64,000 nt of DNA from Gemmatimonadota bacterium (GCA_022827345.1 JAJDTB010000007.1:1-64000); one strand, 5' to 3'. Shown: positions 1-64,000, counted from the first letter of the stretch. Translations and numbers: made by a program. Notes: generated by a model not told the origin, from the letters alone.

Positions 1-883
1 CAGGATCGGGGCATCCCCGGTCGAGGGATTCCAACTTCGCGCCTCCTTCAAGGCGTCCAAGGCCTCGCCAGTGACGGGCGTGACGTGCTCGAAGCCCGAC
101 TTGTCGTGCTCGGCGCGCCAGACGATGGTTCCGCCCTCGAAATCGATGTCGCTCCATCGAAGCTGGCGGACGGCACCGATGCGGTGACCGGTTTCGTGCG
201 CGAGCACGAGCGCGAAGCGGAACCGCCAGTCCACCCGGCGCGACACCTTCAGGAGCGCCCGGTACTCCTTCTCGGCGAGCACCACCCTGGTCGGGTTCTT
301 CTCGCTCGGCGTCCTGAGCCCCCTGAGCGGATTCCGGTCGAGCAACAACCGTCCCCGCTCGTCGCGGGACTTCGCGGCCCAGTTCAGGACCGCCGATCAG
401 GAACTTCAGGTCGCATTCGACGGTTCGATCCGCGGCCTCCCGCTCGGACCGATCCTGCCAGCCCGCCGCTCCCGGATGAAGCGGTCCCAGTCCCTTTGGG
501 AGAGGGTGGCCGGGTCGCGGTTCCGTCCGAAGAAGCGGAGGAACATCCGCATCGACGTCCGGTCGTGCCGCCGGGTATGAGCGCCCTTCCTCGGGCGTCA
601 CCTCCTTGCCGTAGATGTCAAAGAGCCTTTCCAGCGTAAGCGGCTCGGGCTTGGCTTCGGCCTTGCCGTTCGGCGCGTCGATGAACCCGGCGGCGAACTG
701 ATCCGCCTGTCTCTTCGCGCGCGCCCAGTCGCGGTGTTTCAGCGACCGGCTCAGCCTTCGGCCGTTCTCGCGCCACTCAATCTGAAAGAGGCCGTTCTTG
801 GGATCGGGAAAGATCCTCACCCGGTTCCGGCCCCACTCGCCGGCGCCGTAGGAGCGCCGACTTCGTTTCGTGCGTGCCATCAT
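1..883 (-). pseudogene. Tyrosine recombinase (phage/ICE integrase), frameshifted, runs off left edge
   Basis: Reading the minus strand from ATG 883 (GAAAGGA ribosome-binding site 6 nt upstream) gives an integrase N-terminus, MARTKRSRRSYGAGEW, followed by an Arm/SAM-like stretch with WARAKRQADQFAAGF. Near 560-600 the reading shifts frame (MRMFLRFFGRNRDPATLSQ). Near 395-430 there are two in-frame stops in that frame, while the original frame briefly reads RTVECDLKFLIGG. The catalytic domain then continues in the shifted frame (LNWAAKSRDERGRLLLDRNP), with the box I arginine in HETGHRIGAVRQLRWSDIDF and a plausible beta-hairpin lysine in HDKSGFEHVTP. The C-terminal H-R-Y boxes lie outside the window. 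Family assignment comes from these motifs. The gene cannot make a full recombinase as read, so the adjoining island is probably immobile, unless the shifts are sequence errors. Confidence 0.8.
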
Positions 884-1617
884 TCGATTCCTTTCGGTGA
901 TGGACCGCACGATCTGCGCGAAGGAAAGGTCGCGGGATCGAGGCTTCTCCGCCAGTCGCGGCCCGACCGATGCGTTACGTTTCCGGGGCGGACGCGGGCG
1001 GGCGCGGATCGTTCCCGCGCTGAGGGCGCGATCACGGCCTGCGGGGCAGCCGGCTGACGCGGTTTCTCGACGCGGCCCCGCGTTTGCGGGGTTCGGAGGA
1101 GCCAGATGCGTTTCTGTGTCACAGAAACCTCTGGCCGGGGAATGCCCCCGGACCCCCACAACGCCATCCCGCGCGCCAGAAGGAGGCCGCCCGGCATTGG
1201 TCCGGGTCCGGGAGCCGGACGGGCGGGGCTGCCGCACGCGCCCACCGCGTCCCGGCCTTGGTCGGCGATGCCGAACAGCCCGGCGTCCAGCCGGTCGGCG
1301 AACGGGTCCGCCGCCGCCTCGAAGCGGCGCTCGAACCACCTTCCCGCTAAGGGATCGCTGGTCTGGGATCGACCCGAGGGGAAGGGGCCGGGGGTGCGCA
1401 AACGCGCACGGCCCCGAACCCGCAGCAGTCCCTCGGACTGGTGGGTCGCTCCCAGCCCCGCCCGAACGAGCGCTACAGCCCCGGCCGGCCGCGCGGCAAA
1501 GCCGCAAGACGTTGCCGCGCCACCGGATATACAGGCCGGGTGGTGCGCATCACGGGAGCGCCAAAATGTGCATCTACCCCCCGCGTCGCTTGCACACCTC
1601 CGGTACGGCCCAGCACA
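884..1617. other. Gene-poor stretch inside the decayed island
   Basis: No reading frame here shows a recognisable domain or a good ribosome-binding site. The frames that stay open, such as a 173-codon one on the minus strand, are Arg/Pro/Gly-rich in the manner of non-coding high-GC DNA. The one structured element is the pair of inverted repeats at 1102-1151. It lies between the broken integrase and the broken gene at 1618-2599, where an integrative element would carry an operator, oriT or remains of cargo. Confidence 0.5.
1102..1151. repeat. Two adjacent inverted repeats (operator- or oriT-like)
   Basis: The first dyad is a perfect odd palindrome, GTTTCTGTGTCACAGAAAC (1110-1128), flanked by CCAGA and TCTGG so that pairing extends to 1102-1134. 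It is followed at once by CCGGGG-AATGC-CCCCGG (1135-1151). Consecutive hairpins next to an integrase gene resemble relaxase nick regions or binding sites of element control proteins. No relaxase gene is visible, so the role is inferred. GTTTC/GAAAC arms also recall parS, but the centre does not match parS. Confidence 0.6.
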
Positions 1618-2599
1618 TCAGGACTCCCACCAGATTCGAGCCCCCGCCAGCCGATCCGAACTCCACGTGTGGACGCGTTCCGTCAGACCCCGGCCCGCAC
1701 GCCTTCGCGCCCGGTCCTCAAGGGCTTTGGCGCGCTTTAAGGCGGCGTTCAAACCACCGTAATCGTCGAGGGCGCGGACATCTCCCGCAAGGATGGCCTG
1801 CTCGATCCGGGCAAGGTCGCACCGGGTCTCCTCGTCGGTTTCGGACAGGCGCGGATACCGCGACCAGTTGGCCAGCCACCCTGCTCGTCCTCCCGTACTC
1901 CTTCCATCTCCGGACGACCGCCACCACCTCGATCTTGATGCCGAGGTCCCAGAGCCCCTTCCAGAGGTCGCCGTGCTTCGCGCCCCAAGAACGGATCGCT
2001 GTCGCGGTCTCGTAACCCGGTTCGACGAAGACGGCGCGCTCCGCGTCCAGCGCGATGGGCAGCCCGAGCGGGAAGAAGCGCCGAAGACCCCCGAGCACGC
2101 CCCGGTAGACCCGTTGGGGAAGAAGCCCCCGCTCGATCCCGAGCGCCTCGAAGGGCGGCGACCTGGTCGGCTTCGGTGGGAAGCCACGGTAAGCGGGGAT
2201 GTTCGAGCACGTAGTCGAGCCCAAGCAGACGACGCATCACCACCTCCGGCGACGTGATCCTTCGGCGGCGGCGGTCTCCCAAGCCGAGCGCCTTGTAGAT
2301 CGGGCGACCGTGGATCCGGCATATCCGGCCGATACCCTTGATGCCGGGTGGCTTCTCCTCGATGGCCACGCCCTGGGCGACGAGCTTGCGACGGCGCGGC
2401 CAACCTCTTCGTGGTGGCATCCGAGGAAGTCCGTCCACTGCGCCCGGGTGAACACGCCGCCGTGGCAGCAGGCGAGCGCAATCCATTCGGCGCGGGGTCC
2501 GCTCCAGCCGAAGGGCTTCAACCCTTCTGCGCGCCCCCTGAGACCGGGGACCGCTTGTAATCCCACCGCCAGGTCGAACCGTTGCTTCGCGTTCTCCAT
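1618..2599 (-). pseudogene. Mobile-element-associated conserved protein, three frameshifts
   Basis: Pieces from three minus-strand frames join into one protein of roughly 300 residues. It begins MENAKQRFDLAVGLQ (ATG 2599) and passes through GVFTRAQWTDFLGCHHEEVG. The frame changes near 2410 (KLVAQGVAIEEKPPGIKGIG, then LLGLDYVLEHPRLPWLPTEA), near 2155 (FEALGIERGLLPQRVYRGVL and YETATAIRSWGAKHGDLW) and near 1860 (ETDEETRCDLARIEQAILAG). It ends GARIWWES. The N-terminal part looks like a winged helix that senses or binds DNA, as in replication-relaxation-type proteins carried by integrative elements; this is inference from residue pattern only. The same strand and neighbourhood as the broken integrase suggest one decaying element. 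I do not recognise a named family with certainty. Confidence 0.6.
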
Positions 2600-2911
2600 G
2601 CCGGAAACGGTGAGGAACCGCTTGCACCACAGTCAACCTGTGGGCAGCGTACTGATGCTCCACGAAGTCCCGGAACCTCTTGAATGGTTTCCGGGCCGTT
2701 GGACGCCGATGCCAGCGGCTTGCCGGAAGGCCTTCAGCTGGGATCGTCGAGTGCGTCCGCCGGATGTGAAAACCCCCCGCCCGCCCGGACCGGCGAGCCG
2801 GGCGGTCCGAGACGGACGGAGGGGCGAGGCCATGGCCGCGCCGCGAAGCGCGGTGTACTCGACCTTGCTGACGGGATCGTGCTGGACCGCAAACCCGTCG
2901 CCGATGCCTTG
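2600..2911. other. No gene recognised
   Basis: Open frames on both strands are low-complexity and unsupported by start signals. A minus-frame stretch reading RFRDFVEHQYAAHRLTVVQA has protein-like composition and could be a further scrap of the element gene at 1618-2599, but it cannot be tied to it from the sequence alone. Confidence 0.4.
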
Positions 2912-3490
2912 TCAGTTGCAGAGATCCAAGCACTCCTCGGGATGAACGCGGTAGAGGGTGACCCAGAGCGCCTCGTCTTCATAGTTCGCGGAATCCTTTG
3001 CGATGGGAAAGCGCCAAATGCCATGGCACCAAAACCAAGAGCAGCGTGGGTTCGCGAGGTCGACGCCGTTGAGTCCCTCGTTGATCGGGTAGGGGGCACG
3101 GCTCACCTCCAGCTGCCACTCAACCTCAGGTTCGAGATTCCAGGTGCCCCGGCCCTCGGCCACGACTTGGCCGCCCAGCACGAGGCGCGCCGAAAAAGTC
3201 GCCGCGCCAGCGTCTGGCACCGGGAAGGGTGTCCGAGAGTGTCCCACGAAGTCCTGGGCAGTCAGGTCTCTTGAAGGGATCTCACCGCCTATGCGGACAA
3301 TGAGTCCCGCCAGCCCGTTCGGGTCATCAAGCGAGCTGTTGACGGTGACATAGGTAGTATCGCCGATCGGCCACTGCGCCGTGTGGCAGCAAACGGGTAG
3401 CGAGATCGTCAGAGTGGCGTCTTGCCGAGGCCCTAGCAGGCCACACCCGGCGGCAAAAACTGTCGTCGTGACAACCAAGAGCGTCCGCAT
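2912..3490 (-). CDS. Small putative lipoprotein, partner of the metalloprotease
   Basis: 192 residues from ATG 3490, preceded by an AGGA ribosome-binding site inside the end of the upstream gene. A TTG at 3502 is possible but less likely. The N-terminus MRTLLVVTTTVFAAGC is a lipoprotein signal with the lipidated Cys at about residue 16. The mature part is beta-rich and has two short cysteine pairs (PVCCHTAQWP and PRCSWFWCHG), suggesting disulfides. The start lies 4 nt after the metalloprotease stop, so the two are co-transcribed and probably act together in the envelope. I recognise no family; it could be an inhibitor, a substrate or an adhesin-like companion. Base composition is less GC-rich than the core genes to the right, as expected for accessory DNA. 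Confidence 0.7.
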   Translation of the reverse strand: MRTLLVVTTTVFAAGCGLLGPRQDATLTISLPVCCHTAQWPIGDTTYVTVNSSLDDPNGLAGLIVRIGGEIPSRDLTAQDFVGHSRTPFPVPDAGAATFSARLVLGGQVVAEGRGTWNLEPEVEWQLEVSRAPYPINEGLNGVDLANPRCSWFWCHGIWRFPIAKDSANYEDEALWVTLYRVHPEECLDLCN

Positions 3491-3494
3491 GTTC

Positions 3495-5192
3495 CTATCC
3501 AACGTTCTGGAGCCACGTCTGGCGGATGTCGCTCGCGGACCAACCGGACGGCTCGCTTGCGCTTTCGGTCACTCTGCTCGGCGCGTTCGGGCCACGCGGA
3601 AACGATTGGTTGTGTACACTCGCGTTGACGCGCCTCTCAAGGCACCACACGAAATCAGTCACGTCGTCCCGCAGCCTGCCATCGGCACGGCAGGTCTCGA
3701 AGACCCGCACGACGTAGTAGGCTGGGTAGGAAGTCGAGTCGTTCCCATCGTTGGTGCTGTCGATCAGGTCGTTGAGCAGCGCGGCGACGTTACCCTCGAT
3801 TTCGGCGGCGTCACGACCGGAGGGGGCGGAGTACCCGCGCTCCCAGCGGGATTGGTTGCCGAGGGCGGCATCCGCAGCGTAGTCCGCGAATCCCTCTGAG
3901 AACGCGCAGTCGTATGAGAACGGCTGGCTGATCTGGTGGCCTTGGCAGCTGCCAGAATTCGTGATGCCACCGAGCGCCTCGTGGTGGAGGGCGTGACCGA
4001 ACTCGTGGGCGGCGACCCACTTGTTGTTGTAGTAGTTGTAGTCGAAGGTGATGCGGTCGGAGTTAGGCCAGTAGAACGTGTTGGGCTCGTCGGTGAAGAC
4101 CGTCTCCCAAGCGATGGCCGAGCGGTATTGGCCGAAGTAGCGCTCCATGGCCGGGATGACTTCGTTCAGATTCCGCCACGGAATGAAGATGTAGGAGTTC
4201 GAGATGAGGGTTCTGGTGCCTCCGCAGTCGCTGTTGTACGCCGTCGACCCGCCGATGAGAAACCGCCCACTGGTCTCGTTGGTATGCGGCGCGACGACAC
4301 TGACCACAATGTACTCGTACGCGTCGGGGCAGTCGACCGTCACGGTGCCACTCGACGGCACGGTCTGTACCCGTGATCGCACGACTTCATCGGCTTGGTC
4401 GAAGTAGTTGATCCGGATCTCCGCGCCTGCCGCGTTCTTGCGGACGCCAGACTCGTAATAGACTGCATGGAAAGTGACCTCGTCGGAGGCGTCTGCAGCG
4501 GCGTCGGCAGTGGCATAGGACGCCGAACCACTAGTGTTCGGAGACTGACGGAACGGTCCCTCGCCCGGGATGGCGCCTGCGGGCATCGCGTTCGGATCAA
4601 GGAAGTGGGTGACACGTCCGCCATCAGCCAATACAAGCAGCCACCGCTCAAGGTCGACCTTATTGAGGACGAACGGATCCTTCTCGTTGGGTCCCTGGGC
4701 GGTAGCGATGACGGCGACCTGATAGTAGCCCTCCTCGGGTAGGGTGATTTGCAGGGACTGCCTCCAGGTCTCCCCAACTTCCATCGCTGGAACGGCCCAG
4801 CGCGCGACGGTGGGAATCGCCTTGTCCACGGGGTAGTAGGGGTACTTCCCCGCCCCGGCGTGGGCCATCGCGGCCATCGTCGGGAGCATGACCCGGACCT
4901 CGCCGCCAGTCAGTTTCTCGCTCGTGGTCCCTTGGATGCTGAGGGTGATGGTCTTGTCGGGGACGAGTTTACCGATGATGCTGAGGGCGATGGAGAGCCG
5001 GTTACGGAATGGCTCAGCGCCGGTGCTGGCATCTTGGCCGACCCCGTTCGCGCTCTCGAACGAGGAGTGCGCCTGCTGATGACCGAGGCTCGGGGATTCG
5101 CCGTCAACCGCTACCGGATCGTAGTCCGTGCAGGTGGCAAGCGCGACGGCCAAGACGACCGCGACTGGATCCAGCTTACGAAGACCAGACAT
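3495..5192 (-). CDS. Putative zinc metalloprotease lipoprotein (gluzincin-like HExxH)
   Basis: 565 residues starting at ATG 5192, with AAGGAG about 7 nt upstream. The N-terminus is hydrophobic and ends ...ALATCTDYD, a lipobox-like site, so it is likely anchored in the outer membrane. The first 300 residues are beta-rich and resemble an Ig-like or pre-peptidase region. The catalytic motif HEFGHALHHE falls at residues 396-405 (two His zinc ligands and the catalytic Glu). About 30 residues later comes CAFSEGFADYAADA, whose Glu is the likely third ligand, as in gluzincins. Asn- and Tyr-rich segments and many Cys suggest an exported, disulfide-bonded protein. The downstream lipoprotein gene is translationally close. 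The substrate is unknown. The peptidase assignment rests on the motif and its spacing. Confidence 0.75.
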   Translation of the reverse strand: MSGLRKLDPVAVVLAVALATCTDYDPVAVDGESPSLGHQQAHSSFESANGVGQDASTGAEPFRNRLSIALSIIGKLVPDKTITLSIQGTTSEKLTGGEVRVMLPTMAAMAHAGAGKYPYYPVDKAIPTVARWAVPAMEVGETWRQSLQITLPEEGYYQVAVIATAQGPNEKDPFVLNKVDLERWLLVLADGGRVTHFLDPNAMPAGAIPGEGPFRQSPNTSGSASYATADAAADASDEVTFHAVYYESGVRKNAAGAEIRINYFDQADEVVRSRVQTVPSSGTVTVDCPDAYEYIVVSVVAPHTNETSGRFLIGGSTAYNSDCGGTRTLISNSYIFIPWRNLNEVIPAMERYFGQYRSAIAWETVFTDEPNTFYWPNSDRITFDYNYYNNKWVAAHEFGHALHHEALGGITNSGSCQGHQISQPFSYDCAFSEGFADYAADAALGNQSRWERGYSAPSGRDAAEIEGNVAALLNDLIDSTNDGNDSTSYPAYYVVRVFETCRADGRLRDDVTDFVWCLERRVNASVHNQSFPRGPNAPSRVTESASEPSGWSASDIRQTWLQNVG

Positions 5193-5595
5193 GTTTAGCT
5201 CCTTTTCGGAGTTGAAACGTGATGATGACTCCTTGCGTGGCGTCGAGCCTCACGCTGCCTCTGCATCGCGAGGCTCCGGCTGAATCGCACATTGGCGGCC
5301 TCCTCCGTCGCGCTGGCGTGAACGGTTTGTCTCCTGAGCGACAGACCTAATTTCCGCAGGCGAGAAGGACCCTGCTAGAGGGAAAACCCTGATGATCCGC
5401 GAGGAGAATCCCGGCAACCATGACAGGACAATCCCGTCATCCGCGAGCCACTGGTCTTCTCGATCCCCATCTTGATGATCGCCGCTCGGCCGAAGTGCCT
5501 AGCCGCAGAAGGATACCGAGCCATCGGTGGGGGGCCGGTTTGCGACCCCGGACGCTGACAGATTCACGGCTTGGGCCTTGACTTGGTGCGATTCC
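5193..5595. other. Divergent intergenic region
   Basis: This lies between the metalloprotease (leftward) and the histidine-kinase remnant (rightward) and should hold promoters for both. The only clear signal is the AAGGAG ribosome-binding site of the metalloprotease at about 5200. No hairpin, riboswitch or small gene was found. The kinase could start further upstream at GTG 5527, which would claim part of this stretch. Confidence 0.4.
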
Positions 5596-6757
5596 ATGGC
5601 AGCTTCGGACGACGCGCATTTCGGGAATGAGCACAGGCCGACGCAGGGCGAGCCCTGTGCCGACGGGATCCCGGTGGACTCGAACTACGGAACGGAGACG
5701 GATCTGCTCAAGCAAAGCGACTACACTGCGGTGTTCGAGGCATCGCCGGACGCGATGCTGGTCGTGGATCCCGAGGGGATGATCCGGGCCTCAATCGGCA
5801 AGCCGTCGAACTGTTTCGGTGGAGCCGGCAGGAGATTGAGGGTTCTCCGGTCGAACGACTAGTCCCGACCGCTGCCGAAGATCGGCACCGCATTCATCGC
5901 CAGCGCTACGCCGAGGCCCCACGCACCCGTCCGATGGGCCGGGGACTGGAACTCGAAGCCGTGCGCAAGGACGGAACGACGATACCTGTCGAGATCAGCT
6001 TGGCCCCCTCAGATCTGGCCGCGGGACCGGGACACCGTGATCTGCGCGGTTCGCGACATCTCCGCTTGTCAGCGGATGCGCAGGCTGTCGAGCATGATGA
6101 CCGCGGCCGCCGAAAACGAGCGGAAGCACCTGTCGCACGAACTGCACGACGAGTTCCTTCAGACGCTGGTCGCACTGAAGATCCGGGTGAAAGCTGCTCG
6201 CCGACGAGCGGGACGATCGCGAGCGGGAACGGGCTCGCGAGCGGATTGCCGACGAGATCGCCGACCCCATCGGCGGGGTGAAGCGGATGATCCGCAGCTT
6301 CCTGCCCCCGGCCTTGGATCATCGGGGTCTTGCTTCCGCGCTACGCTTGATGTTCCGGGATGTCGAGGACGTATACGGGTTCAGAATCGACGCCAGACTG
6401 GAACCGGTGGACGGCGAACTGGACGCGATCTCCGCGCTGACCCTCTACCGCATCGTGCAGGAGCCCGTGAACAACGCGGTCCGGCACTCGGGAGCGAGTT
6501 GCGCCGTGGTGACGCTCGGTACCGCGAACGGGCGGGTGAGCGCCACCATACACGACAAGGGACGGGGATTCGCCTGGGCGGAAGCGCAGACGATGGACGG
6601 CGATGGCCACATTGGCTTGACCGGAATGCGCGAGCGCGCCGCGCTCTTGGGAGGAACCGTCGCTGTGAGAGGCGCCCGCGGCAAGGGAACCACTATTCAT
6701 GCCAGCGTGCCTTCGAAGAATCCGCACTGGGACGGCGAACAAGGGAGCGAGCGGTGA
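5596..6757 (+). pseudogene. PAS-domain sensor histidine kinase (HisKA_3/NarX type), three frameshifts
   Basis: Starting at ATG 5596 (GTG 5527 possible), the protein reads a PAS domain (YTAVFEASPDAMLVVDPEGM). Near 5790 it shifts to a frame with NRQAVELFRWSRQEIEGSPV, ending the PAS and PAC part. Near 6030 it shifts again (ICAVRDISACQRM) and gives the phospho-acceptor helix ERKHLSHELHDEFLQTLVAL, a HisKA_3 H-box. Near 6195 it shifts a third time and stays open to the stop, giving the N-box LYRIVQEPVNNAVRHSG and the G-boxes DKGRGF and GHIGLTGMRERA. As read, no frame spans sensor, H-box and ATPase, so it should be inactive unless the shifts are assembly errors. It has no membrane segment and would have been cytosolic. 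Its last codons overlap the response-regulator start. Confidence 0.8.
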
Positions 6758-7401
6758 CCAGAGTGCTACTGGTCGATGACCACGCGGTCGTGCGCGCCGG
6801 ACTCAGTGCGCTGCTCGAAGCGAGCGGGCGGATCGAGGTCGTGGGCGAAGCCTCGTCGGGCGCGGACGGGGTTAGGAAGGCCCGGTCACTTGAGCCGGAC
6901 ATCGTGGTCATGGACTTGGCGATGCCCGGAATGGACGGCGTCGAAGCAACCCGGCGCATCGCCGCGCTCGACCTCGGCACGAAGGTGCTGGTGCTCACAA
7001 TCCACGACGAGGACGAGTTCCTCGTGCCCGCCATGGAGGCCGGAGCGGCGGGCTTTGTCAACAAGTCGGCTGCCGACACCGACCTCTTGGGCGCGCTGGA
7101 GGCGGTCGCGCGCGGCCATTCCTACCTGCCACGCCGCGCCGCCGCCCTGATCGCCCGGCCGAAGGCCATCGAATCGTCGCGCAACACGAAGGGTATCAAG
7201 GCACTGTCGGTGCGGGAGCGCACGGCGGTTGAGTTGTACGCCAAAGGCTTTTCGGCCCGGGAGGCGGCGAGCGATATGCTCGTCAGTCCCAAGACCGTCG
7301 AAGGCTACATCGCACGCGCCAAGTCCAAGCTGAATCTCGACAACCGGCGCGACATCGTGCGCTTCGCCCTCGAAAACGGGTTGCTCCAGATGGAGGAGTG
7401 A
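6754..7401 (+). CDS. NarL/FixJ-family response regulator
   Basis: 215 residues from GTG 6754, overlapping the kinase stop in a GTGA arrangement. The receiver domain (about 1-120) has the acidic pair in VLLVDDHAVVRAGL, the phospho-acceptor Asp in DIVVMDLAMPGMDG, the conserved Thr in VLVLTIHDEDEF and the Lys in GFVNKSA. The C-terminal LuxR-type helix-turn-helix reads LSVRERTAVELYAKGFSARE and VSPKTVEGYIARAKSKLNL. It therefore binds DNA and should control transcription in answer to the kinase encoded just upstream. That kinase is frameshifted, so this regulator may be an orphan, or be phosphorylated by another kinase or by small phosphodonors. All catalytic and DNA-binding landmarks are intact. 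Confidence 0.92.
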   Translation: MTRVLLVDDHAVVRAGLSALLEASGRIEVVGEASSGADGVRKARSLEPDIVVMDLAMPGMDGVEATRRIAALDLGTKVLVLTIHDEDEFLVPAMEAGAAGFVNKSAADTDLLGALEAVARGHSYLPRRAAALIARPKAIESSRNTKGIKALSVRERTAVELYAKGFSAREAASDMLVSPKTVEGYIARAKSKLNLDNRRDIVRFALENGLLQMEE

Positions 7402-7734
7402 AGAACTTGGACTCCCGAAACCAGCATGTGCCAAAGGGTGTCCATCCCCACGGCCATGCGCCTCCCCAATTCCCGCCAATCGACACGACTTTCACGGCTT
7501 TCCGGTCAGACCCGATCGGATGCAAGCCTCGCGGCAGGAGTGGCAGATCGTGCAGTCCTGGTTAGACTTACGTGATCTCCTGCCTGGATTCGCGCTTCAC
7601 CTGCTCTGTCGGGCCGGCAGGGCGCGACGAGAGGTGAATCGCGGCGCTGTTCGCCCGCGGAGCAACGCAGAGCGAAGCGATCCAGCGCGGATGCAACGCC
7701 GCTCGAATGCCGGAGGGATCTTGTCCACGTGCTG
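7402..7734. other. Intergenic region between converging transcripts
   Basis: No gene is supported here. A large inverted repeat at 7591-7643 is listed separately. The left part, just after the response-regulator stop, has no obvious terminator of its own. The region marks the boundary between the accessory island and the housekeeping block. Confidence 0.5.
7591..7643. terminator. Large hairpin at the end of the carboxylase operon
   Basis: The 12-nt arm CGCGCTTCACCT (7591-7602) pairs with AGGTGAATCGCG (7632-7643) with a single mismatch. A nested GTCG/CGAC pairing lies inside the loop. It sits about 90 nt past the carrier-protein stop on the minus strand and 190 nt past the response-regulator stop on the plus strand, so it could end both transcripts. 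No T-run follows on either side, so a structural or attenuator role is also possible. Confidence 0.4.
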
Positions 7735-8280
7735 CTACACTCCATCCACTTCGCTGAATTCGACCAGAATCTGCGCCTTGTTCACCGCGTCGCCCGGACC
7801 CACCAGGATGCGTGCCACCTTCGCGGAAGCCGCGGCGCGCAGTTCGTTCTCCATCTTCATCGCTTCGACGATGACCACGGTAGCACCGGCCTGCACCACC
7901 TCGCCCTCCTCGACGGCGACCTGTACCACCAGTCCCGGCATGGGCGCCTTGAGGGCGGAGATCCCGGCCGCCTCTCCTGAAACCACGGAGAGTTCGCGGA
8001 TCTTCGCCTGCCTCTCATCCAGAACCTCGATGGCGTGCGTGCGCCCATCAATCGCCACCTCCCACTCGCCCGGTGCGCCGGCGCGGGCCAGGAGCGGCAC
8101 CGATACACCGTCCAGGAGCAGCGAGTATCCGGTCGGCGGACTCGCGATTGCGAGCGAGGCCCTGCAGACGCGCCCGTCGACGGTGACATCGCCGTTCTCG
8201 GCCACGATCACTTCGTGCGCTTTGCCATTCAGCAAGGCCTTGTAGCGGGCGGGCGGGGCGGGCACCGTCGCGTCAGCCAT
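7735..8280 (-). CDS. Biotin carboxyl carrier protein subunit of acyl-CoA carboxylase
   Basis: 181 residues from ATG 8280 (MADATVPAPPARYKALLNG). The C-terminal 70 residues form a biotinyl/lipoyl domain with the biotin-attachment motif VEAMKMEN; the modified Lys is at about residue 142. The N-terminal half matches the BT-like linker seen before the carrier domain in long propionyl-CoA carboxylase alpha chains. Its start overlaps the end of the biotin carboxylase gene by 8 nt, so the usual fused alpha subunit is divided here into two translationally coupled chains. It carries carboxybiotin between the carboxylase and the carboxyltransferase encoded at 10976-12526. Longer upstream reading in this frame is Arg/Pro-rich and was rejected as the start. 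Confidence 0.9.
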   Translation of the reverse strand: MADATVPAPPARYKALLNGKAHEVIVAENGDVTVDGRVCRASLAIASPPTGYSLLLDGVSVPLLARAGAPGEWEVAIDGRTHAIEVLDERQAKIRELSVVSGEAAGISALKAPMPGLVVQVAVEEGEVVQAGATVVIVEAMKMENELRAAASAKVARILVGPGDAVNKAQILVEFSEVDGV

Positions 8281-9829
8281 TCGATCGGAGGGGATCGGTT
8301 CTGCGGGCCGCCGGATGGTCCGCGGCGGCGTTCCCGTCCCGATGCGCCCGGGCCCGCTGCTGCCAGGCGGAGAGTCCGCCACCGCCCCTGCGGATTCGCG
8401 GGGCTGCGCGGTCGCGGCGGCGGCGGTGCTCGAGCAGGGCGGCAGCCACAAGGAGCGCGTCCTGCTCCGGCTTCGCGAGTCGGCCATCGGTGAGCTCGGG
8501 GTGTTCGGGAAGGTAGGCGGTGGACAGGCGGCCCTTCCGAAAGTCAGGCTCGTCCATGATCCGGCGCAGCAGGGGCACACCGGTGGCCACACCGCCGATC
8601 TTCAGCTCCTCCAGCGCGCGTTTCATGCGGCGCACCGCGAGGGGGCGGTCCGGCGCCCAGGTGATCAGCTTTCCGAGGAGCGGGTCGTAGTGCAGCCCGA
8701 TCTCCATTCCCCGCGCGATGCCCCCGTCCCAGCGAATCCCCGGTCCTCCGGGAACCTCCAGCTCGTCCACGACGCCCGTTGCTGGCAGGAAGCCGTCGAA
8801 GGGCGATTCGCTGGTGATCCGGCACTCGAGTGCATGGCCGCGTAGCGGGATCTCCTCCTGGCGCATCGGCAGGGCCTCGCCCGCGGCGACGCGGAACTGC
8901 CATTCCACCAGATCGATCCCGGTCACCAGTTCCGTAACCGGATGCTCGACCTGCAACCGGGTGTTCATCTCCAGAAAGAAGAACTCGCCGCCCGAGTACA
9001 GGAATTCGACCGTGCCCGCCCCCGTGTAGTCCACCGCCCGGGCCGCGCGTACGGCCGCCTCGCCCATGGCGCGCCGCTCGTCGACCGTGAGGAGCGGCGA
9101 GGGCGCCTCTTCGACGAGCTTCTGATGACGCCTCTGAATCGAGCACTCGCGCTCGAAGAGGTGCACGACGTTCCCGTGCGCGTCTCCGAAGAGCTGGATC
9201 TCGATGTGGCGCGGCCGCTCCAGAAATCGCTCGACGTAGACGCTGCCGTCACCGAAGGCGGCGTCCGCCTCCCGGCTGGCCGTCGCGAATGCGCGCTCGA
9301 CCTCGTCCGCCCGGTGCACCACCCGCATTCCCTTGCCACCGCCCCCCGCGGCCGCCTTGAGCACGACGGGGAAGCCAACCGACTTGGCTGCGCGGATGGC
9401 ATCCCGCCCGGAGCCGAGCGGCGTGTCGGTGCCCGGCACGATGGCCACGCCCGCCGCGGCCATGCGCTGGCGAGCCTCGGTCTTGTCCCCCATCGCGTGA
9501 ATCGTGGAGGCCGAGGGGCCCACGAAGACGAACCCGGCCGCCGCAACCGCTTCGGCGAAGTCCCCGCGCTCGGCGAGAAAACCGTAACCGGGATGGATGG
9601 CCCGCACCTGCGCCCGGCGAGCCACCGCGAGCAACCTGTCCACCGACAGATAACTCTCCGAGGCGCGCGCGGGACCGATGCAATACGCTTCGTCGGCGTG
9701 GAGCACATGCGGCGAGGTGCGGTCCGGTTCCGAGAACACCGCCACGGTGCGAATGCCCATTTCGCGGGCACCCCGGATCACCCGGAGCGCAATTTCACCC
9801 CGGTTGGCGACAAGTACGGATTCGATCAA
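8273..9829 (-). CDS. Biotin carboxylase subunit of acyl-CoA carboxylase
   Basis: 518 residues. The biotin carboxylase N-domain is MIESVLVANRGEIALRVIRG. The ATP-grasp glycine loop is KAAAGGGGKGMRVV, followed by HIEIQLFGDAHGNVVHLFER and ECSIQRRHQKLVEEAPS. The catalytic region is FLEMNTRLQVEHPVTE. All expected active-site residues are present (Lys and Glu metal/ATP ligands and the Arg of NTRLQVEH). The domain ends near residue 450, and the remaining tail is Arg-rich and overlaps the carrier-protein start. It uses ATP and bicarbonate to carboxylate biotin on the adjacent carrier. With the PccB-type beta chain upstream, the complex is probably a propionyl- or methylcrotonyl-CoA carboxylase rather than the AccABCD enzyme, but substrate cannot be read from sequence. 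Confidence 0.93.
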   Translation of the reverse strand: MIESVLVANRGEIALRVIRGAREMGIRTVAVFSEPDRTSPHVLHADEAYCIGPARASESYLSVDRLLAVARRAQVRAIHPGYGFLAERGDFAEAVAAAGFVFVGPSASTIHAMGDKTEARQRMAAAGVAIVPGTDTPLGSGRDAIRAAKSVGFPVVLKAAAGGGGKGMRVVHRADEVERAFATASREADAAFGDGSVYVERFLERPRHIEIQLFGDAHGNVVHLFERECSIQRRHQKLVEEAPSPLLTVDERRAMGEAAVRAARAVDYTGAGTVEFLYSGGEFFFLEMNTRLQVEHPVTELVTGIDLVEWQFRVAAGEALPMRQEEIPLRGHALECRITSESPFDGFLPATGVVDELEVPGGPGIRWDGGIARGMEIGLHYDPLLGKLITWAPDRPLAVRRMKRALEELKIGGVATGVPLLRRIMDEPDFRKGRLSTAYLPEHPELTDGRLAKPEQDALLVAAALLEHRRRRDRAAPRIRRGGGGLSAWQQRARAHRDGNAAADHPAARRTDPLRSNG

Positions 9830-9901
9830 GGTTCGGCCAGGCGCTCCCGGCCCCGGCGCCGATCAGCGGTCACCGGGCGGCGGATGGATGGTGCGGAGGT
9901 T

Positions 9902-10828
9902 TCAGGGTCGGTTAATGGTACCTGCGACCGTTGTCTCCGCGCCATCGCGCCAGATGCTGAACTCGATCTCTTCGTCTTCGGTGTAGGAGCGCAGGATGCG
10001 CCTCAATTCCGCCGCATCGTCAACCGTGCGTCCGTCGACCGCAACCACCACGTCGCCGGGCCGGAGGCCGAGCGGCGAGTCCTCTGCGGTGTTCGCGACC
10101 AGGACGCCCTCGTCGGTGCCGAAGTAGGCGCCCAGCCCCTCGTTGAGTTCGACCAGCTCGAGGCCGCCCGCGCCCACCCGCGATGGCAGGAAGTACCAGT
10201 TGTCGCTTGTGCCGGGCCGTGGAGCGCCGGTGATGACCGAGATGCTGCCGTCCGCGTCCGGAAGCGGCCACTCCATGTGCTCGTAGCGGTCGCGGAACTG
10301 CTCCGCCAAGTCGCTCCACCGCGAGCTGCGGCTGTCGGGACCCGGGCGGAAATGGAACTCGCCGCGATCCATCCTCTCGGGGACCACAGCGAATGTCAGC
10401 ACCTCGTCGTCCCGCTCGACCCCGACCTCGACCGCCTCGCCCTCCGGAACCTCGCCCAGGAGCGTGCGCAGCCGGTCGAAGGGGGACGCGTCGCGGCGCT
10501 CCGTGTCAGCCTCACCCGCCAACGGCTGAAGAAGAGGGTGCCCGCCAATCGAGACGATCACATCGCCTTCCTGGATTCCCGCTTCTTCGGCCGGGCTGCC
10601 GTGAGACACGTCCGTGACCCTGACACCTCCGTCCGCATCCGTCCACGACACGTAGACACCGAGCCTGGGCCGCGTGTCGTTGTCGCGAAACACGACCCGC
10701 GCACTGCCGAATGTCCTCTCCTCCTCCTGGGCATGGGTGGCCGGGGACCACTTGACCGATCCCGGCACAGCCACAACCGCGAACGCCACGAAGACTGCCA
10801 GTCCTTTCGCCGTCGCCACCGTTCTCAT
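9902..10828 (-). CDS. Exported protein with two PDZ domains
   Basis: 308 residues from ATG 10828, preceded by GGAGGGGGAAGTG. An earlier in-frame start would add an Arg-rich leader and was rejected. A signal peptide (AVFVAFAVVAVPGS) is followed by PDZ1 (GSPAEEAGIQEGDVIVSIGG) at about 60-120 and a C-terminal PDZ2 (DSPLGLRPGDVVVAVDGRTV) at about 225-300. No protease domain is present, so it is not a complete HtrA-type enzyme. PDZ domains of this kind bind C-terminal tails of envelope proteins. It lies between carboxylase beta and alpha genes on the same strand, with a 147-nt gap upstream that could hold its own promoter. A link to the carboxylase is only positional. Confidence 0.8.
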   Translation of the reverse strand: MRTVATAKGLAVFVAFAVVAVPGSVKWSPATHAQEEERTFGSARVVFRDNDTRPRLGVYVSWTDADGGVRVTDVSHGSPAEEAGIQEGDVIVSIGGHPLLQPLAGEADTERRDASPFDRLRTLLGEVPEGEAVEVGVERDDEVLTFAVVPERMDRGEFHFRPGPDSRSSRWSDLAEQFRDRYEHMEWPLPDADGSISVITGAPRPGTSDNWYFLPSRVGAGGLELVELNEGLGAYFGTDEGVLVANTAEDSPLGLRPGDVVVAVDGRTVDDAAELRRILRSYTEDEEIEFSIWRDGAETTVAGTINRP

Positions 10829-10975
10829 CACTTCCCCCTCCGTTGCTGGTCTCGCAGCCCCCGGCACACCCGCACTCAGGCTACTCGACCGATAGGACGC
10901 GGGAGACCCGGCCACGGTTGCCCGGCCCCCTCGCCGCCGCCGGGGCACCCGGAGACTGCGCAGGGTTCGCCGGGC

Positions 10976-12526
10976 CTACAGCGGAATATTCCCGTGCTTC
11001 TTCGGCGGGTTCGAGTCGCGCTTCTCCGACAGCATGTCGAGCGCGTTGATGAGGCGGGGGCGCGTATCGCGCGGATCGATCACGTCGTCGACGTAGCCTC
11101 GGGCCGCGGCCACGAAGGGATGCGCGAACTTCTCCCGGTATTCGGCCATCCGGGCCTCCGTTGCCGCTTCCGGGTCGTCCGAGGCGGCGATTTCCCTGCG
11201 GAAGAGGATCTCGACCGCGCCCTTCGGGCCCATGACCGCGATCTCGGCCCAGGGCCAGGCCAGATTGATGTCGCCCCTGATGTGCTTCGAATTCATGACG
11301 TCGTAGGCACCGCCGTAGGCCTTGCGGGTGATGACCGTGACCTTGGGCACGGTGGCCTCGCAAAAGGCGTAGAGCAGCTTGGCGCCATGCCGGATGATGC
11401 CGCCGTGCTCCTGGCCGACCCCCGGGAGGAACCCCGGCACGTCTTCGAACACGACCAGCGGGATGTTGAAGGCGTCGCAGAAGCGCACGAACCGCGCGCC
11501 CTTGTCCGAGCAGTCGATGTCCAGGACACCGGCCAGAACCGCCGGCTGGTTGCCGACGATACCCACCGAGTGTCCCCCCAGATGGGCCAGGCCGGTCACC
11601 AGGTTGCGTGCGAATCCGGCGTGCACCTCGTAGAACTCGCCGTCGTCGACCACCTCCCGGATGACGTCGATCATGTCGTAGGGGCGATTCGCGCTGTCCG
11701 GGACGATCTCCAGCAGCTTTCCGCTGCGCCGGTCGTGCGGATCCCGCCCCGGACCCGCCGGCGGACGCTCGCTGTTGTTGCGGGGGATGTAGCGGAAGAG
11801 TTCCCTCACCGCGGCGAGCGATTCGGCCTCGCTGTCGTGGGCGAAGTGGGCCACCCCGGAGGTCTCGGCGTGCACGTCGGCCCCGCCCAGCCCCTCCTTG
11901 TCGATGTCCTCGTGGGTGACCGTCTTCACGACATCGGGACCGGTCACGAACATGAAGCTCGTGCCCCGCACCATGTACACCAGGTCGGTGATCGCGGGCG
12001 AATAGACCGCCCCGCCGGCGCACGGCCCCAGAACCACGCTGATCTGCGGGATCACCCCGGACGCCAGCGTATTGCGCAGGAAGATGTCGGCGTACCCGCC
12101 GAGCGAGACCACGCCCCCCTGTATGCGCGCGCCTCCGGAATCGTTCAGGCCTACGAGGGGCGCGCCGTTCTTGAGGGCGAGCTCCTGGATCTTGACGATC
12201 TTCTCCGCGTGGGCCTCGCTCAGCGACCCGCCGAAGACGGTGAAGTCCTGCGAGAAGACGTAGACCAGCCGGCCGCGGATCGTCCCATAGCCGGTGATGA
12301 CCCCGTCCCCGAGGACCTTCCTGTCTTCGAGTCCGAAGTCCGACGACCGATGGGTGACGAAGCGGTCGAGTTCCACGAAGGAGTCGGTGTCGAGCAACAG
12401 GTCGAGCCGCTCGCGCGCGGACAGCTTGCCCCGGGCATGCTGAGCCCGAAGGCGCGCTTCACCGCCGCCGGTCGCCGACTCCGCCTTCAGCGCCTCGAGC
12501 CGGTCGAGCGATTCCTTCCTGGTCAC
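10976..12526 (-). CDS. pccB: Acyl-CoA carboxylase carboxyltransferase (beta) subunit, propionyl-CoA type
   Basis: 516 residues from GTG 12526, starting 7 nt after the upstream stop. It has both crotonase-fold halves of the biotin-dependent carboxyltransferase. The N-half has [18 protein letters not shown] and the oxyanion-hole segment [20 protein letters not shown]. The C-half has the carboxybiotin-binding part ([20 protein letters not shown] and [16 protein letters not shown]), with tail [20 protein letters not shown]. It moves the carboxyl group from carboxybiotin to an acyl-CoA, giving for example methylmalonyl-CoA from propionyl-CoA. It is clearly the PccB/MccB family by length and motifs and works with the biotin carboxylase and carrier encoded downstream. 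Which acyl-CoA it prefers is inferred from family only. Confidence 0.93.
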
Positions 12527-12533
12527 GCCGTGG

Positions 12534-14117
12534 TCACCGGCTGCCGCCAGGGGGCCCGGTCAGCTCGGTGCCGACGGGATGGAGCGCGCCATCGTAGATC
12601 CGGACCGGGAAATAGTCGCGCGCGAGCCGGCCGTCGACGAACGAATAGGTGCCCGTCGCCCCCGCGAAGCTGCGGAGCCGGTCCATCGCCCCGACCAGGT
12701 CTCGCGCGGCGCGCCGTCCCTCGCCGTACGCGTCCAGCGCCATGCGGAAGAGGTCGTAGCCGGTTGCCGGAATCGGGCTGCGCAGCGTTCGCCGGAAGTG
12801 GGCTTCGTAGGCGGCGACGAATTCGGCCGCGGGGTCGTAATCGGCGCCGGGCAGCGATGTGCTGACGGCGATGACCAGGTCGGTGTGCCTGCGCGCCACG
12901 GATTGCAGCACCGAGGGGGTCGCCCACGCGCCCGTCCCCGCCACCTGGATGTCGAGGGTGTCCAGGCCGAAGAAGGCGATCTGGGGAGCCAGGAGCTCCA
13001 CGTCGGCCGGCGGTGCGACGACCACGAGCAGCTCGGGCAGAAGCGACTCGACCTCCATGAGCTGCAGGTCGAAGGTCGTGGTGCCCGGAGCGTAGGGAAG
13101 CCGCCGGCGGACGATGCCTCCGGCAGCCGCGAACGTCTCGTCGAATGCCATCGCCTCGAGCGTCTCTTCGGGACTCTCGGGATGGATCATCGCCGCGTCG
13201 GTGTACCCCATGCCGGCAACGGCCTCGGCCAGTGTGCGTCCCGCCCCGGGATCTCCGGCCCGCATGCTGTATATCCCGGCACGCTGCGACGGGAACGCGC
13301 GGGCGGTTGGGGACAACAGAGCCACGCTGCCGGGAACCACCTGCGCCACCGACGCCATGTGGTCGTCGGACAGCGGTCCCAGAATGGCCGCCGCGCCGCG
13401 TGAAACGAGTGCCGACGCGGCTCGCACGCTGGCCGAAGGCGCGCCGAGGTTGTCCTCAACCACGAGTTCGACATTCACGCCGGCTCCCTGCGCCAGTGCG
13501 GCGGCCACTTCCACGCCCTCGAGGAAGAGGCCGGCGTATTCGCGGTTGGACGGCGAGCCGGAGATCGGCAGGATTGCACCGACGATGAGTTGCTCGGGCA
13601 GCAGCGAGGAGAGATCCGCATCGAGGACTGCCCGCGCGATGTCCAGCGGTCTGCCCCGGGCACCCGACTCGAGAGCCCCGCGCGCATGTGCATTGGCCCC
13701 GGCAGTGTCTCCGTACGCCGCGTGGGTCAATGCCAGTTCGGCGAGGATCGGTCCGAAGCGCGGATCGCGTGAGTTGGCGGCTCTCCTGGCGGCGAGGGCT
13801 TCGAGCTGATGACGGGGCAGCCGCGCTGCCGCGGCCGCGAGCTGCTCCACCATATTGTCGGTCACGGTTCCGGCGGGCGGTCCGAGGAGTCCCTCCGCGG
13901 CGGCGAAGAACTCCCCCGCGGCGAGCATGGCCTCCGCCCAGCCGATAGCCCCGGCCGAGTCGCCGGCCATCGTCCCGCCGTCTGTCGCCACGGGCAACGG
14001 GGCCTGGTCCGCAGGCGACGCACGCTGTTCGACCGCCCCGGCGGCGCAACCGATCACCAGACCGGCGAAGAGCCCGGCCACGATCGGCAACACCCTCGGT
14101 CTGTTCGTCATTGGCAT
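12534..14117 (-). CDS. LpoA/LppC-like lipoprotein with periplasmic binding-protein fold
   Basis: 527 residues from ATG 14117 (ATG 14111 equally possible; neither has a clear ribosome-binding site). The N-terminus [18 protein letters not shown] is a lipobox with Cys at about residue 20. An Ala-rich helical region (about 60-180) looks TPR-like. The rest, from [20 protein letters not shown], is a type I periplasmic binding-protein fold (Peripla_BP_6), including [19 protein letters not shown] and ending [18 protein letters not shown]. This two-part layout is that of LpoA, the outer-membrane activator of penicillin-binding protein 1A. A lipid-anchored ligand receptor is the alternative. It starts 25 nt after the S1 stop and runs almost into pccB, so it shares their transcript. 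Function is by family resemblance. Confidence 0.7.
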
Positions 14118-14142
14118 GCGCTTCGGCGCTCCGGGTCCCTTC

Positions 14143-16011
14143 CTACTCGGTCCCTCCCGCCTCGGAATCCCCGGAGGACTCCTCGGCAGCTTCCACCTGG
14201 GGCTCCTCGGCAGCTTCCGGCTCGGACTCCGCGGCGGCTTCCGGCTGGGGCTCCGCGGCATCGCTGCCGCCGGCGCCACCGGCTTCCGCCTCCGACGGGG
14301 CCCGCCGCTTCGGAGCCGCCAACACCTCCAGCACGATGCGCCGGTCCCCCGCATCCGAAGAGATCACCTTGAGTGGAACACTCTCGCCAACCCGGTAGTG
14401 GGTTTCCAGGGCATCCGGCGCCACACCGGTGTGCGAGCCGGGCACGAATCCTTCGACGCCCTCTCCAAGGTCCATGACAACGCCTTTCTCCTGCAGCCGA
14501 ACGACGGTGCCGTCCTGTTCGTGCCCCTTGGCGTAGCGAATGACCAGTTCGGGCCACGGATCGTCGTAGAGCTGCTTCAGTCCAAGGGAGATGCGCTTGT
14601 TGTCGGAGTCGACGTGAAGGACCATAACGTCGAGCTGGTCGCCTTTCTGCACGACTTCGGAAGGATGCTCCACTCGCTTGGTCCAGCTCATGTCCGAGAC
14701 ATGGACCAGCCCGTCGATCCCCGGCTCGATCTCGATGAACGCGCCGAAGGTGGTGAGGTTGCGGACCGTTCCCGTGAGGCGTGTGCCGGTGGGGTACTTG
14801 AGCGGGAGTGCGAGCCACGGATCCTCCTCGATCTGCTTCATTCCGAGGGAGATCTTTTCGTCGTTGGGGTCGACCTTGAGGACCACCGCCTCGATCTCGT
14901 CGCTGATCGAGACCAGCTTGGAAGGATGCCGGACGTTGCGCGTCCAGGACATCTCCGAGATATGCACCAGTCCCTCGACGCCCTTCTGCAACTCCACGAA
15001 GGCACCGTAGTTCGTGATCGATACGACCCGTCCGCGCACCCGGGCGCCGACGGGATACCGCTCTTCGATGTCCGTCCACGGGTAGGGCAGCAGCTGCTTG
15101 AGACCGAGTGAGATTCGCTCGCGGTCCCAGTCGATGTCCAGCACCTTCACGTCGAGCGTGCCGCCCACGTCCACGACCTCGGAGGGGTGACCCACCCGGC
15201 CCCATGACATGTCGGTGATGTGCAGGAGTCCGTCGAGTCCGCCCAGATCGATGAACGCACCGAAGTCGGTGATGTTCTTGACCACCCCTTCGCGGACCTG
15301 CCCCTTGAGCAGTTCCTTGACCAGCGTGGACCGCTTCTTCTCGCGCTCGCGCTCCAGGATCACCCGGCGGGACACCACGATGTTCCGCCGCCGCTTGTTG
15401 AGCTTGATGATCTTGAAGTCGTAGCGCTCGCCGATCAGTTCCTCGATGTTGGGCACCCGACGCAGCGCGATCTGCGAGCCGGGGAGGAACGCGTCGACCC
15501 CCATGATATCGACGGTGACGCCGCCCTTGATCTTGCGGGTGAGGAGTCCCTTGACGGGTTCGTCCTTTTCGTACGCATCCTTGATCAGCTCCCAGACCCG
15601 CAGGAAGTCGGCCTTCTTCTTGGAAAGGACAACCACCCCGTCGTCGTCTTCCAGGCTCTCCAGAAGCACTTCGACTTCCTGGCCGGGCGCGACGGAATCG
15701 CCGTCCTTGAACTCGTCGAGGGATACGGCGCCCTCGCTCTTGAAGCCGAACTCGAGGATGGCCGCGGAGTCCGTCGTACGCAGGACCCTGGCCTTGACGA
15801 TCTCGCCTTCCTTGATGACCCCGCGCGCCGTCTGGTGGTCGGCGAGCATTGCATCGAAGTCGTCGTGCGAGACATCGAGCACCTCTTCGCCGTACGGATC
15901 GTGGAGGAGCTCAGGGGAGATTTCGTTGGACTGCAGTGACTCTGCAGAGGTCGGCTCGCTGGTGGAGCCGGACGGCTCGGCAACCGTTGGGGTGTCTGGT
16001 GTTTCGTTCAT
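14143..16011 (-). CDS. rpsA: 30S ribosomal protein S1
   Basis: 622 residues from ATG 16011. Six S1 OB-fold repeats run from about residue 65 to 540. The later repeats are near-identical in rhythm: GVVKNITDFGAFIDLGGLDG, GRVVSITNYGAFVELQKGVE and GTVRNLTTFGAFIEIEPGID, each followed by GL(L/V)H(I/V)(T/S)(D/E)MSW. The C-terminal 75 residues are a Glu/Ala/Pro-rich acidic tail and the N-terminus is also acidic. It binds mRNA and docks it on the 30S subunit. A 211-nt leader separates it from the AroA-Cmk stop and contains a TATAAT box, consistent with a separate promoter and with the translational autoregulation known for rpsA. Cytidylate kinase next to S1 is a widely conserved arrangement. Confidence 0.96.
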   Translation of the reverse strand: MNETPDTPTVAEPSGSTSEPTSAESLQSNEISPELLHDPYGEEVLDVSHDDFDAMLADHQTARGVIKEGEIVKARVLRTTDSAAILEFGFKSEGAVSLDEFKDGDSVAPGQEVEVLLESLEDDDGVVVLSKKKADFLRVWELIKDAYEKDEPVKGLLTRKIKGGVTVDIMGVDAFLPGSQIALRRVPNIEELIGERYDFKIIKLNKRRRNIVVSRRVILEREREKKRSTLVKELLKGQVREGVVKNITDFGAFIDLGGLDGLLHITDMSWGRVGHPSEVVDVGGTLDVKVLDIDWDRERISLGLKQLLPYPWTDIEERYPVGARVRGRVVSITNYGAFVELQKGVEGLVHISEMSWTRNVRHPSKLVSISDEIEAVVLKVDPNDEKISLGMKQIEEDPWLALPLKYPTGTRLTGTVRNLTTFGAFIEIEPGIDGLVHVSDMSWTKRVEHPSEVVQKGDQLDVMVLHVDSDNKRISLGLKQLYDDPWPELVIRYAKGHEQDGTVVRLQEKGVVMDLGEGVEGFVPGSHTGVAPDALETHYRVGESVPLKVISSDAGDRRIVLEVLAAPKRRAPSEAEAGGAGGSDAAEPQPEAAAESEPEAAEEPQVEAAEESSGDSEAGGTE

Positions 16012-16222
16012 TGGTCAATGTCTCGCCGACACGGAGGCCGGCGCTCCGATGCTGGTCCAGCCACGCAAGCAAAGTCACGGGCCAGGCTGGAGTTGAATGG
16101 ATTTGCACCGTCCCGGGCCATCCCGTCCATGGCCGGAGACCGTGTTGCCTGTTCGCCCCGGGCTTTCGTCTACTACGCGGCAGCGACGCTGCGGGTTACC
16201 GCGAGTGTACGGGGCACAGTCC

Positions 16223-18271
16223 TTAATTATACTCTACAGATGTCAGGAACGGGAGTACCAGTTGCACGATGACTTCCGTCTGACCCGGCGGATCCAGCTC
16301 CGTGGTATCGACGGTGACCGCTCCTTCCGCACGCGACAGGGGAGCGATGGCGCGCGTGGAATCGCGCTGGTCGCGGCGCTCGAGCCGGGCAGCCTCGGCG
16401 TCGACTTCTTCAGGCGCGGGCTGGCGGCCGCGCTGCAGGAGCCGTCGGCGGGCGCGTTCGCGAATCTCGGCGTCGAGATGGACTTTGACCTCGGCGCTCG
16501 GGAAGATGACCGTCCCCATGTCCCGCCCCTCGGCCACAAGCCCCGGGCCCGCGGCCGCGGAGCGCTGCAGCTCCAGCAGGTGGTCGCGCACCAGGGGCAC
16601 CGCCGATACCCGGGACACCTCGGAGGTGACCCGCGACTCACGCAGCGCCTCGTCGGGTACAAGGGTGCCGCGGATCCGGACGTGCATGGTTCCGTCGTGC
16701 CATTCGAGACCGATGCGGAGCGCATCCAGTTCGGCCGGTGTGACATCCTCCACGTCTTCGCTGCCCCGTTCGGACTCCAGCAGGGCCAGGGTCACCGCCC
16801 GGTACAGGGCGCCCGAATCCAGATGACGGAACCCCAGTCGACGTGCCACCGCCGCGGCCGTGGTGGACTTGCCCGAGCCCGCGGAACCGTCGACCGCCAC
16901 CACGATGCAGCGGCCCGCACCTGGGGACGCCGCGGGAGTCGGCCCGGGATGCGGCGCGCCGGCCACGCTGTGCCGCTCGACGCGGGCAAGCAGTTCCCAG
17001 AACCCGGGGAAACTGACGTCGGCCACCCCGGGATCGTCGATCGCGAGGTCGCAACCGGGTGAGGCGCCCAGCACACCGAAGGCCATCGCGATGCGGTGAT
17101 CGTGGAAGCACTCCACGCGGCCCGACAGCGGCTTGCCGGTGCCGCGGATCTCCAGGCCGTCGGGGAACTCCTCGACCGCGACTCCAATGCGGCGCAGGTT
17201 GACGGCCAGCGCAGCCAGCCGGTCCGACTCCTTCACCCGCAGCTCCGCCGCGCCCGAAATCCGGGTCACGCCGTCCGCCCGTGCGGCCAGAACGGCGACG
17301 ATGGGGACCTCGTCAATGAGTCCGGGGACCTCGTCCCCTCCGACCTCGACGGCCTGCAATCCCGCCCCTTGCCCGGCAACCCGCAGGTCCCCGGCCGGCT
17401 CACCACCCGGGGCGCCGCGCGGCAGCACCTCGACATCGACGCCCATGCGCGCGAGGACGGGAAGCAGCCCGGTGCGCGTCGGGTTAAGTCCCACCGATCG
17501 GATTGTGACAGGCAGCTGTCCCGTCGCCAGCGCGGCCCAGGCGATGAAGAAGGTGGCCGAGGAGAAGTCGCCGGGGATGTCCATGTCCAGCGGTTCCAGC
17601 CGGGCGGGAGGATCGGCAAGCCGTACCGACCAGGCGTCGCCGCGCCACCCCTCCACGACCTCGGCCCCCATGGCTTCGAGCATGCGCTCGCTGTGGTCGC
17701 GGGAGCGGTGCGGTTCGCGCACTTCGACGGGGACGCCCGCACCGATTCCGGCCAGGAGGATCGCACTCTTGACCTGTGCGCTGGCGACCTCGCCGTCGTG
17801 GCGTACCGAGGTGAGCGCCCCGCCGCCGATCCGCATCGGCAGGACTCCCGGCCGCTCCAGATAGTCGACGCTGGCGCCCATCCGCCGCAGCGGGGCCGCG
17901 ATCCGTTCCATCGGGCGCTGCGACAGCGACGCGTCGCCTCGCAACACCACCTCCAGGGGCTGTGCGGCGAGCGCGCCCGAGAGCAGCCGCGTACCCGTCC
18001 CGCTGTTGCACAGATCCAGCGCGCCGGCAGGCTGTGTCCACCGCCGGAGCCCCGGGCCGCGGATCCTGACCGGCTCGCTTCCGGCACCGTCCAGACCGCG
18101 CACTTCCACCCCGAGGGCCGCGACGGCACGCGCGGTCGCCAGGGGGTCCCCTCCACGGGGCACGGCGCCGATGCGGCTCTCGCCATCCGCCAGAGCACCG
18201 AGGATGAGGGCGCGCTGCGTGATGGACTTGTCCCCCGGCACCCGGATCGTCAGTCCCTCTCCCCGGTCCAT
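16223..18271 (-). CDS. aroA-cmk: Fused 3-phosphoshikimate 1-carboxyvinyltransferase / cytidylate kinase
   Basis: 682 residues from ATG 18271, chosen because GGGGGAGG lies just upstream and the AroA fold begins at once (LTIRVPGDKSITQRALILG). Residues 1 to about 430 are EPSP synthase: LCNSGTGTRLLSGAL, SAQVKSAILLAGIGAG, DEVPIVAVLAARADG and ELRVKESDRLAALAVNLRRI. After a Pro-rich linker, residues from about 450 are CMP kinase, with P-loop VDGSAGSGKSTTAAAVARRL, substrate region LDSGALYRAVTLALL and VAEGRDMGTVIFPSAEVKVH. The first half joins shikimate-3-phosphate to phosphoenolpyruvate for aromatic synthesis; the second phosphorylates CMP and dCMP. Similar fusions are known in other bacteria, for example Burkholderiales. 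The start lies 22 nt inside the tyrA reading frame, so translation is coupled. Confidence 0.95.
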   Translation of the reverse strand: MDRGEGLTIRVPGDKSITQRALILGALADGESRIGAVPRGGDPLATARAVAALGVEVRGLDGAGSEPVRIRGPGLRRWTQPAGALDLCNSGTGTRLLSGALAAQPLEVVLRGDASLSQRPMERIAAPLRRMGASVDYLERPGVLPMRIGGGALTSVRHDGEVASAQVKSAILLAGIGAGVPVEVREPHRSRDHSERMLEAMGAEVVEGWRGDAWSVRLADPPARLEPLDMDIPGDFSSATFFIAWAALATGQLPVTIRSVGLNPTRTGLLPVLARMGVDVEVLPRGAPGGEPAGDLRVAGQGAGLQAVEVGGDEVPGLIDEVPIVAVLAARADGVTRISGAAELRVKESDRLAALAVNLRRIGVAVEEFPDGLEIRGTGKPLSGRVECFHDHRIAMAFGVLGASPGCDLAIDDPGVADVSFPGFWELLARVERHSVAGAPHPGPTPAASPGAGRCIVVAVDGSAGSGKSTTAAAVARRLGFRHLDSGALYRAVTLALLESERGSEDVEDVTPAELDALRIGLEWHDGTMHVRIRGTLVPDEALRESRVTSEVSRVSAVPLVRDHLLELQRSAAAGPGLVAEGRDMGTVIFPSAEVKVHLDAEIRERARRRLLQRGRQPAPEEVDAEAARLERRDQRDSTRAIAPLSRAEGAVTVDTTELDPPGQTEVIVQLVLPFLTSVEYN
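16226..16231 (-). promoter_or_regulatory. Candidate -10 box for rpsA
   Basis: The minus strand reads exactly TATAAT here, in an AT-rich patch unusual for this genome, overlapping the last codons and stop of the AroA-Cmk gene. Transcription would begin about 210 nt upstream of the S1 start codon. A good -35 hexamer at 17 nt is not visible; CTGACA lies only 9 nt away. The call rests on the -10 match and position. Confidence 0.4.
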
Positions 18272-19167
18272 CGCCTCCCCCCGTGCATGAGTTCTTCGAG
18301 TGCGGCCCAGTCGCCGGCCTCGATGGTCCGCCGGATCGCGGCAACCTGCCGCTCGACTGCGCGGAGGGCCGCCGCGTCGTCTTCGGCCGCGGCCTCCAGC
18401 AGCGGGCGCCAAACGGCCGGGCTGGACCCGGCGAGCCGCGTCATGTCGCGTCCCCCGGGGCCGAGCTGGCCGGAGGCGATGCCCCGACTTTGCAGGACCT
18501 CGGCCAGCGCGCTCGCGAGCAGCTGCGGAAGGTGACTCGCCCACGCCATCATGCGGTCGTGCTCCGCGCCGGAGATGACGCGAGGCCGGCCGCCCAGCGC
18601 CGTCCAGAAGGCGGCCGCCCGCTCCACCGCACCGGCGGAATCGCTGCGGTCGAGGTCGCGCGCGGCGGATGCCGGCCCCTGCCGTGCGCGATCCGGGGGA
18701 CAAATCCAGACATCGGCACCGTCGAAGAGGTCCCCCCGGGCCGCGGCATAGCCGGAGCGCTGCGAGCCGCACATGGGGTGGACACCGACGAAGACACCCG
18801 GGCCCGGCGCGCCACCGCCGGCCGATGACGACTCCGCCTTCGCGGCCGCCGCCAGCACCGGACGCTTCAAGCTCGCCACATCCATGGCGAGCGCCGCCCG
18901 GCGCCAAATCGCAGCCGTCTCGCCGACCAATCCGACAGTCGCGTCCAGCGGCGCGGCGAAGACCACGACGCCACCGCCAACCCGGGCATCGCCCAGCCGC
19001 GCGACCACCTCGACCCCGTCGCCCGCAGCCATCGCGGCACACTCCGGGTCGGGGTCGATCCCGCACACCGGAACCCGCGGCATCCGCTCCAGCACCGCCC
19101 GGGCCACCGATCCGCCCATGACGCCCAGTCCCACCACCGTAACGCTGCGCACACCCGCCTCAGTCAC
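18250..19167 (-). CDS. tyrA: Prephenate dehydrogenase
   Basis: 305 residues from GTG 19167, overlapping the RNase Z stop by 8 nt; GTG 19152 is an alternative. The N-terminal Rossmann motif is VTVVGLGVMGGSVARAVLER. The catalytic region has the family's HPMCGSQRSGYAAARGDLF and a downstream helical dimerisation domain (EHDRMMAWASHLPQLLASAL). It oxidatively decarboxylates prephenate towards tyrosine. No ACT domain follows, so feedback control by tyrosine is not evident. It ends 22 nt inside the AroA-Cmk gene, placing two aromatic-amino-acid steps on one coupled transcript. Confidence 0.9.
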   Translation of the reverse strand: MTEAGVRSVTVVGLGVMGGSVARAVLERMPRVPVCGIDPDPECAAMAAGDGVEVVARLGDARVGGGVVVFAAPLDATVGLVGETAAIWRRAALAMDVASLKRPVLAAAAKAESSSAGGGAPGPGVFVGVHPMCGSQRSGYAAARGDLFDGADVWICPPDRARQGPASAARDLDRSDSAGAVERAAAFWTALGGRPRVISGAEHDRMMAWASHLPQLLASALAEVLQSRGIASGQLGPGGRDMTRLAGSSPAVWRPLLEAAAEDDAAALRAVERQVAAIRRTIEAGDWAALEELMHGGRRWTGERD

Positions 19168-20071
19168 GGTAGCCGATCTCGATCTCGAGCCCGTCGCGGG
19201 CGACCGTCGATTCCGGGAAGATGGCGCGCGCCTCGTTCTCGAGCACCCGGGGCACATCGGCGTAGCGCGCCGACACATGGGTCAGCACCAGCCGCTTCAC
19301 CTTCGCCTGCGCGGCCACGCGGGCAGCCTCCGCAGCCGTCGAATGCCGCGTCTCCCACGCCCGCCGCTTCTCTTCCGAGCCGAAGGTGGCTTCGTGAATG
19401 AGCAGGTCCGCCCCCATCGCCATGGCGCCGGTCGCACGGGTCGGGCGGGTGTCACCCGTGTAGACGACCTTGCGGCCGGGGCGGGCCGGACCGACCACCT
19501 CGTCCGGCGAGATCACGCGCCCGTCCACCTCGACCGGGCGGCCCCGGTGGAGCTGGCCGAAGAGGGGGCCTTCGGGCACGCCGAGGCTCCGCGCCATCTC
19601 CACGTCGAAGCGGCCGAGGCGCATCTCTTCCACCAGGGCATAGCCGAGCGCCGGGACCCCGTGATCCACGTCGAAGGAGTGCACCGCCCACCCGTCGAAC
19701 GCCACGCGGTCGCCGTCGCGCAGACTCTTCACCTCGACGGGAAAGGCCAGCCGCTCGATCCCCATGCGGACCGCGGCCCGGAGCAGGTCTCGCGTGCCGG
19801 CTGGACCGTAGATCGTCATCGGGTCCTCCCTGCCCTGAAGACCCATCGTGCGGAGCAGCCCGGGCAGCCCCAGAAAGTGATCCGCGTGGCCATGGGTGAT
19901 GAAGATGTGGCAGAACGAAAACCCGGTGCCGAAGCGCATGATCTGGCGCTGGGTTCCCTCGCCGCAGTCGAGGAGGAAGGACTCGCCCTCGCGCTGCACG
20001 GCAATGCCCGAGACGTTGCGGCCGACGGTCGGGCGGGAAGCGGCGGTACCCAGGAAGCGGACTCGAATCAT
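19160..20071 (-). CDS. rnz: Ribonuclease Z (tRNA 3'-end processing)
   Basis: 303 residues from ATG 20071 (MIRVRFLGTAASRPTVGRNV). A longer reading to 20128 has no support. The metallo-beta-lactamase zinc motif is FITHGHADHFLGLPGLL, with further ligands in SFDVDHGVPALGYAL, VVYTGDTRPT and the C-terminal LVLTHVSARY. The segment IHEATF is typical of tRNase Z. It cuts the 3' trailer from tRNA precursors. It is first in the minus-strand run and is divergent from the aminotransferase gene; the 160-nt gap between them should contain both promoters. The short exosite arm typical of bacterial tRNase Z fits the region after GRFDVEMARSLGVPEGPL. Confidence 0.9.
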   Translation of the reverse strand: MIRVRFLGTAASRPTVGRNVSGIAVQREGESFLLDCGEGTQRQIMRFGTGFSFCHIFITHGHADHFLGLPGLLRTMGLQGREDPMTIYGPAGTRDLLRAAVRMGIERLAFPVEVKSLRDGDRVAFDGWAVHSFDVDHGVPALGYALVEEMRLGRFDVEMARSLGVPEGPLFGQLHRGRPVEVDGRVISPDEVVGPARPGRKVVYTGDTRPTRATGAMAMGADLLIHEATFGSEEKRRAWETRHSTAAEAARVAAQAKVKRLVLTHVSARYADVPRVLENEARAIFPESTVARDGLEIEIGYRD

Positions 20072-20231
20072 CGGGTCAAGATAACGTATCGGCATCGCGA
20101 AACACGGTTTGCCCCCCATGCGCTCCACGGCTTATTTTGGTGCGGCATCGGCGCGCAGCACCGGTGCGACCACAATGCGTCCCGGCGGCCAACCGCGGTG
20201 CCGCTTCGGGACGGCTCACCCGGGAGGACAG

Positions 20232-21566
20232 ATGAACCGCAAGGTCAAGAAGGGCAATGCGCGCCGCACGGCGCCGAATCGACGCGATTTCCTCGGATCG
20301 GCGGCGGCCATGCTGGGCGCCTCCCAGCTGCCCGCCTTCAACTCGCACGCCACGGCCATCGCGGACGACCTCAGTCGTCACCGGGGAACCCCGGCCGACA
20401 TCGCCCGGGACGAGAACTACTGGTCCGAAGTGGCCCGCGCCTTCACGGTCGACCGCACCCTGGTCAACCTGAACAACGGCGGCGTCAGCCCCTCGCCCAC
20501 CTTCGTGCAGGAGGCGATGAAGCGGCACCTGGACTTCTCCAACAAGGCGCCCACCTACACCATGTGGCAGATCCTCGGGCCGCAGCGCGAGGGCGTGCGG
20601 GCACGGATGGCGCGGGAATGGGGCGTCGACACCGAAGAGGTGGCCTTCACGCGCAACGCCTCCGAGGGCCTGCAGATCTGCCAGTTCGGCTACGACCTCC
20701 AGAAGGGCGACGAAGTCCTCACGACGACCCAGGACTACGGCCGCATGCTCACCACCTTCCGGCAGCGGGAACGCCGTGAGGGCATCGTCATGCGGCAGAT
20801 CAAGGTCCCCGTGCCCGCCGAGGACAACGCCGAGGTCGTGCGCCGCTTCGAGGAGGGCATCACGGACAGGACCCGCCTCATCCTCATGTGCCACATGATC
20901 AACCTGACCGGCCAGATCCTGCCGGTGAAGGAGATCGTGGCCATGGCGCGCAACTACGACATCCCGGTCATCGTGGACGGCGCCCACGCGCTGGCGCACT
21001 TCCCCTTCAAGCTCTCCGAGCTGGAGTGCGACAACTACGCGACCAGCCTCCACAAGTGGCTCTTCGCGCCGCACGGCACCGGCCTGCTCTACGTTCGCAA
21101 GGAGGAGGTCCCCAACATCTGGCCCCTGATGGCCGCGCCCGACGGAATGACCGACAACATCCGCAAGTACGAGGAGATCGGCACGCATCCCGCGGCCAAC
21201 TACCTGGCGATCGGCGAGGCGCTGACCTTCCACCAGGGGATAGGGGCAGAGCGCAAGGCCGAACGGCTGATCTACCTCAGGGACCACTGGGCCAACCGCC
21301 TCCTCGAGAACGACCGCGTGAGCCTCAATACGAGCCGGAAGCCCGGCTTCGCCTGCGGGATCGGGAACGTGCACGTCGACGGCCTGGACACCGCCGCCCT
21401 CAGCACCTGGCTCTGGAACGAGCACCGGATCATCAACGTGTCGATCGGCCACGAGGAGTGCACCGGGCTCAGGATCTCCCCCAGCGTGTACACGACGCTC
21501 GAGGAGATCGACCGGTTCAGCGAGGCGATGGAGTGGGCGATCAAGCACGGACTACCGACGGCCTGA
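20232..21566 (+). CDS. Tat-exported class V aminotransferase (isopenicillin-N epimerase-like)
   Basis: 444 residues from ATG 20232, preceded by GGGAGGACAG. The N-terminus carries a twin-arginine signal (NRRDFLGSAAAMLGASQLPA), so the PLP enzyme is exported folded to the periplasm. The class V fold is clear: VNLNNGGVSPSPTFVQEAMK, FTRNASEGLQICQFGYDLQK, DYDIP-like IPVIVDGAHALAHFPFK (Asp contacts the pyridine nitrogen) and the Schiff-base Lys in YATSLHKWLFAPHGTGLLYV. Relatives are annotated as isopenicillin-N epimerase or cysteine desulfurase-like proteins and usually have unknown substrates. The neighbouring genes are envelope proteins and give no pathway. It is probably monocistronic or leads into the CopCD gene 80 nt downstream. 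Confidence 0.85.
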   Translation: MNRKVKKGNARRTAPNRRDFLGSAAAMLGASQLPAFNSHATAIADDLSRHRGTPADIARDENYWSEVARAFTVDRTLVNLNNGGVSPSPTFVQEAMKRHLDFSNKAPTYTMWQILGPQREGVRARMAREWGVDTEEVAFTRNASEGLQICQFGYDLQKGDEVLTTTQDYGRMLTTFRQRERREGIVMRQIKVPVPAEDNAEVVRRFEEGITDRTRLILMCHMINLTGQILPVKEIVAMARNYDIPVIVDGAHALAHFPFKLSELECDNYATSLHKWLFAPHGTGLLYVRKEEVPNIWPLMAAPDGMTDNIRKYEEIGTHPAANYLAIGEALTFHQGIGAERKAERLIYLRDHWANRLLENDRVSLNTSRKPGFACGIGNVHVDGLDTAALSTWLWNEHRIINVSIGHEECTGLRISPSVYTTLEEIDRFSEAMEWAIKHGLPTA

Positions 21567-21646
21567 CGGTGTTGCGGGCGATTCTCCGGCGGCACCGGAA
21601 TCGCATCGCCATCAGACGCGAGACCGGCCCGGGCCGCGTGCTTGTC

Positions 21647-23074
21647 ATGCGGCGCACAGCGGGAGGCATGGCCGTGCTCCTGGCGCTCGCATCGGTGGCC
21701 GGAGCGATCCGGCTTCACACCGAACTGGAAGACTCCGATCCTGCAGCTGACGCCGTCCTGACCACGCCCCCGGCCGCGGTCACCCTCGCGTATACGACCG
21801 AGGTGCAACTGGCGCTCAGCTCGGTCACGGTCACCTCCGCATCCGCGGACGGCGTCCCGGCTTCGGCCGGCGAGCTCGCCTACCTCTTCGCCGACCGGCA
21901 CGATGTCCTTGTCCTTCCCCTGACGGCGCCGCTGTCTTCAGGCTCCTACATCGTCTCCTGGCGAACGGCGGGACCGGATGGGCACCCGATCTCGGGCGAG
22001 TTCGGGTTCCGGGTGGATCTGCCGGTGGAGGAGGAGATTGAGGAGGTTGAGGAGGGCGAGGAGGGCGACGTGACGGGCGCGGGTGACCCCCCGGTTGCGG
22101 GCGGCACGGAGCGGGACCCGGCGGCCCGCGAGGACGCACTGGCCGCGGAGGCGGGGCCGTCCGTCGACATCCTGGCGCTGGCGACCCGGTTCGCATTCTA
22201 CGCGGCGATCGTGGGGATCCTCGGGGCGATCGCCTTCAGGGCGCTGGTCCTGAGGGCCGTCGGGGGCGGTCTGCCCGAGACGGCGGCCGGGGCGGTTGCC
22301 GAGGGGGTCTGGCGGATCGCCGCGATCGCCGCCGGGCTGCTGCTGCTCACGCTGCCGCTCCGTCTCTGGTTCCAGGCCGTGTCCTTCTTTCCGGAAGACC
22401 CCTTGGGCAATCTCGGCGCTGTGACCGCGGGGACCGCATGGAGCACCGGCTGGTGGGTGCAGGTTACCGCGGGTGCGGTCGTTCTGCTCGGTGTCGCGCT
22501 CGCGCGTCCCGGACAGCATCGGGTTGCCAACGGGTGGAGGCTGGCGGCGCTTGGAGCCCTGGCCCTGCCCATCGTGCCGCTCGTATCCGGACACGCCTGG
22601 GCGGACAGTCCGCGCGCCCTGTCATCGGTCGCGACGTACCTGCACGTCGTGGCCGCCAGTGCGTGGGTGGGAGGCCTGTGCTGCCTGGTATGTGCGGGGC
22701 TCCCGGCGCTGCGCGATTCAGAGCGACCGGCCGACGGCGTTCCAGCTCCGCTGCCCGCGCTGGTCGGAGCTTTCTCCCGGCTCGCCCTCGCCGCCGCCGG
22801 CCTCCTGGTCGTCTCGGGCGCGGCCAAGGCCTGGCTCCACATCGGTGCGCCCTCGGACCTGTGGACCACGGCCTGGGGGCGGTCACTGCTCGTCAAGGAC
22901 GCCGTCGTGCTGGGCGTGATGGCGCTCGGCTTCTACAACTGGCGCGTGGTGCGCCCGGCGCTGGCGAGTGACCCCGGACCGGACCGCCTCAAGCGTTCAG
23001 CAACCCTCGAGCTGCTGCTGGGGGCAGCCGCGGTGATCGCGACATCCTTCCTGGTGGTACAACCCCTGAACTGA
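21647..23074 (+). CDS. CopC-CopD fusion, copper resistance/transport membrane protein
   Basis: 475 residues from ATG 21647; GTG 21638 is possible. After a signal peptide (MAVLLALASVAGA) comes a CopC domain (LHTELEDSDPAADAVLTTPP to TAGPDGHPISGEFGFRV, residues about 18-125) with His candidates for copper at both ends. A Glu-rich linker of about 40 residues follows, then a CopD part with about eight hydrophobic helices, including LVSGHAWADSPRALSSVATY, LHVVAASAWVGGL and AKAWLHIGAPSDLWTTAWGR. The CopD His residues in SGHAW and YLHVVAASAW are the usual metal-pathway residues. Fusions of this type import or buffer periplasmic copper. No copper sensor or other cop gene is nearby. Confidence 0.88.
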   Translation: MRRTAGGMAVLLALASVAGAIRLHTELEDSDPAADAVLTTPPAAVTLAYTTEVQLALSSVTVTSASADGVPASAGELAYLFADRHDVLVLPLTAPLSSGSYIVSWRTAGPDGHPISGEFGFRVDLPVEEEIEEVEEGEEGDVTGAGDPPVAGGTERDPAAREDALAAEAGPSVDILALATRFAFYAAIVGILGAIAFRALVLRAVGGGLPETAAGAVAEGVWRIAAIAAGLLLLTLPLRLWFQAVSFFPEDPLGNLGAVTAGTAWSTGWWVQVTAGAVVLLGVALARPGQHRVANGWRLAALGALALPIVPLVSGHAWADSPRALSSVATYLHVVAASAWVGGLCCLVCAGLPALRDSERPADGVPAPLPALVGAFSRLALAAAGLLVVSGAAKAWLHIGAPSDLWTTAWGRSLLVKDAVVLGVMALGFYNWRVVRPALASDPGPDRLKRSATLELLLGAAAVIATSFLVVQPLN

Positions 23075-23079
23075 CTCCG

Positions 23080-25179
23080 ATGAACAGCTCCAAATCCCGA
23101 AGAGCCGCGACCGCGCTCGCGCCCCTCCTGCTCTGCGCGGCGGCGTTTGCGACCGCATCCGCCCAGGCCCGCCAGACCGATCTGGACGCCCTCGTCGGCT
23201 GGCCCTTCCCGACCGAAATGACGGCCGCCGCGGACGCTCCAGTGGTAGCCTGGGTGCGCAACGAACGAGGGGCGCGCAACGTCTGGACCGCCGCGGGCCC
23301 CGAGTGGCGCGGACGGCGGCTGACGGATTTCGAGGGGGACGATGGACAGGAGGTGGCCGGCCTCGCGGTTTCGGCCGACGGCACGATCATCGCGTTCGTT
23401 CGAGGCGGCGCTCCAAACCGGGCGGGAGAGATCCCCAACCCCGAGAGCGACCCCGCCGGCGTCGACCGCGAACTCTGGGTGGTGGGCACCGGTGGCGGGG
23501 CGCCGACCAAGCTGGGACCCGGACACTCGCCCCTCCTGACCGCCGACGGCAGCGCCGTGATCTACATCCAGGGCGGCGTGATCCGGCGCAGGACAACCTC
23601 GAACGCCGATGCGGAACCCGAGGTGCTGGTCCGGGGCCGCGGCAGCCCGGGCGAACTCCGGTTGTCGCCAGACGGCACCCACCTGGCCTGGACCAGCCAG
23701 CGCGGGGATCACGCCTTCATCGGGGTGCTGGATCTGGCCAGCCGCGATTTGCGTTATCTCGATCCCTCCCTCGATGCGGACGGCAGTCCCGCCTGGTCGC
23801 CGGACGGGCGCGAGGTCGCCTTCGTGCGCATCCCCAGCGAAGAGGGCCGCCTCCCGTTCTTCGCCGTGCGGGAGGCCTTGCCCTGGAGCATCCGGGTGGT
23901 GCGCATCGACGACGGGGCGGCCCGGACTGTTTTCGCGGCCCCGGAGGGGCCCGGCAGCGCATTCCGCACCATATCCGGCGCCAACAACATCTTCTGGGGA
24001 ACGAACGACCGCATCGCGTTTGCGTGGGAAGGCAACGGCTTCACCAACCTGTACTCGGTCGGCGCAGCCGGCGGGGACGAGCCCCGCCCCATCGCGACCG
24101 GAGAGTTCGAGGTGCAGTACGTCGCGCTCGCACCCGGCGGCGAGGCGCTCGTCTTCTCGTCCAACCAGGGCGACACGGACCGCCAGCACCTCTGGCGGGG
24201 CCCGCTGGACGGCAGCGGCGCGCGTCAGCTCACCCCCGGCACCGGAATCGAATGGCAGCCCGCGCCCGCCTCCGACGGGTCGATCGCGTTTCTGGCGTCG
24301 TCCGGCACGGTCCCCGCACACGCCGAGGTGCTCCGAGGGAACGAACGGCGCTGGCTGGTGGATTCGGCTTCGGAAGCCATCCCGGGCGGCCTGGCCGAAC
24401 CCGAGCAGGTGATCTTCCCCTCCGCCGACGGGCTTCCCATCCATGGTCAGCTTTTCCTGCCCCAGGGCCCTCCACCCTCCGGCGGCTGGCCCGGGCTCCT
24501 CTTTCTGCACGGGGGATCCCGCCGCCAGATGCTCCTCGGGTTCCATCACCGCGGCTACTACCACCACACCTACTCCTTCAACCAGCACCTGGCGGCGAGC
24601 GGCTACGCGGTCCTCTCGGTGAACTACCGCAGCGGCATCGGGTACGGCATGGAGTTCCGCGAGGCACTTCACTACGGGGCGGACGGGGCATCCGAGGTAG
24701 CCGACGTTCTTGGAGCCGGGGCCTGGCTGGCCGCGCGGGACGACGTGGACGGCAACCGGCTCGGGCTCTGGGGCGGCTCCTATGGCGGCTATCTCACCGC
24801 CCACGGCCTCGCGCAGGCCTCCCACCTCTTCAAGGCCGGGGTAGACGTCCACGGCGCCCACGACTGGAACAAGATCATCCGCAACTTCGTGCCCTCCTAC
24901 GACCCGGTGGCGCATCCCGAGCTCGCGCGGCGTGCCTTCGAGTCCTCTCCCATGGCCTTCGTGGATCGCTGGGAATCGCCGGTGCTGCTGATCCACGGCG
25001 ATGACGACCGCAATGTCCCCTTCGCGGAATCCGTCGAACTGGCGGAGGTATTGCGGAAAAGGGGCGTGCACGTGCAGCATCTCGTCCTCCCCGACGAGGT
25101 CCACGGCTTCCTGCTGCACCGCAGCTGGATGGCCGTATTCGGGGCCGCCGAGGACTTCTTCGAGCGGTTTGTGCGGTGA
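23080..25179 (+). CDS. S9-family serine peptidase (acylaminoacyl-/dipeptidyl-peptidase-like), exported
   Basis: 699 residues starting 5 nt after the CopCD stop. Signal peptide LLLCAAAFATASAQA. Residues about 40-430 form a beta-propeller of TolB/DPP4-like blades (LRLSPDGTHLAWTSQRGDHA, GSPAWSPDGREVAFVRIPSE). The C-terminal alpha/beta hydrolase has nucleophile Ser in GLWGGSYGGYLTAHGL, Asp in LLIHGDDDRNVPFAESVELA and His in LPDEVHGFLL. It should cleave short peptides, or remove N-terminal dipeptides or blocked residues, in the periplasm. Its stop overlaps the start of a carboxypeptidase-regulatory/plug protein by 4 nt. The same gene pair recurs at 48358-51608. Confidence 0.9.
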   Translation: MNSSKSRRAATALAPLLLCAAAFATASAQARQTDLDALVGWPFPTEMTAAADAPVVAWVRNERGARNVWTAAGPEWRGRRLTDFEGDDGQEVAGLAVSADGTIIAFVRGGAPNRAGEIPNPESDPAGVDRELWVVGTGGGAPTKLGPGHSPLLTADGSAVIYIQGGVIRRRTTSNADAEPEVLVRGRGSPGELRLSPDGTHLAWTSQRGDHAFIGVLDLASRDLRYLDPSLDADGSPAWSPDGREVAFVRIPSEEGRLPFFAVREALPWSIRVVRIDDGAARTVFAAPEGPGSAFRTISGANNIFWGTNDRIAFAWEGNGFTNLYSVGAAGGDEPRPIATGEFEVQYVALAPGGEALVFSSNQGDTDRQHLWRGPLDGSGARQLTPGTGIEWQPAPASDGSIAFLASSGTVPAHAEVLRGNERRWLVDSASEAIPGGLAEPEQVIFPSADGLPIHGQLFLPQGPPPSGGWPGLLFLHGGSRRQMLLGFHHRGYYHHTYSFNQHLAASGYAVLSVNYRSGIGYGMEFREALHYGADGASEVADVLGAGAWLAARDDVDGNRLGLWGGSYGGYLTAHGLAQASHLFKAGVDVHGAHDWNKIIRNFVPSYDPVAHPELARRAFESSPMAFVDRWESPVLLIHGDDDRNVPFAESVELAEVLRKRGVHVQHLVLPDEVHGFLLHRSWMAVFGAAEDFFERFVR

Positions 25180-25955
25180 CGAGGCCTGCGGGAGCGCGAC
25201 GCCGCACGCGCCATGCCGGGCTGCTTGCCACGCTCCTCCTCATGGTTGGCCCCGGCGGCGCCGACGCTCAGGATCCGCCCGCGGACTCCATCTCCTCCTT
25301 CAACTTCCGCGGCAACGTCGTCGACTTCCGCACCGAGGGTCCAATCGAGGGCGCGATCGTCCAGATCGCCGAGCTGGGCAGGTCCGCCGAGACCGACGCC
25401 AACGGCTACTTCGAATTCCGGGATCTCGTTCCCGACCGGTACACGATCATCACCGCACGCTTTGGCTACGAAACCAACCGCGAGCCCTCGGACATCCCCT
25501 TCGGGGCCATAATGGTGGTTCGTCTGAACCCGGTCGCCATCGAGGTCGAAGGCATCGGAGTGCAAGTCGAGCGCATCGTCCGACAGCTGGCGATCCGCCG
25601 CAGCGCCACCCCGGCTGCCTCGTCCGCATTCGCGTCCGAGCAGCTGAAGACCACCGTCGATCTCGATGTCGTGGAGCTTGTCCGCGAACGGACGTCGCTG
25701 GACATCGTCGAGGACTCCTTCGGGCTCCCGGTTGCACGCTTCCGCAGCAGGCTCAGTCGGCTGCGGGTATGTCTGGACGAGGTACCGGTCGGCTCCGGTT
25801 TCCTGCAGAACCTGCAACCCGACCAGCTCGGTCTCGTCGAGGTCTTCGAGTCCCTGCGGATGGTGCGAATGTACACGAACGACTTCCTTCAGCGCGCGGC
25901 CGAACGCGGTTTCCAGCTGCAGCCGATCAACATCACGACAAGCAGAGGTTGCTGA
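25176..25955 (+). CDS. Barrel-less carboxypeptidase-regulatory/TonB-plug protein
   Basis: 259 residues from GTG 25176, overlapping the S9 peptidase stop as GTGA. Signal peptide ATLLLMVGPGGADA. Residues about 40-115 are a carboxypeptidase-regulatory Ig-like domain (FRGNVVDFRTEGPIEGAIVQ, TDANGYFEFRDLVPDRYTII). The rest resembles the plug of TonB-dependent receptors (LRVCLDEVPVGSGFLQNLQP, DQLGLVEVFESLRMVRMYTN). A real receptor would add a beta-barrel of 500 or more residues; none follows. It is therefore a soluble periplasmic protein or one that docks on another protein. Overlap with the peptidase suggests equal expression and a shared job. The plug assignment is by pattern and is moderately sure. 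Confidence 0.72.
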   Translation: MTRPAGARRRTRHAGLLATLLLMVGPGGADAQDPPADSISSFNFRGNVVDFRTEGPIEGAIVQIAELGRSAETDANGYFEFRDLVPDRYTIITARFGYETNREPSDIPFGAIMVVRLNPVAIEVEGIGVQVERIVRQLAIRRSATPAASSAFASEQLKTTVDLDVVELVRERTSLDIVEDSFGLPVARFRSRLSRLRVCLDEVPVGSGFLQNLQPDQLGLVEVFESLRMVRMYTNDFLQRAAERGFQLQPINITTSRGC

Positions 25956-25957
25956 CC

Positions 25958-26566
25958 ATGTACGACCGCCGCGTGCAGGCGCTGGCCTGCGCAGCCTTGT
26001 TGGCAGGCACCGTCGGGTGCGCCTCTTCCGGCCCGTTTACCCCGTCTCCGGAGCAGTCCGCAGCACTCGCGGCAGTCGCCGGCGTGTGGCACTACGACGA
26101 GGCCGGCACCGCTCAGGCAGCCGGTCTGCGCGGCACCCGCGCGCGCGACCACATCCATCAGCGCGCGTCGGATATCGGGATGGAGATGATGCGCGAGCAG
26201 GGAGCGGGAGGGGACGCCGTATCGGGGACGCCCACAGGACTCCGCCAGACGATGCTGATGCTGGGCATTACGCACGAAGCACTGACCTTCTCTCCAGGCT
26301 ATGGAGCCCTGTCGGCCACCTTCGACAGCGAGAATTCCATCGACCTCCCGTTGGAAGGGAGCTGGGTGGACGCGCAGGCGGCGCAGGGGCCGATCGAGGT
26401 GCGCCTCCGCTGGCGTGGCGACGGATTTGCGATTGAGCGCCGGATACCGGGCGGCGGGACCATCCGCGACGCCTTCTCCATTCTCGAGAGTGGCCACCTG
26501 CTTCTTACGCGCGAGATCGTGTGGAGACGGGCGCAGATGGTGGGGCGCATCGTCTACGACAGATAG
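25958..26566 (+). CDS. Putative lipoprotein of unknown function
   Basis: 202 residues from ATG 25958, two bases after the preceding stop, so it belongs to the S9 operon. The signal ACAALLAGTVGCASSG places the lipidated Cys at about residue 21. The mature protein starts with a short helical part (GVWHYDEAGTAQAAGL) and continues as a beta-sandwich-like region (LGITHEALTFSPGYGALSAT, IEVRLRWRGDGFAIERRIPG). The closing strands give a lipocalin-like impression, but no signature motif is certain. It may be the membrane-anchored member of the three-gene set peptidase, regulatory/plug protein, lipoprotein. Confidence 0.65.
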   Translation: MYDRRVQALACAALLAGTVGCASSGPFTPSPEQSAALAAVAGVWHYDEAGTAQAAGLRGTRARDHIHQRASDIGMEMMREQGAGGDAVSGTPTGLRQTMLMLGITHEALTFSPGYGALSATFDSENSIDLPLEGSWVDAQAAQGPIEVRLRWRGDGFAIERRIPGGGTIRDAFSILESGHLLLTREIVWRRAQMVGRIVYDR

Positions 26567-26594
26567 CCCGGGGGCTGCCCTGCCATCAGGCCCG

Positions 26595-26621
26595 GGCGGC
26601 TCCCGAAGCCTTGGAGCCGCC
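26595..26621. terminator. Bidirectional terminator-like hairpin
   Basis: GGCGGCTCC (26595-26603) and GGAGCCGCC (26613-26621) form a perfect 9-bp stem with a 9-nt loop between two converging genes (lipoprotein stop at 26566, channel stop at 26642). A second, weaker GCCCGGG/CCCGGGC pairing spans 26566-26597. There is no T-run, which is common in very GC-rich genomes. Confidence 0.5.
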
Positions 26622-26641
26622 GCTGGGCAACTCCTGCCGGG

Positions 26642-27922
26642 TCAGGCGCCCGTCCCGAGCGCCCGCCTGAAATCGCTCCCCGCGGGTGACTGGAAGGCCT
26701 TGAGTCCGAACTCCGGCAGCTCCGCAATGAGGTGGTCGAAGATGTCCCCCTGGAAACCCTCGAAGCGCGCCCACGCGGTGTCGTTCGAGAAGCAGTAAAC
26801 CTCTATGGGGATGCCCTGGGGGCCCGGTGCCAGCTGGCGGGCCAGCAAGGTCATCTCCTTGTGGGTTTTGGGGTGCGCCTCGAGGTATTTCTGCACGTAG
26901 ACCCGGAAAGTGCCCAGGTTGGTGAGCCGGCGGATCTCGGGTATGACACCGGGGTTGCCGGCCGCCTTCGCTTCGTTGTAGCGCGCGATCCCCTCCACGC
27001 TGTCACGCATGTAGTCGTGCAGCAGTTCCCGCCGCGAGAGCTCGTCTATCTCGCCGTCCGAGAGGAAGCGCACCGAGTTCATGTCGATCCGTAGCGAGCG
27101 CTTGATCCTCCTGCCCCCCGACTCGCTCATGCCGCGCCAGTTCTTGAACGACTCGGTGATGAACTTGCTCGTGGGGATCGTCGAGATCGTCTTGTCCCAG
27201 TTCTGCACCTTTACCGTGTGCAGCGCGATGTCGATGACCTCGCCGTCGGAGTTCGCCTGCGGCACGCTCACCCAGTCCCCGATCCGGATCATGTCGTTCG
27301 AGGCCATCTGCACGCTGGCGACCAGCGACAGGATCGTGTCGCGGAAGACCAGCATGAGGACCGCCGCCAGCGCCCCCAGCCCCGACAGGAAGACCACCGG
27401 CGAGCGCCCCACGAGGATCGAAACGATCACGACCGCCGCGGCCAGCCACGCCACCAGACCGATCACCTGCAGGTAGCCCTTGATCGGCCGCGACTTCGCC
27501 TCGGCGTAGCTGTCCTTGTAGATGTCGTTGACCGCGTCCAGGAAGGCCGCGAAGGCCCGCGCCACCGCGAACGCCACCCAGGCGGCCGCCACCCGCCGCA
27601 CGACCGTCCAGGCCACGGCGAGGAGCGCACCCGGATTGGCCGCGGCCCCGTCCCCGCTCATCCCCAGCGCGGGCCCGATGCCCAGGTACACCACCAGCGC
27701 GGGCACCACGTGCGCGAGACGTGCCAGGACCTTGCGATCGGCGATGCGGTCGTCCCATTGCGAGCGCGTGCGGGCGGCCACCCGCGCGAAGGCGCGGTGC
27801 AGGAAGCGCGACGCGATCCAGTCGAGGAGCCAGGCGCCGGCGGCCAGAACGCCCAGCGCGATCGCCAGGTTGGGCCAGTCGGGCGGAATTGTGGGAAGCG
27901 TCAGTTGTGCAGTCGAAGTCAT
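26642..27922 (-). CDS. MscS-family mechanosensitive channel, YbdG-like
   Basis: 426 residues. Several hydrophobic helices occupy the first 190 residues (LAIALGVLAAGAWLLDWIAS, VVPALVVYLGIGPALGM, LVAWLAAAVVIVSILVG). The pore-lining helix and beta domain follow: SGLGALAAVLMLVFRDTILS, MASNDMIRIGDWVSVPQANS and GEVIDIALHTVKVQNWDKTI. The cytoplasmic part has the YbdG-type insert with NEAKAAGNPGVIPEIRRLTN and FRVYVQKYLEAHPKTHKEMT. It is an inner-membrane channel opened by membrane tension, protecting against osmotic downshock; YbdG itself has miniconductance activity. It starts 10 nt after the serine hydrolase stop, so it is second in a two-gene transcript. Confidence 0.93.
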   Translation of the reverse strand: MTSTAQLTLPTIPPDWPNLAIALGVLAAGAWLLDWIASRFLHRAFARVAARTRSQWDDRIADRKVLARLAHVVPALVVYLGIGPALGMSGDGAAANPGALLAVAWTVVRRVAAAWVAFAVARAFAAFLDAVNDIYKDSYAEAKSRPIKGYLQVIGLVAWLAAAVVIVSILVGRSPVVFLSGLGALAAVLMLVFRDTILSLVASVQMASNDMIRIGDWVSVPQANSDGEVIDIALHTVKVQNWDKTISTIPTSKFITESFKNWRGMSESGGRRIKRSLRIDMNSVRFLSDGEIDELSRRELLHDYMRDSVEGIARYNEAKAAGNPGVIPEIRRLTNLGTFRVYVQKYLEAHPKTHKEMTLLARQLAPGPQGIPIEVYCFSNDTAWARFEGFQGDIFDHLIAELPEFGLKAFQSPAGSDFRRALGTGA

Positions 27923-27932
27923 TTGCCGTTGT

Positions 27933-29093
27933 CTATCGTGATTCGCCGAGTTCCTCGGCCATGAGGTCGAGGACGAGACGAGTCAGCCGTACGAGGTGCG
28001 GGTGGGCGCGGTTTCCGTTCGTCAGGAAGGCGACGCCGAAGCCGCGCGTTCTGTTCCCCGATGCGAACGCGGTATACCCCGAGACGCTCCCCGAGTGCGC
28101 GAAGAAGCGCTCGCCGCCGCGCGACGACACCCACCACGTGAGTCCGTATCCGGGGTCGTCATACCCCCATCCGCCGCCCATCGGCCCCCCGGCGAACTGT
28201 TCGTACTGGAGGGTGTGCATCTCGTCCAGGGTGGCCGCTTCGAGGAGCCGTCCGTCGCCCCAGCTGCCGTCGCCGAGGTTGAAGCGCACCCAGTTGGCCT
28301 GGTCGTGGACCGTCCCGTAGACGATCCCGGCGGGCCACACGTTGGCCTTCACGCGGGTGGTCGGCGCGTTGCGCCCCGTCTCCGCATCGGGCACATACGG
28401 CACCGCCAGGCGCTCGGCCGTAGCCGGCGGCGGCTCGAAGACGGTGGAGGTCATCCCCAGCGGGCCCCAGACGTTCTCCCGAACGTACTGCCGGTAGGGG
28501 ACGCCCGAGAACTTCTCCACCAGGTGTCCGACCAGCGAGTAGGCCATGTTCGAGTACACGACGCCTTCCAGCGGCGGCGTCTCCACCCGCAGCGAGTCGC
28601 CCAGGTATTCGTCCAGCGACAGCGGCGCGGTGGTGCCCCAGACGGCGTGGGGGCCGAAATCGACGGGCATCCCCGAGGTGTGCGTCAGGAGGTGGCGGAA
28701 GGTGACCGGGCGCTCGATGTCCTCGCCGCGGATGACGAGGTCGTCGAGGTGGTCGCTCACGGGGTCGTCCAATGCGAACTTCCCCTGCTCCATCTGCTGC
28801 AGCAGCGCGACGGTGGACTGGGCCTTGAAGGTGGAGCCGATCAGGTAGACGGTGTTGGTGGAGGCGGGAGTTCGCGCCCACAGGTTGGACTGGCCGTAGG
28901 CCCCGCTCCAGAGTTCGCCCTCGCGGTCGGTGATCGCGACGGCGATCGACGGGATGCCGCCCTCGAGCAGGGCGCGCCGGATCTCGGGCTCGAAGCGGGC
29001 GACGATGCGGGCAACCCCGGGCTCCTGCGAATGCGCCGAAAAGGGCTGGACGGCGAGGACCGCCAGGATGGCCAGGAAGATTCTGCGCGGCAT
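27933..29093 (-). CDS. Exported serine hydrolase, class C beta-lactamase/DD-peptidase fold
   Basis: 386 residues from ATG 29093 with AGGAG 9 nt upstream; the longer open frame to 29252 was rejected. Signal peptide LAILAVLAVQPFSAHS. Catalytic Ser and Lys lie in LIGSTFKAQSTVALLQ (SxxK). The Tyr motif is GVVYSNMAYSLVGHLVE (YxN). The third motif is FFAHSGSVSGYTAF (HSG in place of KTG). LTHTSGMPVDFG is also typical. Members include D-aminopeptidases, esterases and carboxypeptidases, and true beta-lactam resistance cannot be inferred. The motifs are all present, so it is likely active in the periplasm. Upstream lies the AT-rich repeat at 29265-29299, about 170 bp away and divergent from this gene. 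Confidence 0.9.
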   Translation of the reverse strand: MPRRIFLAILAVLAVQPFSAHSQEPGVARIVARFEPEIRRALLEGGIPSIAVAITDREGELWSGAYGQSNLWARTPASTNTVYLIGSTFKAQSTVALLQQMEQGKFALDDPVSDHLDDLVIRGEDIERPVTFRHLLTHTSGMPVDFGPHAVWGTTAPLSLDEYLGDSLRVETPPLEGVVYSNMAYSLVGHLVEKFSGVPYRQYVRENVWGPLGMTSTVFEPPPATAERLAVPYVPDAETGRNAPTTRVKANVWPAGIVYGTVHDQANWVRFNLGDGSWGDGRLLEAATLDEMHTLQYEQFAGGPMGGGWGYDDPGYGLTWWVSSRGGERFFAHSGSVSGYTAFASGNRTRGFGVAFLTNGNRAHPHLVRLTRLVLDLMAEELGESR

Positions 29094-29264
29094 GGAACGC
29101 TCCTGTCGTTGGAGGGGTATCGCCATTGGGGCGCGGATTCGTTGATCGGGTAGTATGTTAGTGGCACGCGGCAGCAAGTCTAACACTGCTTCGGGAGAGG
29201 TGGGGTGAAAGCCAGGCGATCGTGGAACGGCAAGGGGTCGCGCGATTTGCAATATGTCATGTAC

Positions 29265-29299
29265 ACATTACAAAATGTAATGTCAACATTACATGATTG
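29265..29299. repeat. AT-rich overlapping palindrome, copy 1 of 2
   Basis: Two overlapping dyads share a half: ACATTACA-AAA-TGTAATGT (29265-29283) and ATGTAATGT-CA-ACATTACAT (29275-29294). ATGTAC adjoins at 29259-29264. The stretch is strikingly AT-rich in a high-GC genome and matches 29 of 35 positions of a second copy at 44105-44139. It lies between divergent genes, 25 bp before apaG. Arms with ATGT/ACAT are the kind bound by dimeric winged-helix regulators such as PadR; that identity is a guess. Confidence 0.65.
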
Positions 29300-29323
29300 G
29301 CCTGTGCCTGACGAGCATCTCCC

Positions 29324-29758
29324 GTGATCAGGCCTTCCAGCGAATACCAGCGCCCGCCCATCCTCGACGGCCGGATGAGTATCAGCGTCCAGCCGGTGTA
29401 CGCGCGCGCCCACTCGGAGCCGCCCCTGCACCATGTCTTCGCCTATTTCGTGCGCATCGAAAACACCGGGGGGCGGACCGCGCAGCTCTTCTGGCGCCAT
29501 TGGAAGATCCACGACATCCTCGCCGGCGATCAGGAGGTCGAGGGCGAGGGCGTTGTGGGCGAGTCGCCCGTCCTGCAGCCCGGCGATGTGCACGAATACC
29601 AGAGCTTCTGCGTGCTCCAGGGGCGCAGCGGCCACATGGAGGGATACTTCCACTTCCGCCGCGAAGACGGGTCGGTGTTCCGCGCCCGCATTCCCCGGTT
29701 CGAACTGAGCGTGCCCCGGGACGAGCGGCCGGGACGGGGCCAAACCTATCAGGCGTGA
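29324..29758 (+). CDS. apaG: ApaG-domain protein
   Basis: 144 residues from GTG 29324; ATG 29375 (MSISVQPVYARAHSEP) would also give a complete domain. The family hallmarks are present: YFVRIENTGGRTAQLFWRHW, KIHDILAGDQEVEGEGVVGE, SPVLQPGDVHEYQSF and GHMEGYFHFRREDGSVF. ApaG is a small fibronectin-III-like beta-sandwich, linked in enterobacteria to cobalt/magnesium phenotypes; a similar fold occurs in F-box proteins. It is cytosolic and has no catalytic motif. Its stop lies 10 nt from the converging lipoprotein stop. The AT-rich palindrome just upstream may control it. Confidence 0.85.
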   Translation: MIRPSSEYQRPPILDGRMSISVQPVYARAHSEPPLHHVFAYFVRIENTGGRTAQLFWRHWKIHDILAGDQEVEGEGVVGESPVLQPGDVHEYQSFCVLQGRSGHMEGYFHFRREDGSVFRARIPRFELSVPRDERPGRGQTYQA

Positions 29759-29768
29759 GCGCCCCGCC

Positions 29769-30293
29769 CTACTCGATCCGGCGGTAGACGGCGTGGCTTA
29801 TCCGCTCGGTACCGTCCTCGCGGGTGGTCCGGTACTCGTTGTTGATCGTGTTGCCGTCCTCGGAGAGCACGTTGACGATGACCTGGTAGACCTCGCCGCC
29901 GCGCGCGTTGAGGATGTGGTTGGTGCGATCGTCGATGACCTCGACCGCGGACTCGGAGTCCTCCCGGCCCTCGACCGGACGGAAGACGCCGTCGAACATC
30001 GTCACGTAGCCCCACTCGTTGGACTCGCCTTCGGAGTTGGTGGACGCGACCGTGATCTTCATCCCGCCGTCCCCGTAGGGCTCGTACGTCATGATGTTGC
30101 TCGCCGGAGGGGGCGCGTCCGATTCGAGCTGCCAGACGCCGAAGCGGGGGTTGGACGGCGCTTCAGCCGTTTCTTCGGCGGCGGACATTCCCGAATCGCC
30201 CTGCCCGCCCGCGTCCCCCGCGGGCCCACAGGCGAAAAACGCGCCGGTTGCAACGATCGCCAGGCACGAGGTCATCCAATTCCGCATGCGCAT
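29769..30293 (-). CDS. Small lipoprotein of unknown function
   Basis: 174 residues from ATG 30293 with AGGAG 7 nt upstream. The signal SCLAIVATGAFFACGPAG puts the lipidated Cys at about residue 22, followed by a Gly/Glu/Ala-rich tether. The folded part (FGVWQLESDAPPPASNIMTY to YRTTREDGTERISHAVYRRI) is beta-rich and ends with charged strands, in the manner of small lipocalin-like domains. No catalytic residues or family motif can be named. It is convergent with apaG and divergent from the three-repeat protein gene, so it is transcribed alone. Confidence 0.7.
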   Translation of the reverse strand: MRMRNWMTSCLAIVATGAFFACGPAGDAGGQGDSGMSAAEETAEAPSNPRFGVWQLESDAPPPASNIMTYEPYGDGGMKITVASTNSEGESNEWGYVTMFDGVFRPVEGREDSESAVEVIDDRTNHILNARGGEVYQVIVNVLSEDGNTINNEYRTTREDGTERISHAVYRRIE

Positions 30294-30433
30294 TCCTGAA
30301 CTCCTGTCCGTGTGAGGTGGCGGTGGAGATGAACGAGCAATCTACGGCGGCGGGACGGCCTCCGAAACCGGAATCCGCCCGGCGGGGTAGGAGAAGGGGA
30401 GTTCGCCCGCCCGCCCCGAACCCGTCCCCAGCC

Positions 30434-31828
30434 ATGCCTGCTGTCCTCCACTCGCCCATTGCACTCCGGTTCGCCTGCGCCGCACTCCTTCTTGCCGGCG
30501 CGCCCACCCTCCACGCCCAGGCGCAAGACCGGATCTGGGGACGCGTCTTCACCGGCGACGGCGACGAGTACGAGGGATTTCTCGAATTCGGCAGGGGGCA
30601 GAGCGCGGCAAGCTGGGCAGACGTGCTCGTGGGCAGCCGCGAGATATCCGACGACAACTACAACGCCTGGCTCCTGGCCGTGCACGACGGCAAGCCGGCG
30701 GTGCGCACCGTGGAGGTCAGGGACTACCGGGTCTCCTGGGAGGAGCGGTACCGGGATTTCGCGACCACGACCCGCACGGCGATCCGATTCGGCCACCTCG
30801 CTGCGCTCGTGCAGGACGACGAAGGCGAGATGCAGGTGGTGCGGCGGGGCGCCGCGGGCGAGGTGCCGCTGGATGTGCCCGCTTCGAGGCAAGGAAACAT
30901 GACGCTGTCGCCCGGCGGCGTACGCACATCGTCGACGACCGGAGGGCTGAGGGCACGCATCACCGTCGACGACCCGGGCGAAGGGCGGGTCGTGGTCTCC
31001 GGACGCGACATCACGCGGATCGAGTTCGGCGCTGCTCCGTCCGGCGCCGCACCCGAGGCCGTCCGGGTCCACGGGTCGGTCGAGGACCGCTTCGGACGCA
31101 CCTTCACCGGGTTCATCTCCTGGAACGGCGCTCCGGTCCTCGAGTCGGCCCGATTTCCCGGGCGGGACGACGACGGCGATCTGCGGCGCTTCTCCCTCGG
31201 CGAGATCAGCACCGTGGAATCCCGCTTCGGCGGGGCATGGGTGACTCTGGCGTCCGGAGAGGGATTCGACCTCTACCGCCCGCTCGGTTCGCGCTACCGG
31301 CAGTCCGACATTCGCTGGTACCGCCGCACGATCCGCATCGCCGATCCCGGACTCGGAATCGTGGAGGTCGACTGGGACGACTTGCGCGCGCTTCGCCTGC
31401 ACCCCCCCTCCCCCGGGGCCGGCTACGACGACTTCGGAGCAACCGGCCCGTTGTACGGTGTCGTCGCAGGCCGGTCCGGCGAAGAGTTCGAGGGCTGGAT
31501 CCGGTGGGACGCCGACGAGGAATGGGCCTGGGACTATCTGGACGGAACCTCCGACAACGTCGAGCTCGACGTGGAGTTCGGGAACATCCGGCGGATCACC
31601 CGCACCGACGACGGGTTTGCGCGCGTCACGCTCCTGGACGGGCGCGACTACGAGCTCGCCGACTCGAACGACGTTGACGGAGACAACCGGGGGATCTTCG
31701 TGTTCCCGAACGCGGGCCCCACGGCACGGGAGGGAGTCGGGCAGGAGGGGACCGACTGGCACTACATCGCGTGGGAGGACTTCCGCGAGGCGCGCTTCCA
31801 GCGGGCGCCGGAGGGGTCGGGGTCATGA
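30434..31828 (+). CDS. Exported protein with three copies of an unrecognised repeat
   Basis: 464 residues from ATG 30434; earlier in-frame codons are Arg/Pro-rich. Signal peptide FACAALLLAGAPTLHAQA. Three blocks align without gaps: GRVFTGDGDEYEGFLEF (near residue 36), GSVEDRFGRTFTGFISW (near 215) and GVVAGRSGEEFEGWIRW (near 340), i.e. GxV, a Gly five residues on, then an aromatic, then xG(F/W)(I/L)x(F/W). Each is followed some 40 residues later by a strand pair such as GNIRRITRTDDGFARVTLLD or GEISTVESRFGGAWVTLASG. The repeats look like small SH3-like beta-barrels. The stop overlaps the next gene's ATG, coupling it to an Omp85-like barrel. The function is unknown. Confidence 0.8.
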   Translation: MPAVLHSPIALRFACAALLLAGAPTLHAQAQDRIWGRVFTGDGDEYEGFLEFGRGQSAASWADVLVGSREISDDNYNAWLLAVHDGKPAVRTVEVRDYRVSWEERYRDFATTTRTAIRFGHLAALVQDDEGEMQVVRRGAAGEVPLDVPASRQGNMTLSPGGVRTSSTTGGLRARITVDDPGEGRVVVSGRDITRIEFGAAPSGAAPEAVRVHGSVEDRFGRTFTGFISWNGAPVLESARFPGRDDDGDLRRFSLGEISTVESRFGGAWVTLASGEGFDLYRPLGSRYRQSDIRWYRRTIRIADPGLGIVEVDWDDLRALRLHPPSPGAGYDDFGATGPLYGVVAGRSGEEFEGWIRWDADEEWAWDYLDGTSDNVELDVEFGNIRRITRTDDGFARVTLLDGRDYELADSNDVDGDNRGIFVFPNAGPTAREGVGQEGTDWHYIAWEDFREARFQRAPEGSGS

Positions 31829-34203
31829 GCGCCGCCAACTGCAGGCACTCACTGGCCGCGGCCATCGTCGTTGTGGCATCGGTCGCCGGAGCCGCACCGC
31901 ACGACGCCACCGCGCAGACCCGCTTCGCCCCCGACGCCTTCCTGGATCCGGTCGCCCGTCAGCTCTATACGGCGGCCTTCGACGGCTGGACCGCGCTGGA
32001 CGAGTCGGTCGTGCGCTACACGGCCAGGATCGACCAGCGCATCGCCGCCGCCATCCGCGCGCCGCTGCGGGACCGCGTCCTCTACCACAGCGAGACGGCG
32101 GTCCGCACCTTCTGGGAGCGCGACTACGACGCCGTGGTGCAGGTGCTCGGCTCCCGTTCCGAGTACCCGGGACGCGCCATCGCGATGCGCGAAGGCGACC
32201 TGGACTGGCTCGAGGACCTCCCCTTCGACGGGCCCTTCGAGCCCGGCAACGACCGTCTGTTCCTGGGAATGGACGACGAGGCTTTCACCGCGGACACGGA
32301 AGACAACGAGTTCGCGCTCATTCATCCCCTGGCCTCCGGCGCCGACACGATCTACCGCTTCCAGAGCGGAGATACGATGACGCTGTCTTTCCCCGACGGA
32401 CGCCGCCTGGAGGCGATTCAGCTCGAAGTCCTCCCCCGGGAGGCCGCGCCCCAGCGAATCAGCGGAATCCTCTGGATCGACCGCGACACAGGTGCGCTGG
32501 TCCGGGCCGCCTACCGCATGAGCCGGGAGTTCGACGCCATGCGCGACGTCCCCGACCTGCAGGAGGAGGACGAAGCCGGCACGTTCAGGTTCGTTCCCGG
32601 CCTCTTCAAGCCGTGGACCTTCAGCCTGAACGTCGTCTCGGTGGACTACCTGCTCTGGGACTTCAAGGCGTGGCTGCCCCGCAGCATGCGCATCGAGGGC
32701 GAGGCGAGGGCGGGGGTCCTCAGGTTCCCCGTCTCCATGGACATGGCCTACCAGGTCGAGTCGGTGGTCCTGCAGGAGGATGTGGAGGTGGATGAGGAGG
32801 GCGACCCGGTCGTCCCGGGCGACGAGACCGCGCCGGGAACGGTGACAACCGCGCGGGACGGGATGAGAGCGGTCCACTTCGCGTCGCGCGCCGAAGCCAT
32901 GGCCTTCATCGCCTCGCTGCTCTCCGAGGACGACCGGATCCCCTACGAGCTCATGGACGAAGCCGAGACCCCGGCCGCGGACCGCGAGTCGCTGCTGATC
33001 GTCCCGGAAGACCGCAGTCTGGTGGCCGAGAGCCCCCACCTGCCCCCGCCGGTCTGGGACGGCGCGCCCGGGTTCACCGACCCCGATGAGCTGGCCGAGT
33101 ATATCGGGGACCTGGCCGACCTGCCCGCGCCGCCGGTCCAGGTGATTCCCTGGAACTTCAACTGGGGTTGGGCGCGCCAGGATCTCATCCGCTACAACCG
33201 GGTCGAAGGACCGGCCCTGGGCGGGCACTTCGACTGGGATCTGGGAGACCGGTACACCCTCGGGGCGTCCGGATTCTTCGGGTTTGCCGACCTCCGCCCC
33301 AAGGTGCGGCTCGATCTGGAACGCTCGAACGTGCTGCGCCGCCTGACGCTCGGCGCCTACCACGAACTGCACTCCGTCGATCCCCGGGCCGGACACCTCG
33401 GATTCGGAAACTCCTTCGAGGCGCTGTTCTTCGGCCGCGACAACGGGGAGTACTTCCGTGCCACAGGCGCCGACTTCACCTGGCGTCCTCCCGAGGGGAG
33501 CAGGGAGTCCTTCCTTTTCCGCGCATACGCCGAGCGACACGCGGCCGTGGAGCGGAACATCAGCTTCGCCCTCTTCCGCGTCTTCGACGGGGATTGGGAC
33601 TTTCGGCGGAACATCACGGCCGACGAGGCCGACGAAGTGGGCGCGGAGGTGCGTATCTCGCCCTGGTGGGGACATGACCCCCTCAAAGCCCAGTTCGGGC
33701 TGGAGTTTCACGGGCGCGGCGCGACCTGGCGGCCCGTCGCCGGCGGCCCGGGCGGGCACGGCGCCGAAGCGCGAAACGACTACGTGCAGGCGAGCGCCAC
33801 GGCCCGGGCGATCATCCCCGTGCGGGGCGAGGGCTGGGACGGGTGGCGCCTGGGGCTCGAGGCGGCGGGGGGCAACACCTGGGGAGCCGCTCCGGTCCAG
33901 CGGTCATGGTTCCTCGGTGCGACGTCCACGCTGCGCGGCTTCCCCGCCTCGGTGGTCTCGGGCCCGTCGTTCCTGCGCGGGCGCGTCGAGGTCAACCGGA
34001 TCTTCCACGGAGTGGGCGCGAGTCTCTTCACCGACACCGGCTGGGCCGGCGAGGCAAGCGATTTCACCGCGGGCGACCTGCTCTACGGCGTCGGCATCGG
34101 CGGCAGCATTCTCGACGGACTCATCCGCCTGGACCTGTCGCGGGGCCTGAACGGTCCTCACAAGGGCTTCCGCCTCAATCTGTACGTGGACGGCATCCTG
34201 TAG
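31825..34203 (+). CDS. Omp85-like outer-membrane beta-barrel with periplasmic N-terminal region
   Basis: 792 residues from ATG 31825, overlapping the upstream stop (ATGA). Signal peptide AAIVVVASVAGAAPHDATA. Residues about 30-430 are periplasmic and beta-rich, with an outer-membrane lipoprotein-sorting-like flavour in GILWIDRDTGALVRAAYRMS. The C-terminal 350 residues alternate like beta-barrel strands, contain the Omp85 motif (V/L)RG(F/Y) in STLRGFPASVVSG, and end GFRLNLYVDGIL. FTDTGWAG and GIGGSILDGLIRLDLSRGL match late D15/BamA-family strands. No POTRA domains are evident, so it is not BamA itself. A role in moving or inserting the co-encoded repeat protein is inferred from the coupling. 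Confidence 0.75.
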   Translation: MSAANCRHSLAAAIVVVASVAGAAPHDATAQTRFAPDAFLDPVARQLYTAAFDGWTALDESVVRYTARIDQRIAAAIRAPLRDRVLYHSETAVRTFWERDYDAVVQVLGSRSEYPGRAIAMREGDLDWLEDLPFDGPFEPGNDRLFLGMDDEAFTADTEDNEFALIHPLASGADTIYRFQSGDTMTLSFPDGRRLEAIQLEVLPREAAPQRISGILWIDRDTGALVRAAYRMSREFDAMRDVPDLQEEDEAGTFRFVPGLFKPWTFSLNVVSVDYLLWDFKAWLPRSMRIEGEARAGVLRFPVSMDMAYQVESVVLQEDVEVDEEGDPVVPGDETAPGTVTTARDGMRAVHFASRAEAMAFIASLLSEDDRIPYELMDEAETPAADRESLLIVPEDRSLVAESPHLPPPVWDGAPGFTDPDELAEYIGDLADLPAPPVQVIPWNFNWGWARQDLIRYNRVEGPALGGHFDWDLGDRYTLGASGFFGFADLRPKVRLDLERSNVLRRLTLGAYHELHSVDPRAGHLGFGNSFEALFFGRDNGEYFRATGADFTWRPPEGSRESFLFRAYAERHAAVERNISFALFRVFDGDWDFRRNITADEADEVGAEVRISPWWGHDPLKAQFGLEFHGRGATWRPVAGGPGGHGAEARNDYVQASATARAIIPVRGEGWDGWRLGLEAAGGNTWGAAPVQRSWFLGATSTLRGFPASVVSGPSFLRGRVEVNRIFHGVGASLFTDTGWAGEASDFTAGDLLYGVGIGGSILDGLIRLDLSRGLNGPHKGFRLNLYVDGIL

Positions 34204-34213
34204 TCTCCCGGCA

Positions 34214-34236
34214 CTGCAAGCCGCCCACGCTTGCAG
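34214..34236. terminator. Hairpin after the Omp85-like gene
   Basis: CTGCAAG (34214-34220) and CTTGCAG (34230-34236) form a 7-bp stem 10 nt past the stop. A second small CCGTC/GACGG hairpin follows directly. There is no T-run. Confidence 0.4.
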
Positions 34237-34336
34237 GCCGTCCACACTTGACGGACGCGAGGGTCGGGCGTAGAGAATCAGACTCCGGTTCTCGTCACGC
34301 CGCCATCGGCAAGCCACCTCTGCATGGGGCAGGATC

Positions 34337-35521
34337 ATGCGACTCAACGTTGCCGCAGCTTCCCGCACCGCCCTCGCGGCGGCCTTCTTCACATCGCTCG
34401 CCATGGGTCCCGGCCCGAACGCCGCGTGGGCCCAGTCCCCCACGGCCATGGACATCGCCGAGCCCTTCAAGGTCGGCACCTTCGAGATCGACGGCGAGCC
34501 CCGGGTGGCGCTGGTGCTCCGGGACGCGCTCGTCGTCGACATCGGCGAGGCCAACCGGGCGCTGGAGCGCAATCCCACGTATCCCGCGGTCCCCGCGCCC
34601 GCGGACATGCTGGACCTGATCGGGCGCTACGAGTACGGCGTGAAGCCGCGCCTCTACGAGATCGTGAATCACCTGGCCGCGAGCGGCATGATCGACGGGA
34701 GCGCGCGCGCCGGCTTCATCCACGAGCTCGACGATGTGCGGACGCTGCCGCCGATCATGTACCCGGGCAAGATCATGAACGCGGCGGTCAACTTTTACAG
34801 CCATGTGAACGAGACCGGCTCCGAGGAGGCGCGCGCCGAGGCGCGGCGGCAGCGCCGCGAGAACCGCGGCGTCCCCTACCTCTTCCTGAAGCCCAGCCGG
34901 GGCGCGGTGATCGGGAACAGCGACACGGTGGTGATTCCGTACGGCCGGGACCGCACGGACTGGGAGGTCGAGCTGGGCGCCGTGATCGGGAGGGCGGCCA
35001 AGTATGTCTCCGCGACCGATGCCCAGGATTACGTCTTCGGTTACACCGTGACCCTCGACATTTCCGACCGGGGCGGCCGTCCGCCGGGCGGCAACCCACT
35101 CACCTCGGACTGGTTCGTGGGCAAGGGTCACGACACCTTCGCCCCGATGGGGCCGTGGATCGTGCCGAAGGAGTTCTACGGCGATCCCATGGAGAACCTG
35201 CGCCAGACGCTCAGCGTCGGCGGCGAGCAGATGCAGGAGGCCCGCGCCGGCGACATGATCCACACCCTGTGGGAGCTGATCGAATACGGCTCGTCGATCA
35301 TCACGCTGTTCCCGGGCGATGTCGTCAACAACGGGACATCCGGCGGCGTCGGGATGGGGACGGCGGTGCGGGGCGAGCAGCGCTTCCTGCAGCCCGGCGA
35401 CCTGATCGAGGCCAGCATCGACGGGATCGGGACGCTGACGATCCCGGTCGTGGGCGAGGACGAGCCGCCCGGAGGCACGGGGGCGCGTCTGCCTCCGGTG
35501 AGGACGTACCGCCGGCGTTAG
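34337..35521 (+). CDS. Exported fumarylacetoacetate hydrolase-family protein
   Basis: 394 residues from ATG 34337, behind a GGGGCAGG-like site. The N-terminus ASRTALAAAFFTSLAMGPG with AWAQSP looks like a Sec signal with cleavage near residue 33, which is unusual for this mostly cytosolic family. The FAH catalytic fold is clear: PGKIMNAAVNFYSHVNETGS, LFLKPSRGAVIGNSDTVVIP, the metal-binding EVELGAVIGRAAKY (two Glu), TVTLDISDRGG (Asp), and the closing NGTSGGVGMGTAV with GDLIEASIDGIGTLTIPV. Such enzymes hydrolyse C-C bonds of acylpyruvates or hydrate keto-enoates. The gene stands alone next to a converging tRNA, and no catabolic partners are nearby. Substrate unknown. Confidence 0.85.
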   Translation: MRLNVAAASRTALAAAFFTSLAMGPGPNAAWAQSPTAMDIAEPFKVGTFEIDGEPRVALVLRDALVVDIGEANRALERNPTYPAVPAPADMLDLIGRYEYGVKPRLYEIVNHLAASGMIDGSARAGFIHELDDVRTLPPIMYPGKIMNAAVNFYSHVNETGSEEARAEARRQRRENRGVPYLFLKPSRGAVIGNSDTVVIPYGRDRTDWEVELGAVIGRAAKYVSATDAQDYVFGYTVTLDISDRGGRPPGGNPLTSDWFVGKGHDTFAPMGPWIVPKEFYGDPMENLRQTLSVGGEQMQEARAGDMIHTLWELIEYGSSIITLFPGDVVNNGTSGGVGMGTAVRGEQRFLQPGDLIEASIDGIGTLTIPVVGEDEPPGGTGARLPPVRTYRRR

Positions 35522-35585
35522 GCTGGCCGACCCGCACGCTGCCCGGGCCGCCGAGCGCGCCACGCCGCTGCTGCCCGTTCACGAA

Positions 35586-35669
35586 TGCCGGGGGCGGGAC
35601 TCGAACCCGCATGGGAATGCTCCCGGGGGATTTTAAGTCCCCTGTGTATACCGATTTCACCACCCCGGC
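35586..35669 (-). tRNA. tRNA-Leu (anticodon TAA)
   Basis: The minus strand folds as a class II tRNA of 84 nt. The acceptor stem is GCCGGGG (35663-35669) pairing with CCCCGGC (35587-35593), with A as discriminator. The D-arm contains GGTGAAATCGG. The anticodon arm is GGGGA-CTTAAAA-TCCCC with anticodon TAA. It has a long variable arm and a GTTCGAGTC T-loop. The CCA end is not encoded. This tRNA reads TTA, a codon that is scarce in this genome but clustered at 60433-60459. Confidence 0.95.
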
Positions 35670-35744
35670 GAGGGGGATGAAACGTAGCACGGCGCACGGC
35701 ACCGTGTGGCGCTCCCGCGCACATGTGGGCTCCGAGCGGCGCCT

Positions 35745-36659
35745 CTACAGGATCGTGGCGCCGAGCGCCGAGGCCACCAGCCCGACGCCGAGCAGCGCCG
35801 TCTCGTTGCGGTCGTCGAGGACGGGATTGAGTTCGACAAGCTCGAGACTGAGCAGCCGGCCCGAGCGGAACGCCTTCTCGCAGACCAGGTGGCCCTCCCT
35901 GTAGGTGAGGCCTCCCCGGACCGGCGTGCCGACTCCGGGGGCGATCCCGGGATCGAGCGCGTCGAGGTCGAGGGAAAGGTGGAATCCGCACGTCCCGTCG
36001 CCGGCGCGTTCCAGCGCCTCGTCCATGCACGCGGCCACGCCCCTTTCGTCGACCTCCGACATCGTGAACACCCGCACCCCCAGCTCCCGAATGAGCGCCT
36101 TCTCGCCGGCGTCCAGATCGCGCGCGCCCAGTACGCTCACATTTTCGGGGCGGACGCAGGCCCTTCCGCGGGTCAGGCGCGGCTCGCCCAATCCCAGCAG
36201 CACCGCCAGAGGCATCCCGTGGATGTTGCCGGTGGGCGATGTGTGGGGCTGGTTCAGGTCGGTATGCGCGTCGACCCAGATGACCCCGATGGACATCCCC
36301 TGCTCGAGGTAGTGGTCGGCCACCGCGCCCACCGACCCGATGGCGAGCGAGTGATCGCCGCCGAGGACGAGGGGCAGGCATCCCCGGTCCAGCCCCTTCC
36401 GCACCGCCGCCCGTGTCCGCCCCGTCACATCGTAAATCTCGTTCAGGAAGGGGAGCACGTCCTCTCCCGACTCGGTGGTCTCCAGCCCGCCGGCCGTGAT
36501 GGTGCCGATTTCGGAAACGGTGTGGCCGATCTTCTCGATCTCTTCGCGGATCCCCGCGATGCGCAGGGCCGACGGGCCCATGTCCACACCGCGGCGGCCC
36601 GCACCCAGGTCGATGGAGACGGAGAGCAGCGAGATGTCTCGTCGGGAAGCTTGTGGCAT
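35745..36659 (-). CDS. rocF: Arginase
   Basis: 304 residues from ATG 36659. Manganese-ligand motifs of the ureohydrolase family are all present: LGGDHSLAIGSVGAV, VIWVDAHTDLNQPHTSPTGN (DAHxD) and HLSLDLDALDPGIAPGVGTP (SxDxDxxDPxxxPGxGTP). IHGMPLAVLLG is the usual Gly-His-rich loop. The length and the N-terminal SIDLGAGRRGVDMGPSALRI are those of arginase rather than agmatinase. It splits arginine to ornithine and urea. No urease or ornithine catabolic gene is next to it. It is divergent from the first TolB-amidohydrolase gene; a promoter-like CTGACA and TATGTT pair lies in the shared 180-bp gap. Confidence 0.93.
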   Translation of the reverse strand: MPQASRRDISLLSVSIDLGAGRRGVDMGPSALRIAGIREEIEKIGHTVSEIGTITAGGLETTESGEDVLPFLNEIYDVTGRTRAAVRKGLDRGCLPLVLGGDHSLAIGSVGAVADHYLEQGMSIGVIWVDAHTDLNQPHTSPTGNIHGMPLAVLLGLGEPRLTRGRACVRPENVSVLGARDLDAGEKALIRELGVRVFTMSEVDERGVAACMDEALERAGDGTCGFHLSLDLDALDPGIAPGVGTPVRGGLTYREGHLVCEKAFRSGRLLSLELVELNPVLDDRNETALLGVGLVASALGATIL

Positions 36660-36841
36660 GTCTCGAATGCGTCCCCCGCAGGCGGGGCGGTCTGGTCCGT
36701 TGGGGCCGTTGGTGTGCTTGGTGGCGTGCGCCGGCTGACACTACTATTCACCCCGAACGTATGTTAGAGGTTCGGCTGGTCAATTCCCCGGCCGTTTCTC
36801 GTTCGCGCAAATCCCACTGCAATCCGGAACGGAGTCGGCGC

Positions 36842-39800
36842 ATGCGCTCTCTCAAACGCAGCCGCTGGGCGGTCACACTGGTGCTGCTCACCCCCCTCGC
36901 CGCCCAGGCCCAGGAGGCCGAGCCGGACCCCGATCGCGGCCTCCCCCTGGAGCCCGCCCGCTGGGCACGGTTCACCACCGACGAGGGCACCTGGATCTCG
37001 CTCGATGTAAGTCCGGACGGACAGACGATCGTCTTCGACATGCTCGGCGACCTGTACTCGATGCCGATCACCGGTGGCGACGCCACGCGCCTCACCAGCG
37101 GGATGGGCTACGACATGCAGCCGCGCTTCAGCCCTGACGGCGAGCGGATCGTGTTCGTGTCCGACCGGAGCGGCGACCAGAACGTCTGGCTCGTCCCTGC
37201 GGCGGGCGGCGACCCCACGCAGGTCAGCAAGGGGGTCGGGAGCGGCTTCCTGTCGCCCGAATGGATGCCCGACGGGAACTACGTCGTCGTGTCGAGGTCG
37301 CGCCAGTTCTTCGGGCTCGAAAAGCTCTGGCTGTACCACGTGGACGGCGGCACCGGGATCGAGATGGTGGGCGGCCCGGGCGGCCAGCGGATGATGGGCG
37401 CGGCCGTCGACGCCGAAGGGCGGTACGTCTGGTACGCCCAGCGCCAGGGAACATGGCAGTACAACGCCATCTTCCCGCAGTTCCAGCTGTGGGTCTACGA
37501 CCGCCAGTCCGGTACGCGCACCCCGATGACGAACCGGTACGGCTCCGCGTTCCGGCCCGCGCTGTCGCCCGACGGCACGATGCTGGCCTACGGCAGCCGC
37601 GACGACGCCGACACGGGAATCCGTCTGCGCGACCTCGCCTCGGGGATGGAGCGCTGGCTGGCCTACCCGGTCCAGCGTGACGACATGGAGTCGACCGCGA
37701 CCATGGACGTGCTCCCCGGCTACTCCTTCACGCCGGAGTCCGACGCGCTGGTCATGTCCTACGGCGGCCGGATCTGGCGCGTGCCGGTGGACGGCAGCGA
37801 TCCCGCCGAGATCCCCTTCACTGTCGAGGCAGAGATCGGGATCGGTCCCGAGGTCGAGTTCGAGTACCCGATCGAGGACACGCCGACCTTCATGGTCAAG
37901 CAGATCCGGTATCCGCGCGCCTCTCCCGACGGGAGCCGCGTCGCCTTCACCGCCCTCGACCGCGTGTACGTCGCGGACCTCCCGGACGGGACGCCCAGGC
38001 GGCTGACGAGCGACGAAGTGGGTGAACACCGTCCGGTCTGGTCGCCCGATGGGCGCTACGTGGCATACGTGACCTGGGACGACGACAGCGGCGAGGGCCA
38101 CATCCGGCGCGTGGCGGCGGAAGGCGGCACGGCGGTTACCCTCACGACGGTGCCCGCGTACTACCGCGACCTCGTGTACTCGCCCGACGGCGGGCGCATC
38201 GTCGGCGTGCGGTCTCCCAGGCGCGTCGTGCAGGAGGCCGTCGATCCCTTCTTCAGCACGGCCGGCTCCGAGTTCGTCTGGATCCCGGCCGACGGCGGCG
38301 AGGTGACGGTCATCGGCCCCACGGCGGGACGCAGATCGCCCCACTTCACCGAGGACCCCGACCGCATCTACTACTACGGAACCGCGCGGGCGGATGCCGT
38401 CCCGGGCTCCCCCGCTCCGCCCCCTCCGACCACCGCACTGTCCTCGGCTCGCTGGGACGACACCGACAGGAAACGGCATCTCCAGGTCACGAGGCGGGCC
38501 GATCTGTCCGCGGGTGGCGTGCCCATCGGCTACAAGCGCTCGGAGACGTCCGACCTCGTGATGCCGGCGGACTTCGACGACGACGAGCCGCGCGAACTGA
38601 TCCTGCGGTTCATCTCGGGCTCGGTCGAGATGGCGCCGCGGGGCGATCTCGCGCTGGCGCAGGTGGGAGACGACCTGTATGCCGTCACGGTGCCCGATCT
38701 GGGTGCCGCGCTGCCCACGGTGGACGTGGTCAAGCCCGACTCGGCCGCGGTGCCCGTGTGGAAGCTGAACGAACTCGGCGTCGAGTTCCCGGCGTGGGGT
38801 GCGGACGGCCGCACCGTGCACTGGTCGCTCGGCAACGCGCTGTTCACCTACGACCTGGACGCCGCCGCCGCCGACCCCGACTACGAGCCCGCCGAACAGC
38901 AGTTCGCGGTTACGGCGGAGCGCGACATCCCGCGGGGGACGGTCGTTCTGCGCGGCGCGCGGGCGATCACCATGAACGGCGACGAGATCGTCCAGAACGC
39001 CGACATCGTGGTGACCGACAACCGCATCGTCTCGGTGTCGGCGGGGCCCGGGGACGTGCCCGAGGGCGCGACCGTGGTCGATGTCGCGGGCAAGACAGTC
39101 GTTCCCGGCTTCGTGGACACGCATGCGCACATGTGGAATCTCTGGGGCCTCCACTGGGCACGCCCGTGGATCTACACGGCGAACCTGGCCTATGGCGTGA
39201 CGACGACGCGGGATCCGCAGACGGCGACGACCGACGTCCTCTCCTACGAGGACATGGTGCGCGCCGGGAAGATGGTCGGTCCGCGCGTCTATTCGACCGG
39301 CCCGGGCGTCTTCGGCCAGGCCTTCGTCAGGAGCTACGAGCACGCGGTCGAAGTGCTCACCAAGTACAGCCGCTACTACGACACCAAGACCTTCAAGATG
39401 TACATGTCCGGCAACCGCAGGCAGCGCCAGTGGCTGATCATGGCCGCGCGCGATCTCGAACTCATGCCCACCACCGAAGGAGGGCTGGACTACCGGCTCA
39501 ACATGACCCACGCGATCGACGGCTATCCCGGAGTCGAGCACTCCATGCCCATCATCCCGGCATATGGCGACGTCGTCGAACTCTTCGCGACCTCGGGCAC
39601 GGTGAATTCGCCCACGCTGCTCGTCTCCTACGGCGGGCCCTGGGCGGAGAACTACTTCTACACCCGCGAGGACATCTTCGGAGACGAGAAGCTCACGCAT
39701 TTCACCCCCAAGCGTGAGCTCGACACGAAGGCGCGGCGCCTGCAGACGACCGGCCCCGGACCGGGCGGCTGGTTCATGGAGGACGAATACGCGTTCCCGA

Positions 39801-40216
39801 AACACGCCGCCTGGCTGACGCGACTGGTGGAGAACGGCGGGAAGACCGGCGTCGGCAGCCACGGACAGCTGCAGGGGCTGGGCTTTCACTGGGAGCTGTG
39901 GGCGATGCAGAGCGGCGGCATGGACGAGCACGACGCGCTGCGGGCCGCCACGATCATGGGTGCCGAGGCGATCGGACTGGGCCGCGACCTGGGGTCCATC
40001 GAGCCCGGCAAGCTGGCCGACCTGGTGATCCTCGACGCCAACCCCCTCGACAACATCCGCAACAGCAACACGGTGCATCAGGTGATGATGAACGGACGGC
40101 TGTACGACGGCGACACCCTCGATGAAGTATGGCCGAGACAGCGACCGGCACCGGATGAACCCTGGCGAAACACCGCGCCCAATGTGAACGCCGGGATCCC
40201 GGGAGGTGACAAATGA
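36842..40216 (+). CDS. Exported TolB-propeller/amidohydrolase, paralog 1
   Basis: 1124 residues from ATG 36842, with ACGGAGT 8 nt upstream. Signal peptide AVTLVLLTPLAAQAQ. Residues about 40-690 are a large beta-propeller of TolB/WD40-like (PD40) blades, with DVSPDGQTIVFDMLGDLYSM, QPRFSPDGERIVFVSDRSGD and later copies. From about 705 is an amidohydrolase: GTVVLRGARAITMNGDEI, metal site VVPGFVDTHAHMWNLWGL (HxH), a Lys in TKTFKMYMSGNRRQRQW, His in PGVEHSMP and GVGSHGQLQG, and a C-terminal GSIEPGKLADLVILDANPLD. The propeller joins the hydrolase without a spacer. Relatives are annotated as Tol-Pal-like or dipeptidase-like, and the substrate is unknown. The stop overlaps paralog 2 (ATGA). Confidence 0.88.
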   Translation: MRSLKRSRWAVTLVLLTPLAAQAQEAEPDPDRGLPLEPARWARFTTDEGTWISLDVSPDGQTIVFDMLGDLYSMPITGGDATRLTSGMGYDMQPRFSPDGERIVFVSDRSGDQNVWLVPAAGGDPTQVSKGVGSGFLSPEWMPDGNYVVVSRSRQFFGLEKLWLYHVDGGTGIEMVGGPGGQRMMGAAVDAEGRYVWYAQRQGTWQYNAIFPQFQLWVYDRQSGTRTPMTNRYGSAFRPALSPDGTMLAYGSRDDADTGIRLRDLASGMERWLAYPVQRDDMESTATMDVLPGYSFTPESDALVMSYGGRIWRVPVDGSDPAEIPFTVEAEIGIGPEVEFEYPIEDTPTFMVKQIRYPRASPDGSRVAFTALDRVYVADLPDGTPRRLTSDEVGEHRPVWSPDGRYVAYVTWDDDSGEGHIRRVAAEGGTAVTLTTVPAYYRDLVYSPDGGRIVGVRSPRRVVQEAVDPFFSTAGSEFVWIPADGGEVTVIGPTAGRRSPHFTEDPDRIYYYGTARADAVPGSPAPPPPTTALSSARWDDTDRKRHLQVTRRADLSAGGVPIGYKRSETSDLVMPADFDDDEPRELILRFISGSVEMAPRGDLALAQVGDDLYAVTVPDLGAALPTVDVVKPDSAAVPVWKLNELGVEFPAWGADGRTVHWSLGNALFTYDLDAAAADPDYEPAEQQFAVTAERDIPRGTVVLRGARAITMNGDEIVQNADIVVTDNRIVSVSAGPGDVPEGATVVDVAGKTVVPGFVDTHAHMWNLWGLHWARPWIYTANLAYGVTTTRDPQTATTDVLSYEDMVRAGKMVGPRVYSTGPGVFGQAFVRSYEHAVEVLTKYSRYYDTKTFKMYMSGNRRQRQWLIMAARDLELMPTTEGGLDYRLNMTHAIDGYPGVEHSMPIIPAYGDVVELFATSGTVNSPTLLVSYGGPWAENYFYTREDIFGDEKLTHFTPKRELDTKARRLQTTGPGPGGWFMEDEYAFPKHAAWLTRLVENGGKTGVGSHGQLQGLGFHWELWAMQSGGMDEHDALRAATIMGAEAIGLGRDLGSIEPGKLADLVILDANPLDNIRNSNTVHQVMMNGRLYDGDTLDEVWPRQRPAPDEPWRNTAPNVNAGIPGGDK

Positions 40217-43200
40217 GCCCCGCCCGCAACAGCACCCGGAACGAGATCCGCGGCAAGTTCCGCCGATTCGCCGCGCCCACGCTGGCGCTGCTCATACTCG
40301 CGGTCATGTACGCGCCCCTGGTGGCACAGCCCCCCAGACCTGGAGGACCAGGCCGGAACCCCCTTCCCCTCCGCGGCGCCCGCACCGCCGAGTTCACCGC
40401 GACCGAAGGCACCTGGATCTCGCTCGACGTCAGCCCCGATGGCCAGACCATCGTCTTCGACCTGCTCGGCGAGCTCTACACCATGCCGATCACCGGCGGC
40501 GAGGCGTCCCCGCTTCTGACCGGTATGGCCTTCGAGACGCAGCCGCGCTTCAGCCCCGACGGCGAGTCGGTGGCGTTCATCTCGGACAGGAGCGGTGGCG
40601 ACAACCTGTGGACCATGCGGCTCGACAAGACGGACACGACGCAGGTTTCGCGTGGCAACAACAACCTCTTCCTGTCGCCCGAGTGGGCGCCCGACGGCGA
40701 GTTCATCGTGGTCAGCCGGTCGGGCGGCCTGGGCGGCGCGGCGAATCTGTATATGTACCATGCGGAGCGCTCGTCGCCGATCACCATCCCCGGCGCTCCC
40801 ACCTCGCCGATCTTAGCGTCCCTGTTCGGAGGCATCAAGCGCATCGGCGCCGCTTTCAGTCCCGACGGACGGCACATCTGGTACGCGCAGTCGTTCGGCG
40901 ACTGGGAGTACAACGCCCGTCTTCCCCGCTACCAGGTGTACCGGTACGATCGCGAAACCGGCACCAGTACCGTGATGACCAGCCGGTACGGTTCAGGGAT
41001 GCGCCCCGCGATCTCGCCCGACGGCGAGTGGCTGGTCTACGCAACCCGCTACAACGCCGACACCGGGCTCCGGAAGCGGAACCTGACGACCGGCGACGAG
41101 GAGTGGCTGGCCTATCCGGTGCAGCGCGACGAGCAGGAATCGCGCGCGCCGATCGACGTGTACCCGGGCTACGCCTTCCTCCCGGACGGTTCCGCAATCG
41201 TGGTCTCGTACGGCGGCAAGATCTGGAACGTCCCGATGGACGGCAGCGAGGCCACGGAGATTCCCTTCGAGGTCGAGGTAGAGCTGAGCATCGGGCCGTC
41301 GGTCGAGTTCGACTACCAGATCGACACGACCGCGATGGTGACCGCCAGCCAGATCCGCAACCCCGTCGTGTCGCCCGGTGGCGACCGCGTCGCGTTCACC
41401 GCATTCGACCGGCTGTGGGTGCGCGATCTGCCCGAGGGGGACGCCACGCGCCTCACCGAAGCGGACGTGGGCGAGTTCCACCCGCAGTGGTCGCCGGACG
41501 GCACATCGATCGCCTACGTCACCTGGGACGACACCGACGGCGGACACATCATGAGGGTGCCGGCGGCCGGCGGCGCACCTGTCCAGCTCACCGGTACCGC
41601 GGCCATGTACTACAACGTCGCCTGGTCGCCCGACGGCGAGCGTATCGTCGCGTCGCGCGGCGCCGCGCGCGACCTGATGGAGGCGTCGGGGCTGTTCTTC
41701 GGGCCGATGGGCGCCGAGTTCGTCTGGGTCCCGGCGGCCGCCGCCGAGCCCGCGGAAGCCATGGTGATCTCACCGACCGGGCTACGGGACGTCGCCCACT
41801 TCGCATCGGACGATCCCGACCGGATCTACGCCTACAGCCCGGCGGAGGGCCTGGTGTCGTTTCGCTGGGACGGCACCGACGTCGAGCGCCACCTGGTGGT
41901 GCGCGGGCGCCAGGGCATCCCGGGCATCGCGAATCCGCACCCGGACGAATGGGAATACCTGCCGAGGCGGGTCTATCCCTGGCGCAAGGCTCCCGATCCC
42001 ACGGATCTCGATCCACCGGCCGAGCCGGGGCTGCCTCAGCCCGCCGGCCTCATCGTCCTCTCTCCGGAGGGCGATCGCGCCTTCGTCCAGTTCGGCCAGG
42101 ACATCTTCATCGTCGATCTGGCAGAGGTCGGAGCCACGCCGCCCAACATCATGCTCACCAACCTGGGCGCTTCACCCGTCCCGGTGCGCAAGCTCACCGA
42201 CGTCGGCGGCGAATTCCCTGCGTGGGCGCCCGACGGCTCGGCGCTCCATTGGGCCATGGGCAACGTTCTCTTCACGTATGACCTCGATCACGTGGAAGCC
42301 GAGGAGGCCGAGGAAGAGGAGACTGCGCACGCACGCGCTCTGATCCGCGCCCGCGCCATGGCCATTTCGGACACGCTGAGCGACAAGCGCGCCGAAGCGG
42401 ACAGCCTGGAGAACGCGGACGAAGAGGTCCCCGAGGAGTTGGATGACGAGATCACGCGGCTGGTCGCCGACTCCGTGCAGGTCGTGGCCGACTCGCTCAT
42501 GGCGCGCGCCGACTCGATCCGCGAGGCGGCGGAGGAAGTGGCAGCCAAGGCCAGCGCGGTCCGCGACGGCGACAAGGAGGTCCTGGCCGACACGACCGAC
42601 ACCTACGAAGCGCACGAGCGCAAGATCGAGGTCGAGTTGCCGCGCGACATCCCCCGCGGCCTGGTCGCCCTGCGCGGAGGCCGCATCATCACGATGGCGG
42701 ACAATCCGTCCGACACCACCGGGGCGCCCCATGTCATCGAAGACGGGGTGGTTCTCGTCAGGGACAACAGGATCGTCGAGGTCGGCGTCGCCGATTCGGT
42801 CGAGATCCCCGACAGCGCCCAGGTGATCGACGTCGCCGGCAAGACGCTGGTCCCCGGCTACGTCGACACGCATTACCACTCCATGTGGCTCGTGCCGGAG
42901 ATCCATCCACAGGAGGTCTGGCAGTACCTGGCGACCCTGTCCTACGGAGTGACCACGACGCGCGACCCGCAGACCGCCGTCACGGACATCCTCAGTTACA
43001 CCGACCGCGTTCTGACCGGCGGGATGACCGGCCCGCGCATCTACTCGACGGGGCCCGGCGTCTTCAGCGGCGAGAACATCCGCAACGCCGACCACGCCAA
43101 GACCATCCTGCGGCGCTATTCGGAGTACTACGACACCAAGACGCTCAAGATGTACATGAGCGGGAACCGCCAGCAGCGCCAGTGGATCATCCAGGCCGCG

Positions 43201-43974
43201 CGCGAACTCGAGCTGATGCCCACCACCGAGGGCGGACTGGACTTCAAGATCGACATCACCCACGCGATCGACGGATACCCCGGGATCGAGCACAACCTCC
43301 CGATCGCACCGATCTACTCGGACGTCGTCGAACTCTTCAAGGAATCCGAGACGACCAGCACCCCCACCCTGCTCGTGTCGTACGGCGGCCCGTGGGCGGA
43401 GAACTACTTCTACACCACCGAGGACGTGCACGACGATCCCAAGCTGAACACCTTCGTGCCGCGCTCGAACATCGACACCCGGACACGGCGGCGCGGCGCC
43501 GGCGCCGGAGGCAGTCCCGGGCCGGTGGGCTGGTTCCTCGAGGAAGAGTACTTCTTCCCCCGCCACGGCGAGTTCGTGAAGGACATGCTCGAGGCCGGGG
43601 CCCGCATGGGCGTGGGCAGCCATGGACAGCTCCAGGGCCTCGCGTATCACTGGGAGCTGTGGGCCATGGCGGCCGGCGACGCGTCGAGGCACGACATGCT
43701 GCGGGCGGCGACCATCCTGGGTGCCGAGGCGATCGGCTTCGGCAATCAGCTCGGCAGCATCGAAAAGGACAAGTTCGCCGACATCGTGATCCTGAACTCG
43801 AACCCGCTCGACGACCTCCGCAACACGGTCGACATCCGGTATGTGATGAAGGACGGCCGCCTCTACGACGGCATGACCCTCGACGAGGTGTACCCCGAGG
43901 AGCGCACGCTGGAGCGGAGGAGGCCCGCCGAGACGGACCCGGCGGGCACCGCGGCAGGTATCAGGCGGAACTGA
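40213..43974 (+). CDS. Exported TolB-propeller/amidohydrolase, paralog 2, with coiled linker
   Basis: 1253 residues from ATG 40213, overlapping paralog 1. Signal anchor ALLILAVMYAPLVAQ. The propeller (about 50-690) opens with the same TEGTWISLDVSPDGQTIVFD blade. Between propeller and hydrolase is an Ala/Glu/Asp-rich segment of about 115 residues with heptad-like ADSV, ADSL and ADSI repeats, predicted coiled coil, absent from paralog 1. The amidohydrolase from about 810 has VPGYVDTHYHSMWLVPE (HxH), KTLKMYMSGNRQQRQW, PGIEHNLP and GVGSHGQLQGLAYHWELWAM, ending SIEKDKFADIVILNSNPLDD. Tandem duplication is the simplest origin. It is co-translated with paralog 1, so the two may form a hetero-complex. 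Confidence 0.88.
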   Translation: MSPARNSTRNEIRGKFRRFAAPTLALLILAVMYAPLVAQPPRPGGPGRNPLPLRGARTAEFTATEGTWISLDVSPDGQTIVFDLLGELYTMPITGGEASPLLTGMAFETQPRFSPDGESVAFISDRSGGDNLWTMRLDKTDTTQVSRGNNNLFLSPEWAPDGEFIVVSRSGGLGGAANLYMYHAERSSPITIPGAPTSPILASLFGGIKRIGAAFSPDGRHIWYAQSFGDWEYNARLPRYQVYRYDRETGTSTVMTSRYGSGMRPAISPDGEWLVYATRYNADTGLRKRNLTTGDEEWLAYPVQRDEQESRAPIDVYPGYAFLPDGSAIVVSYGGKIWNVPMDGSEATEIPFEVEVELSIGPSVEFDYQIDTTAMVTASQIRNPVVSPGGDRVAFTAFDRLWVRDLPEGDATRLTEADVGEFHPQWSPDGTSIAYVTWDDTDGGHIMRVPAAGGAPVQLTGTAAMYYNVAWSPDGERIVASRGAARDLMEASGLFFGPMGAEFVWVPAAAAEPAEAMVISPTGLRDVAHFASDDPDRIYAYSPAEGLVSFRWDGTDVERHLVVRGRQGIPGIANPHPDEWEYLPRRVYPWRKAPDPTDLDPPAEPGLPQPAGLIVLSPEGDRAFVQFGQDIFIVDLAEVGATPPNIMLTNLGASPVPVRKLTDVGGEFPAWAPDGSALHWAMGNVLFTYDLDHVEAEEAEEEETAHARALIRARAMAISDTLSDKRAEADSLENADEEVPEELDDEITRLVADSVQVVADSLMARADSIREAAEEVAAKASAVRDGDKEVLADTTDTYEAHERKIEVELPRDIPRGLVALRGGRIITMADNPSDTTGAPHVIEDGVVLVRDNRIVEVGVADSVEIPDSAQVIDVAGKTLVPGYVDTHYHSMWLVPEIHPQEVWQYLATLSYGVTTTRDPQTAVTDILSYTDRVLTGGMTGPRIYSTGPGVFSGENIRNADHAKTILRRYSEYYDTKTLKMYMSGNRQQRQWIIQAARELELMPTTEGGLDFKIDITHAIDGYPGIEHNLPIAPIYSDVVELFKESETTSTPTLLVSYGGPWAENYFYTTEDVHDDPKLNTFVPRSNIDTRTRRRGAGAGGSPGPVGWFLEEEYFFPRHGEFVKDMLEAGARMGVGSHGQLQGLAYHWELWAMAAGDASRHDMLRAATILGAEAIGFGNQLGSIEKDKFADIVILNSNPLDDLRNTVDIRYVMKDGRLYDGMTLDEVYPEERTLERRRPAETDPAGTAAGIRRN

Positions 43975-43984
43975 GCGGAGGCGA

Positions 43985-44005
43985 GTGAACCGGCCGGCGG
44001 TTCAC
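43985..44005. terminator. Hairpin after amidohydrolase paralog 2
   Basis: GTGAACC (43985-43991) and GGTTCAC (43999-44005) make a 7-bp stem with a GC-only loop, 11 nt after the stop. A larger CCGGCCGG-containing pairing follows downstream. No T-run. Confidence 0.45.
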
Positions 44006-44104
44006 GGCGGAGTGCCGTGGATCGCCGGCCGGGGTGCCCGGTGGGCTCGTCCCACTGTGACCCTGCATTCGCGAGTCCACTCAGCTCACAAACATGTACT
44101 GTTG

Positions 44105-44139
44105 ATATTACATAATGTAATGTTTATATTACATTATTG
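44105..44139. repeat. AT-rich overlapping palindrome, copy 2 of 2
   Basis: ATTACAT-A-ATGTAAT (44107-44121) overlaps a longer dyad, ATAATGTAAT (44112-44121) with ATTACATTAT (44128-44137), spacer GTTTAT. It matches 29 of 35 bases of the copy at 29265-29299 in the same orientation, and ATGTAC again lies just to the left (44094-44099). Unlike copy 1 it sits between converging genes; the stop codon of the gene at 44129 is inside it. Confidence 0.65.
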
Positions 44140-44683
44140 AGGTCGGCAGTTCCTTCGCAGGATCTCTTTCGCTCGCGAGCCGCGCCGCGTCCGCCCTCTC
44201 GCCCGCCGGCAACTGCGCCAACGTGAGCGCCAGCTCCGCCGCAAACTCGTCCGCGATCAGCCGATCGGCGGACTCGATTCGCAGCACCAGCTTGGACGGG
44301 TGCTGCAGCCGCAGCCCCTCCTGCCCGGCGATTTCCTCAAACGCGAGGAGATCGGACGCGGTGATCACGAGTCTCGGTCCGATTTCCCACCAGCGCCGCT
44401 TGAGAACGAATGCGCCCGCGACCTTCGCCAGCGGGATGACGATTTCCCGCACCGGTTCGATGTCTTCGCGGGTCTCCCAGGCTGAGTCGCTCCACATCTG
44501 CCGCTTCACGGCAAGGCGCCACTGGATCACCAGCCGGTCCTCCGCGAGGCGCACGAGCCCATGCGCGGTCTCCTTCTTCTGCGATTCCCACACACCCGTC
44601 CCCGACTCGTACTTCCAGGAGCTCAGATCCTGACTTCGCTTGATCGTGAACGGGACGGCGCTCATGCCGGACGCCGGGGCCAT
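44129..44683 (-). CDS. Conserved-looking hypothetical protein, possible PH-like fold
   Basis: 184 residues from ATG 44683, or 178 from ATG 44665 (MSAVPFTIKRSQDLSSWKYE); neither start has a strong ribosome-binding site. There is no signal peptide or membrane segment. The middle is a run of beta strands (GLVRLAEDRLVIQWRLAVKR, EPVREIVIPLAKVAGAFVLK, WEIGPRLVITASDLLAFEEI) closed by an amphipathic helix (ADEFAAELALTLAQLP), the order of a pleckstrin-homology-like domain. I do not recognise a named family. It follows amidohydrolase paralog 3 by 52 nt on the same strand and may be its co-transcribed cytosolic companion. Its stop codon lies in the AT-rich palindrome. Confidence 0.65.
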   Translation of the reverse strand: MAPASGMSAVPFTIKRSQDLSSWKYESGTGVWESQKKETAHGLVRLAEDRLVIQWRLAVKRQMWSDSAWETREDIEPVREIVIPLAKVAGAFVLKRRWWEIGPRLVITASDLLAFEEIAGQEGLRLQHPSKLVLRIESADRLIADEFAAELALTLAQLPAGERADAARLASERDPAKELPTSIM

Positions 44684-44735
44684 GGCAACCCGGATCGAGC
44701 CTCCCCGGAACAGGCGGCCGCGCGCGCTCCGGCCA

Positions 44736-47700
44736 TCACCGCCCCCGCTGCTCCCGCACATCCGGCGGCTCGACCCGCCACCACCACTGCGTCGGCAGCG
44801 GCCGCTGCCTGGGCCACACCTCGGTGAGTGTAGCCGCCTCGTATAGCCGCCCGTTCTTCATGACGTAGTCGATGTCGATGCTGTTCTCGAGGTCGTCCAG
44901 GGGGTTCGACCCGAGGACCTGCAGGTCGGCGATCTTGCCGGGCTCGATCGACCCGATGTCGCCCGCCAGCCCGATCGCGTCCGCGCTCATGAGCGTGGCC
45001 ATGCGCAGGGCGTCGTGGTTGCCCATGCCGCCCGACGCCATCATCCACAGCTCCCAGTGGGTGCCAAGACCCTGGACCTCGCCGTGCGAGCCAAGGCCGG
45101 CCTGGCCCCCGGCTTCCATCCACTTCACGATCTGCTCGGCCTGCTGGAAGTGCGGGTACTGATCGTCGCGGTACCAGGTCGTGGTCTTCCACTTGTCGAG
45201 TTCGTCGCGGGGCGTGAAGAACTGGAGACGCTCGACCTCGTCGAGGTTGGTGCGCGTCAGGTAGTACTGGCGCCCGGACGGCCCGCCGTAGGCGACCACC
45301 AGCGTGGGCGTGTAGACCATTCCGCTGAAGGCGCCGAGCTGAACGACATCCCGGTAGAAGGGGCTGATCGGCAGCGAATGCTCGAGGCCCGCGTACCCGT
45401 CCTGCGCCAGCGTCAGGTTCATGGTGAAGTTGGAGCCGCCCTCGGTTGTGGGCGTGAGGCCCTGTTCGCGCGCGGCCATGATCACCCACTGGCGGATCTT
45501 GCGGTCGCCGGCCATGTACTGCTTGATCGTCTTGGTGTTGTAGTGGTCGCTGTAGCGGCGCAGGACGTCGCGGGCCTCGTCGAGGCTCGAGATCTGGTCG
45601 GCGCTGAAGACCCCGGGGCCGGTCGAGTAGAGGCGGGGCCCGATGAAGGCGCCGGTCTCCATGAGGTCGAAGTAGGCGACCGCGTCCTCGGACGAGGTCT
45701 GGGGGTCGCGCTGGGTGGTGACGCCGTAGGCGAGCTGGGCGAGGAACTGCGACACCTGGCCGCGGTGCACGCCCCAGGAAACCCAGGTGTGCGCGTGGAT
45801 GTCGACGAGTCCTGGATAGATCGTCTTGCCGGACATGTCGCGCACGTCGGCGCCGTCGGGGATCTCCACGCTGCCGCTCGCGCCCACCGCGATGATGCGG
45901 TTGTCCCGCACGACGATGTCCCCGCGCGGGATCACCTCGTCGCCGCGCATCGTGATGAGGCGGGCGTTGGTGAGGGCGACCGTGCCGCGCGGCAGGTCCT
46001 TCGCCACGGTGATCTCGACGTCGAAGCGCGCGGCCTCGTAGACGGGGCCGTCGTCTTCGTCGTCATCTGCGTCACGCTCCTCTTCGATGACGTCGACGGT
46101 GTCCGCGGCCTCCTCTTCCGGCGACTCCGCCGCCGCCGACTCCGCCTCCTCCCGCGCCTCTGCGCGCGCCGCCGCCACCGAATCGGCCACCAGCGAGTCG
46201 CTCAGCGCGACGTCGTGCAGGAAGAAGCTGCGCCCGATCGAGTAGTACGCGGCCGATCCGTCGGTGGTCCAGCCCACGAAGTCGCCGCCCACCTTCGTGA
46301 GGCGCCGCGTCGGCACCGACGACCGGGCCGCGACCGAGATCGTCGGCGCCTCGCCCCCCGCCGGCGGCACGGTGATCGTGAACACGTTGCGGTTGGCGCG
46401 CACCACCGCGCGCTTCCCGTCCGGCGAGAGGACCACCTCGTCTGGAGCTCCCCGTGAGCCGGGACCGGGCCGGGCCGGCGCCGTGACCTTGACGATGGTG
46501 CGGATGTCGGTGCCGTCGTAGCGCATCGACAGCAGGCCGTCCTGGCCCGCCCACACATACACGCGATCGGGATCGGGACCGGGGTGGGGCGCGTTCCGCC
46601 CCTCCTGCGTGGCCCCGGATCCCACCCACACGATCCGGCTGGGCTCGCCGCCCTCGGCCGGCAACCACACATACTCGAGCTCGGCGGCGGGATTGTGGCG
46701 GCCGAAGTCCTCCAGCGTGCGCATGCGGTGCATCTTCGAGCCGCGCACCGCCAGGATCCGGGTGCCGTCGCCGTTGTACGCCACCCGGTCGTAGAAGGCC
46801 GACGTGGGCGTGAGCTTCTCGGGCCCGCCCTCGCCGTCCGCGCGGATGCGCCAGATGTCGCCGCCGGCCGAGTCGTTCCATGTCGCGTAGGCGATGTAGA
46901 GGCCGTCCGGCGACCAGGCCGCTCCGTGCTCGACATCGGTCGAAGTGGTGAGGCGGCGCGCGCCCGTGATGACCGGGAAGCCCTCGGTCTGCGTGCCCGC
47001 CGCGTCGGGGATGTCCGCGGTCCACAGCCGGTCGAGCGCCGAGAATACCAGCCGCGCGCCGTCCGGCGAAGGGCGCGCGCCGCGGATCTGCGACACGGTG
47101 AGCAGCGAGTCGTTGATCGGATAGTCGAACATGACGAGCGGCCCCAGATCCTGCTGGACACGGGCCGTGAACGGGATCTCGGAGGCCTCGCCCGAGGGCA
47201 CCTCGACCCGCATGATCTTGCCGCCGTAGAAGGTGATCAGCGCACGCGAGTCGGGCGTCCAGGCACCGCCTGGATAGACATCGCGGTCGCGCATCCCCCC
47301 GCCCTGCGATTCGTCCCGCTGCACGTCCATCACCAGCCAGCTGTCCTCGCCGGTCTCGAGGTCGAGCAGCTTGAGCGCCTCGCGCGCGTCGTACCGCGTC
47401 GCGTACGCCAGCCAGCGCCCGTCGGGGCTGGGCATGGGACGGAAGGCGCCCTCGTGCTCGTGCGTGCGAACCATGACGCGGCCGGTCTCGCGGTTGAGCA
47501 TCCCGATCTGAAAGGCGCCGACCTCACGCGCCGAGCTCTGTTCGGCGGCGGCCGCGAAATGGCCGGGCGGATCCGGATCGAGGTTGTAGGGATCGCGCGC
47601 ACCCACCGGAAAGCCGCCGCCCAGGTTGCCGCGCACGTTCACCCACACGTACCGCGGATCCGGCCCGAAGGCTGCGCCGATGTGCGACGCAGTCCCCCCG

Positions 47701-48308
47701 CCGCCGCCCGGACCACCGCCCGGGCCTCCACCCTCGCCCCCCTGCCCCGTAATCTGCACGCCGGATCCCCCGTCCTCGTGCCAGAGCCAGAGCTGCGTGC
47801 CCTTGTTCGCCATCACGTACTCGCCGTCGGGCGTCCACACGGGCGACATGTAGTTGTCGCGCTCGGTGTCGGTCAGCTGGCGCGCATCGCTCCCGTCGGC
47901 ATTCGCCACCCAGATGTTCTCGGAGCCGTCGCGGTCGCTCACGAAGACGATTTCGGAGCCGTCGTCCGAGTAGCGCGGCTGCATGTCGTAGCCCTGCCCG
48001 CTCGTGATCCGCGTCGCGTCGCCGCCGGAGACCGGGATGGTGTACAGGTCGCCCAGCAGCTCGAAGACGATGGTCTCGCCGTCCGGCGACAGGTCGACAT
48101 CGATCCACGTGCCCTCGTCGGTCGTGAAGTCGAGGGTCCTCGAGGGAATGAGGGGGAGCGAATTCGCCCGGCGCGCGGCCTGCGCGGAACTGTCGTTCTG
48201 CTCGACCGTCTGGGCGGAAAGGGAAGCCGCGTATCCTCCGGCCGCCGTGGCCAGTGCCGCGGCCGCCAGTGTGAGAACGCTCCGGAACTGCCGTGGTCGC
48301 GCTTTCAT
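44736..48308 (-). CDS. Exported TolB-propeller/amidohydrolase, paralog 3
   Basis: 1190 residues from ATG 48308, behind a strong AAAGGAGG at 8 nt. Signal peptide LTLAAAALATAAGGYAASLS. The propeller (about 50-650) opens TDEGTWIDVDLSPDGETIVF as in the other two and contains a Gly-rich insert (GQGGEGGGPGGGPGGGGG) near residue 205. An acidic Ala/Glu/Asp linker of about 75 residues joins the amidohydrolase (from about 760): YPGLVDIHAHTWVSWGV (HxH), KTIKQYMAGDRKIRQW, AGLEHSLP, GLGSHGEVQGLGTHWELWMM and SIEPGKIADLQVLGSNPLDD. It is less similar to paralogs 1 and 2 than they are to each other, and faces them. It follows the second regulatory/plug gene by 49 nt on the same transcript. Confidence 0.88.
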   Translation of the reverse strand: MKARPRQFRSVLTLAAAALATAAGGYAASLSAQTVEQNDSSAQAARRANSLPLIPSRTLDFTTDEGTWIDVDLSPDGETIVFELLGDLYTIPVSGGDATRITSGQGYDMQPRYSDDGSEIVFVSDRDGSENIWVANADGSDARQLTDTERDNYMSPVWTPDGEYVMANKGTQLWLWHEDGGSGVQITGQGGEGGGPGGGPGGGGGTASHIGAAFGPDPRYVWVNVRGNLGGGFPVGARDPYNLDPDPPGHFAAAAEQSSAREVGAFQIGMLNRETGRVMVRTHEHEGAFRPMPSPDGRWLAYATRYDAREALKLLDLETGEDSWLVMDVQRDESQGGGMRDRDVYPGGAWTPDSRALITFYGGKIMRVEVPSGEASEIPFTARVQQDLGPLVMFDYPINDSLLTVSQIRGARPSPDGARLVFSALDRLWTADIPDAAGTQTEGFPVITGARRLTTSTDVEHGAAWSPDGLYIAYATWNDSAGGDIWRIRADGEGGPEKLTPTSAFYDRVAYNGDGTRILAVRGSKMHRMRTLEDFGRHNPAAELEYVWLPAEGGEPSRIVWVGSGATQEGRNAPHPGPDPDRVYVWAGQDGLLSMRYDGTDIRTIVKVTAPARPGPGSRGAPDEVVLSPDGKRAVVRANRNVFTITVPPAGGEAPTISVAARSSVPTRRLTKVGGDFVGWTTDGSAAYYSIGRSFFLHDVALSDSLVADSVAAARAEAREEAESAAAESPEEEAADTVDVIEEERDADDDEDDGPVYEAARFDVEITVAKDLPRGTVALTNARLITMRGDEVIPRGDIVVRDNRIIAVGASGSVEIPDGADVRDMSGKTIYPGLVDIHAHTWVSWGVHRGQVSQFLAQLAYGVTTQRDPQTSSEDAVAYFDLMETGAFIGPRLYSTGPGVFSADQISSLDEARDVLRRYSDHYNTKTIKQYMAGDRKIRQWVIMAAREQGLTPTTEGGSNFTMNLTLAQDGYAGLEHSLPISPFYRDVVQLGAFSGMVYTPTLVVAYGGPSGRQYYLTRTNLDEVERLQFFTPRDELDKWKTTTWYRDDQYPHFQQAEQIVKWMEAGGQAGLGSHGEVQGLGTHWELWMMASGGMGNHDALRMATLMSADAIGLAGDIGSIEPGKIADLQVLGSNPLDDLENSIDIDYVMKNGRLYEAATLTEVWPRQRPLPTQWWWRVEPPDVREQRGR

Positions 48309-48357
48309 CTCCTCAACCTCCTTTGTGTTGCGCCGCACGGCGCCGAATGCGCCGCCG

Positions 48358-49497
48358 TCAGCGCCGCGTCCAGATCAGAATCAGCCCGCAGGACGACCCC
48401 ACGCCCCCGTACTGCGCCGGGACGCCCGCGGACGTCGGGAAGACCTCCACGCCCGCGACCGCGGCGGGATCGAGCATCCGGTCGAGTCCCGCGGGCTCGT
48501 CGCCTCCCCGGTTGATCACCAGGCCATCGAGGACCACGCGCGGGAAGCACCGTCCGTACGGGCCCGCCGAAAAGCTCGCCTGGCGCCCGCCGCGGAGCAC
48601 GACGTACTTCTCGAGGGGGTTGTCCGGGTCGGCGTAGATCTCGACCCCCGGGATGCGGCTGAAGACGTCGCTCATTTCGGAGAGCGCCCGGTTCTCGATG
48701 TCGGCGCGGTCGATGAACTCTCCGAAACCCTCTTCGCGCCGGTTGTAGTAGCCCGCGTCCTGAAGCGTGAACTCGCGGCGTTCGACGGACACCTCGATCG
48801 GGTTCAGCTCGACCGGGTCCGGCGACAGCGAGACGCGCACGTTGGTCACGCGGTCCAGCTCGACCTCGATCGTCTCGGTGCGGGTCGCGTATCCGAGCGC
48901 GCTGAACCGGACCGTCTTGGGCCCGGGCGTAGCGGTCTCGATGGTGAAGCGGCCGCGCGTGTCGGTCTGCCCGCCCTGGCTTCCCGGCTGCACGCTGACG
49001 CTCACCCTGTCGATGGGCGTGCCGCCGCGGCTGTCGCTCACCTGGCCGACGATCCCGGTCATGAGTTCGTCGGGACTCCCGGTCAACACGGGTTCCATGT
49101 AGGTCTCGAACTCGCCCGATCGCATGATCGCGAAGTCGCCCACCGCGGGGTGGTAGTCGGGGTGGGACAGCTCCAGGCGGTAGTTGCCGGTGGGGATGTT
49201 GGACAGCGTGAACCGCCCTGCGATGTTCGTCTCCAGGCGGAAGCCCCGGCTGGGCAACTCCACGACCACCCCTTCGATGGGGCGGTTGGTGACCGCGTCG
49301 AGGATCGTGCCCGAGATCACGACGAAGTTGCCCTCGGGGAGGCGGTCCTGGGCGGCGGCGGCGGGGAGCATAAACAGCGTGGTGAGCACGGCAGCCAGGA
49401 GTGCGGCCGCGGGCGACCGGATGCGGCACGCGCGGGCCCGGAAATGCTGTGAGTGCGATCCCGCTCTGACCCCGGAGTCCCTCATGGCAGCCCTCAT
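48358..49497 (-). CDS. Barrel-less carboxypeptidase-regulatory/TonB-plug protein, second copy
   Basis: 379 residues from ATG 49497, overlapping the S9 stop (ATGA). Signal peptide ALLAAVLTTLFMLPAAAA. Two carboxypeptidase-regulatory domains follow: ISGTILDAVTNRPIEGVVVE with NIAGRFTLSNIPTGNYRLEL (about 50-130), and GIVGQVSDSRGGTPIDRVSV with TDTRGRFTIETATPGPKTVR (about 150-230). The plug-like end has FSRIPGVEIYADPDNPLEKY, CFPRVVLDGLVINRGGDEPA, VAGVEVFPTSAGVPAQYGG and a final CGLILIWTRR. No beta-barrel follows. It has one more regulatory domain than the copy at 25176-25955. The Cys of CFPR and of SSCGL could form a disulfide. It may decorate or gate another outer-membrane protein; this is inference. 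Confidence 0.78.
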   Translation of the reverse strand: MRAAMRDSGVRAGSHSQHFRARACRIRSPAAALLAAVLTTLFMLPAAAAQDRLPEGNFVVISGTILDAVTNRPIEGVVVELPSRGFRLETNIAGRFTLSNIPTGNYRLELSHPDYHPAVGDFAIMRSGEFETYMEPVLTGSPDELMTGIVGQVSDSRGGTPIDRVSVSVQPGSQGGQTDTRGRFTIETATPGPKTVRFSALGYATRTETIEVELDRVTNVRVSLSPDPVELNPIEVSVERREFTLQDAGYYNRREEGFGEFIDRADIENRALSEMSDVFSRIPGVEIYADPDNPLEKYVVLRGGRQASFSAGPYGRCFPRVVLDGLVINRGGDEPAGLDRMLDPAAVAGVEVFPTSAGVPAQYGGVGSSCGLILIWTRR

Positions 49498-51608
49498 GTC
49501 ACCGGCCCCTGTCCCCGCGAGTGCTTTCTGAACCAGTCCATGCGGTACATCCAGGTCCTGATCGTGTTGGTCGGCCGGTTGAAGTAGGCGTGCCATTCGT
49601 CCTGCAGCCGGACCATCGCGGTCGGCACCTTCAGCATCTGGAGCGCCTGGTAGTATTCCTCGGTCTGCCCCATCGGGGTGCGCAGGTCGCCCTCGCCGGT
49701 GATCAGCAGCGTGGGCGTGGTCACGTTGCCCACGTACATCAGCGGCGAGCGGCGCAGGTGCTCGCTGGGGTCCTCCCAGGGGAGGTTCTCGAAGTTGTTG
49801 TACCACCCGAGGCCGTCCGTCGTCCCCACGAAGGAGAGCCAGTTCGTGACCGGGCACTCCGAGGACGCGCCGGCGAAGCGGTCGGTGTGGCCCACGACCC
49901 ACGCGGTCAGCACGCCGCCGCCGCTGCATCCGTAGACGAACATGTTCTGGTCGTCGACGTAGCCGCGTTCGAGCACGACGTCGACACCCGCCATGAGGTC
50001 GTCGTAGTCCATCCCGGGATACGCGTTCTCGATCTCGTTGCCGAACTCGCTGCCGTAGCCGGAGCTGCCGCGCGGGTTGGTGTAGAGGACGACGTACCCG
50101 CTCGCCGCCTCCAGCTGCCACTCGTACCACATGTACGGCGTGCCGAAGCCGTAGCGGCCGTGCGGGCCGCCGTGGATGGCAAGCATCAGCGGGTATTTCT
50201 TCGCCGGGTCGAAGCCGGGCGGTTTGACGATCCACCCCTGGATCTCGAGCCCGTCCGACGACGTGTACCAGACATCTTCCACCTCGCCCAGTTCGACGTG
50301 CTCCAGGATATCGCCGTTCACGTCGGTGATCTTCCTGATCCCGTCGCCCGACGCCACATCGAACACCACGACGTCGCCCGGCTCGCTGGCGCTCGAAAGC
50401 ACGCCGGCCGCGGTCCCGTTCGCCGCCATCGAGTAGACCGTCAGATAGTGCTCGCCCTCGGTAATCTGCCGCACGGGCCCGTCCAGCGGCGCGAAGTAGA
50501 GGTTCTCGGCGCCGCCATCGGGGGCGTTGTAGTAGACGCCGCTCCCGTCCGCCGCCCAGCGCAGGCCCGACGGGTCGCGGTCGCGGTCGGTCGCGATCTC
50601 GCGCACCCCGCTCCCGTCGGCGTTCATGACGTAGATGTTGTCGGCGTAGTAGGCGTCGTCGGTCTCGTCGTGCCCGAGATACGCCACCCGGCGGCCGTCC
50701 GGCGACGGCGCGGGGGAGTGGTCGGACCCGGCGCGCGTGGTGAGCTGGCGGATGGCCCCCGACTCCACCGACACGGCGTAGATCTCCGACTCGCGGAAGC
50801 GGTAGTCGGAATCGGGCTCGCGCAGCGCCGAGAAGTAGATCTCGGAGCCGTCGGCGGACCACACCGGCGCCCCGTGGTTCCAGTCGCCGTCGGTCAGCTG
50901 GCGCGGGGTGCCGCCGCTGGCCGGCAGGACGAAGACGTGCCGGTAGCCCCCGTCGGTGTACCCCACGTAGTCGCGCCGGTAGTTGGGCCGGGTGACCACC
51001 TTCGGCTCCGCGGTCCAATCCGCACCCTCCGGCCGCCCCGGAATCGCCACCGTCCACTCGGGCTCGGAAGGCACCATCAGCGAAAACGCGATTTGCCGGC
51101 CGTCCGGGGACCAGCTCAGGCCGCCGGGAGACTCGGTGAGGTGGCTGATTTGGGTGACCGCGCCCTCCGCATCCATCCAGCGCACGAAGATCTGGGCGCC
51201 ACCGTCGTCGCTCCTGCGCACGAAGGCGATCCGGTCGCCGTTCGGAGACCACGCCGCCCCGCCGCCATCGGTGAGCCGCCGCGTCCGCGACCCGTCCGCA
51301 TCGACCAGATGCAGCTCCGACACCCAGCGATCCCTCATCCTGTCGATGTGCCGGCGCTCGTACAGCACCTGACTGCCGTCGGGCGAGATCTGCGGCCCCA
51401 TCCCGCCCGCAAGCAGGAACGGCCGGACCTCCTCCCAGTCGAAGTACAGCTCGGGCGTCAGGCGGCCGGTCTGTTCCTGGGCGGCGGCTTGTTGGGGGGA
51501 TGAGAGGGCGAAGATCGCGGCGAAGGTAAGGATCGCGGCGATCGGACGGGCCAGGTGTGGGGTGCGGGGGAGCCTGCGGAGAGGGCGGAGGCGTGGGCGC
51601 GGGTCCAT
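49494..51608 (-). CDS. S9-family serine peptidase, exported, second copy
   Basis: 704 residues from ATG 51608 with GGAG 8 nt upstream; the longer frame to 51794 has no start signals. Signal peptide AAILTFAAIFALSSPQQAAA. The N-terminal propeller (about 60-440) has blades such as MGPQISPDGSQVLYERRHID, GGLSWSPDGRQIAFSLMVP and APVWSADGSEIYFSA. The hydrolase domain has the Ser nucleophile in FVYGCSGGGVLTAWVV (GxSGGG, a small departure from the usual GGSxGG), Asp in LLITGEGDLRTPMGQTEEYY and His in RLQDEWHAYFNRP. It matches acylaminoacyl-peptidase-like S9C enzymes. Its stop overlaps the start of a regulatory/plug gene, mirroring the pair at 23080-25955, and amidohydrolase paralog 3 follows on the same strand. 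Confidence 0.9.
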   Translation of the reverse strand: MDPRPRLRPLRRLPRTPHLARPIAAILTFAAIFALSSPQQAAAQEQTGRLTPELYFDWEEVRPFLLAGGMGPQISPDGSQVLYERRHIDRMRDRWVSELHLVDADGSRTRRLTDGGGAAWSPNGDRIAFVRRSDDGGAQIFVRWMDAEGAVTQISHLTESPGGLSWSPDGRQIAFSLMVPSEPEWTVAIPGRPEGADWTAEPKVVTRPNYRRDYVGYTDGGYRHVFVLPASGGTPRQLTDGDWNHGAPVWSADGSEIYFSALREPDSDYRFRESEIYAVSVESGAIRQLTTRAGSDHSPAPSPDGRRVAYLGHDETDDAYYADNIYVMNADGSGVREIATDRDRDPSGLRWAADGSGVYYNAPDGGAENLYFAPLDGPVRQITEGEHYLTVYSMAANGTAAGVLSSASEPGDVVVFDVASGDGIRKITDVNGDILEHVELGEVEDVWYTSSDGLEIQGWIVKPPGFDPAKKYPLMLAIHGGPHGRYGFGTPYMWYEWQLEAASGYVVLYTNPRGSSGYGSEFGNEIENAYPGMDYDDLMAGVDVVLERGYVDDQNMFVYGCSGGGVLTAWVVGHTDRFAGASSECPVTNWLSFVGTTDGLGWYNNFENLPWEDPSEHLRRSPLMYVGNVTTPTLLITGEGDLRTPMGQTEEYYQALQMLKVPTAMVRLQDEWHAYFNRPTNTIRTWMYRMDWFRKHSRGQGPVT

Positions 51609-51861
51609 CGTGGGCACTCCTGCATGGGTGGTCTCTGCTGGGGTGACGTTGGGGCGCGGGGTGGCGCCGGGCAAGGCTGGCGATCCCCTTTGCACGCCCG
51701 AATACCGCTGTTGACCACACCAGACGCGGGATTCCGGATTGCGGGCTCCCGTCACCCGCGGACGCACCGGCACCGACACCCCCACACCGGCCACATGGCC
51801 GCCTCGACGACGGTCGATGGGAAGACCGCGGCGAGGGGGTGGGGACCAATAAAGCGGCCGG

Positions 51862-54800
51862 TCAGCTCAGAGAGGGCAGGGCTGGCGGCCCGCGCCGGAC
51901 TTGACCAACGGCCGACAGCCCACGGAGCGACTTGTTCCGCTTCATGAGGGTCAGGGCGGTCGTGCCATCGTCGTCGGACGCGGACGGATCCGCGCCGAGT
52001 TCGAGTAGCAGCGGTACAGCATGCGGGTTGTTCCGCGCGGCCGCATGAAGCGGCGTGGCGCCGGTTCGGGTTCTCGCGCCGATGTCGGCGCCCGAGGCGA
52101 CCAGGACACGGATGACCGACCGGTTTCGATTGCCCGACGCCGCCCAGTGCAGGGGCGTCCAACCGCCGGGTTCCGTTCTGGCGTTCGGGTCCGCGCCCGC
52201 GGCCAACAGGGCGGTCAGTACGGCCGCTTCCGGATTGGAGCGCGCCGCGAGGTGCAGCGGCGTGGACGGTCCCCACCCCGTGCTGGCCTGGATGCCCGAA
52301 CCCACGACATGCACGTCGGCACCGGTGTCCAGCAGGAGTCGGGTCACCGCAGGGTCGGGGTTGCTGCGGGCCGCCTCGTGCAACGGCGTCGATCCGCCCG
52401 CGTGCACGGCGTGTACATCGGCACCTGTTTCCAACAGAAAGGACACGACCTCGGCCGAACTGCCCCTGGCCGCTCGATGCAGCACCGTCTCGCCCTGCCA
52501 GCCACGCGCCGACGCATCGGCGCCCGCGTCGATCAAGGCGGCAAGCACCTCCGGGTTGCCGTTCGACTCGGCGGCCTCGAGCAGCGGGGTGGCCTCCCAC
52601 CCGTAGTCGACATCGAATCCCGTCGCCCAGGCATCCACGTCCGCTCCGGCCGCCAGGAGGGCACGGACGACCTCTTCGTTCCCGTTGAGTCGGGCCGCGG
52701 CGTGTAGCGGAGAAAAATCGCGATCGTCGCGGGCATCCACGTCGGCACCCGCCTCGACAAGGACGGCGATGACCCCGGGGTCGCGCGTCCATGCGGCAGC
52801 TGAATGAAGCGGTGTGACATCTCCTCCCCAATAGCCCGCGGGCCACGGCTCCCGCACCGCGTTCACGTCGGCTCCCATGTCGAGGCAACCCCCGACCACC
52901 CGGGCGTCGGCCGCCGTGAAGAACGACGGCGTATTCCAATGGTCGCATGCCGCCGGATCCGCGGGCGTCCCCACAGAGTCGAGCGCTCCGGGATCCGCGC
53001 CAAATGTCAGCAACAGCATGGCCGCGCCGGGATTCTCGACAGCCGCGTGGAGCGGGGTCCGGCCGCGGACGTCACGGGCACCCACCTCGGCGCCATTGTC
53101 CACCAGCCAGGAGATGTAGGCGGGCGACCCCGACGCCGCAGCGGCATGAAGCGGTGTGGCGCCGTCGTTGTCCACGGCAGCGATGTCCGCCCCGGCCTCC
53201 AGGAGGGCGGTGCCGATCTCGATCTGCTCGCCGCGTGCGGCGGCAACGGAGTGAAGCGGCGTTGTCCCGCCCGCGTCCGTGGCATTGGCGTCCGCCCCGG
53301 CGGCGAGCAGCGCCCGAATCGCGGGGAGAAGGGACAAACCGCGATACGACCGCGTGACTAGGCGATGCAAAGGTGTCCGACCCAACTCGTCCGTGGCGTC
53401 GGGATCGGTTCCCATTGCGAGACACCCTCGCACGCCCTCGACAGGGGACCGCTCCACAGCACTCAGGTCGTGCCAGTCGCATGCAGGGTCTCCCGCGCGC
53501 CGGCCGGCGGCGTCCAGGGCATCGGGGTCGGCACCCAGTGCGACGAGCTGATCCGCCACCAGGACATTGCCCTTTGCCCAGGCCGTGTGGAGCGGCGTCT
53601 GGCCCTGAGCATTCCGCGCGTCCATTTCCCCGCCCGCGCGGATCAGCGTGCGGACGACGGCAGTGTCCACACGGGGCAGTTCCTCCAGGGCCCCGAAGCG
53701 CCGCCGGGGGAACTGCGCCGCGGAGTGCAGCGGGGTGTCGCCCCTCGCGTTCTCCGCGTGGATGTCGGCGCCTCCAGCCAGCAGCGCCTCGACCGTCGCC
53801 GGTGTTCCCGCCGTAGCGGCAACGTGCAGCGGAGTGTCGCCCGACCCGTCGGGTGCGGTCACGTCGACCCCGCCCTCGAGGAGCACGGCGATGGTGGCCG
53901 GACGCGATTGCTGCGCCGCCGCATGAAGCGGAGTCTCGCCCCTGGCCGTTCGCAGCCTAATGTCCGCCCCGGCCTGCAGCAGGGCAGCGGCGAGGGAGGG
54001 GTCTTCGCGGTAGGCCGCCAGGTGCAATGGGGTCCATCCCATGTTGTCCTGAACGTCCGGATCGGCTCCTGCCGACAGCAGCCTCGCGAGGAACCGGAGC
54101 TGATCCGCCGGGTCGATGTTCCGCCACTCGGCCACTGCGAGGTGGAGCGCGGTACGGCCCATTCCATTGCGGGCACCTGCATCCGCTCCCGCACCCAGCA
54201 GGGCATCTGCAACCGCCAGTCCTGGTTCCCGCTGGCGCAGTGCGCTGTGCAGCGGCGTGGCCCCGTCCGTCCCTTCCGGATTCACCGCCACACCCTCGTC
54301 CAGCAGTAGCCCAACCATCGCCGGATCTCCGGCACCGGCCGCTTCGTGCAGGGGGCTGTTCCCCTGCTGGTCGCGTGCATCGGGATCGGCCCCCGACTCC
54401 ACCAGCGACCGTACGACACCAAGGTCGCCGGTTCGCACCGCAAAGTGCATGGGGGTATCCCCGTTGTCGTTGGAGGCCCGCGAATCGGCACCCGACTCGA
54501 TCAGCCGAACCACCACCGCAAGATCCGGAGCCCGGTCGGGGCGCCGGGCCCCCGGCACGTACCTGGCATCCCGGTCGTGCGGCTCTCCCAGCATGGCATG
54601 GTGCAGCGGTGTGCTGCCGTTCTGGTCGCGGGCCAGCGGGTCCGCACCCAATTCCAGGCAGCGGACGACGTCGGGGGCGAGCGCCATGCGGCCGAACATC
54701 CACGTGTTCCAGTGATCGCAGTGGGTGGGGTCCGCCACCTGGCCGTGTTTGTCACGGGCGGCCGGATCGGCCCCGAGCCGCAGGAGTTCGCGCGCGACAA

Positions 54801-55122
54801 GCGGGTTCGCATTGCCCCACGCGCGGTGCAGCGGCGTGGCGTCGTCGCTGTCGCGCGCGTCGAGATCGGCGCCGAATTCGACCAGGGTGGCAATCACCGC
54901 CGGGTCCGTCGCGTACGGCGCGGCACGGTGTAACAGCGTTTGCCCCAGGTTGTCCGGGATGTCGGGATCGACTCCCGAGCGCAGGCAGGCCGCAACCTGC
55001 TCGGCCGAAGCCGATCGGAAGAAGTTCCAGGCGCTCAGGTCATCGCAGGTCTGAGCAGCCGCAGGTGCGGCCAGGGCGGCAGCGAGTGCAATCGGGACGG
55101 CGATACGCGCGATGGTGTTCAT
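51862..55122 (-). CDS. Giant exported ankyrin-repeat protein with four Cys-paired modules
   Basis: 1086 residues from ATG 55122; ATG 55140 would add six residues. Signal peptide PIALAAALAAPAAAQ, so it is periplasmic or secreted. Nearly the whole chain is ankyrin repeats (over 25, consensus G-x-TPLHxAA and LLxAGADxxA). At residues 26, 135, about 549 and about 727 the array is interrupted by a related block starting (T/H/A)CD and ending with a second Cys: TCDDLSAWNFFRSASAEQVA, HCDHWNTWMFGRMALAPDVV, ACDWHDLSAVERSPVEGVRG and ACDHWNTPSFFTAADARVVG. Cysteine spacing is CX19C in three and CX18C in one, suggesting a disulfide per module. No enzyme domain is attached. It should be a binding scaffold; in host-associated bacteria exported ankyrins can be effectors, but no secretion signal beyond Sec is seen. 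Confidence 0.85.
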   Translation of the reverse strand: MNTIARIAVPIALAAALAAPAAAQTCDDLSAWNFFRSASAEQVAACLRSGVDPDIPDNLGQTLLHRAAPYATDPAVIATLVEFGADLDARDSDDATPLHRAWGNANPLVARELLRLGADPAARDKHGQVADPTHCDHWNTWMFGRMALAPDVVRCLELGADPLARDQNGSTPLHHAMLGEPHDRDARYVPGARRPDRAPDLAVVVRLIESGADSRASNDNGDTPMHFAVRTGDLGVVRSLVESGADPDARDQQGNSPLHEAAGAGDPAMVGLLLDEGVAVNPEGTDGATPLHSALRQREPGLAVADALLGAGADAGARNGMGRTALHLAVAEWRNIDPADQLRFLARLLSAGADPDVQDNMGWTPLHLAAYREDPSLAAALLQAGADIRLRTARGETPLHAAAQQSRPATIAVLLEGGVDVTAPDGSGDTPLHVAATAGTPATVEALLAGGADIHAENARGDTPLHSAAQFPRRRFGALEELPRVDTAVVRTLIRAGGEMDARNAQGQTPLHTAWAKGNVLVADQLVALGADPDALDAAGRRAGDPACDWHDLSAVERSPVEGVRGCLAMGTDPDATDELGRTPLHRLVTRSYRGLSLLPAIRALLAAGADANATDAGGTTPLHSVAAARGEQIEIGTALLEAGADIAAVDNDGATPLHAAAASGSPAYISWLVDNGAEVGARDVRGRTPLHAAVENPGAAMLLLTFGADPGALDSVGTPADPAACDHWNTPSFFTAADARVVGGCLDMGADVNAVREPWPAGYWGGDVTPLHSAAAWTRDPGVIAVLVEAGADVDARDDRDFSPLHAAARLNGNEEVVRALLAAGADVDAWATGFDVDYGWEATPLLEAAESNGNPEVLAALIDAGADASARGWQGETVLHRAARGSSAEVVSFLLETGADVHAVHAGGSTPLHEAARSNPDPAVTRLLLDTGADVHVVGSGIQASTGWGPSTPLHLAARSNPEAAVLTALLAAGADPNARTEPGGWTPLHWAASGNRNRSVIRVLVASGADIGARTRTGATPLHAAARNNPHAVPLLLELGADPSASDDDGTTALTLMKRNKSLRGLSAVGQVRRGPPALPSLS

Positions 55123-55621
55123 GCAGGGCGTCTGTAGCATAGCGTCAATCCGTGACTTGATCTCGTCAATGTACCCCTCCGCGAGTATCGTGGTCCGGTT
55201 TGCCAACTGAGAAGAGTGTTCTGTTGTATTCCCATCGCAACAATCGAAACAATGCAATCCAGGCAGTCGTGGTCCACAAGTCCAGTCCGTCACTCCACGG
55301 CGCTACTCATATACTCATATACTCACTTTCCGCCTCCCGGGCGGTCTGGCGCTCGCCCCCGCCGCTGGAATCACCCCGGCGTTTCCGCTATCGTTGCAAC
55401 TCCAACGGCCTCCGCCGTTTAGCGGCGAGCGGGCCGAAGTGACGGCGATTTGTGGCGTATTGCGGCCAGGAAACAGCTAAAAAGCCACGTCCGCCCGGTG
55501 GGTTCCACCCTTGCTGAATCGGGGTGTGGCGCCCCGCCCGACGGGTGGATTGGCGGGGAGCGCGGCACACCAGGTGAGTTCGACGAGGTCAGATCCGGCA
55601 GGTTCACCTTCGGGTGCCACG
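55123..55621. other. Divergent intergenic region between the ankyrin gene and metH
   Basis: About 500 bp. It holds a short tandem repeat of ACTCATAT at about 55305-55326, which also spells TATACT, a plausible -10 for rightward transcription. A small GCCG-TTTAG-CGGC hairpin lies near 55420. I compared it with cobalamin, SAM-I, SAM-IV and SAH riboswitch landmarks and saw none. The metH start is uncertain, so the right end of this stretch could be coding from TTG 55511 or GTG 55574. Confidence 0.45.
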
Positions 55622-59443
<3,822 letters not shown>

Positions 59444-59484
59444 CCTGCGGAAGTTCCAGCCGCCCAGTTGCTCGGGATCCGGCC

Positions 59485-61341
59485 ATGGCTGACTTGCGCG
59501 ACATGCTCTCCGGCGACCGCATCCACGTCATGGACGGGGCGATGGGCACCACGCTCTACTCGCGCGGGGTTTTCCTCAACGTCTGCTACGACGAACTGAA
59601 CGCCACGCACCCCGACCTGGTCGAGGACGTGCACGAGCAGTACATACGGGCCGGCGCCGAGATCATCGAGACCAACACCTTCGGCGCCAACCCCTGGAAG
59701 CTGTCCTCGCACGGGCTCGACGACCGGACCGAGGAACTGAACGCGCGGGCCGCGGCCATCGCGGTGAAAGCCGCGTCGGGGCGGGCAGCGGTCGCGGGGG
59801 CGATCGGTCCGCTCGGGATCCGGCTCGAACCCCTCGGGCCGACCTCGCTGCAAGAGGCCCGGGACTACTTCGGGCGGCAGGCGGACGGCCTGCTGGAGGG
59901 CGGCGTCGACGGTTTCGTCCTCGAGACCTTCTCCAGCCTGGTCGAGCTGGAACAGGCGTTCCGGGCGGTGCGCTCGCGGTGCGACCTGCCGGTGATCGCG
60001 CAGGTCACCGTCGGCGAGGACCTTCTGACCGATTTCGGGACGTCGGCGCAGCAGGTGGCGCGGTCGGCCGCGGAGTGGGGCGCCGATGCGGTGGGGCTGA
60101 ATTGCTCGGTGGGGCCCGCGGTCATCGTGGAGGGGCTGGAACAGATGGCCGAGGTCACCCGTCTGCCGCTGTCATGCGTGCCCAACGCCGGGCTGCCGCG
60201 CCAGGTCGGCGAACGCAAGATCTACGTCACCGAGCCGGGCTACATGGGGCAGTACGCGCGCAAGGCGATCCACGCGGGGGCGCGGATCGTCGGCGGCTGC
60301 TGCGGCACGACGCCGGAGCACATCCGCAGCATCCGGGAAGTCGTGTCGATGATCCAGCGGCGCCGTTCGTCCGTGCGCGTGATTCGAGCACTGGATGAGA
60401 TCACAGAACGCAAGTCCTCTATTCCTTTGTCATTACGGTCCAGATTAGTCAACCGCTTAGTCACTGGTGAATTCGTCCGGTGCGCCCGTGTGCTGCCCCC
60501 TCGAGGGTGGGACACGGCGCGCCTGCTGCAGGACTGCCGGGCGCTTGCCGAGGCCGGGGCCGACGTGGTCGGCATTCACGAGGACCGCCGCACCGCCCGG
60601 CTGAGCGTCCTCGCGACCGCGACCCTCATCGCGAAGGGGTGTCCCGCCGAACCGATCGCGCACTACACCTGCCGCGATCGCACGCTCTTCGACATGATCA
60701 GCGACCTCCTGGGGGCCGCGGCCTCCGGTGTCCGCAACATCCTCCTCCTCACCGGCGAGCCGCACGGCGGCGCCCCCTACCCGGCCTACAGATCCGTCGT
60801 CGACGTGGACTCGATCGGCCTCACCAACGTGGTGACCGCGCTGAACCGCGGCGTCGATCCCGCCGGTAACGACATCGGCGACCCCACCGGTTTCGTGGTG
60901 GGCGTGGCGCTCCGCCAGGGAGCCCGCGACCCGGAAAGCGAACTGGGCCGCTTCCACTGGAAGGTGGACGCGGGCGCACACTACGCCATCACCCAGCCCG
61001 TCTTCGATGTCGAGCACCTGCTCGGGTTTCTCGCGGGAATCGGCGACGGCGGACCCGGGATCCCGGTCCTGGCTGCGATACAGCCGCTCGGCTCTCTCCG
61101 CCACGCAGAGTTCCTCAAGAACGAAGTGCCGGGCGTGGTCCTGCCGGAACGGGTGGTCGAGCGGATGCGGCGGGCGGAGTCCCGGGGACCGGAGCACGCG
61201 GCCGCGGAGGGAGTCGCGATCGCGCGGGAGACGGCGGCGGCACTGGCGGGTGAGGTGGCCGGGCTGGAGATTGCGGCGCACAGGCCGCCGGGAGTGAGTG
61301 CGGCGGTGGGGGTGCTGGAGGGGATCGGAAGTCCGCGCTGA
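59485..61341 (+). CDS. Fused homocysteine S-methyltransferase / methylenetetrahydrofolate reductase-like protein
   Basis: 618 residues from ATG 59485. Residues 1 to about 295 are a zinc homocysteine methyltransferase: VMDGAMGTTLYSRG, IIETNTFGANPWKL, and zinc Cys in VGLNCSVGPAVIV and GGCCGTTPEHIRS. A linker (about 296-328) leads to an MTHFR barrel with IAHYTCRDRTLFDMISDLLG, GVRNILLLTGEPHGG and GAHYAITQPVFD. The layout is that of B. subtilis YitJ. Two usual reductase residues differ. The Glu three residues before the PP pair (E28 in E. coli MetF) is Arg335 in CARVLPPRG. The Asp of the TGDP motif is Glu425. Reductase activity is therefore doubtful. The linker DNA is unusually AT-rich, with three TTA codons. 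Confidence 0.88.
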   Translation: MADLRDMLSGDRIHVMDGAMGTTLYSRGVFLNVCYDELNATHPDLVEDVHEQYIRAGAEIIETNTFGANPWKLSSHGLDDRTEELNARAAAIAVKAASGRAAVAGAIGPLGIRLEPLGPTSLQEARDYFGRQADGLLEGGVDGFVLETFSSLVELEQAFRAVRSRCDLPVIAQVTVGEDLLTDFGTSAQQVARSAAEWGADAVGLNCSVGPAVIVEGLEQMAEVTRLPLSCVPNAGLPRQVGERKIYVTEPGYMGQYARKAIHAGARIVGGCCGTTPEHIRSIREVVSMIQRRRSSVRVIRALDEITERKSSIPLSLRSRLVNRLVTGEFVRCARVLPPRGWDTARLLQDCRALAEAGADVVGIHEDRRTARLSVLATATLIAKGCPAEPIAHYTCRDRTLFDMISDLLGAAASGVRNILLLTGEPHGGAPYPAYRSVVDVDSIGLTNVVTALNRGVDPAGNDIGDPTGFVVGVALRQGARDPESELGRFHWKVDAGAHYAITQPVFDVEHLLGFLAGIGDGGPGIPVLAAIQPLGSLRHAEFLKNEVPGVVLPERVVERMRRAESRGPEHAAAEGVAIARETAAALAGEVAGLEIAAHRPPGVSAAVGVLEGIGSPR

Positions 61342-61364
61342 AGCCGGGTCGCGGTTTCCGGCGA

Positions 61365-61486
61365 TCAGAACAGCTTCAACTGTCTGTCGGTTCCGACACG
61401 TGTTGCGTTCCAGAATGCTTGCGCGAGAGGATGCTCGCTGTACAGCACGAGGTAGTAGAGGAGGACATCAGCCAGCCACTGCCCGC
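61365..61486 (-). pseudogene. 3' remnant of a tcmP gene (three-Cys-motif partner)
   Basis: Directly behind, and slightly overlapping, the DUF5131 stop, another minus frame reads ADVLLYYLVLYSEHPLAQAF and ends WNATRVGTDRQLKLF. Proteins of the TcmP family, typically encoded next to DUF5131 genes, end in much the same way (LYYL, then HPL and FW, then a QxxLF tail). Only about 36-40 codons remain and there is no start or ribosome-binding site. This points to an internal deletion that removed most of tcmP. The match is from memory of the family and needs an alignment. Confidence 0.5.
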
Positions 61487-62235
61487 GGCATCTGATTCCA
61501 GAACCTGCCCTCAAGCTCTCGGCCACCCGCCTTTGGCGTGCGCCCGCCCCACTGCTTGAAGAAGAACGGGACGCCGGCGGACTGGCATTGGTCTCGAAGC
61601 TCAATGACCCACTCCGGTTCCATGGGACGCCTGACCGGACCACTCTCGCCACCGCAGATCAACCAATGGACTCCGGTGAGGTCAAGCCTGAGTGGACCGA
61701 TCAGTGGCTCGCACGAAAGAAACCGCACGGTGGCGGGAACGCTGCGCAGGTGGCGAACACGGTATGCTACCGCTTGGTTCTCGACCGAAGCCCCGAGCCA
61801 GATGTGGGCCGGGAAGGGTTTACCATCGAACAGGTCCTGGTTGTTCTGCCAAAAGCGAAGGGCCCTCGCTGGACGCTTGGTTAGGACCTGGTAGGTATGC
61901 CAGTCCGCCTGGAGCATGGTGGCAAAGATCCTACGGGCGAAATCTCTCGGGACATGTGCATGAAACAGATCGCTCATGCTGTTTACGAAAATCATCCTCG
62001 GCTCGCGCCATCGCTCGGGCTGCGCCAGCCGTTCGGGCCAGATCCGAACCGCGAAGGGATCTGCGCGCGTGATATCGGAATCCATGGCCGGACTCCGGGC
62101 AAGATATGCGGTTCGGAGCAGCCTGTTGGCTAGCGTGGCGGCATAGCAGTTGTCGCAACCACTAGAGACTGGTGTGCATCCTGTGACAGGATTCCAGGTG
62201 GCATCGGTCCACTCGATTCCCGTGCGTGTCGACAT
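61468..62235 (-). CDS. DUF5131 (phage Gp37/Gp68-like) three-Cys-motif protein
   Basis: 255 residues from ATG 62235 with a strong AAGGAGG 4 nt upstream. The hallmark is at the N-terminus: IEWTDATWNPVTGCTPVSSG followed by CDNCYA, three Cys spaced CX6CX2C, likely to bind metal or an FeS cluster. Also typical are FVNSMSDLFHAHVP, WLGASVENQAVAYRV, RFLSCEPLIGPL, WLICGGESGP and the end VPFFFKQWGGRTPKAGGREL. The biochemical role is unknown; such genes occur in phages and mobile DNA, usually beside tcmP. GC content is lower than in flanking genes, and it splits two one-carbon genes, so it is probably a horizontal insertion. Its usual partner is reduced to a remnant. Confidence 0.88.
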   Translation of the reverse strand: MSTRTGIEWTDATWNPVTGCTPVSSGCDNCYAATLANRLLRTAYLARSPAMDSDITRADPFAVRIWPERLAQPERWREPRMIFVNSMSDLFHAHVPRDFARRIFATMLQADWHTYQVLTKRPARALRFWQNNQDLFDGKPFPAHIWLGASVENQAVAYRVRHLRSVPATVRFLSCEPLIGPLRLDLTGVHWLICGGESGPVRRPMEPEWVIELRDQCQSAGVPFFFKQWGGRTPKAGGRELEGRFWNQMPRAVAG

Positions 62236-62248
62236 TCGACCTCCTTGG

Positions 62249-62268
62249 TATACCGAATATATACCGAA
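62249..62268 (-). promoter_or_regulatory. Direct repeat upstream of the DUF5131 gene
   Basis: On the coding strand TTCGGTATA occurs twice, 11 bp apart (62260-62268 and 62249-62257), 14-33 nt before the start codon. The stretch between also offers a TATATT -10. One-helical-turn spacing suggests a regulator binding one DNA face, or simply an AT-rich promoter in foreign DNA. Confidence 0.45.
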
Positions 62269-62317
62269 CATAGCTCATCCTGAGCTTCTCGGGAAGGTGG
62301 ACGGCATCAGCGTCGGG

Positions 62318-63208
62318 TCAGGCGACCCCCGCCACCATCCTCCCCAACCGCCTCGCCACATCCCCGCTGCGCAAGTTGCTCACGTACACCTTGTCGGCAC
62401 CGATCGCCCGAAGCTCCCGGACGCTGCGCAGACAGATCTCTTCCGCGCCGGCTCCTGCCGCGAACTCGCCGGTGATCTCGCGCGCCGGAACCGGAAAATA
62501 CCGCCCCAGGTAGTCCAGCGTGCGGGGGTTGGCGCTGTGGTAGTGAAAGACGCCGTAGACGACCGGCAGGTCGACCCCGAGGCGGGCCAGCTCCGAACGA
62601 AACCGCTCGACGGAACTCAGCGAGTGGTGCGACACGATCTGGGTCAGGACGAAGTCGGCGTTGTAGCCGTGATCGGCGACGAAGCGGGCCTGCTGCACCG
62701 GATCCCGATGCGGGTTGGCCCATCCACCGAGAGGCAGTCCCGGCTGGTCGTCCCGGAGGACGCGGCGGAGATCCTTGCCGTGCGGGACGCAGCGCTCGGG
62801 ACCGACGGAGTGGTCGCCGCCCACGACCGCCACCGCCGCCACCCCCAGCCCGGAGGCCCGCCGCGCGAACATGCGGCAGTACTCGACGGGGTGCTTGCAG
62901 GTCAGGAACGGCACCACGGCGCCGAGGTCGGCGGTGCCGCCGAGGTTGGCCGCAAGGTGGGCCAGGCTCTCCTCTTCCCGGTCGCCCGCCGCGTCGTCGG
63001 TGAGGAGGATGAAGGTGTCCTGGCGGGCGAGGCGCTGGACCGCGTGGTGCATGTCGATCCACACGCTCATGCTGCGGGCCGGGTCCATGCCGAGGCGGGG
63101 CGGCCGCAACTCAACGGCGACCAGCGGGGCGGGCTCGCGCAGACGGCGGAGCAGGGCGCTGTGGTCGAGTGCGGGTGGAAGGGGCTTTCGCAGCGTCACC
63201 GGACCCAT
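62318..63208 (-). CDS. Stand-alone methylenetetrahydrofolate reductase-like protein
   Basis: 296 residues from ATG 63208; GTG 63259, overlapping the peptidase stop, is an alternative with a longer Arg-rich leader. The N-terminal strand APLVAVELRPPRLGMDP carries the Glu three residues before PP that acts as acid in MetF and is missing from the fused protein at 59485. VAVVGGDHSVGPE occupies the GDP position with its Asp kept, and DFVLTQIVSHHSL is the ITQ strand. It should reduce 5,10-methylene-THF to methyl-THF, feeding MetH. The sequence is rather divergent from MetF, so a related flavin role is possible. It is on the peptidase transcript and 110 nt from the DUF5131 insertion. Confidence 0.75.
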   Translation of the reverse strand: MGPVTLRKPLPPALDHSALLRRLREPAPLVAVELRPPRLGMDPARSMSVWIDMHHAVQRLARQDTFILLTDDAAGDREEESLAHLAANLGGTADLGAVVPFLTCKHPVEYCRMFARRASGLGVAAVAVVGGDHSVGPERCVPHGKDLRRVLRDDQPGLPLGGWANPHRDPVQQARFVADHGYNADFVLTQIVSHHSLSSVERFRSELARLGVDLPVVYGVFHYHSANPRTLDYLGRYFPVPAREITGEFAAGAGAEEICLRSVRELRAIGADKVYVSNLRSGDVARRLGRMVAGVA

Positions 63209-63242
63209 CCTTCGGGGTGCCCTCGGCCGGAGGCCACCGGAT

Positions 63243-64000
63243 TCACGATACCGCTCCACAGAGGTCCGCCACCGCGTCCAGCTCCAACGGAAGACCGGCG
63301 GTCAGGATCTCCGCGCCGCCCTCGGCGACCAGCACGTCGTCCTCCAGCCGGATGCCGGTCCCCTCGAGGGCGGGCACGCGCGGACAACTTCCCGGTGCGA
63401 AGTACAGGCCGGGCTCGACGGTGAACACCATGCCGGGCTCGAGCGCCACCGGGCCGGCCGCATCGCGATACGCGCCCGCGTCATGGGTATCCAGACCCAG
63501 CCAGTGCGAGGTCTGGTGGGGAAAGAAGTCGCGGTGCGTTCCGGCCTCCAACACCTCATCCGCCGGCCCGTCCACCACCCCCAACCCCACCAGCCCCTCC
63601 GCGATCGCGCGGCTGGCCGCCTCGTGCACCGCGGCCACCGTCCCCCCCGGCACGCACGCCGCCACCGCCGCCCGGTGCGCTCGCCGCACAACCTCGTAGG
63701 CGTCGCGGCGGGCCCCGTCCAGCGGCCACGACGCCGGCACGGTGCGCGTGATGTCGGCCGCGTAGCAGTCGACCTCGGCGCCCGCATCCATCAGCACCAT
63801 GTCGCGGGCCGCGATCCGGGAGCCGTTGGCCGTGTAGTGGAGCGTGCACGCGTTCGCCCCCGCGGCGACGATCGTGGCGAAGGCCGGACCGTCCGCGCCC
63901 CGGCTGCGAAACCCGCTCTCCAGCGCGGCCTCGATCTCCCACTCCCCCACCCCGCCCCGCACGCGCGGCAGCGCCTCCCGAAATGCGGCCACTGAAATCT
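63243..64000 (-). CDS. Xaa-Pro aminopeptidase (M24B), 5' part beyond the right edge
   Basis: The reading frame stays open to the window edge, so the N-terminal prolidase-like domain is missing from view. The catalytic pita-bread domain is complete: metal ligands Asp in MVLMDAGAEVDCYAADITRT (two), His in TSHWLGLDTHDAG, Glu in MVFTVEPGLYFAPGS and Glu in GTGIRLEDDVLVAEGG. It removes N-terminal residues preceding proline. The protein ends 35 nt before ATG 63208 of the MTHFR-like gene, so the two are co-transcribed, although no metabolic link is obvious. Confidence 0.92.
   Translation of the reverse strand, partial: ISVAAFREALPRVRGGVGEWEIEAALESGFRSRGADGPAFATIVAAGANACTLHYTANGSRIAARDMVLMDAGAEVDCYAADITRTVPASWPLDGARRDAYEVVRRAHRAAVAACVPGGTVAAVHEAASRAIAEGLVGLGVVDGPADEVLEAGTHRDFFPHQTSHWLGLDTHDAGAYRDAAGPVALEPGMVFTVEPGLYFAPGSCPRVPALEGTGIRLEDDVLVAEGGAEILTAGLPLELDAVADLCGAVS

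Follow-up and report, generated by a model that had tools for sequence, protein, structure and literature searches.

A three-repeat exported protein encoded in overlap with a POTRA-less Omp85-superfamily barrel in Gemmatimonadota

Results

We found that in one uncultured Gemmatimonadota lineage two almost always overlapping genes encode a protein with three repeats recognised by profile comparison (hereafter REP) and an Omp85-superfamily barrel recognised from its structure model (hereafter BAR), and that the two proteins probably function together. The pair lies in a stretch of 64,000 nucleotides (the window) on contig C64 of a Gemmatimonadota metagenome assembly (G000), and was examined across 249 genomes of the phylum.

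The repeat protein

The REP gene (30434–31828, plus strand) encodes 464 amino acids plus a stop, with orthologues of 95 to 79% identity in genomes G009, G002, G013 and G015. Its N terminus, MPAVLHSPIALRFACAALLLAGAPTLHAQA (30434–30523, plus strand), reads as a Sec-type signal peptide, and a lipobox was looked for in this sequence and not found. The signal region is unconserved in sequence, with 27% identity among homologues, and is similar in kind among the orthologues; the mean identity of REP across 46 paired proteins is 42%. AlphaFold models REP well (pLDDT 82.7, pTM 0.82), as a set of compact beta modules with no beta helix.

A preliminary description of this DNA had reported three motifs that align without gaps. 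These 17-residue motifs start at residues 36, 214 and 342, at equivalent places in the three repeats, and form the top-scoring ungapped triple anywhere in the mature protein, with a summed BLOSUM62 score of 92 that was reached in 0 of 300 shuffles (mean 53.8, s.d. 8.0, maximum 91). The repeats it saw are thus real, but it drew them too narrowly, as whole repeats match one another at E-values of 1e-15 to 1e-28. In profile-profile comparisons built on a 43-member homologue alignment, repeat 1 (residues 33–206; 30530–31051, plus strand), which has about 45 extra residues inserted ahead of its I-R-F-G-H strand, matches repeats 2 and 3 with E-values of 1.8e-17 and 1.6e-15, respectively, while repeat 2 (residues 207–338; 31052–31447, plus strand) matches repeat 3 (residues 339–464; 31448–31825, plus strand) with an E-value of 1.9e-28. 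Repeat 3, with its WDaDE and SNDVxxxNxGI motifs, is the most conserved of the three. By profile comparison, then, the motifs mark three full homologous repeats. Upon dividing the repeats into halves, each half matches its counterparts in the other repeats (E 8.6e-9 to 6.9e-18), whereas first against second halves give an unconvincing match (best E 0.001), so that three repeats, and not six, are established.

In the model, DSSP assigns a strand-HHH-strand pattern at six places. SH3-like small barrels consist of five strands, the fourth and fifth being joined by a 3-10 turn, and the strand-turn-strand topology may hint at an SH3/Sm-like fold for the half-repeats; this reading is suggestive only, because a Foldseek search of the REP model against the PDB returned nothing at an E-value of 1e-3 and the profiles of first and second halves do not match convincingly.

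Searches of the repeats against Pfam, NCBIfam and the PDB found no describing family, in agreement with the earlier remark that no family is known to have this motif, and a sequence search for solved relatives gave nothing significant; as judged from these comparisons, the libraries searched contain no description of the REP repeats. Two candidate identities were rejected. The bacterial PH family bPH_6 matches 23 of the 43 members and exceeds the cut-off in one relative (L069), with matched stretches of 25–41 residues where positions were seen. A 35-residue hairpin of similar pattern in one REP relative resembles the small YgdI/YgdR (DUF903) lipoproteins (Pfam E 0.0023, below the cut-off), and an NCBIfam YgdI/YgdR match occurs in one member (E 6e-4); with one member in each library and the Pfam match below its cut-off, homology was not accepted for the REP family as a whole.

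The barrel protein

The BAR gene (31825–34203, plus strand) encodes 792 amino acids plus a stop. Its protein comprises a signal-peptide-like N terminus ending in PHDATAQ, as read from the sequence (31825–31917, plus strand), an N-terminal domain (residues 38–322; 31936–32790, plus strand) modelled as a long helix followed by about 10 long antiparallel strands, and a C-terminal barrel (residues 441–792; 33145–34200, plus strand) with about 16 strands in the model. The model is of moderate confidence overall (pLDDT 73, pTM 0.66), and its best Foldseek matches are TamA and BamA, at E-values of about 1e-9 (8e-10 at best). Sequence searches of BAR for solved relatives gave nothing significant. The LRG of TLRGFPAS (33931–33939, plus strand), equivalent to the Omp85 loop-6 (V/L)RG(F/Y) motif, is invariant as L703-R704-G705 in 31 barrels; the residue after it is F in the window protein, against a consensus Y. 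The model with its 16-stranded BamA/TamA fold, together with the loop-6 motif, confirms BAR as an Omp85-superfamily barrel, and the partner had rightly been called Omp85-like.

Family libraries recover this relationship weakly. Pfam Omp85 matches 12 of the 31 BAR members (best E 9e-4), and a distant relative, L157, exceeds the Pfam cut-offs for both Omp85 and ShlB. DUF5686 (PF18939) gives a weak, partial match in 22 of the 31 members (best E 7.6e-5); the window protein, with a weak partial match noted for its N-terminal domain, scores 17.5 bits, under the cut-off of 39.2, and a REP partner is absent from the family definition. The likeness of BAR to DUF5686 thus appears very remote, and no mention of DUF5686 was found in the literature searched.

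At least one POTRA domain is usual, though not universal, in the Omp85 superfamily. None was detectable in BAR, whereas nine POTRA matches were found elsewhere in the same genome, and the strand order of the N-terminal domain in the model differs from the beta-alpha-alpha-beta-beta order of POTRA. The genome has two other Omp85 genes (on C10 and C20), each combining an Omp85 barrel with several POTRA domains, so BAR comes on top of the normal machinery. The N-terminal domain and the barrel are equally conserved (60% and 57% mean identity, respectively, across 46 paired proteins), and no solved structure is similar by sequence to the N-terminal 400 residues. A LolA-like N terminus, suggested by strand order, was rejected, since hhalign E-values of 0.02–0.35 were no better than those of unrelated controls, while the positive comparison of LolA with LolA_like gave 3.5e-6.

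Pairing of the two genes

The stop of REP and the start of BAR share an ATGA (31825–31828, plus strand), as the preliminary description had it, and a Shine-Dalgarno-like GGAGGGG for BAR lies within the end of REP (31810–31816, plus strand). Among 46 homologous pairs, 41 overlap by ATGA, GTGA or TTGA, and 29 of the 46 have a Shine-Dalgarno-like motif at the same place.

The survey for the same pair in other genomes, suggested at the outset, bore out the association. REP is present in 40 of the 249 Gemmatimonadota genomes and adjoins BAR in 35 of these 40, as read off match coordinates. The BAR family occurs in 228 of the 249, most of them without a REP gene; set against the 40 genomes with REP, this indicates that REP partners one BAR branch only. 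In about 35 genomes the best barrel match falls below an E-value of 1e-200, and REP adjoins it in all except one (G032). Within the genus, REP orthologues adjoin the BAR gene, and barrel-less REP copies are separate paralogues. Both outcomes named beforehand as counting against the pairing, a known domain in the repeats and a failure of the two genes to co-occur, were looked for, and neither was found.

Since the genomes are related, these counts are not independent events, and we regard the survival of the pair through changed neighbourhoods, together with its joint duplication, as the stronger evidence. REP and BAR remain together far outside the genus, where the other neighbours tested are lost, except in the near relative L123; those kept within the genus and in L123 are a mechanosensitive channel, a beta-lactamase-type hydrolase, ApaG, a small exported protein, an FAA hydrolase, an arginase and a propeller amidohydrolase. 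Two tandem REP-BAR pairs occur in each of the genomes G005, G020 and G011. The tandem copies in L057–L059 form matching clades in the REP and BAR trees, first with first and second with second, which shows that REP and BAR were duplicated together. REP and BAR divergences correlate with r = 0.85, a value expected from shared ancestry alone.

Two irregular cases were observed in the survey. In G004, the REP gene is broken up between two reading frames beside an intact barrel (L110:4505-5878, the same place as L052), reflecting a frameshift or an assembly error. Furthermore, in four sequences labelled Gammaproteobacteria (L133, L135, L136 and L145), REP and BAR group with Gemmatimonadota BD2-11-type sequences (L136 was not included in the trees); these are probably mislabelled genome bins, rather than instances of gene transfer.

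Repeat proteins without a barrel and barrels without a repeat protein

Upon examining REP relatives outside the pair, we found a barrel-less paralogue in the same genome (C51:153309-154373) and others in other genomes. The barrel-less paralogues L061 and L069 and their relatives begin with a hydrophobic stretch, for example NIAVITGSALVAVVATLALVNG, which from its sequence looks like an uncleaved inner-membrane anchor. A plasmid of Rufibacter tibetensis carries the sole Bacteroidota relative found, a three-repeat protein with 29% identity over 95% of the L064 protein, whose gene lies about 16 bp ahead of a histidine kinase gene, followed by a LytTR response regulator. These relatives without a barrel show that REP is not confined to the role of a barrel passenger. 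Probably, the exported REP module is the older element, and a single Gemmatimonadota lineage joined it to an Omp85 barrel.

Additionally, barrels exist without REP. Third barrels lacking a REP of their own occur in the tandem clusters of L055 and L058–L060, and L142–L146 constitute a separate clade of related, REP-less barrels, of which L142–L144 have an endonuclease/exonuclease/phosphatase-like gene upstream. The genes upstream of REP-less barrels are unrelated, and no common alternative partner was found among them. REP is therefore not required by every barrel, since close relatives of BAR do without it. BAR was also searched for on plasmids, and none was found there.

Other genes of the window

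Several other large or fused genes were observed in the window. Three related giants, at 36653–40216 (plus), 40213–43974 (plus) and 44736–48338 (minus), each combine a WD40-like propeller with an amidohydrolase domain, and a 1142-residue protein at 51862–55293 (minus) consists nearly entirely of ankyrin repeats (Pfam Ank_2, E 7e-132). Fusion genes encode EPSP synthase-cytidylate kinase (16223–19066, minus), CopC-CopD (20888–23074, plus) and homocysteine S-methyltransferase-MTHFR (59404–61341, plus).

Discussion

The coupling and co-duplication of the genes lead us to a probable joint function for REP and BAR, which most likely operates within the cell envelope, more so than as a secreted protein with its exporter. 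We give an even chance to a model in which REP and BAR form a single outer-membrane device as its two subunits, with periplasmic REP docking on BAR. In Omp85 topology, the N-terminal domain is on the periplasmic side, and the N-terminal beta domain of BAR would face the periplasm in the same way. REP would be exported by Sec, would then remain in the periplasm, and would dock on the conserved N-terminal domain of BAR, where it would serve in trans for recognition or as a scaffold, as POTRA domains or accessory subunits do in BamA, TamA and FhaC; translational coupling would supply the subunits in proportion. The complex may handle an envelope component, such as a lipid, a lipoprotein or an outer-membrane protein. 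In a more specific and tentative form, which we consider possible but rather doubtful, the two genes encode an outer-membrane machine whose Omp85 barrel, lacking POTRA, receives its periplasmic recognition part in trans from the three-repeat protein. Docking is favoured because the POTRA-less BAR is without the usual recognition part. A periplasmic REP is favoured because the barrel-less paralogues appear to be anchored in the inner membrane and to face the periplasm, and because the N-terminal domain of PlpD, a PL-Omp85 protein, was once held to be a secreted passenger and stays periplasmic (PMC11116518). The counterpoint to docking is that a conserved operon alone does not prove contact between REP and BAR.

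That counterpoint can be carried further, to the reading that the two proteins share an operon without acting on each other; shared regulation can conserve operons, and adjacency is not contact. We hold this to be quite unlikely, as the pair outlasts the reshuffling of its neighbourhood between genera, keeps its start/stop overlap and has been duplicated as a unit. The preliminary description suggested a dedicated passenger and translocator or a two-part surface complex. The overlap of an exported protein gene with an Omp85 barrel gene lends itself to the idea of a passenger and translocator, as do the remote ShlB/FhaC-type Pfam matches in BAR relatives, above the cut-off in L157. BAR would then carry REP across the outer membrane as an unusual translocator in a system resembling two-partner secretion. 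TpsB proteins, however, bind the TPS domain of TpsA through two POTRA domains (PMC5422565), and none is detectable in BAR; REP is small, at 464 residues, is modelled as compact beta modules instead of a beta helix, and matches no TPS family in Pfam or NCBIfam. REP relatives without a neighbouring barrel, and a BAR family mostly without REP, speak against mutual dedication, and we consider this explanation unlikely.

REP could otherwise reach the outside by another route and be held there by BAR as a cell-surface complex, which would suit a protein with a signal peptide and an outer-membrane partner; yet REP has no lipobox, no C-terminal sorting signal was noticed in it, and its paralogues look anchored in the inner membrane, all of which makes this very unlikely. 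The Rufibacter tibetensis relative, adjoining a histidine kinase and then a LytTR regulator, points instead to a periplasmic sensor or regulatory module that reports on or gates BAR and does not move a client, and the fact that some BAR relatives do without REP is consistent with it. This is a single Bacteroidota example, though, and two-component genes are absent among the tested neighbours of the Gemmatimonadota pairs, so that we judge such a role improbable.

Characterised Omp85 proteins usually act through POTRA domains of their own. A POTRA-less Omp85 branch that nearly fills the phylum (228/249 genomes), and that in one lineage recruited a dedicated exported partner, offers a natural test of POTRA function and of how new roles arise on the Omp85 scaffold. 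REP, for its part, is a conserved exported family that extends to the Bacteroidota, for which no database entry and no solved relative were found.

Relative to described systems, the pair with its envelope role as proposed above is a variant on several themes. BAR resembles BamA and TamA of the Omp85 superfamily in its C-terminal barrel fold, its (V/L)RG(F/Y)-type motif and an N-terminal region expected to be periplasmic, and differs in having no detected POTRA domain and a separate repeat-protein partner. As in TpsA/TpsB, one operon makes an exported protein and an Omp85 barrel (PMC5422565), whereas BAR has no POTRA and REP, also found without BAR, has neither a TPS domain nor a beta helix. 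PlpD likewise joins an Omp85 barrel to an unusual N-terminal domain, but unites its patatin domain and POTRA in one chain, with no partner gene. The nearest described idea is the seven-gene BBJ25 cluster of Borrelia, in which a POTRA-less Omp85 barrel is encoded with separate exported proteins and for which delivery of non-polar ligands to the outer membrane has been proposed, without experiment (PMC13078400); the barrel there is accompanied by TPR proteins, a LolA-like protein and an ABC transporter, whereas the partner of BAR is one beta-repeat protein (PMC13078400). Overall, BAR is a known kind of protein, an Omp85 barrel, in a variant form, and for the REP repeat family no description was found in the libraries searched.
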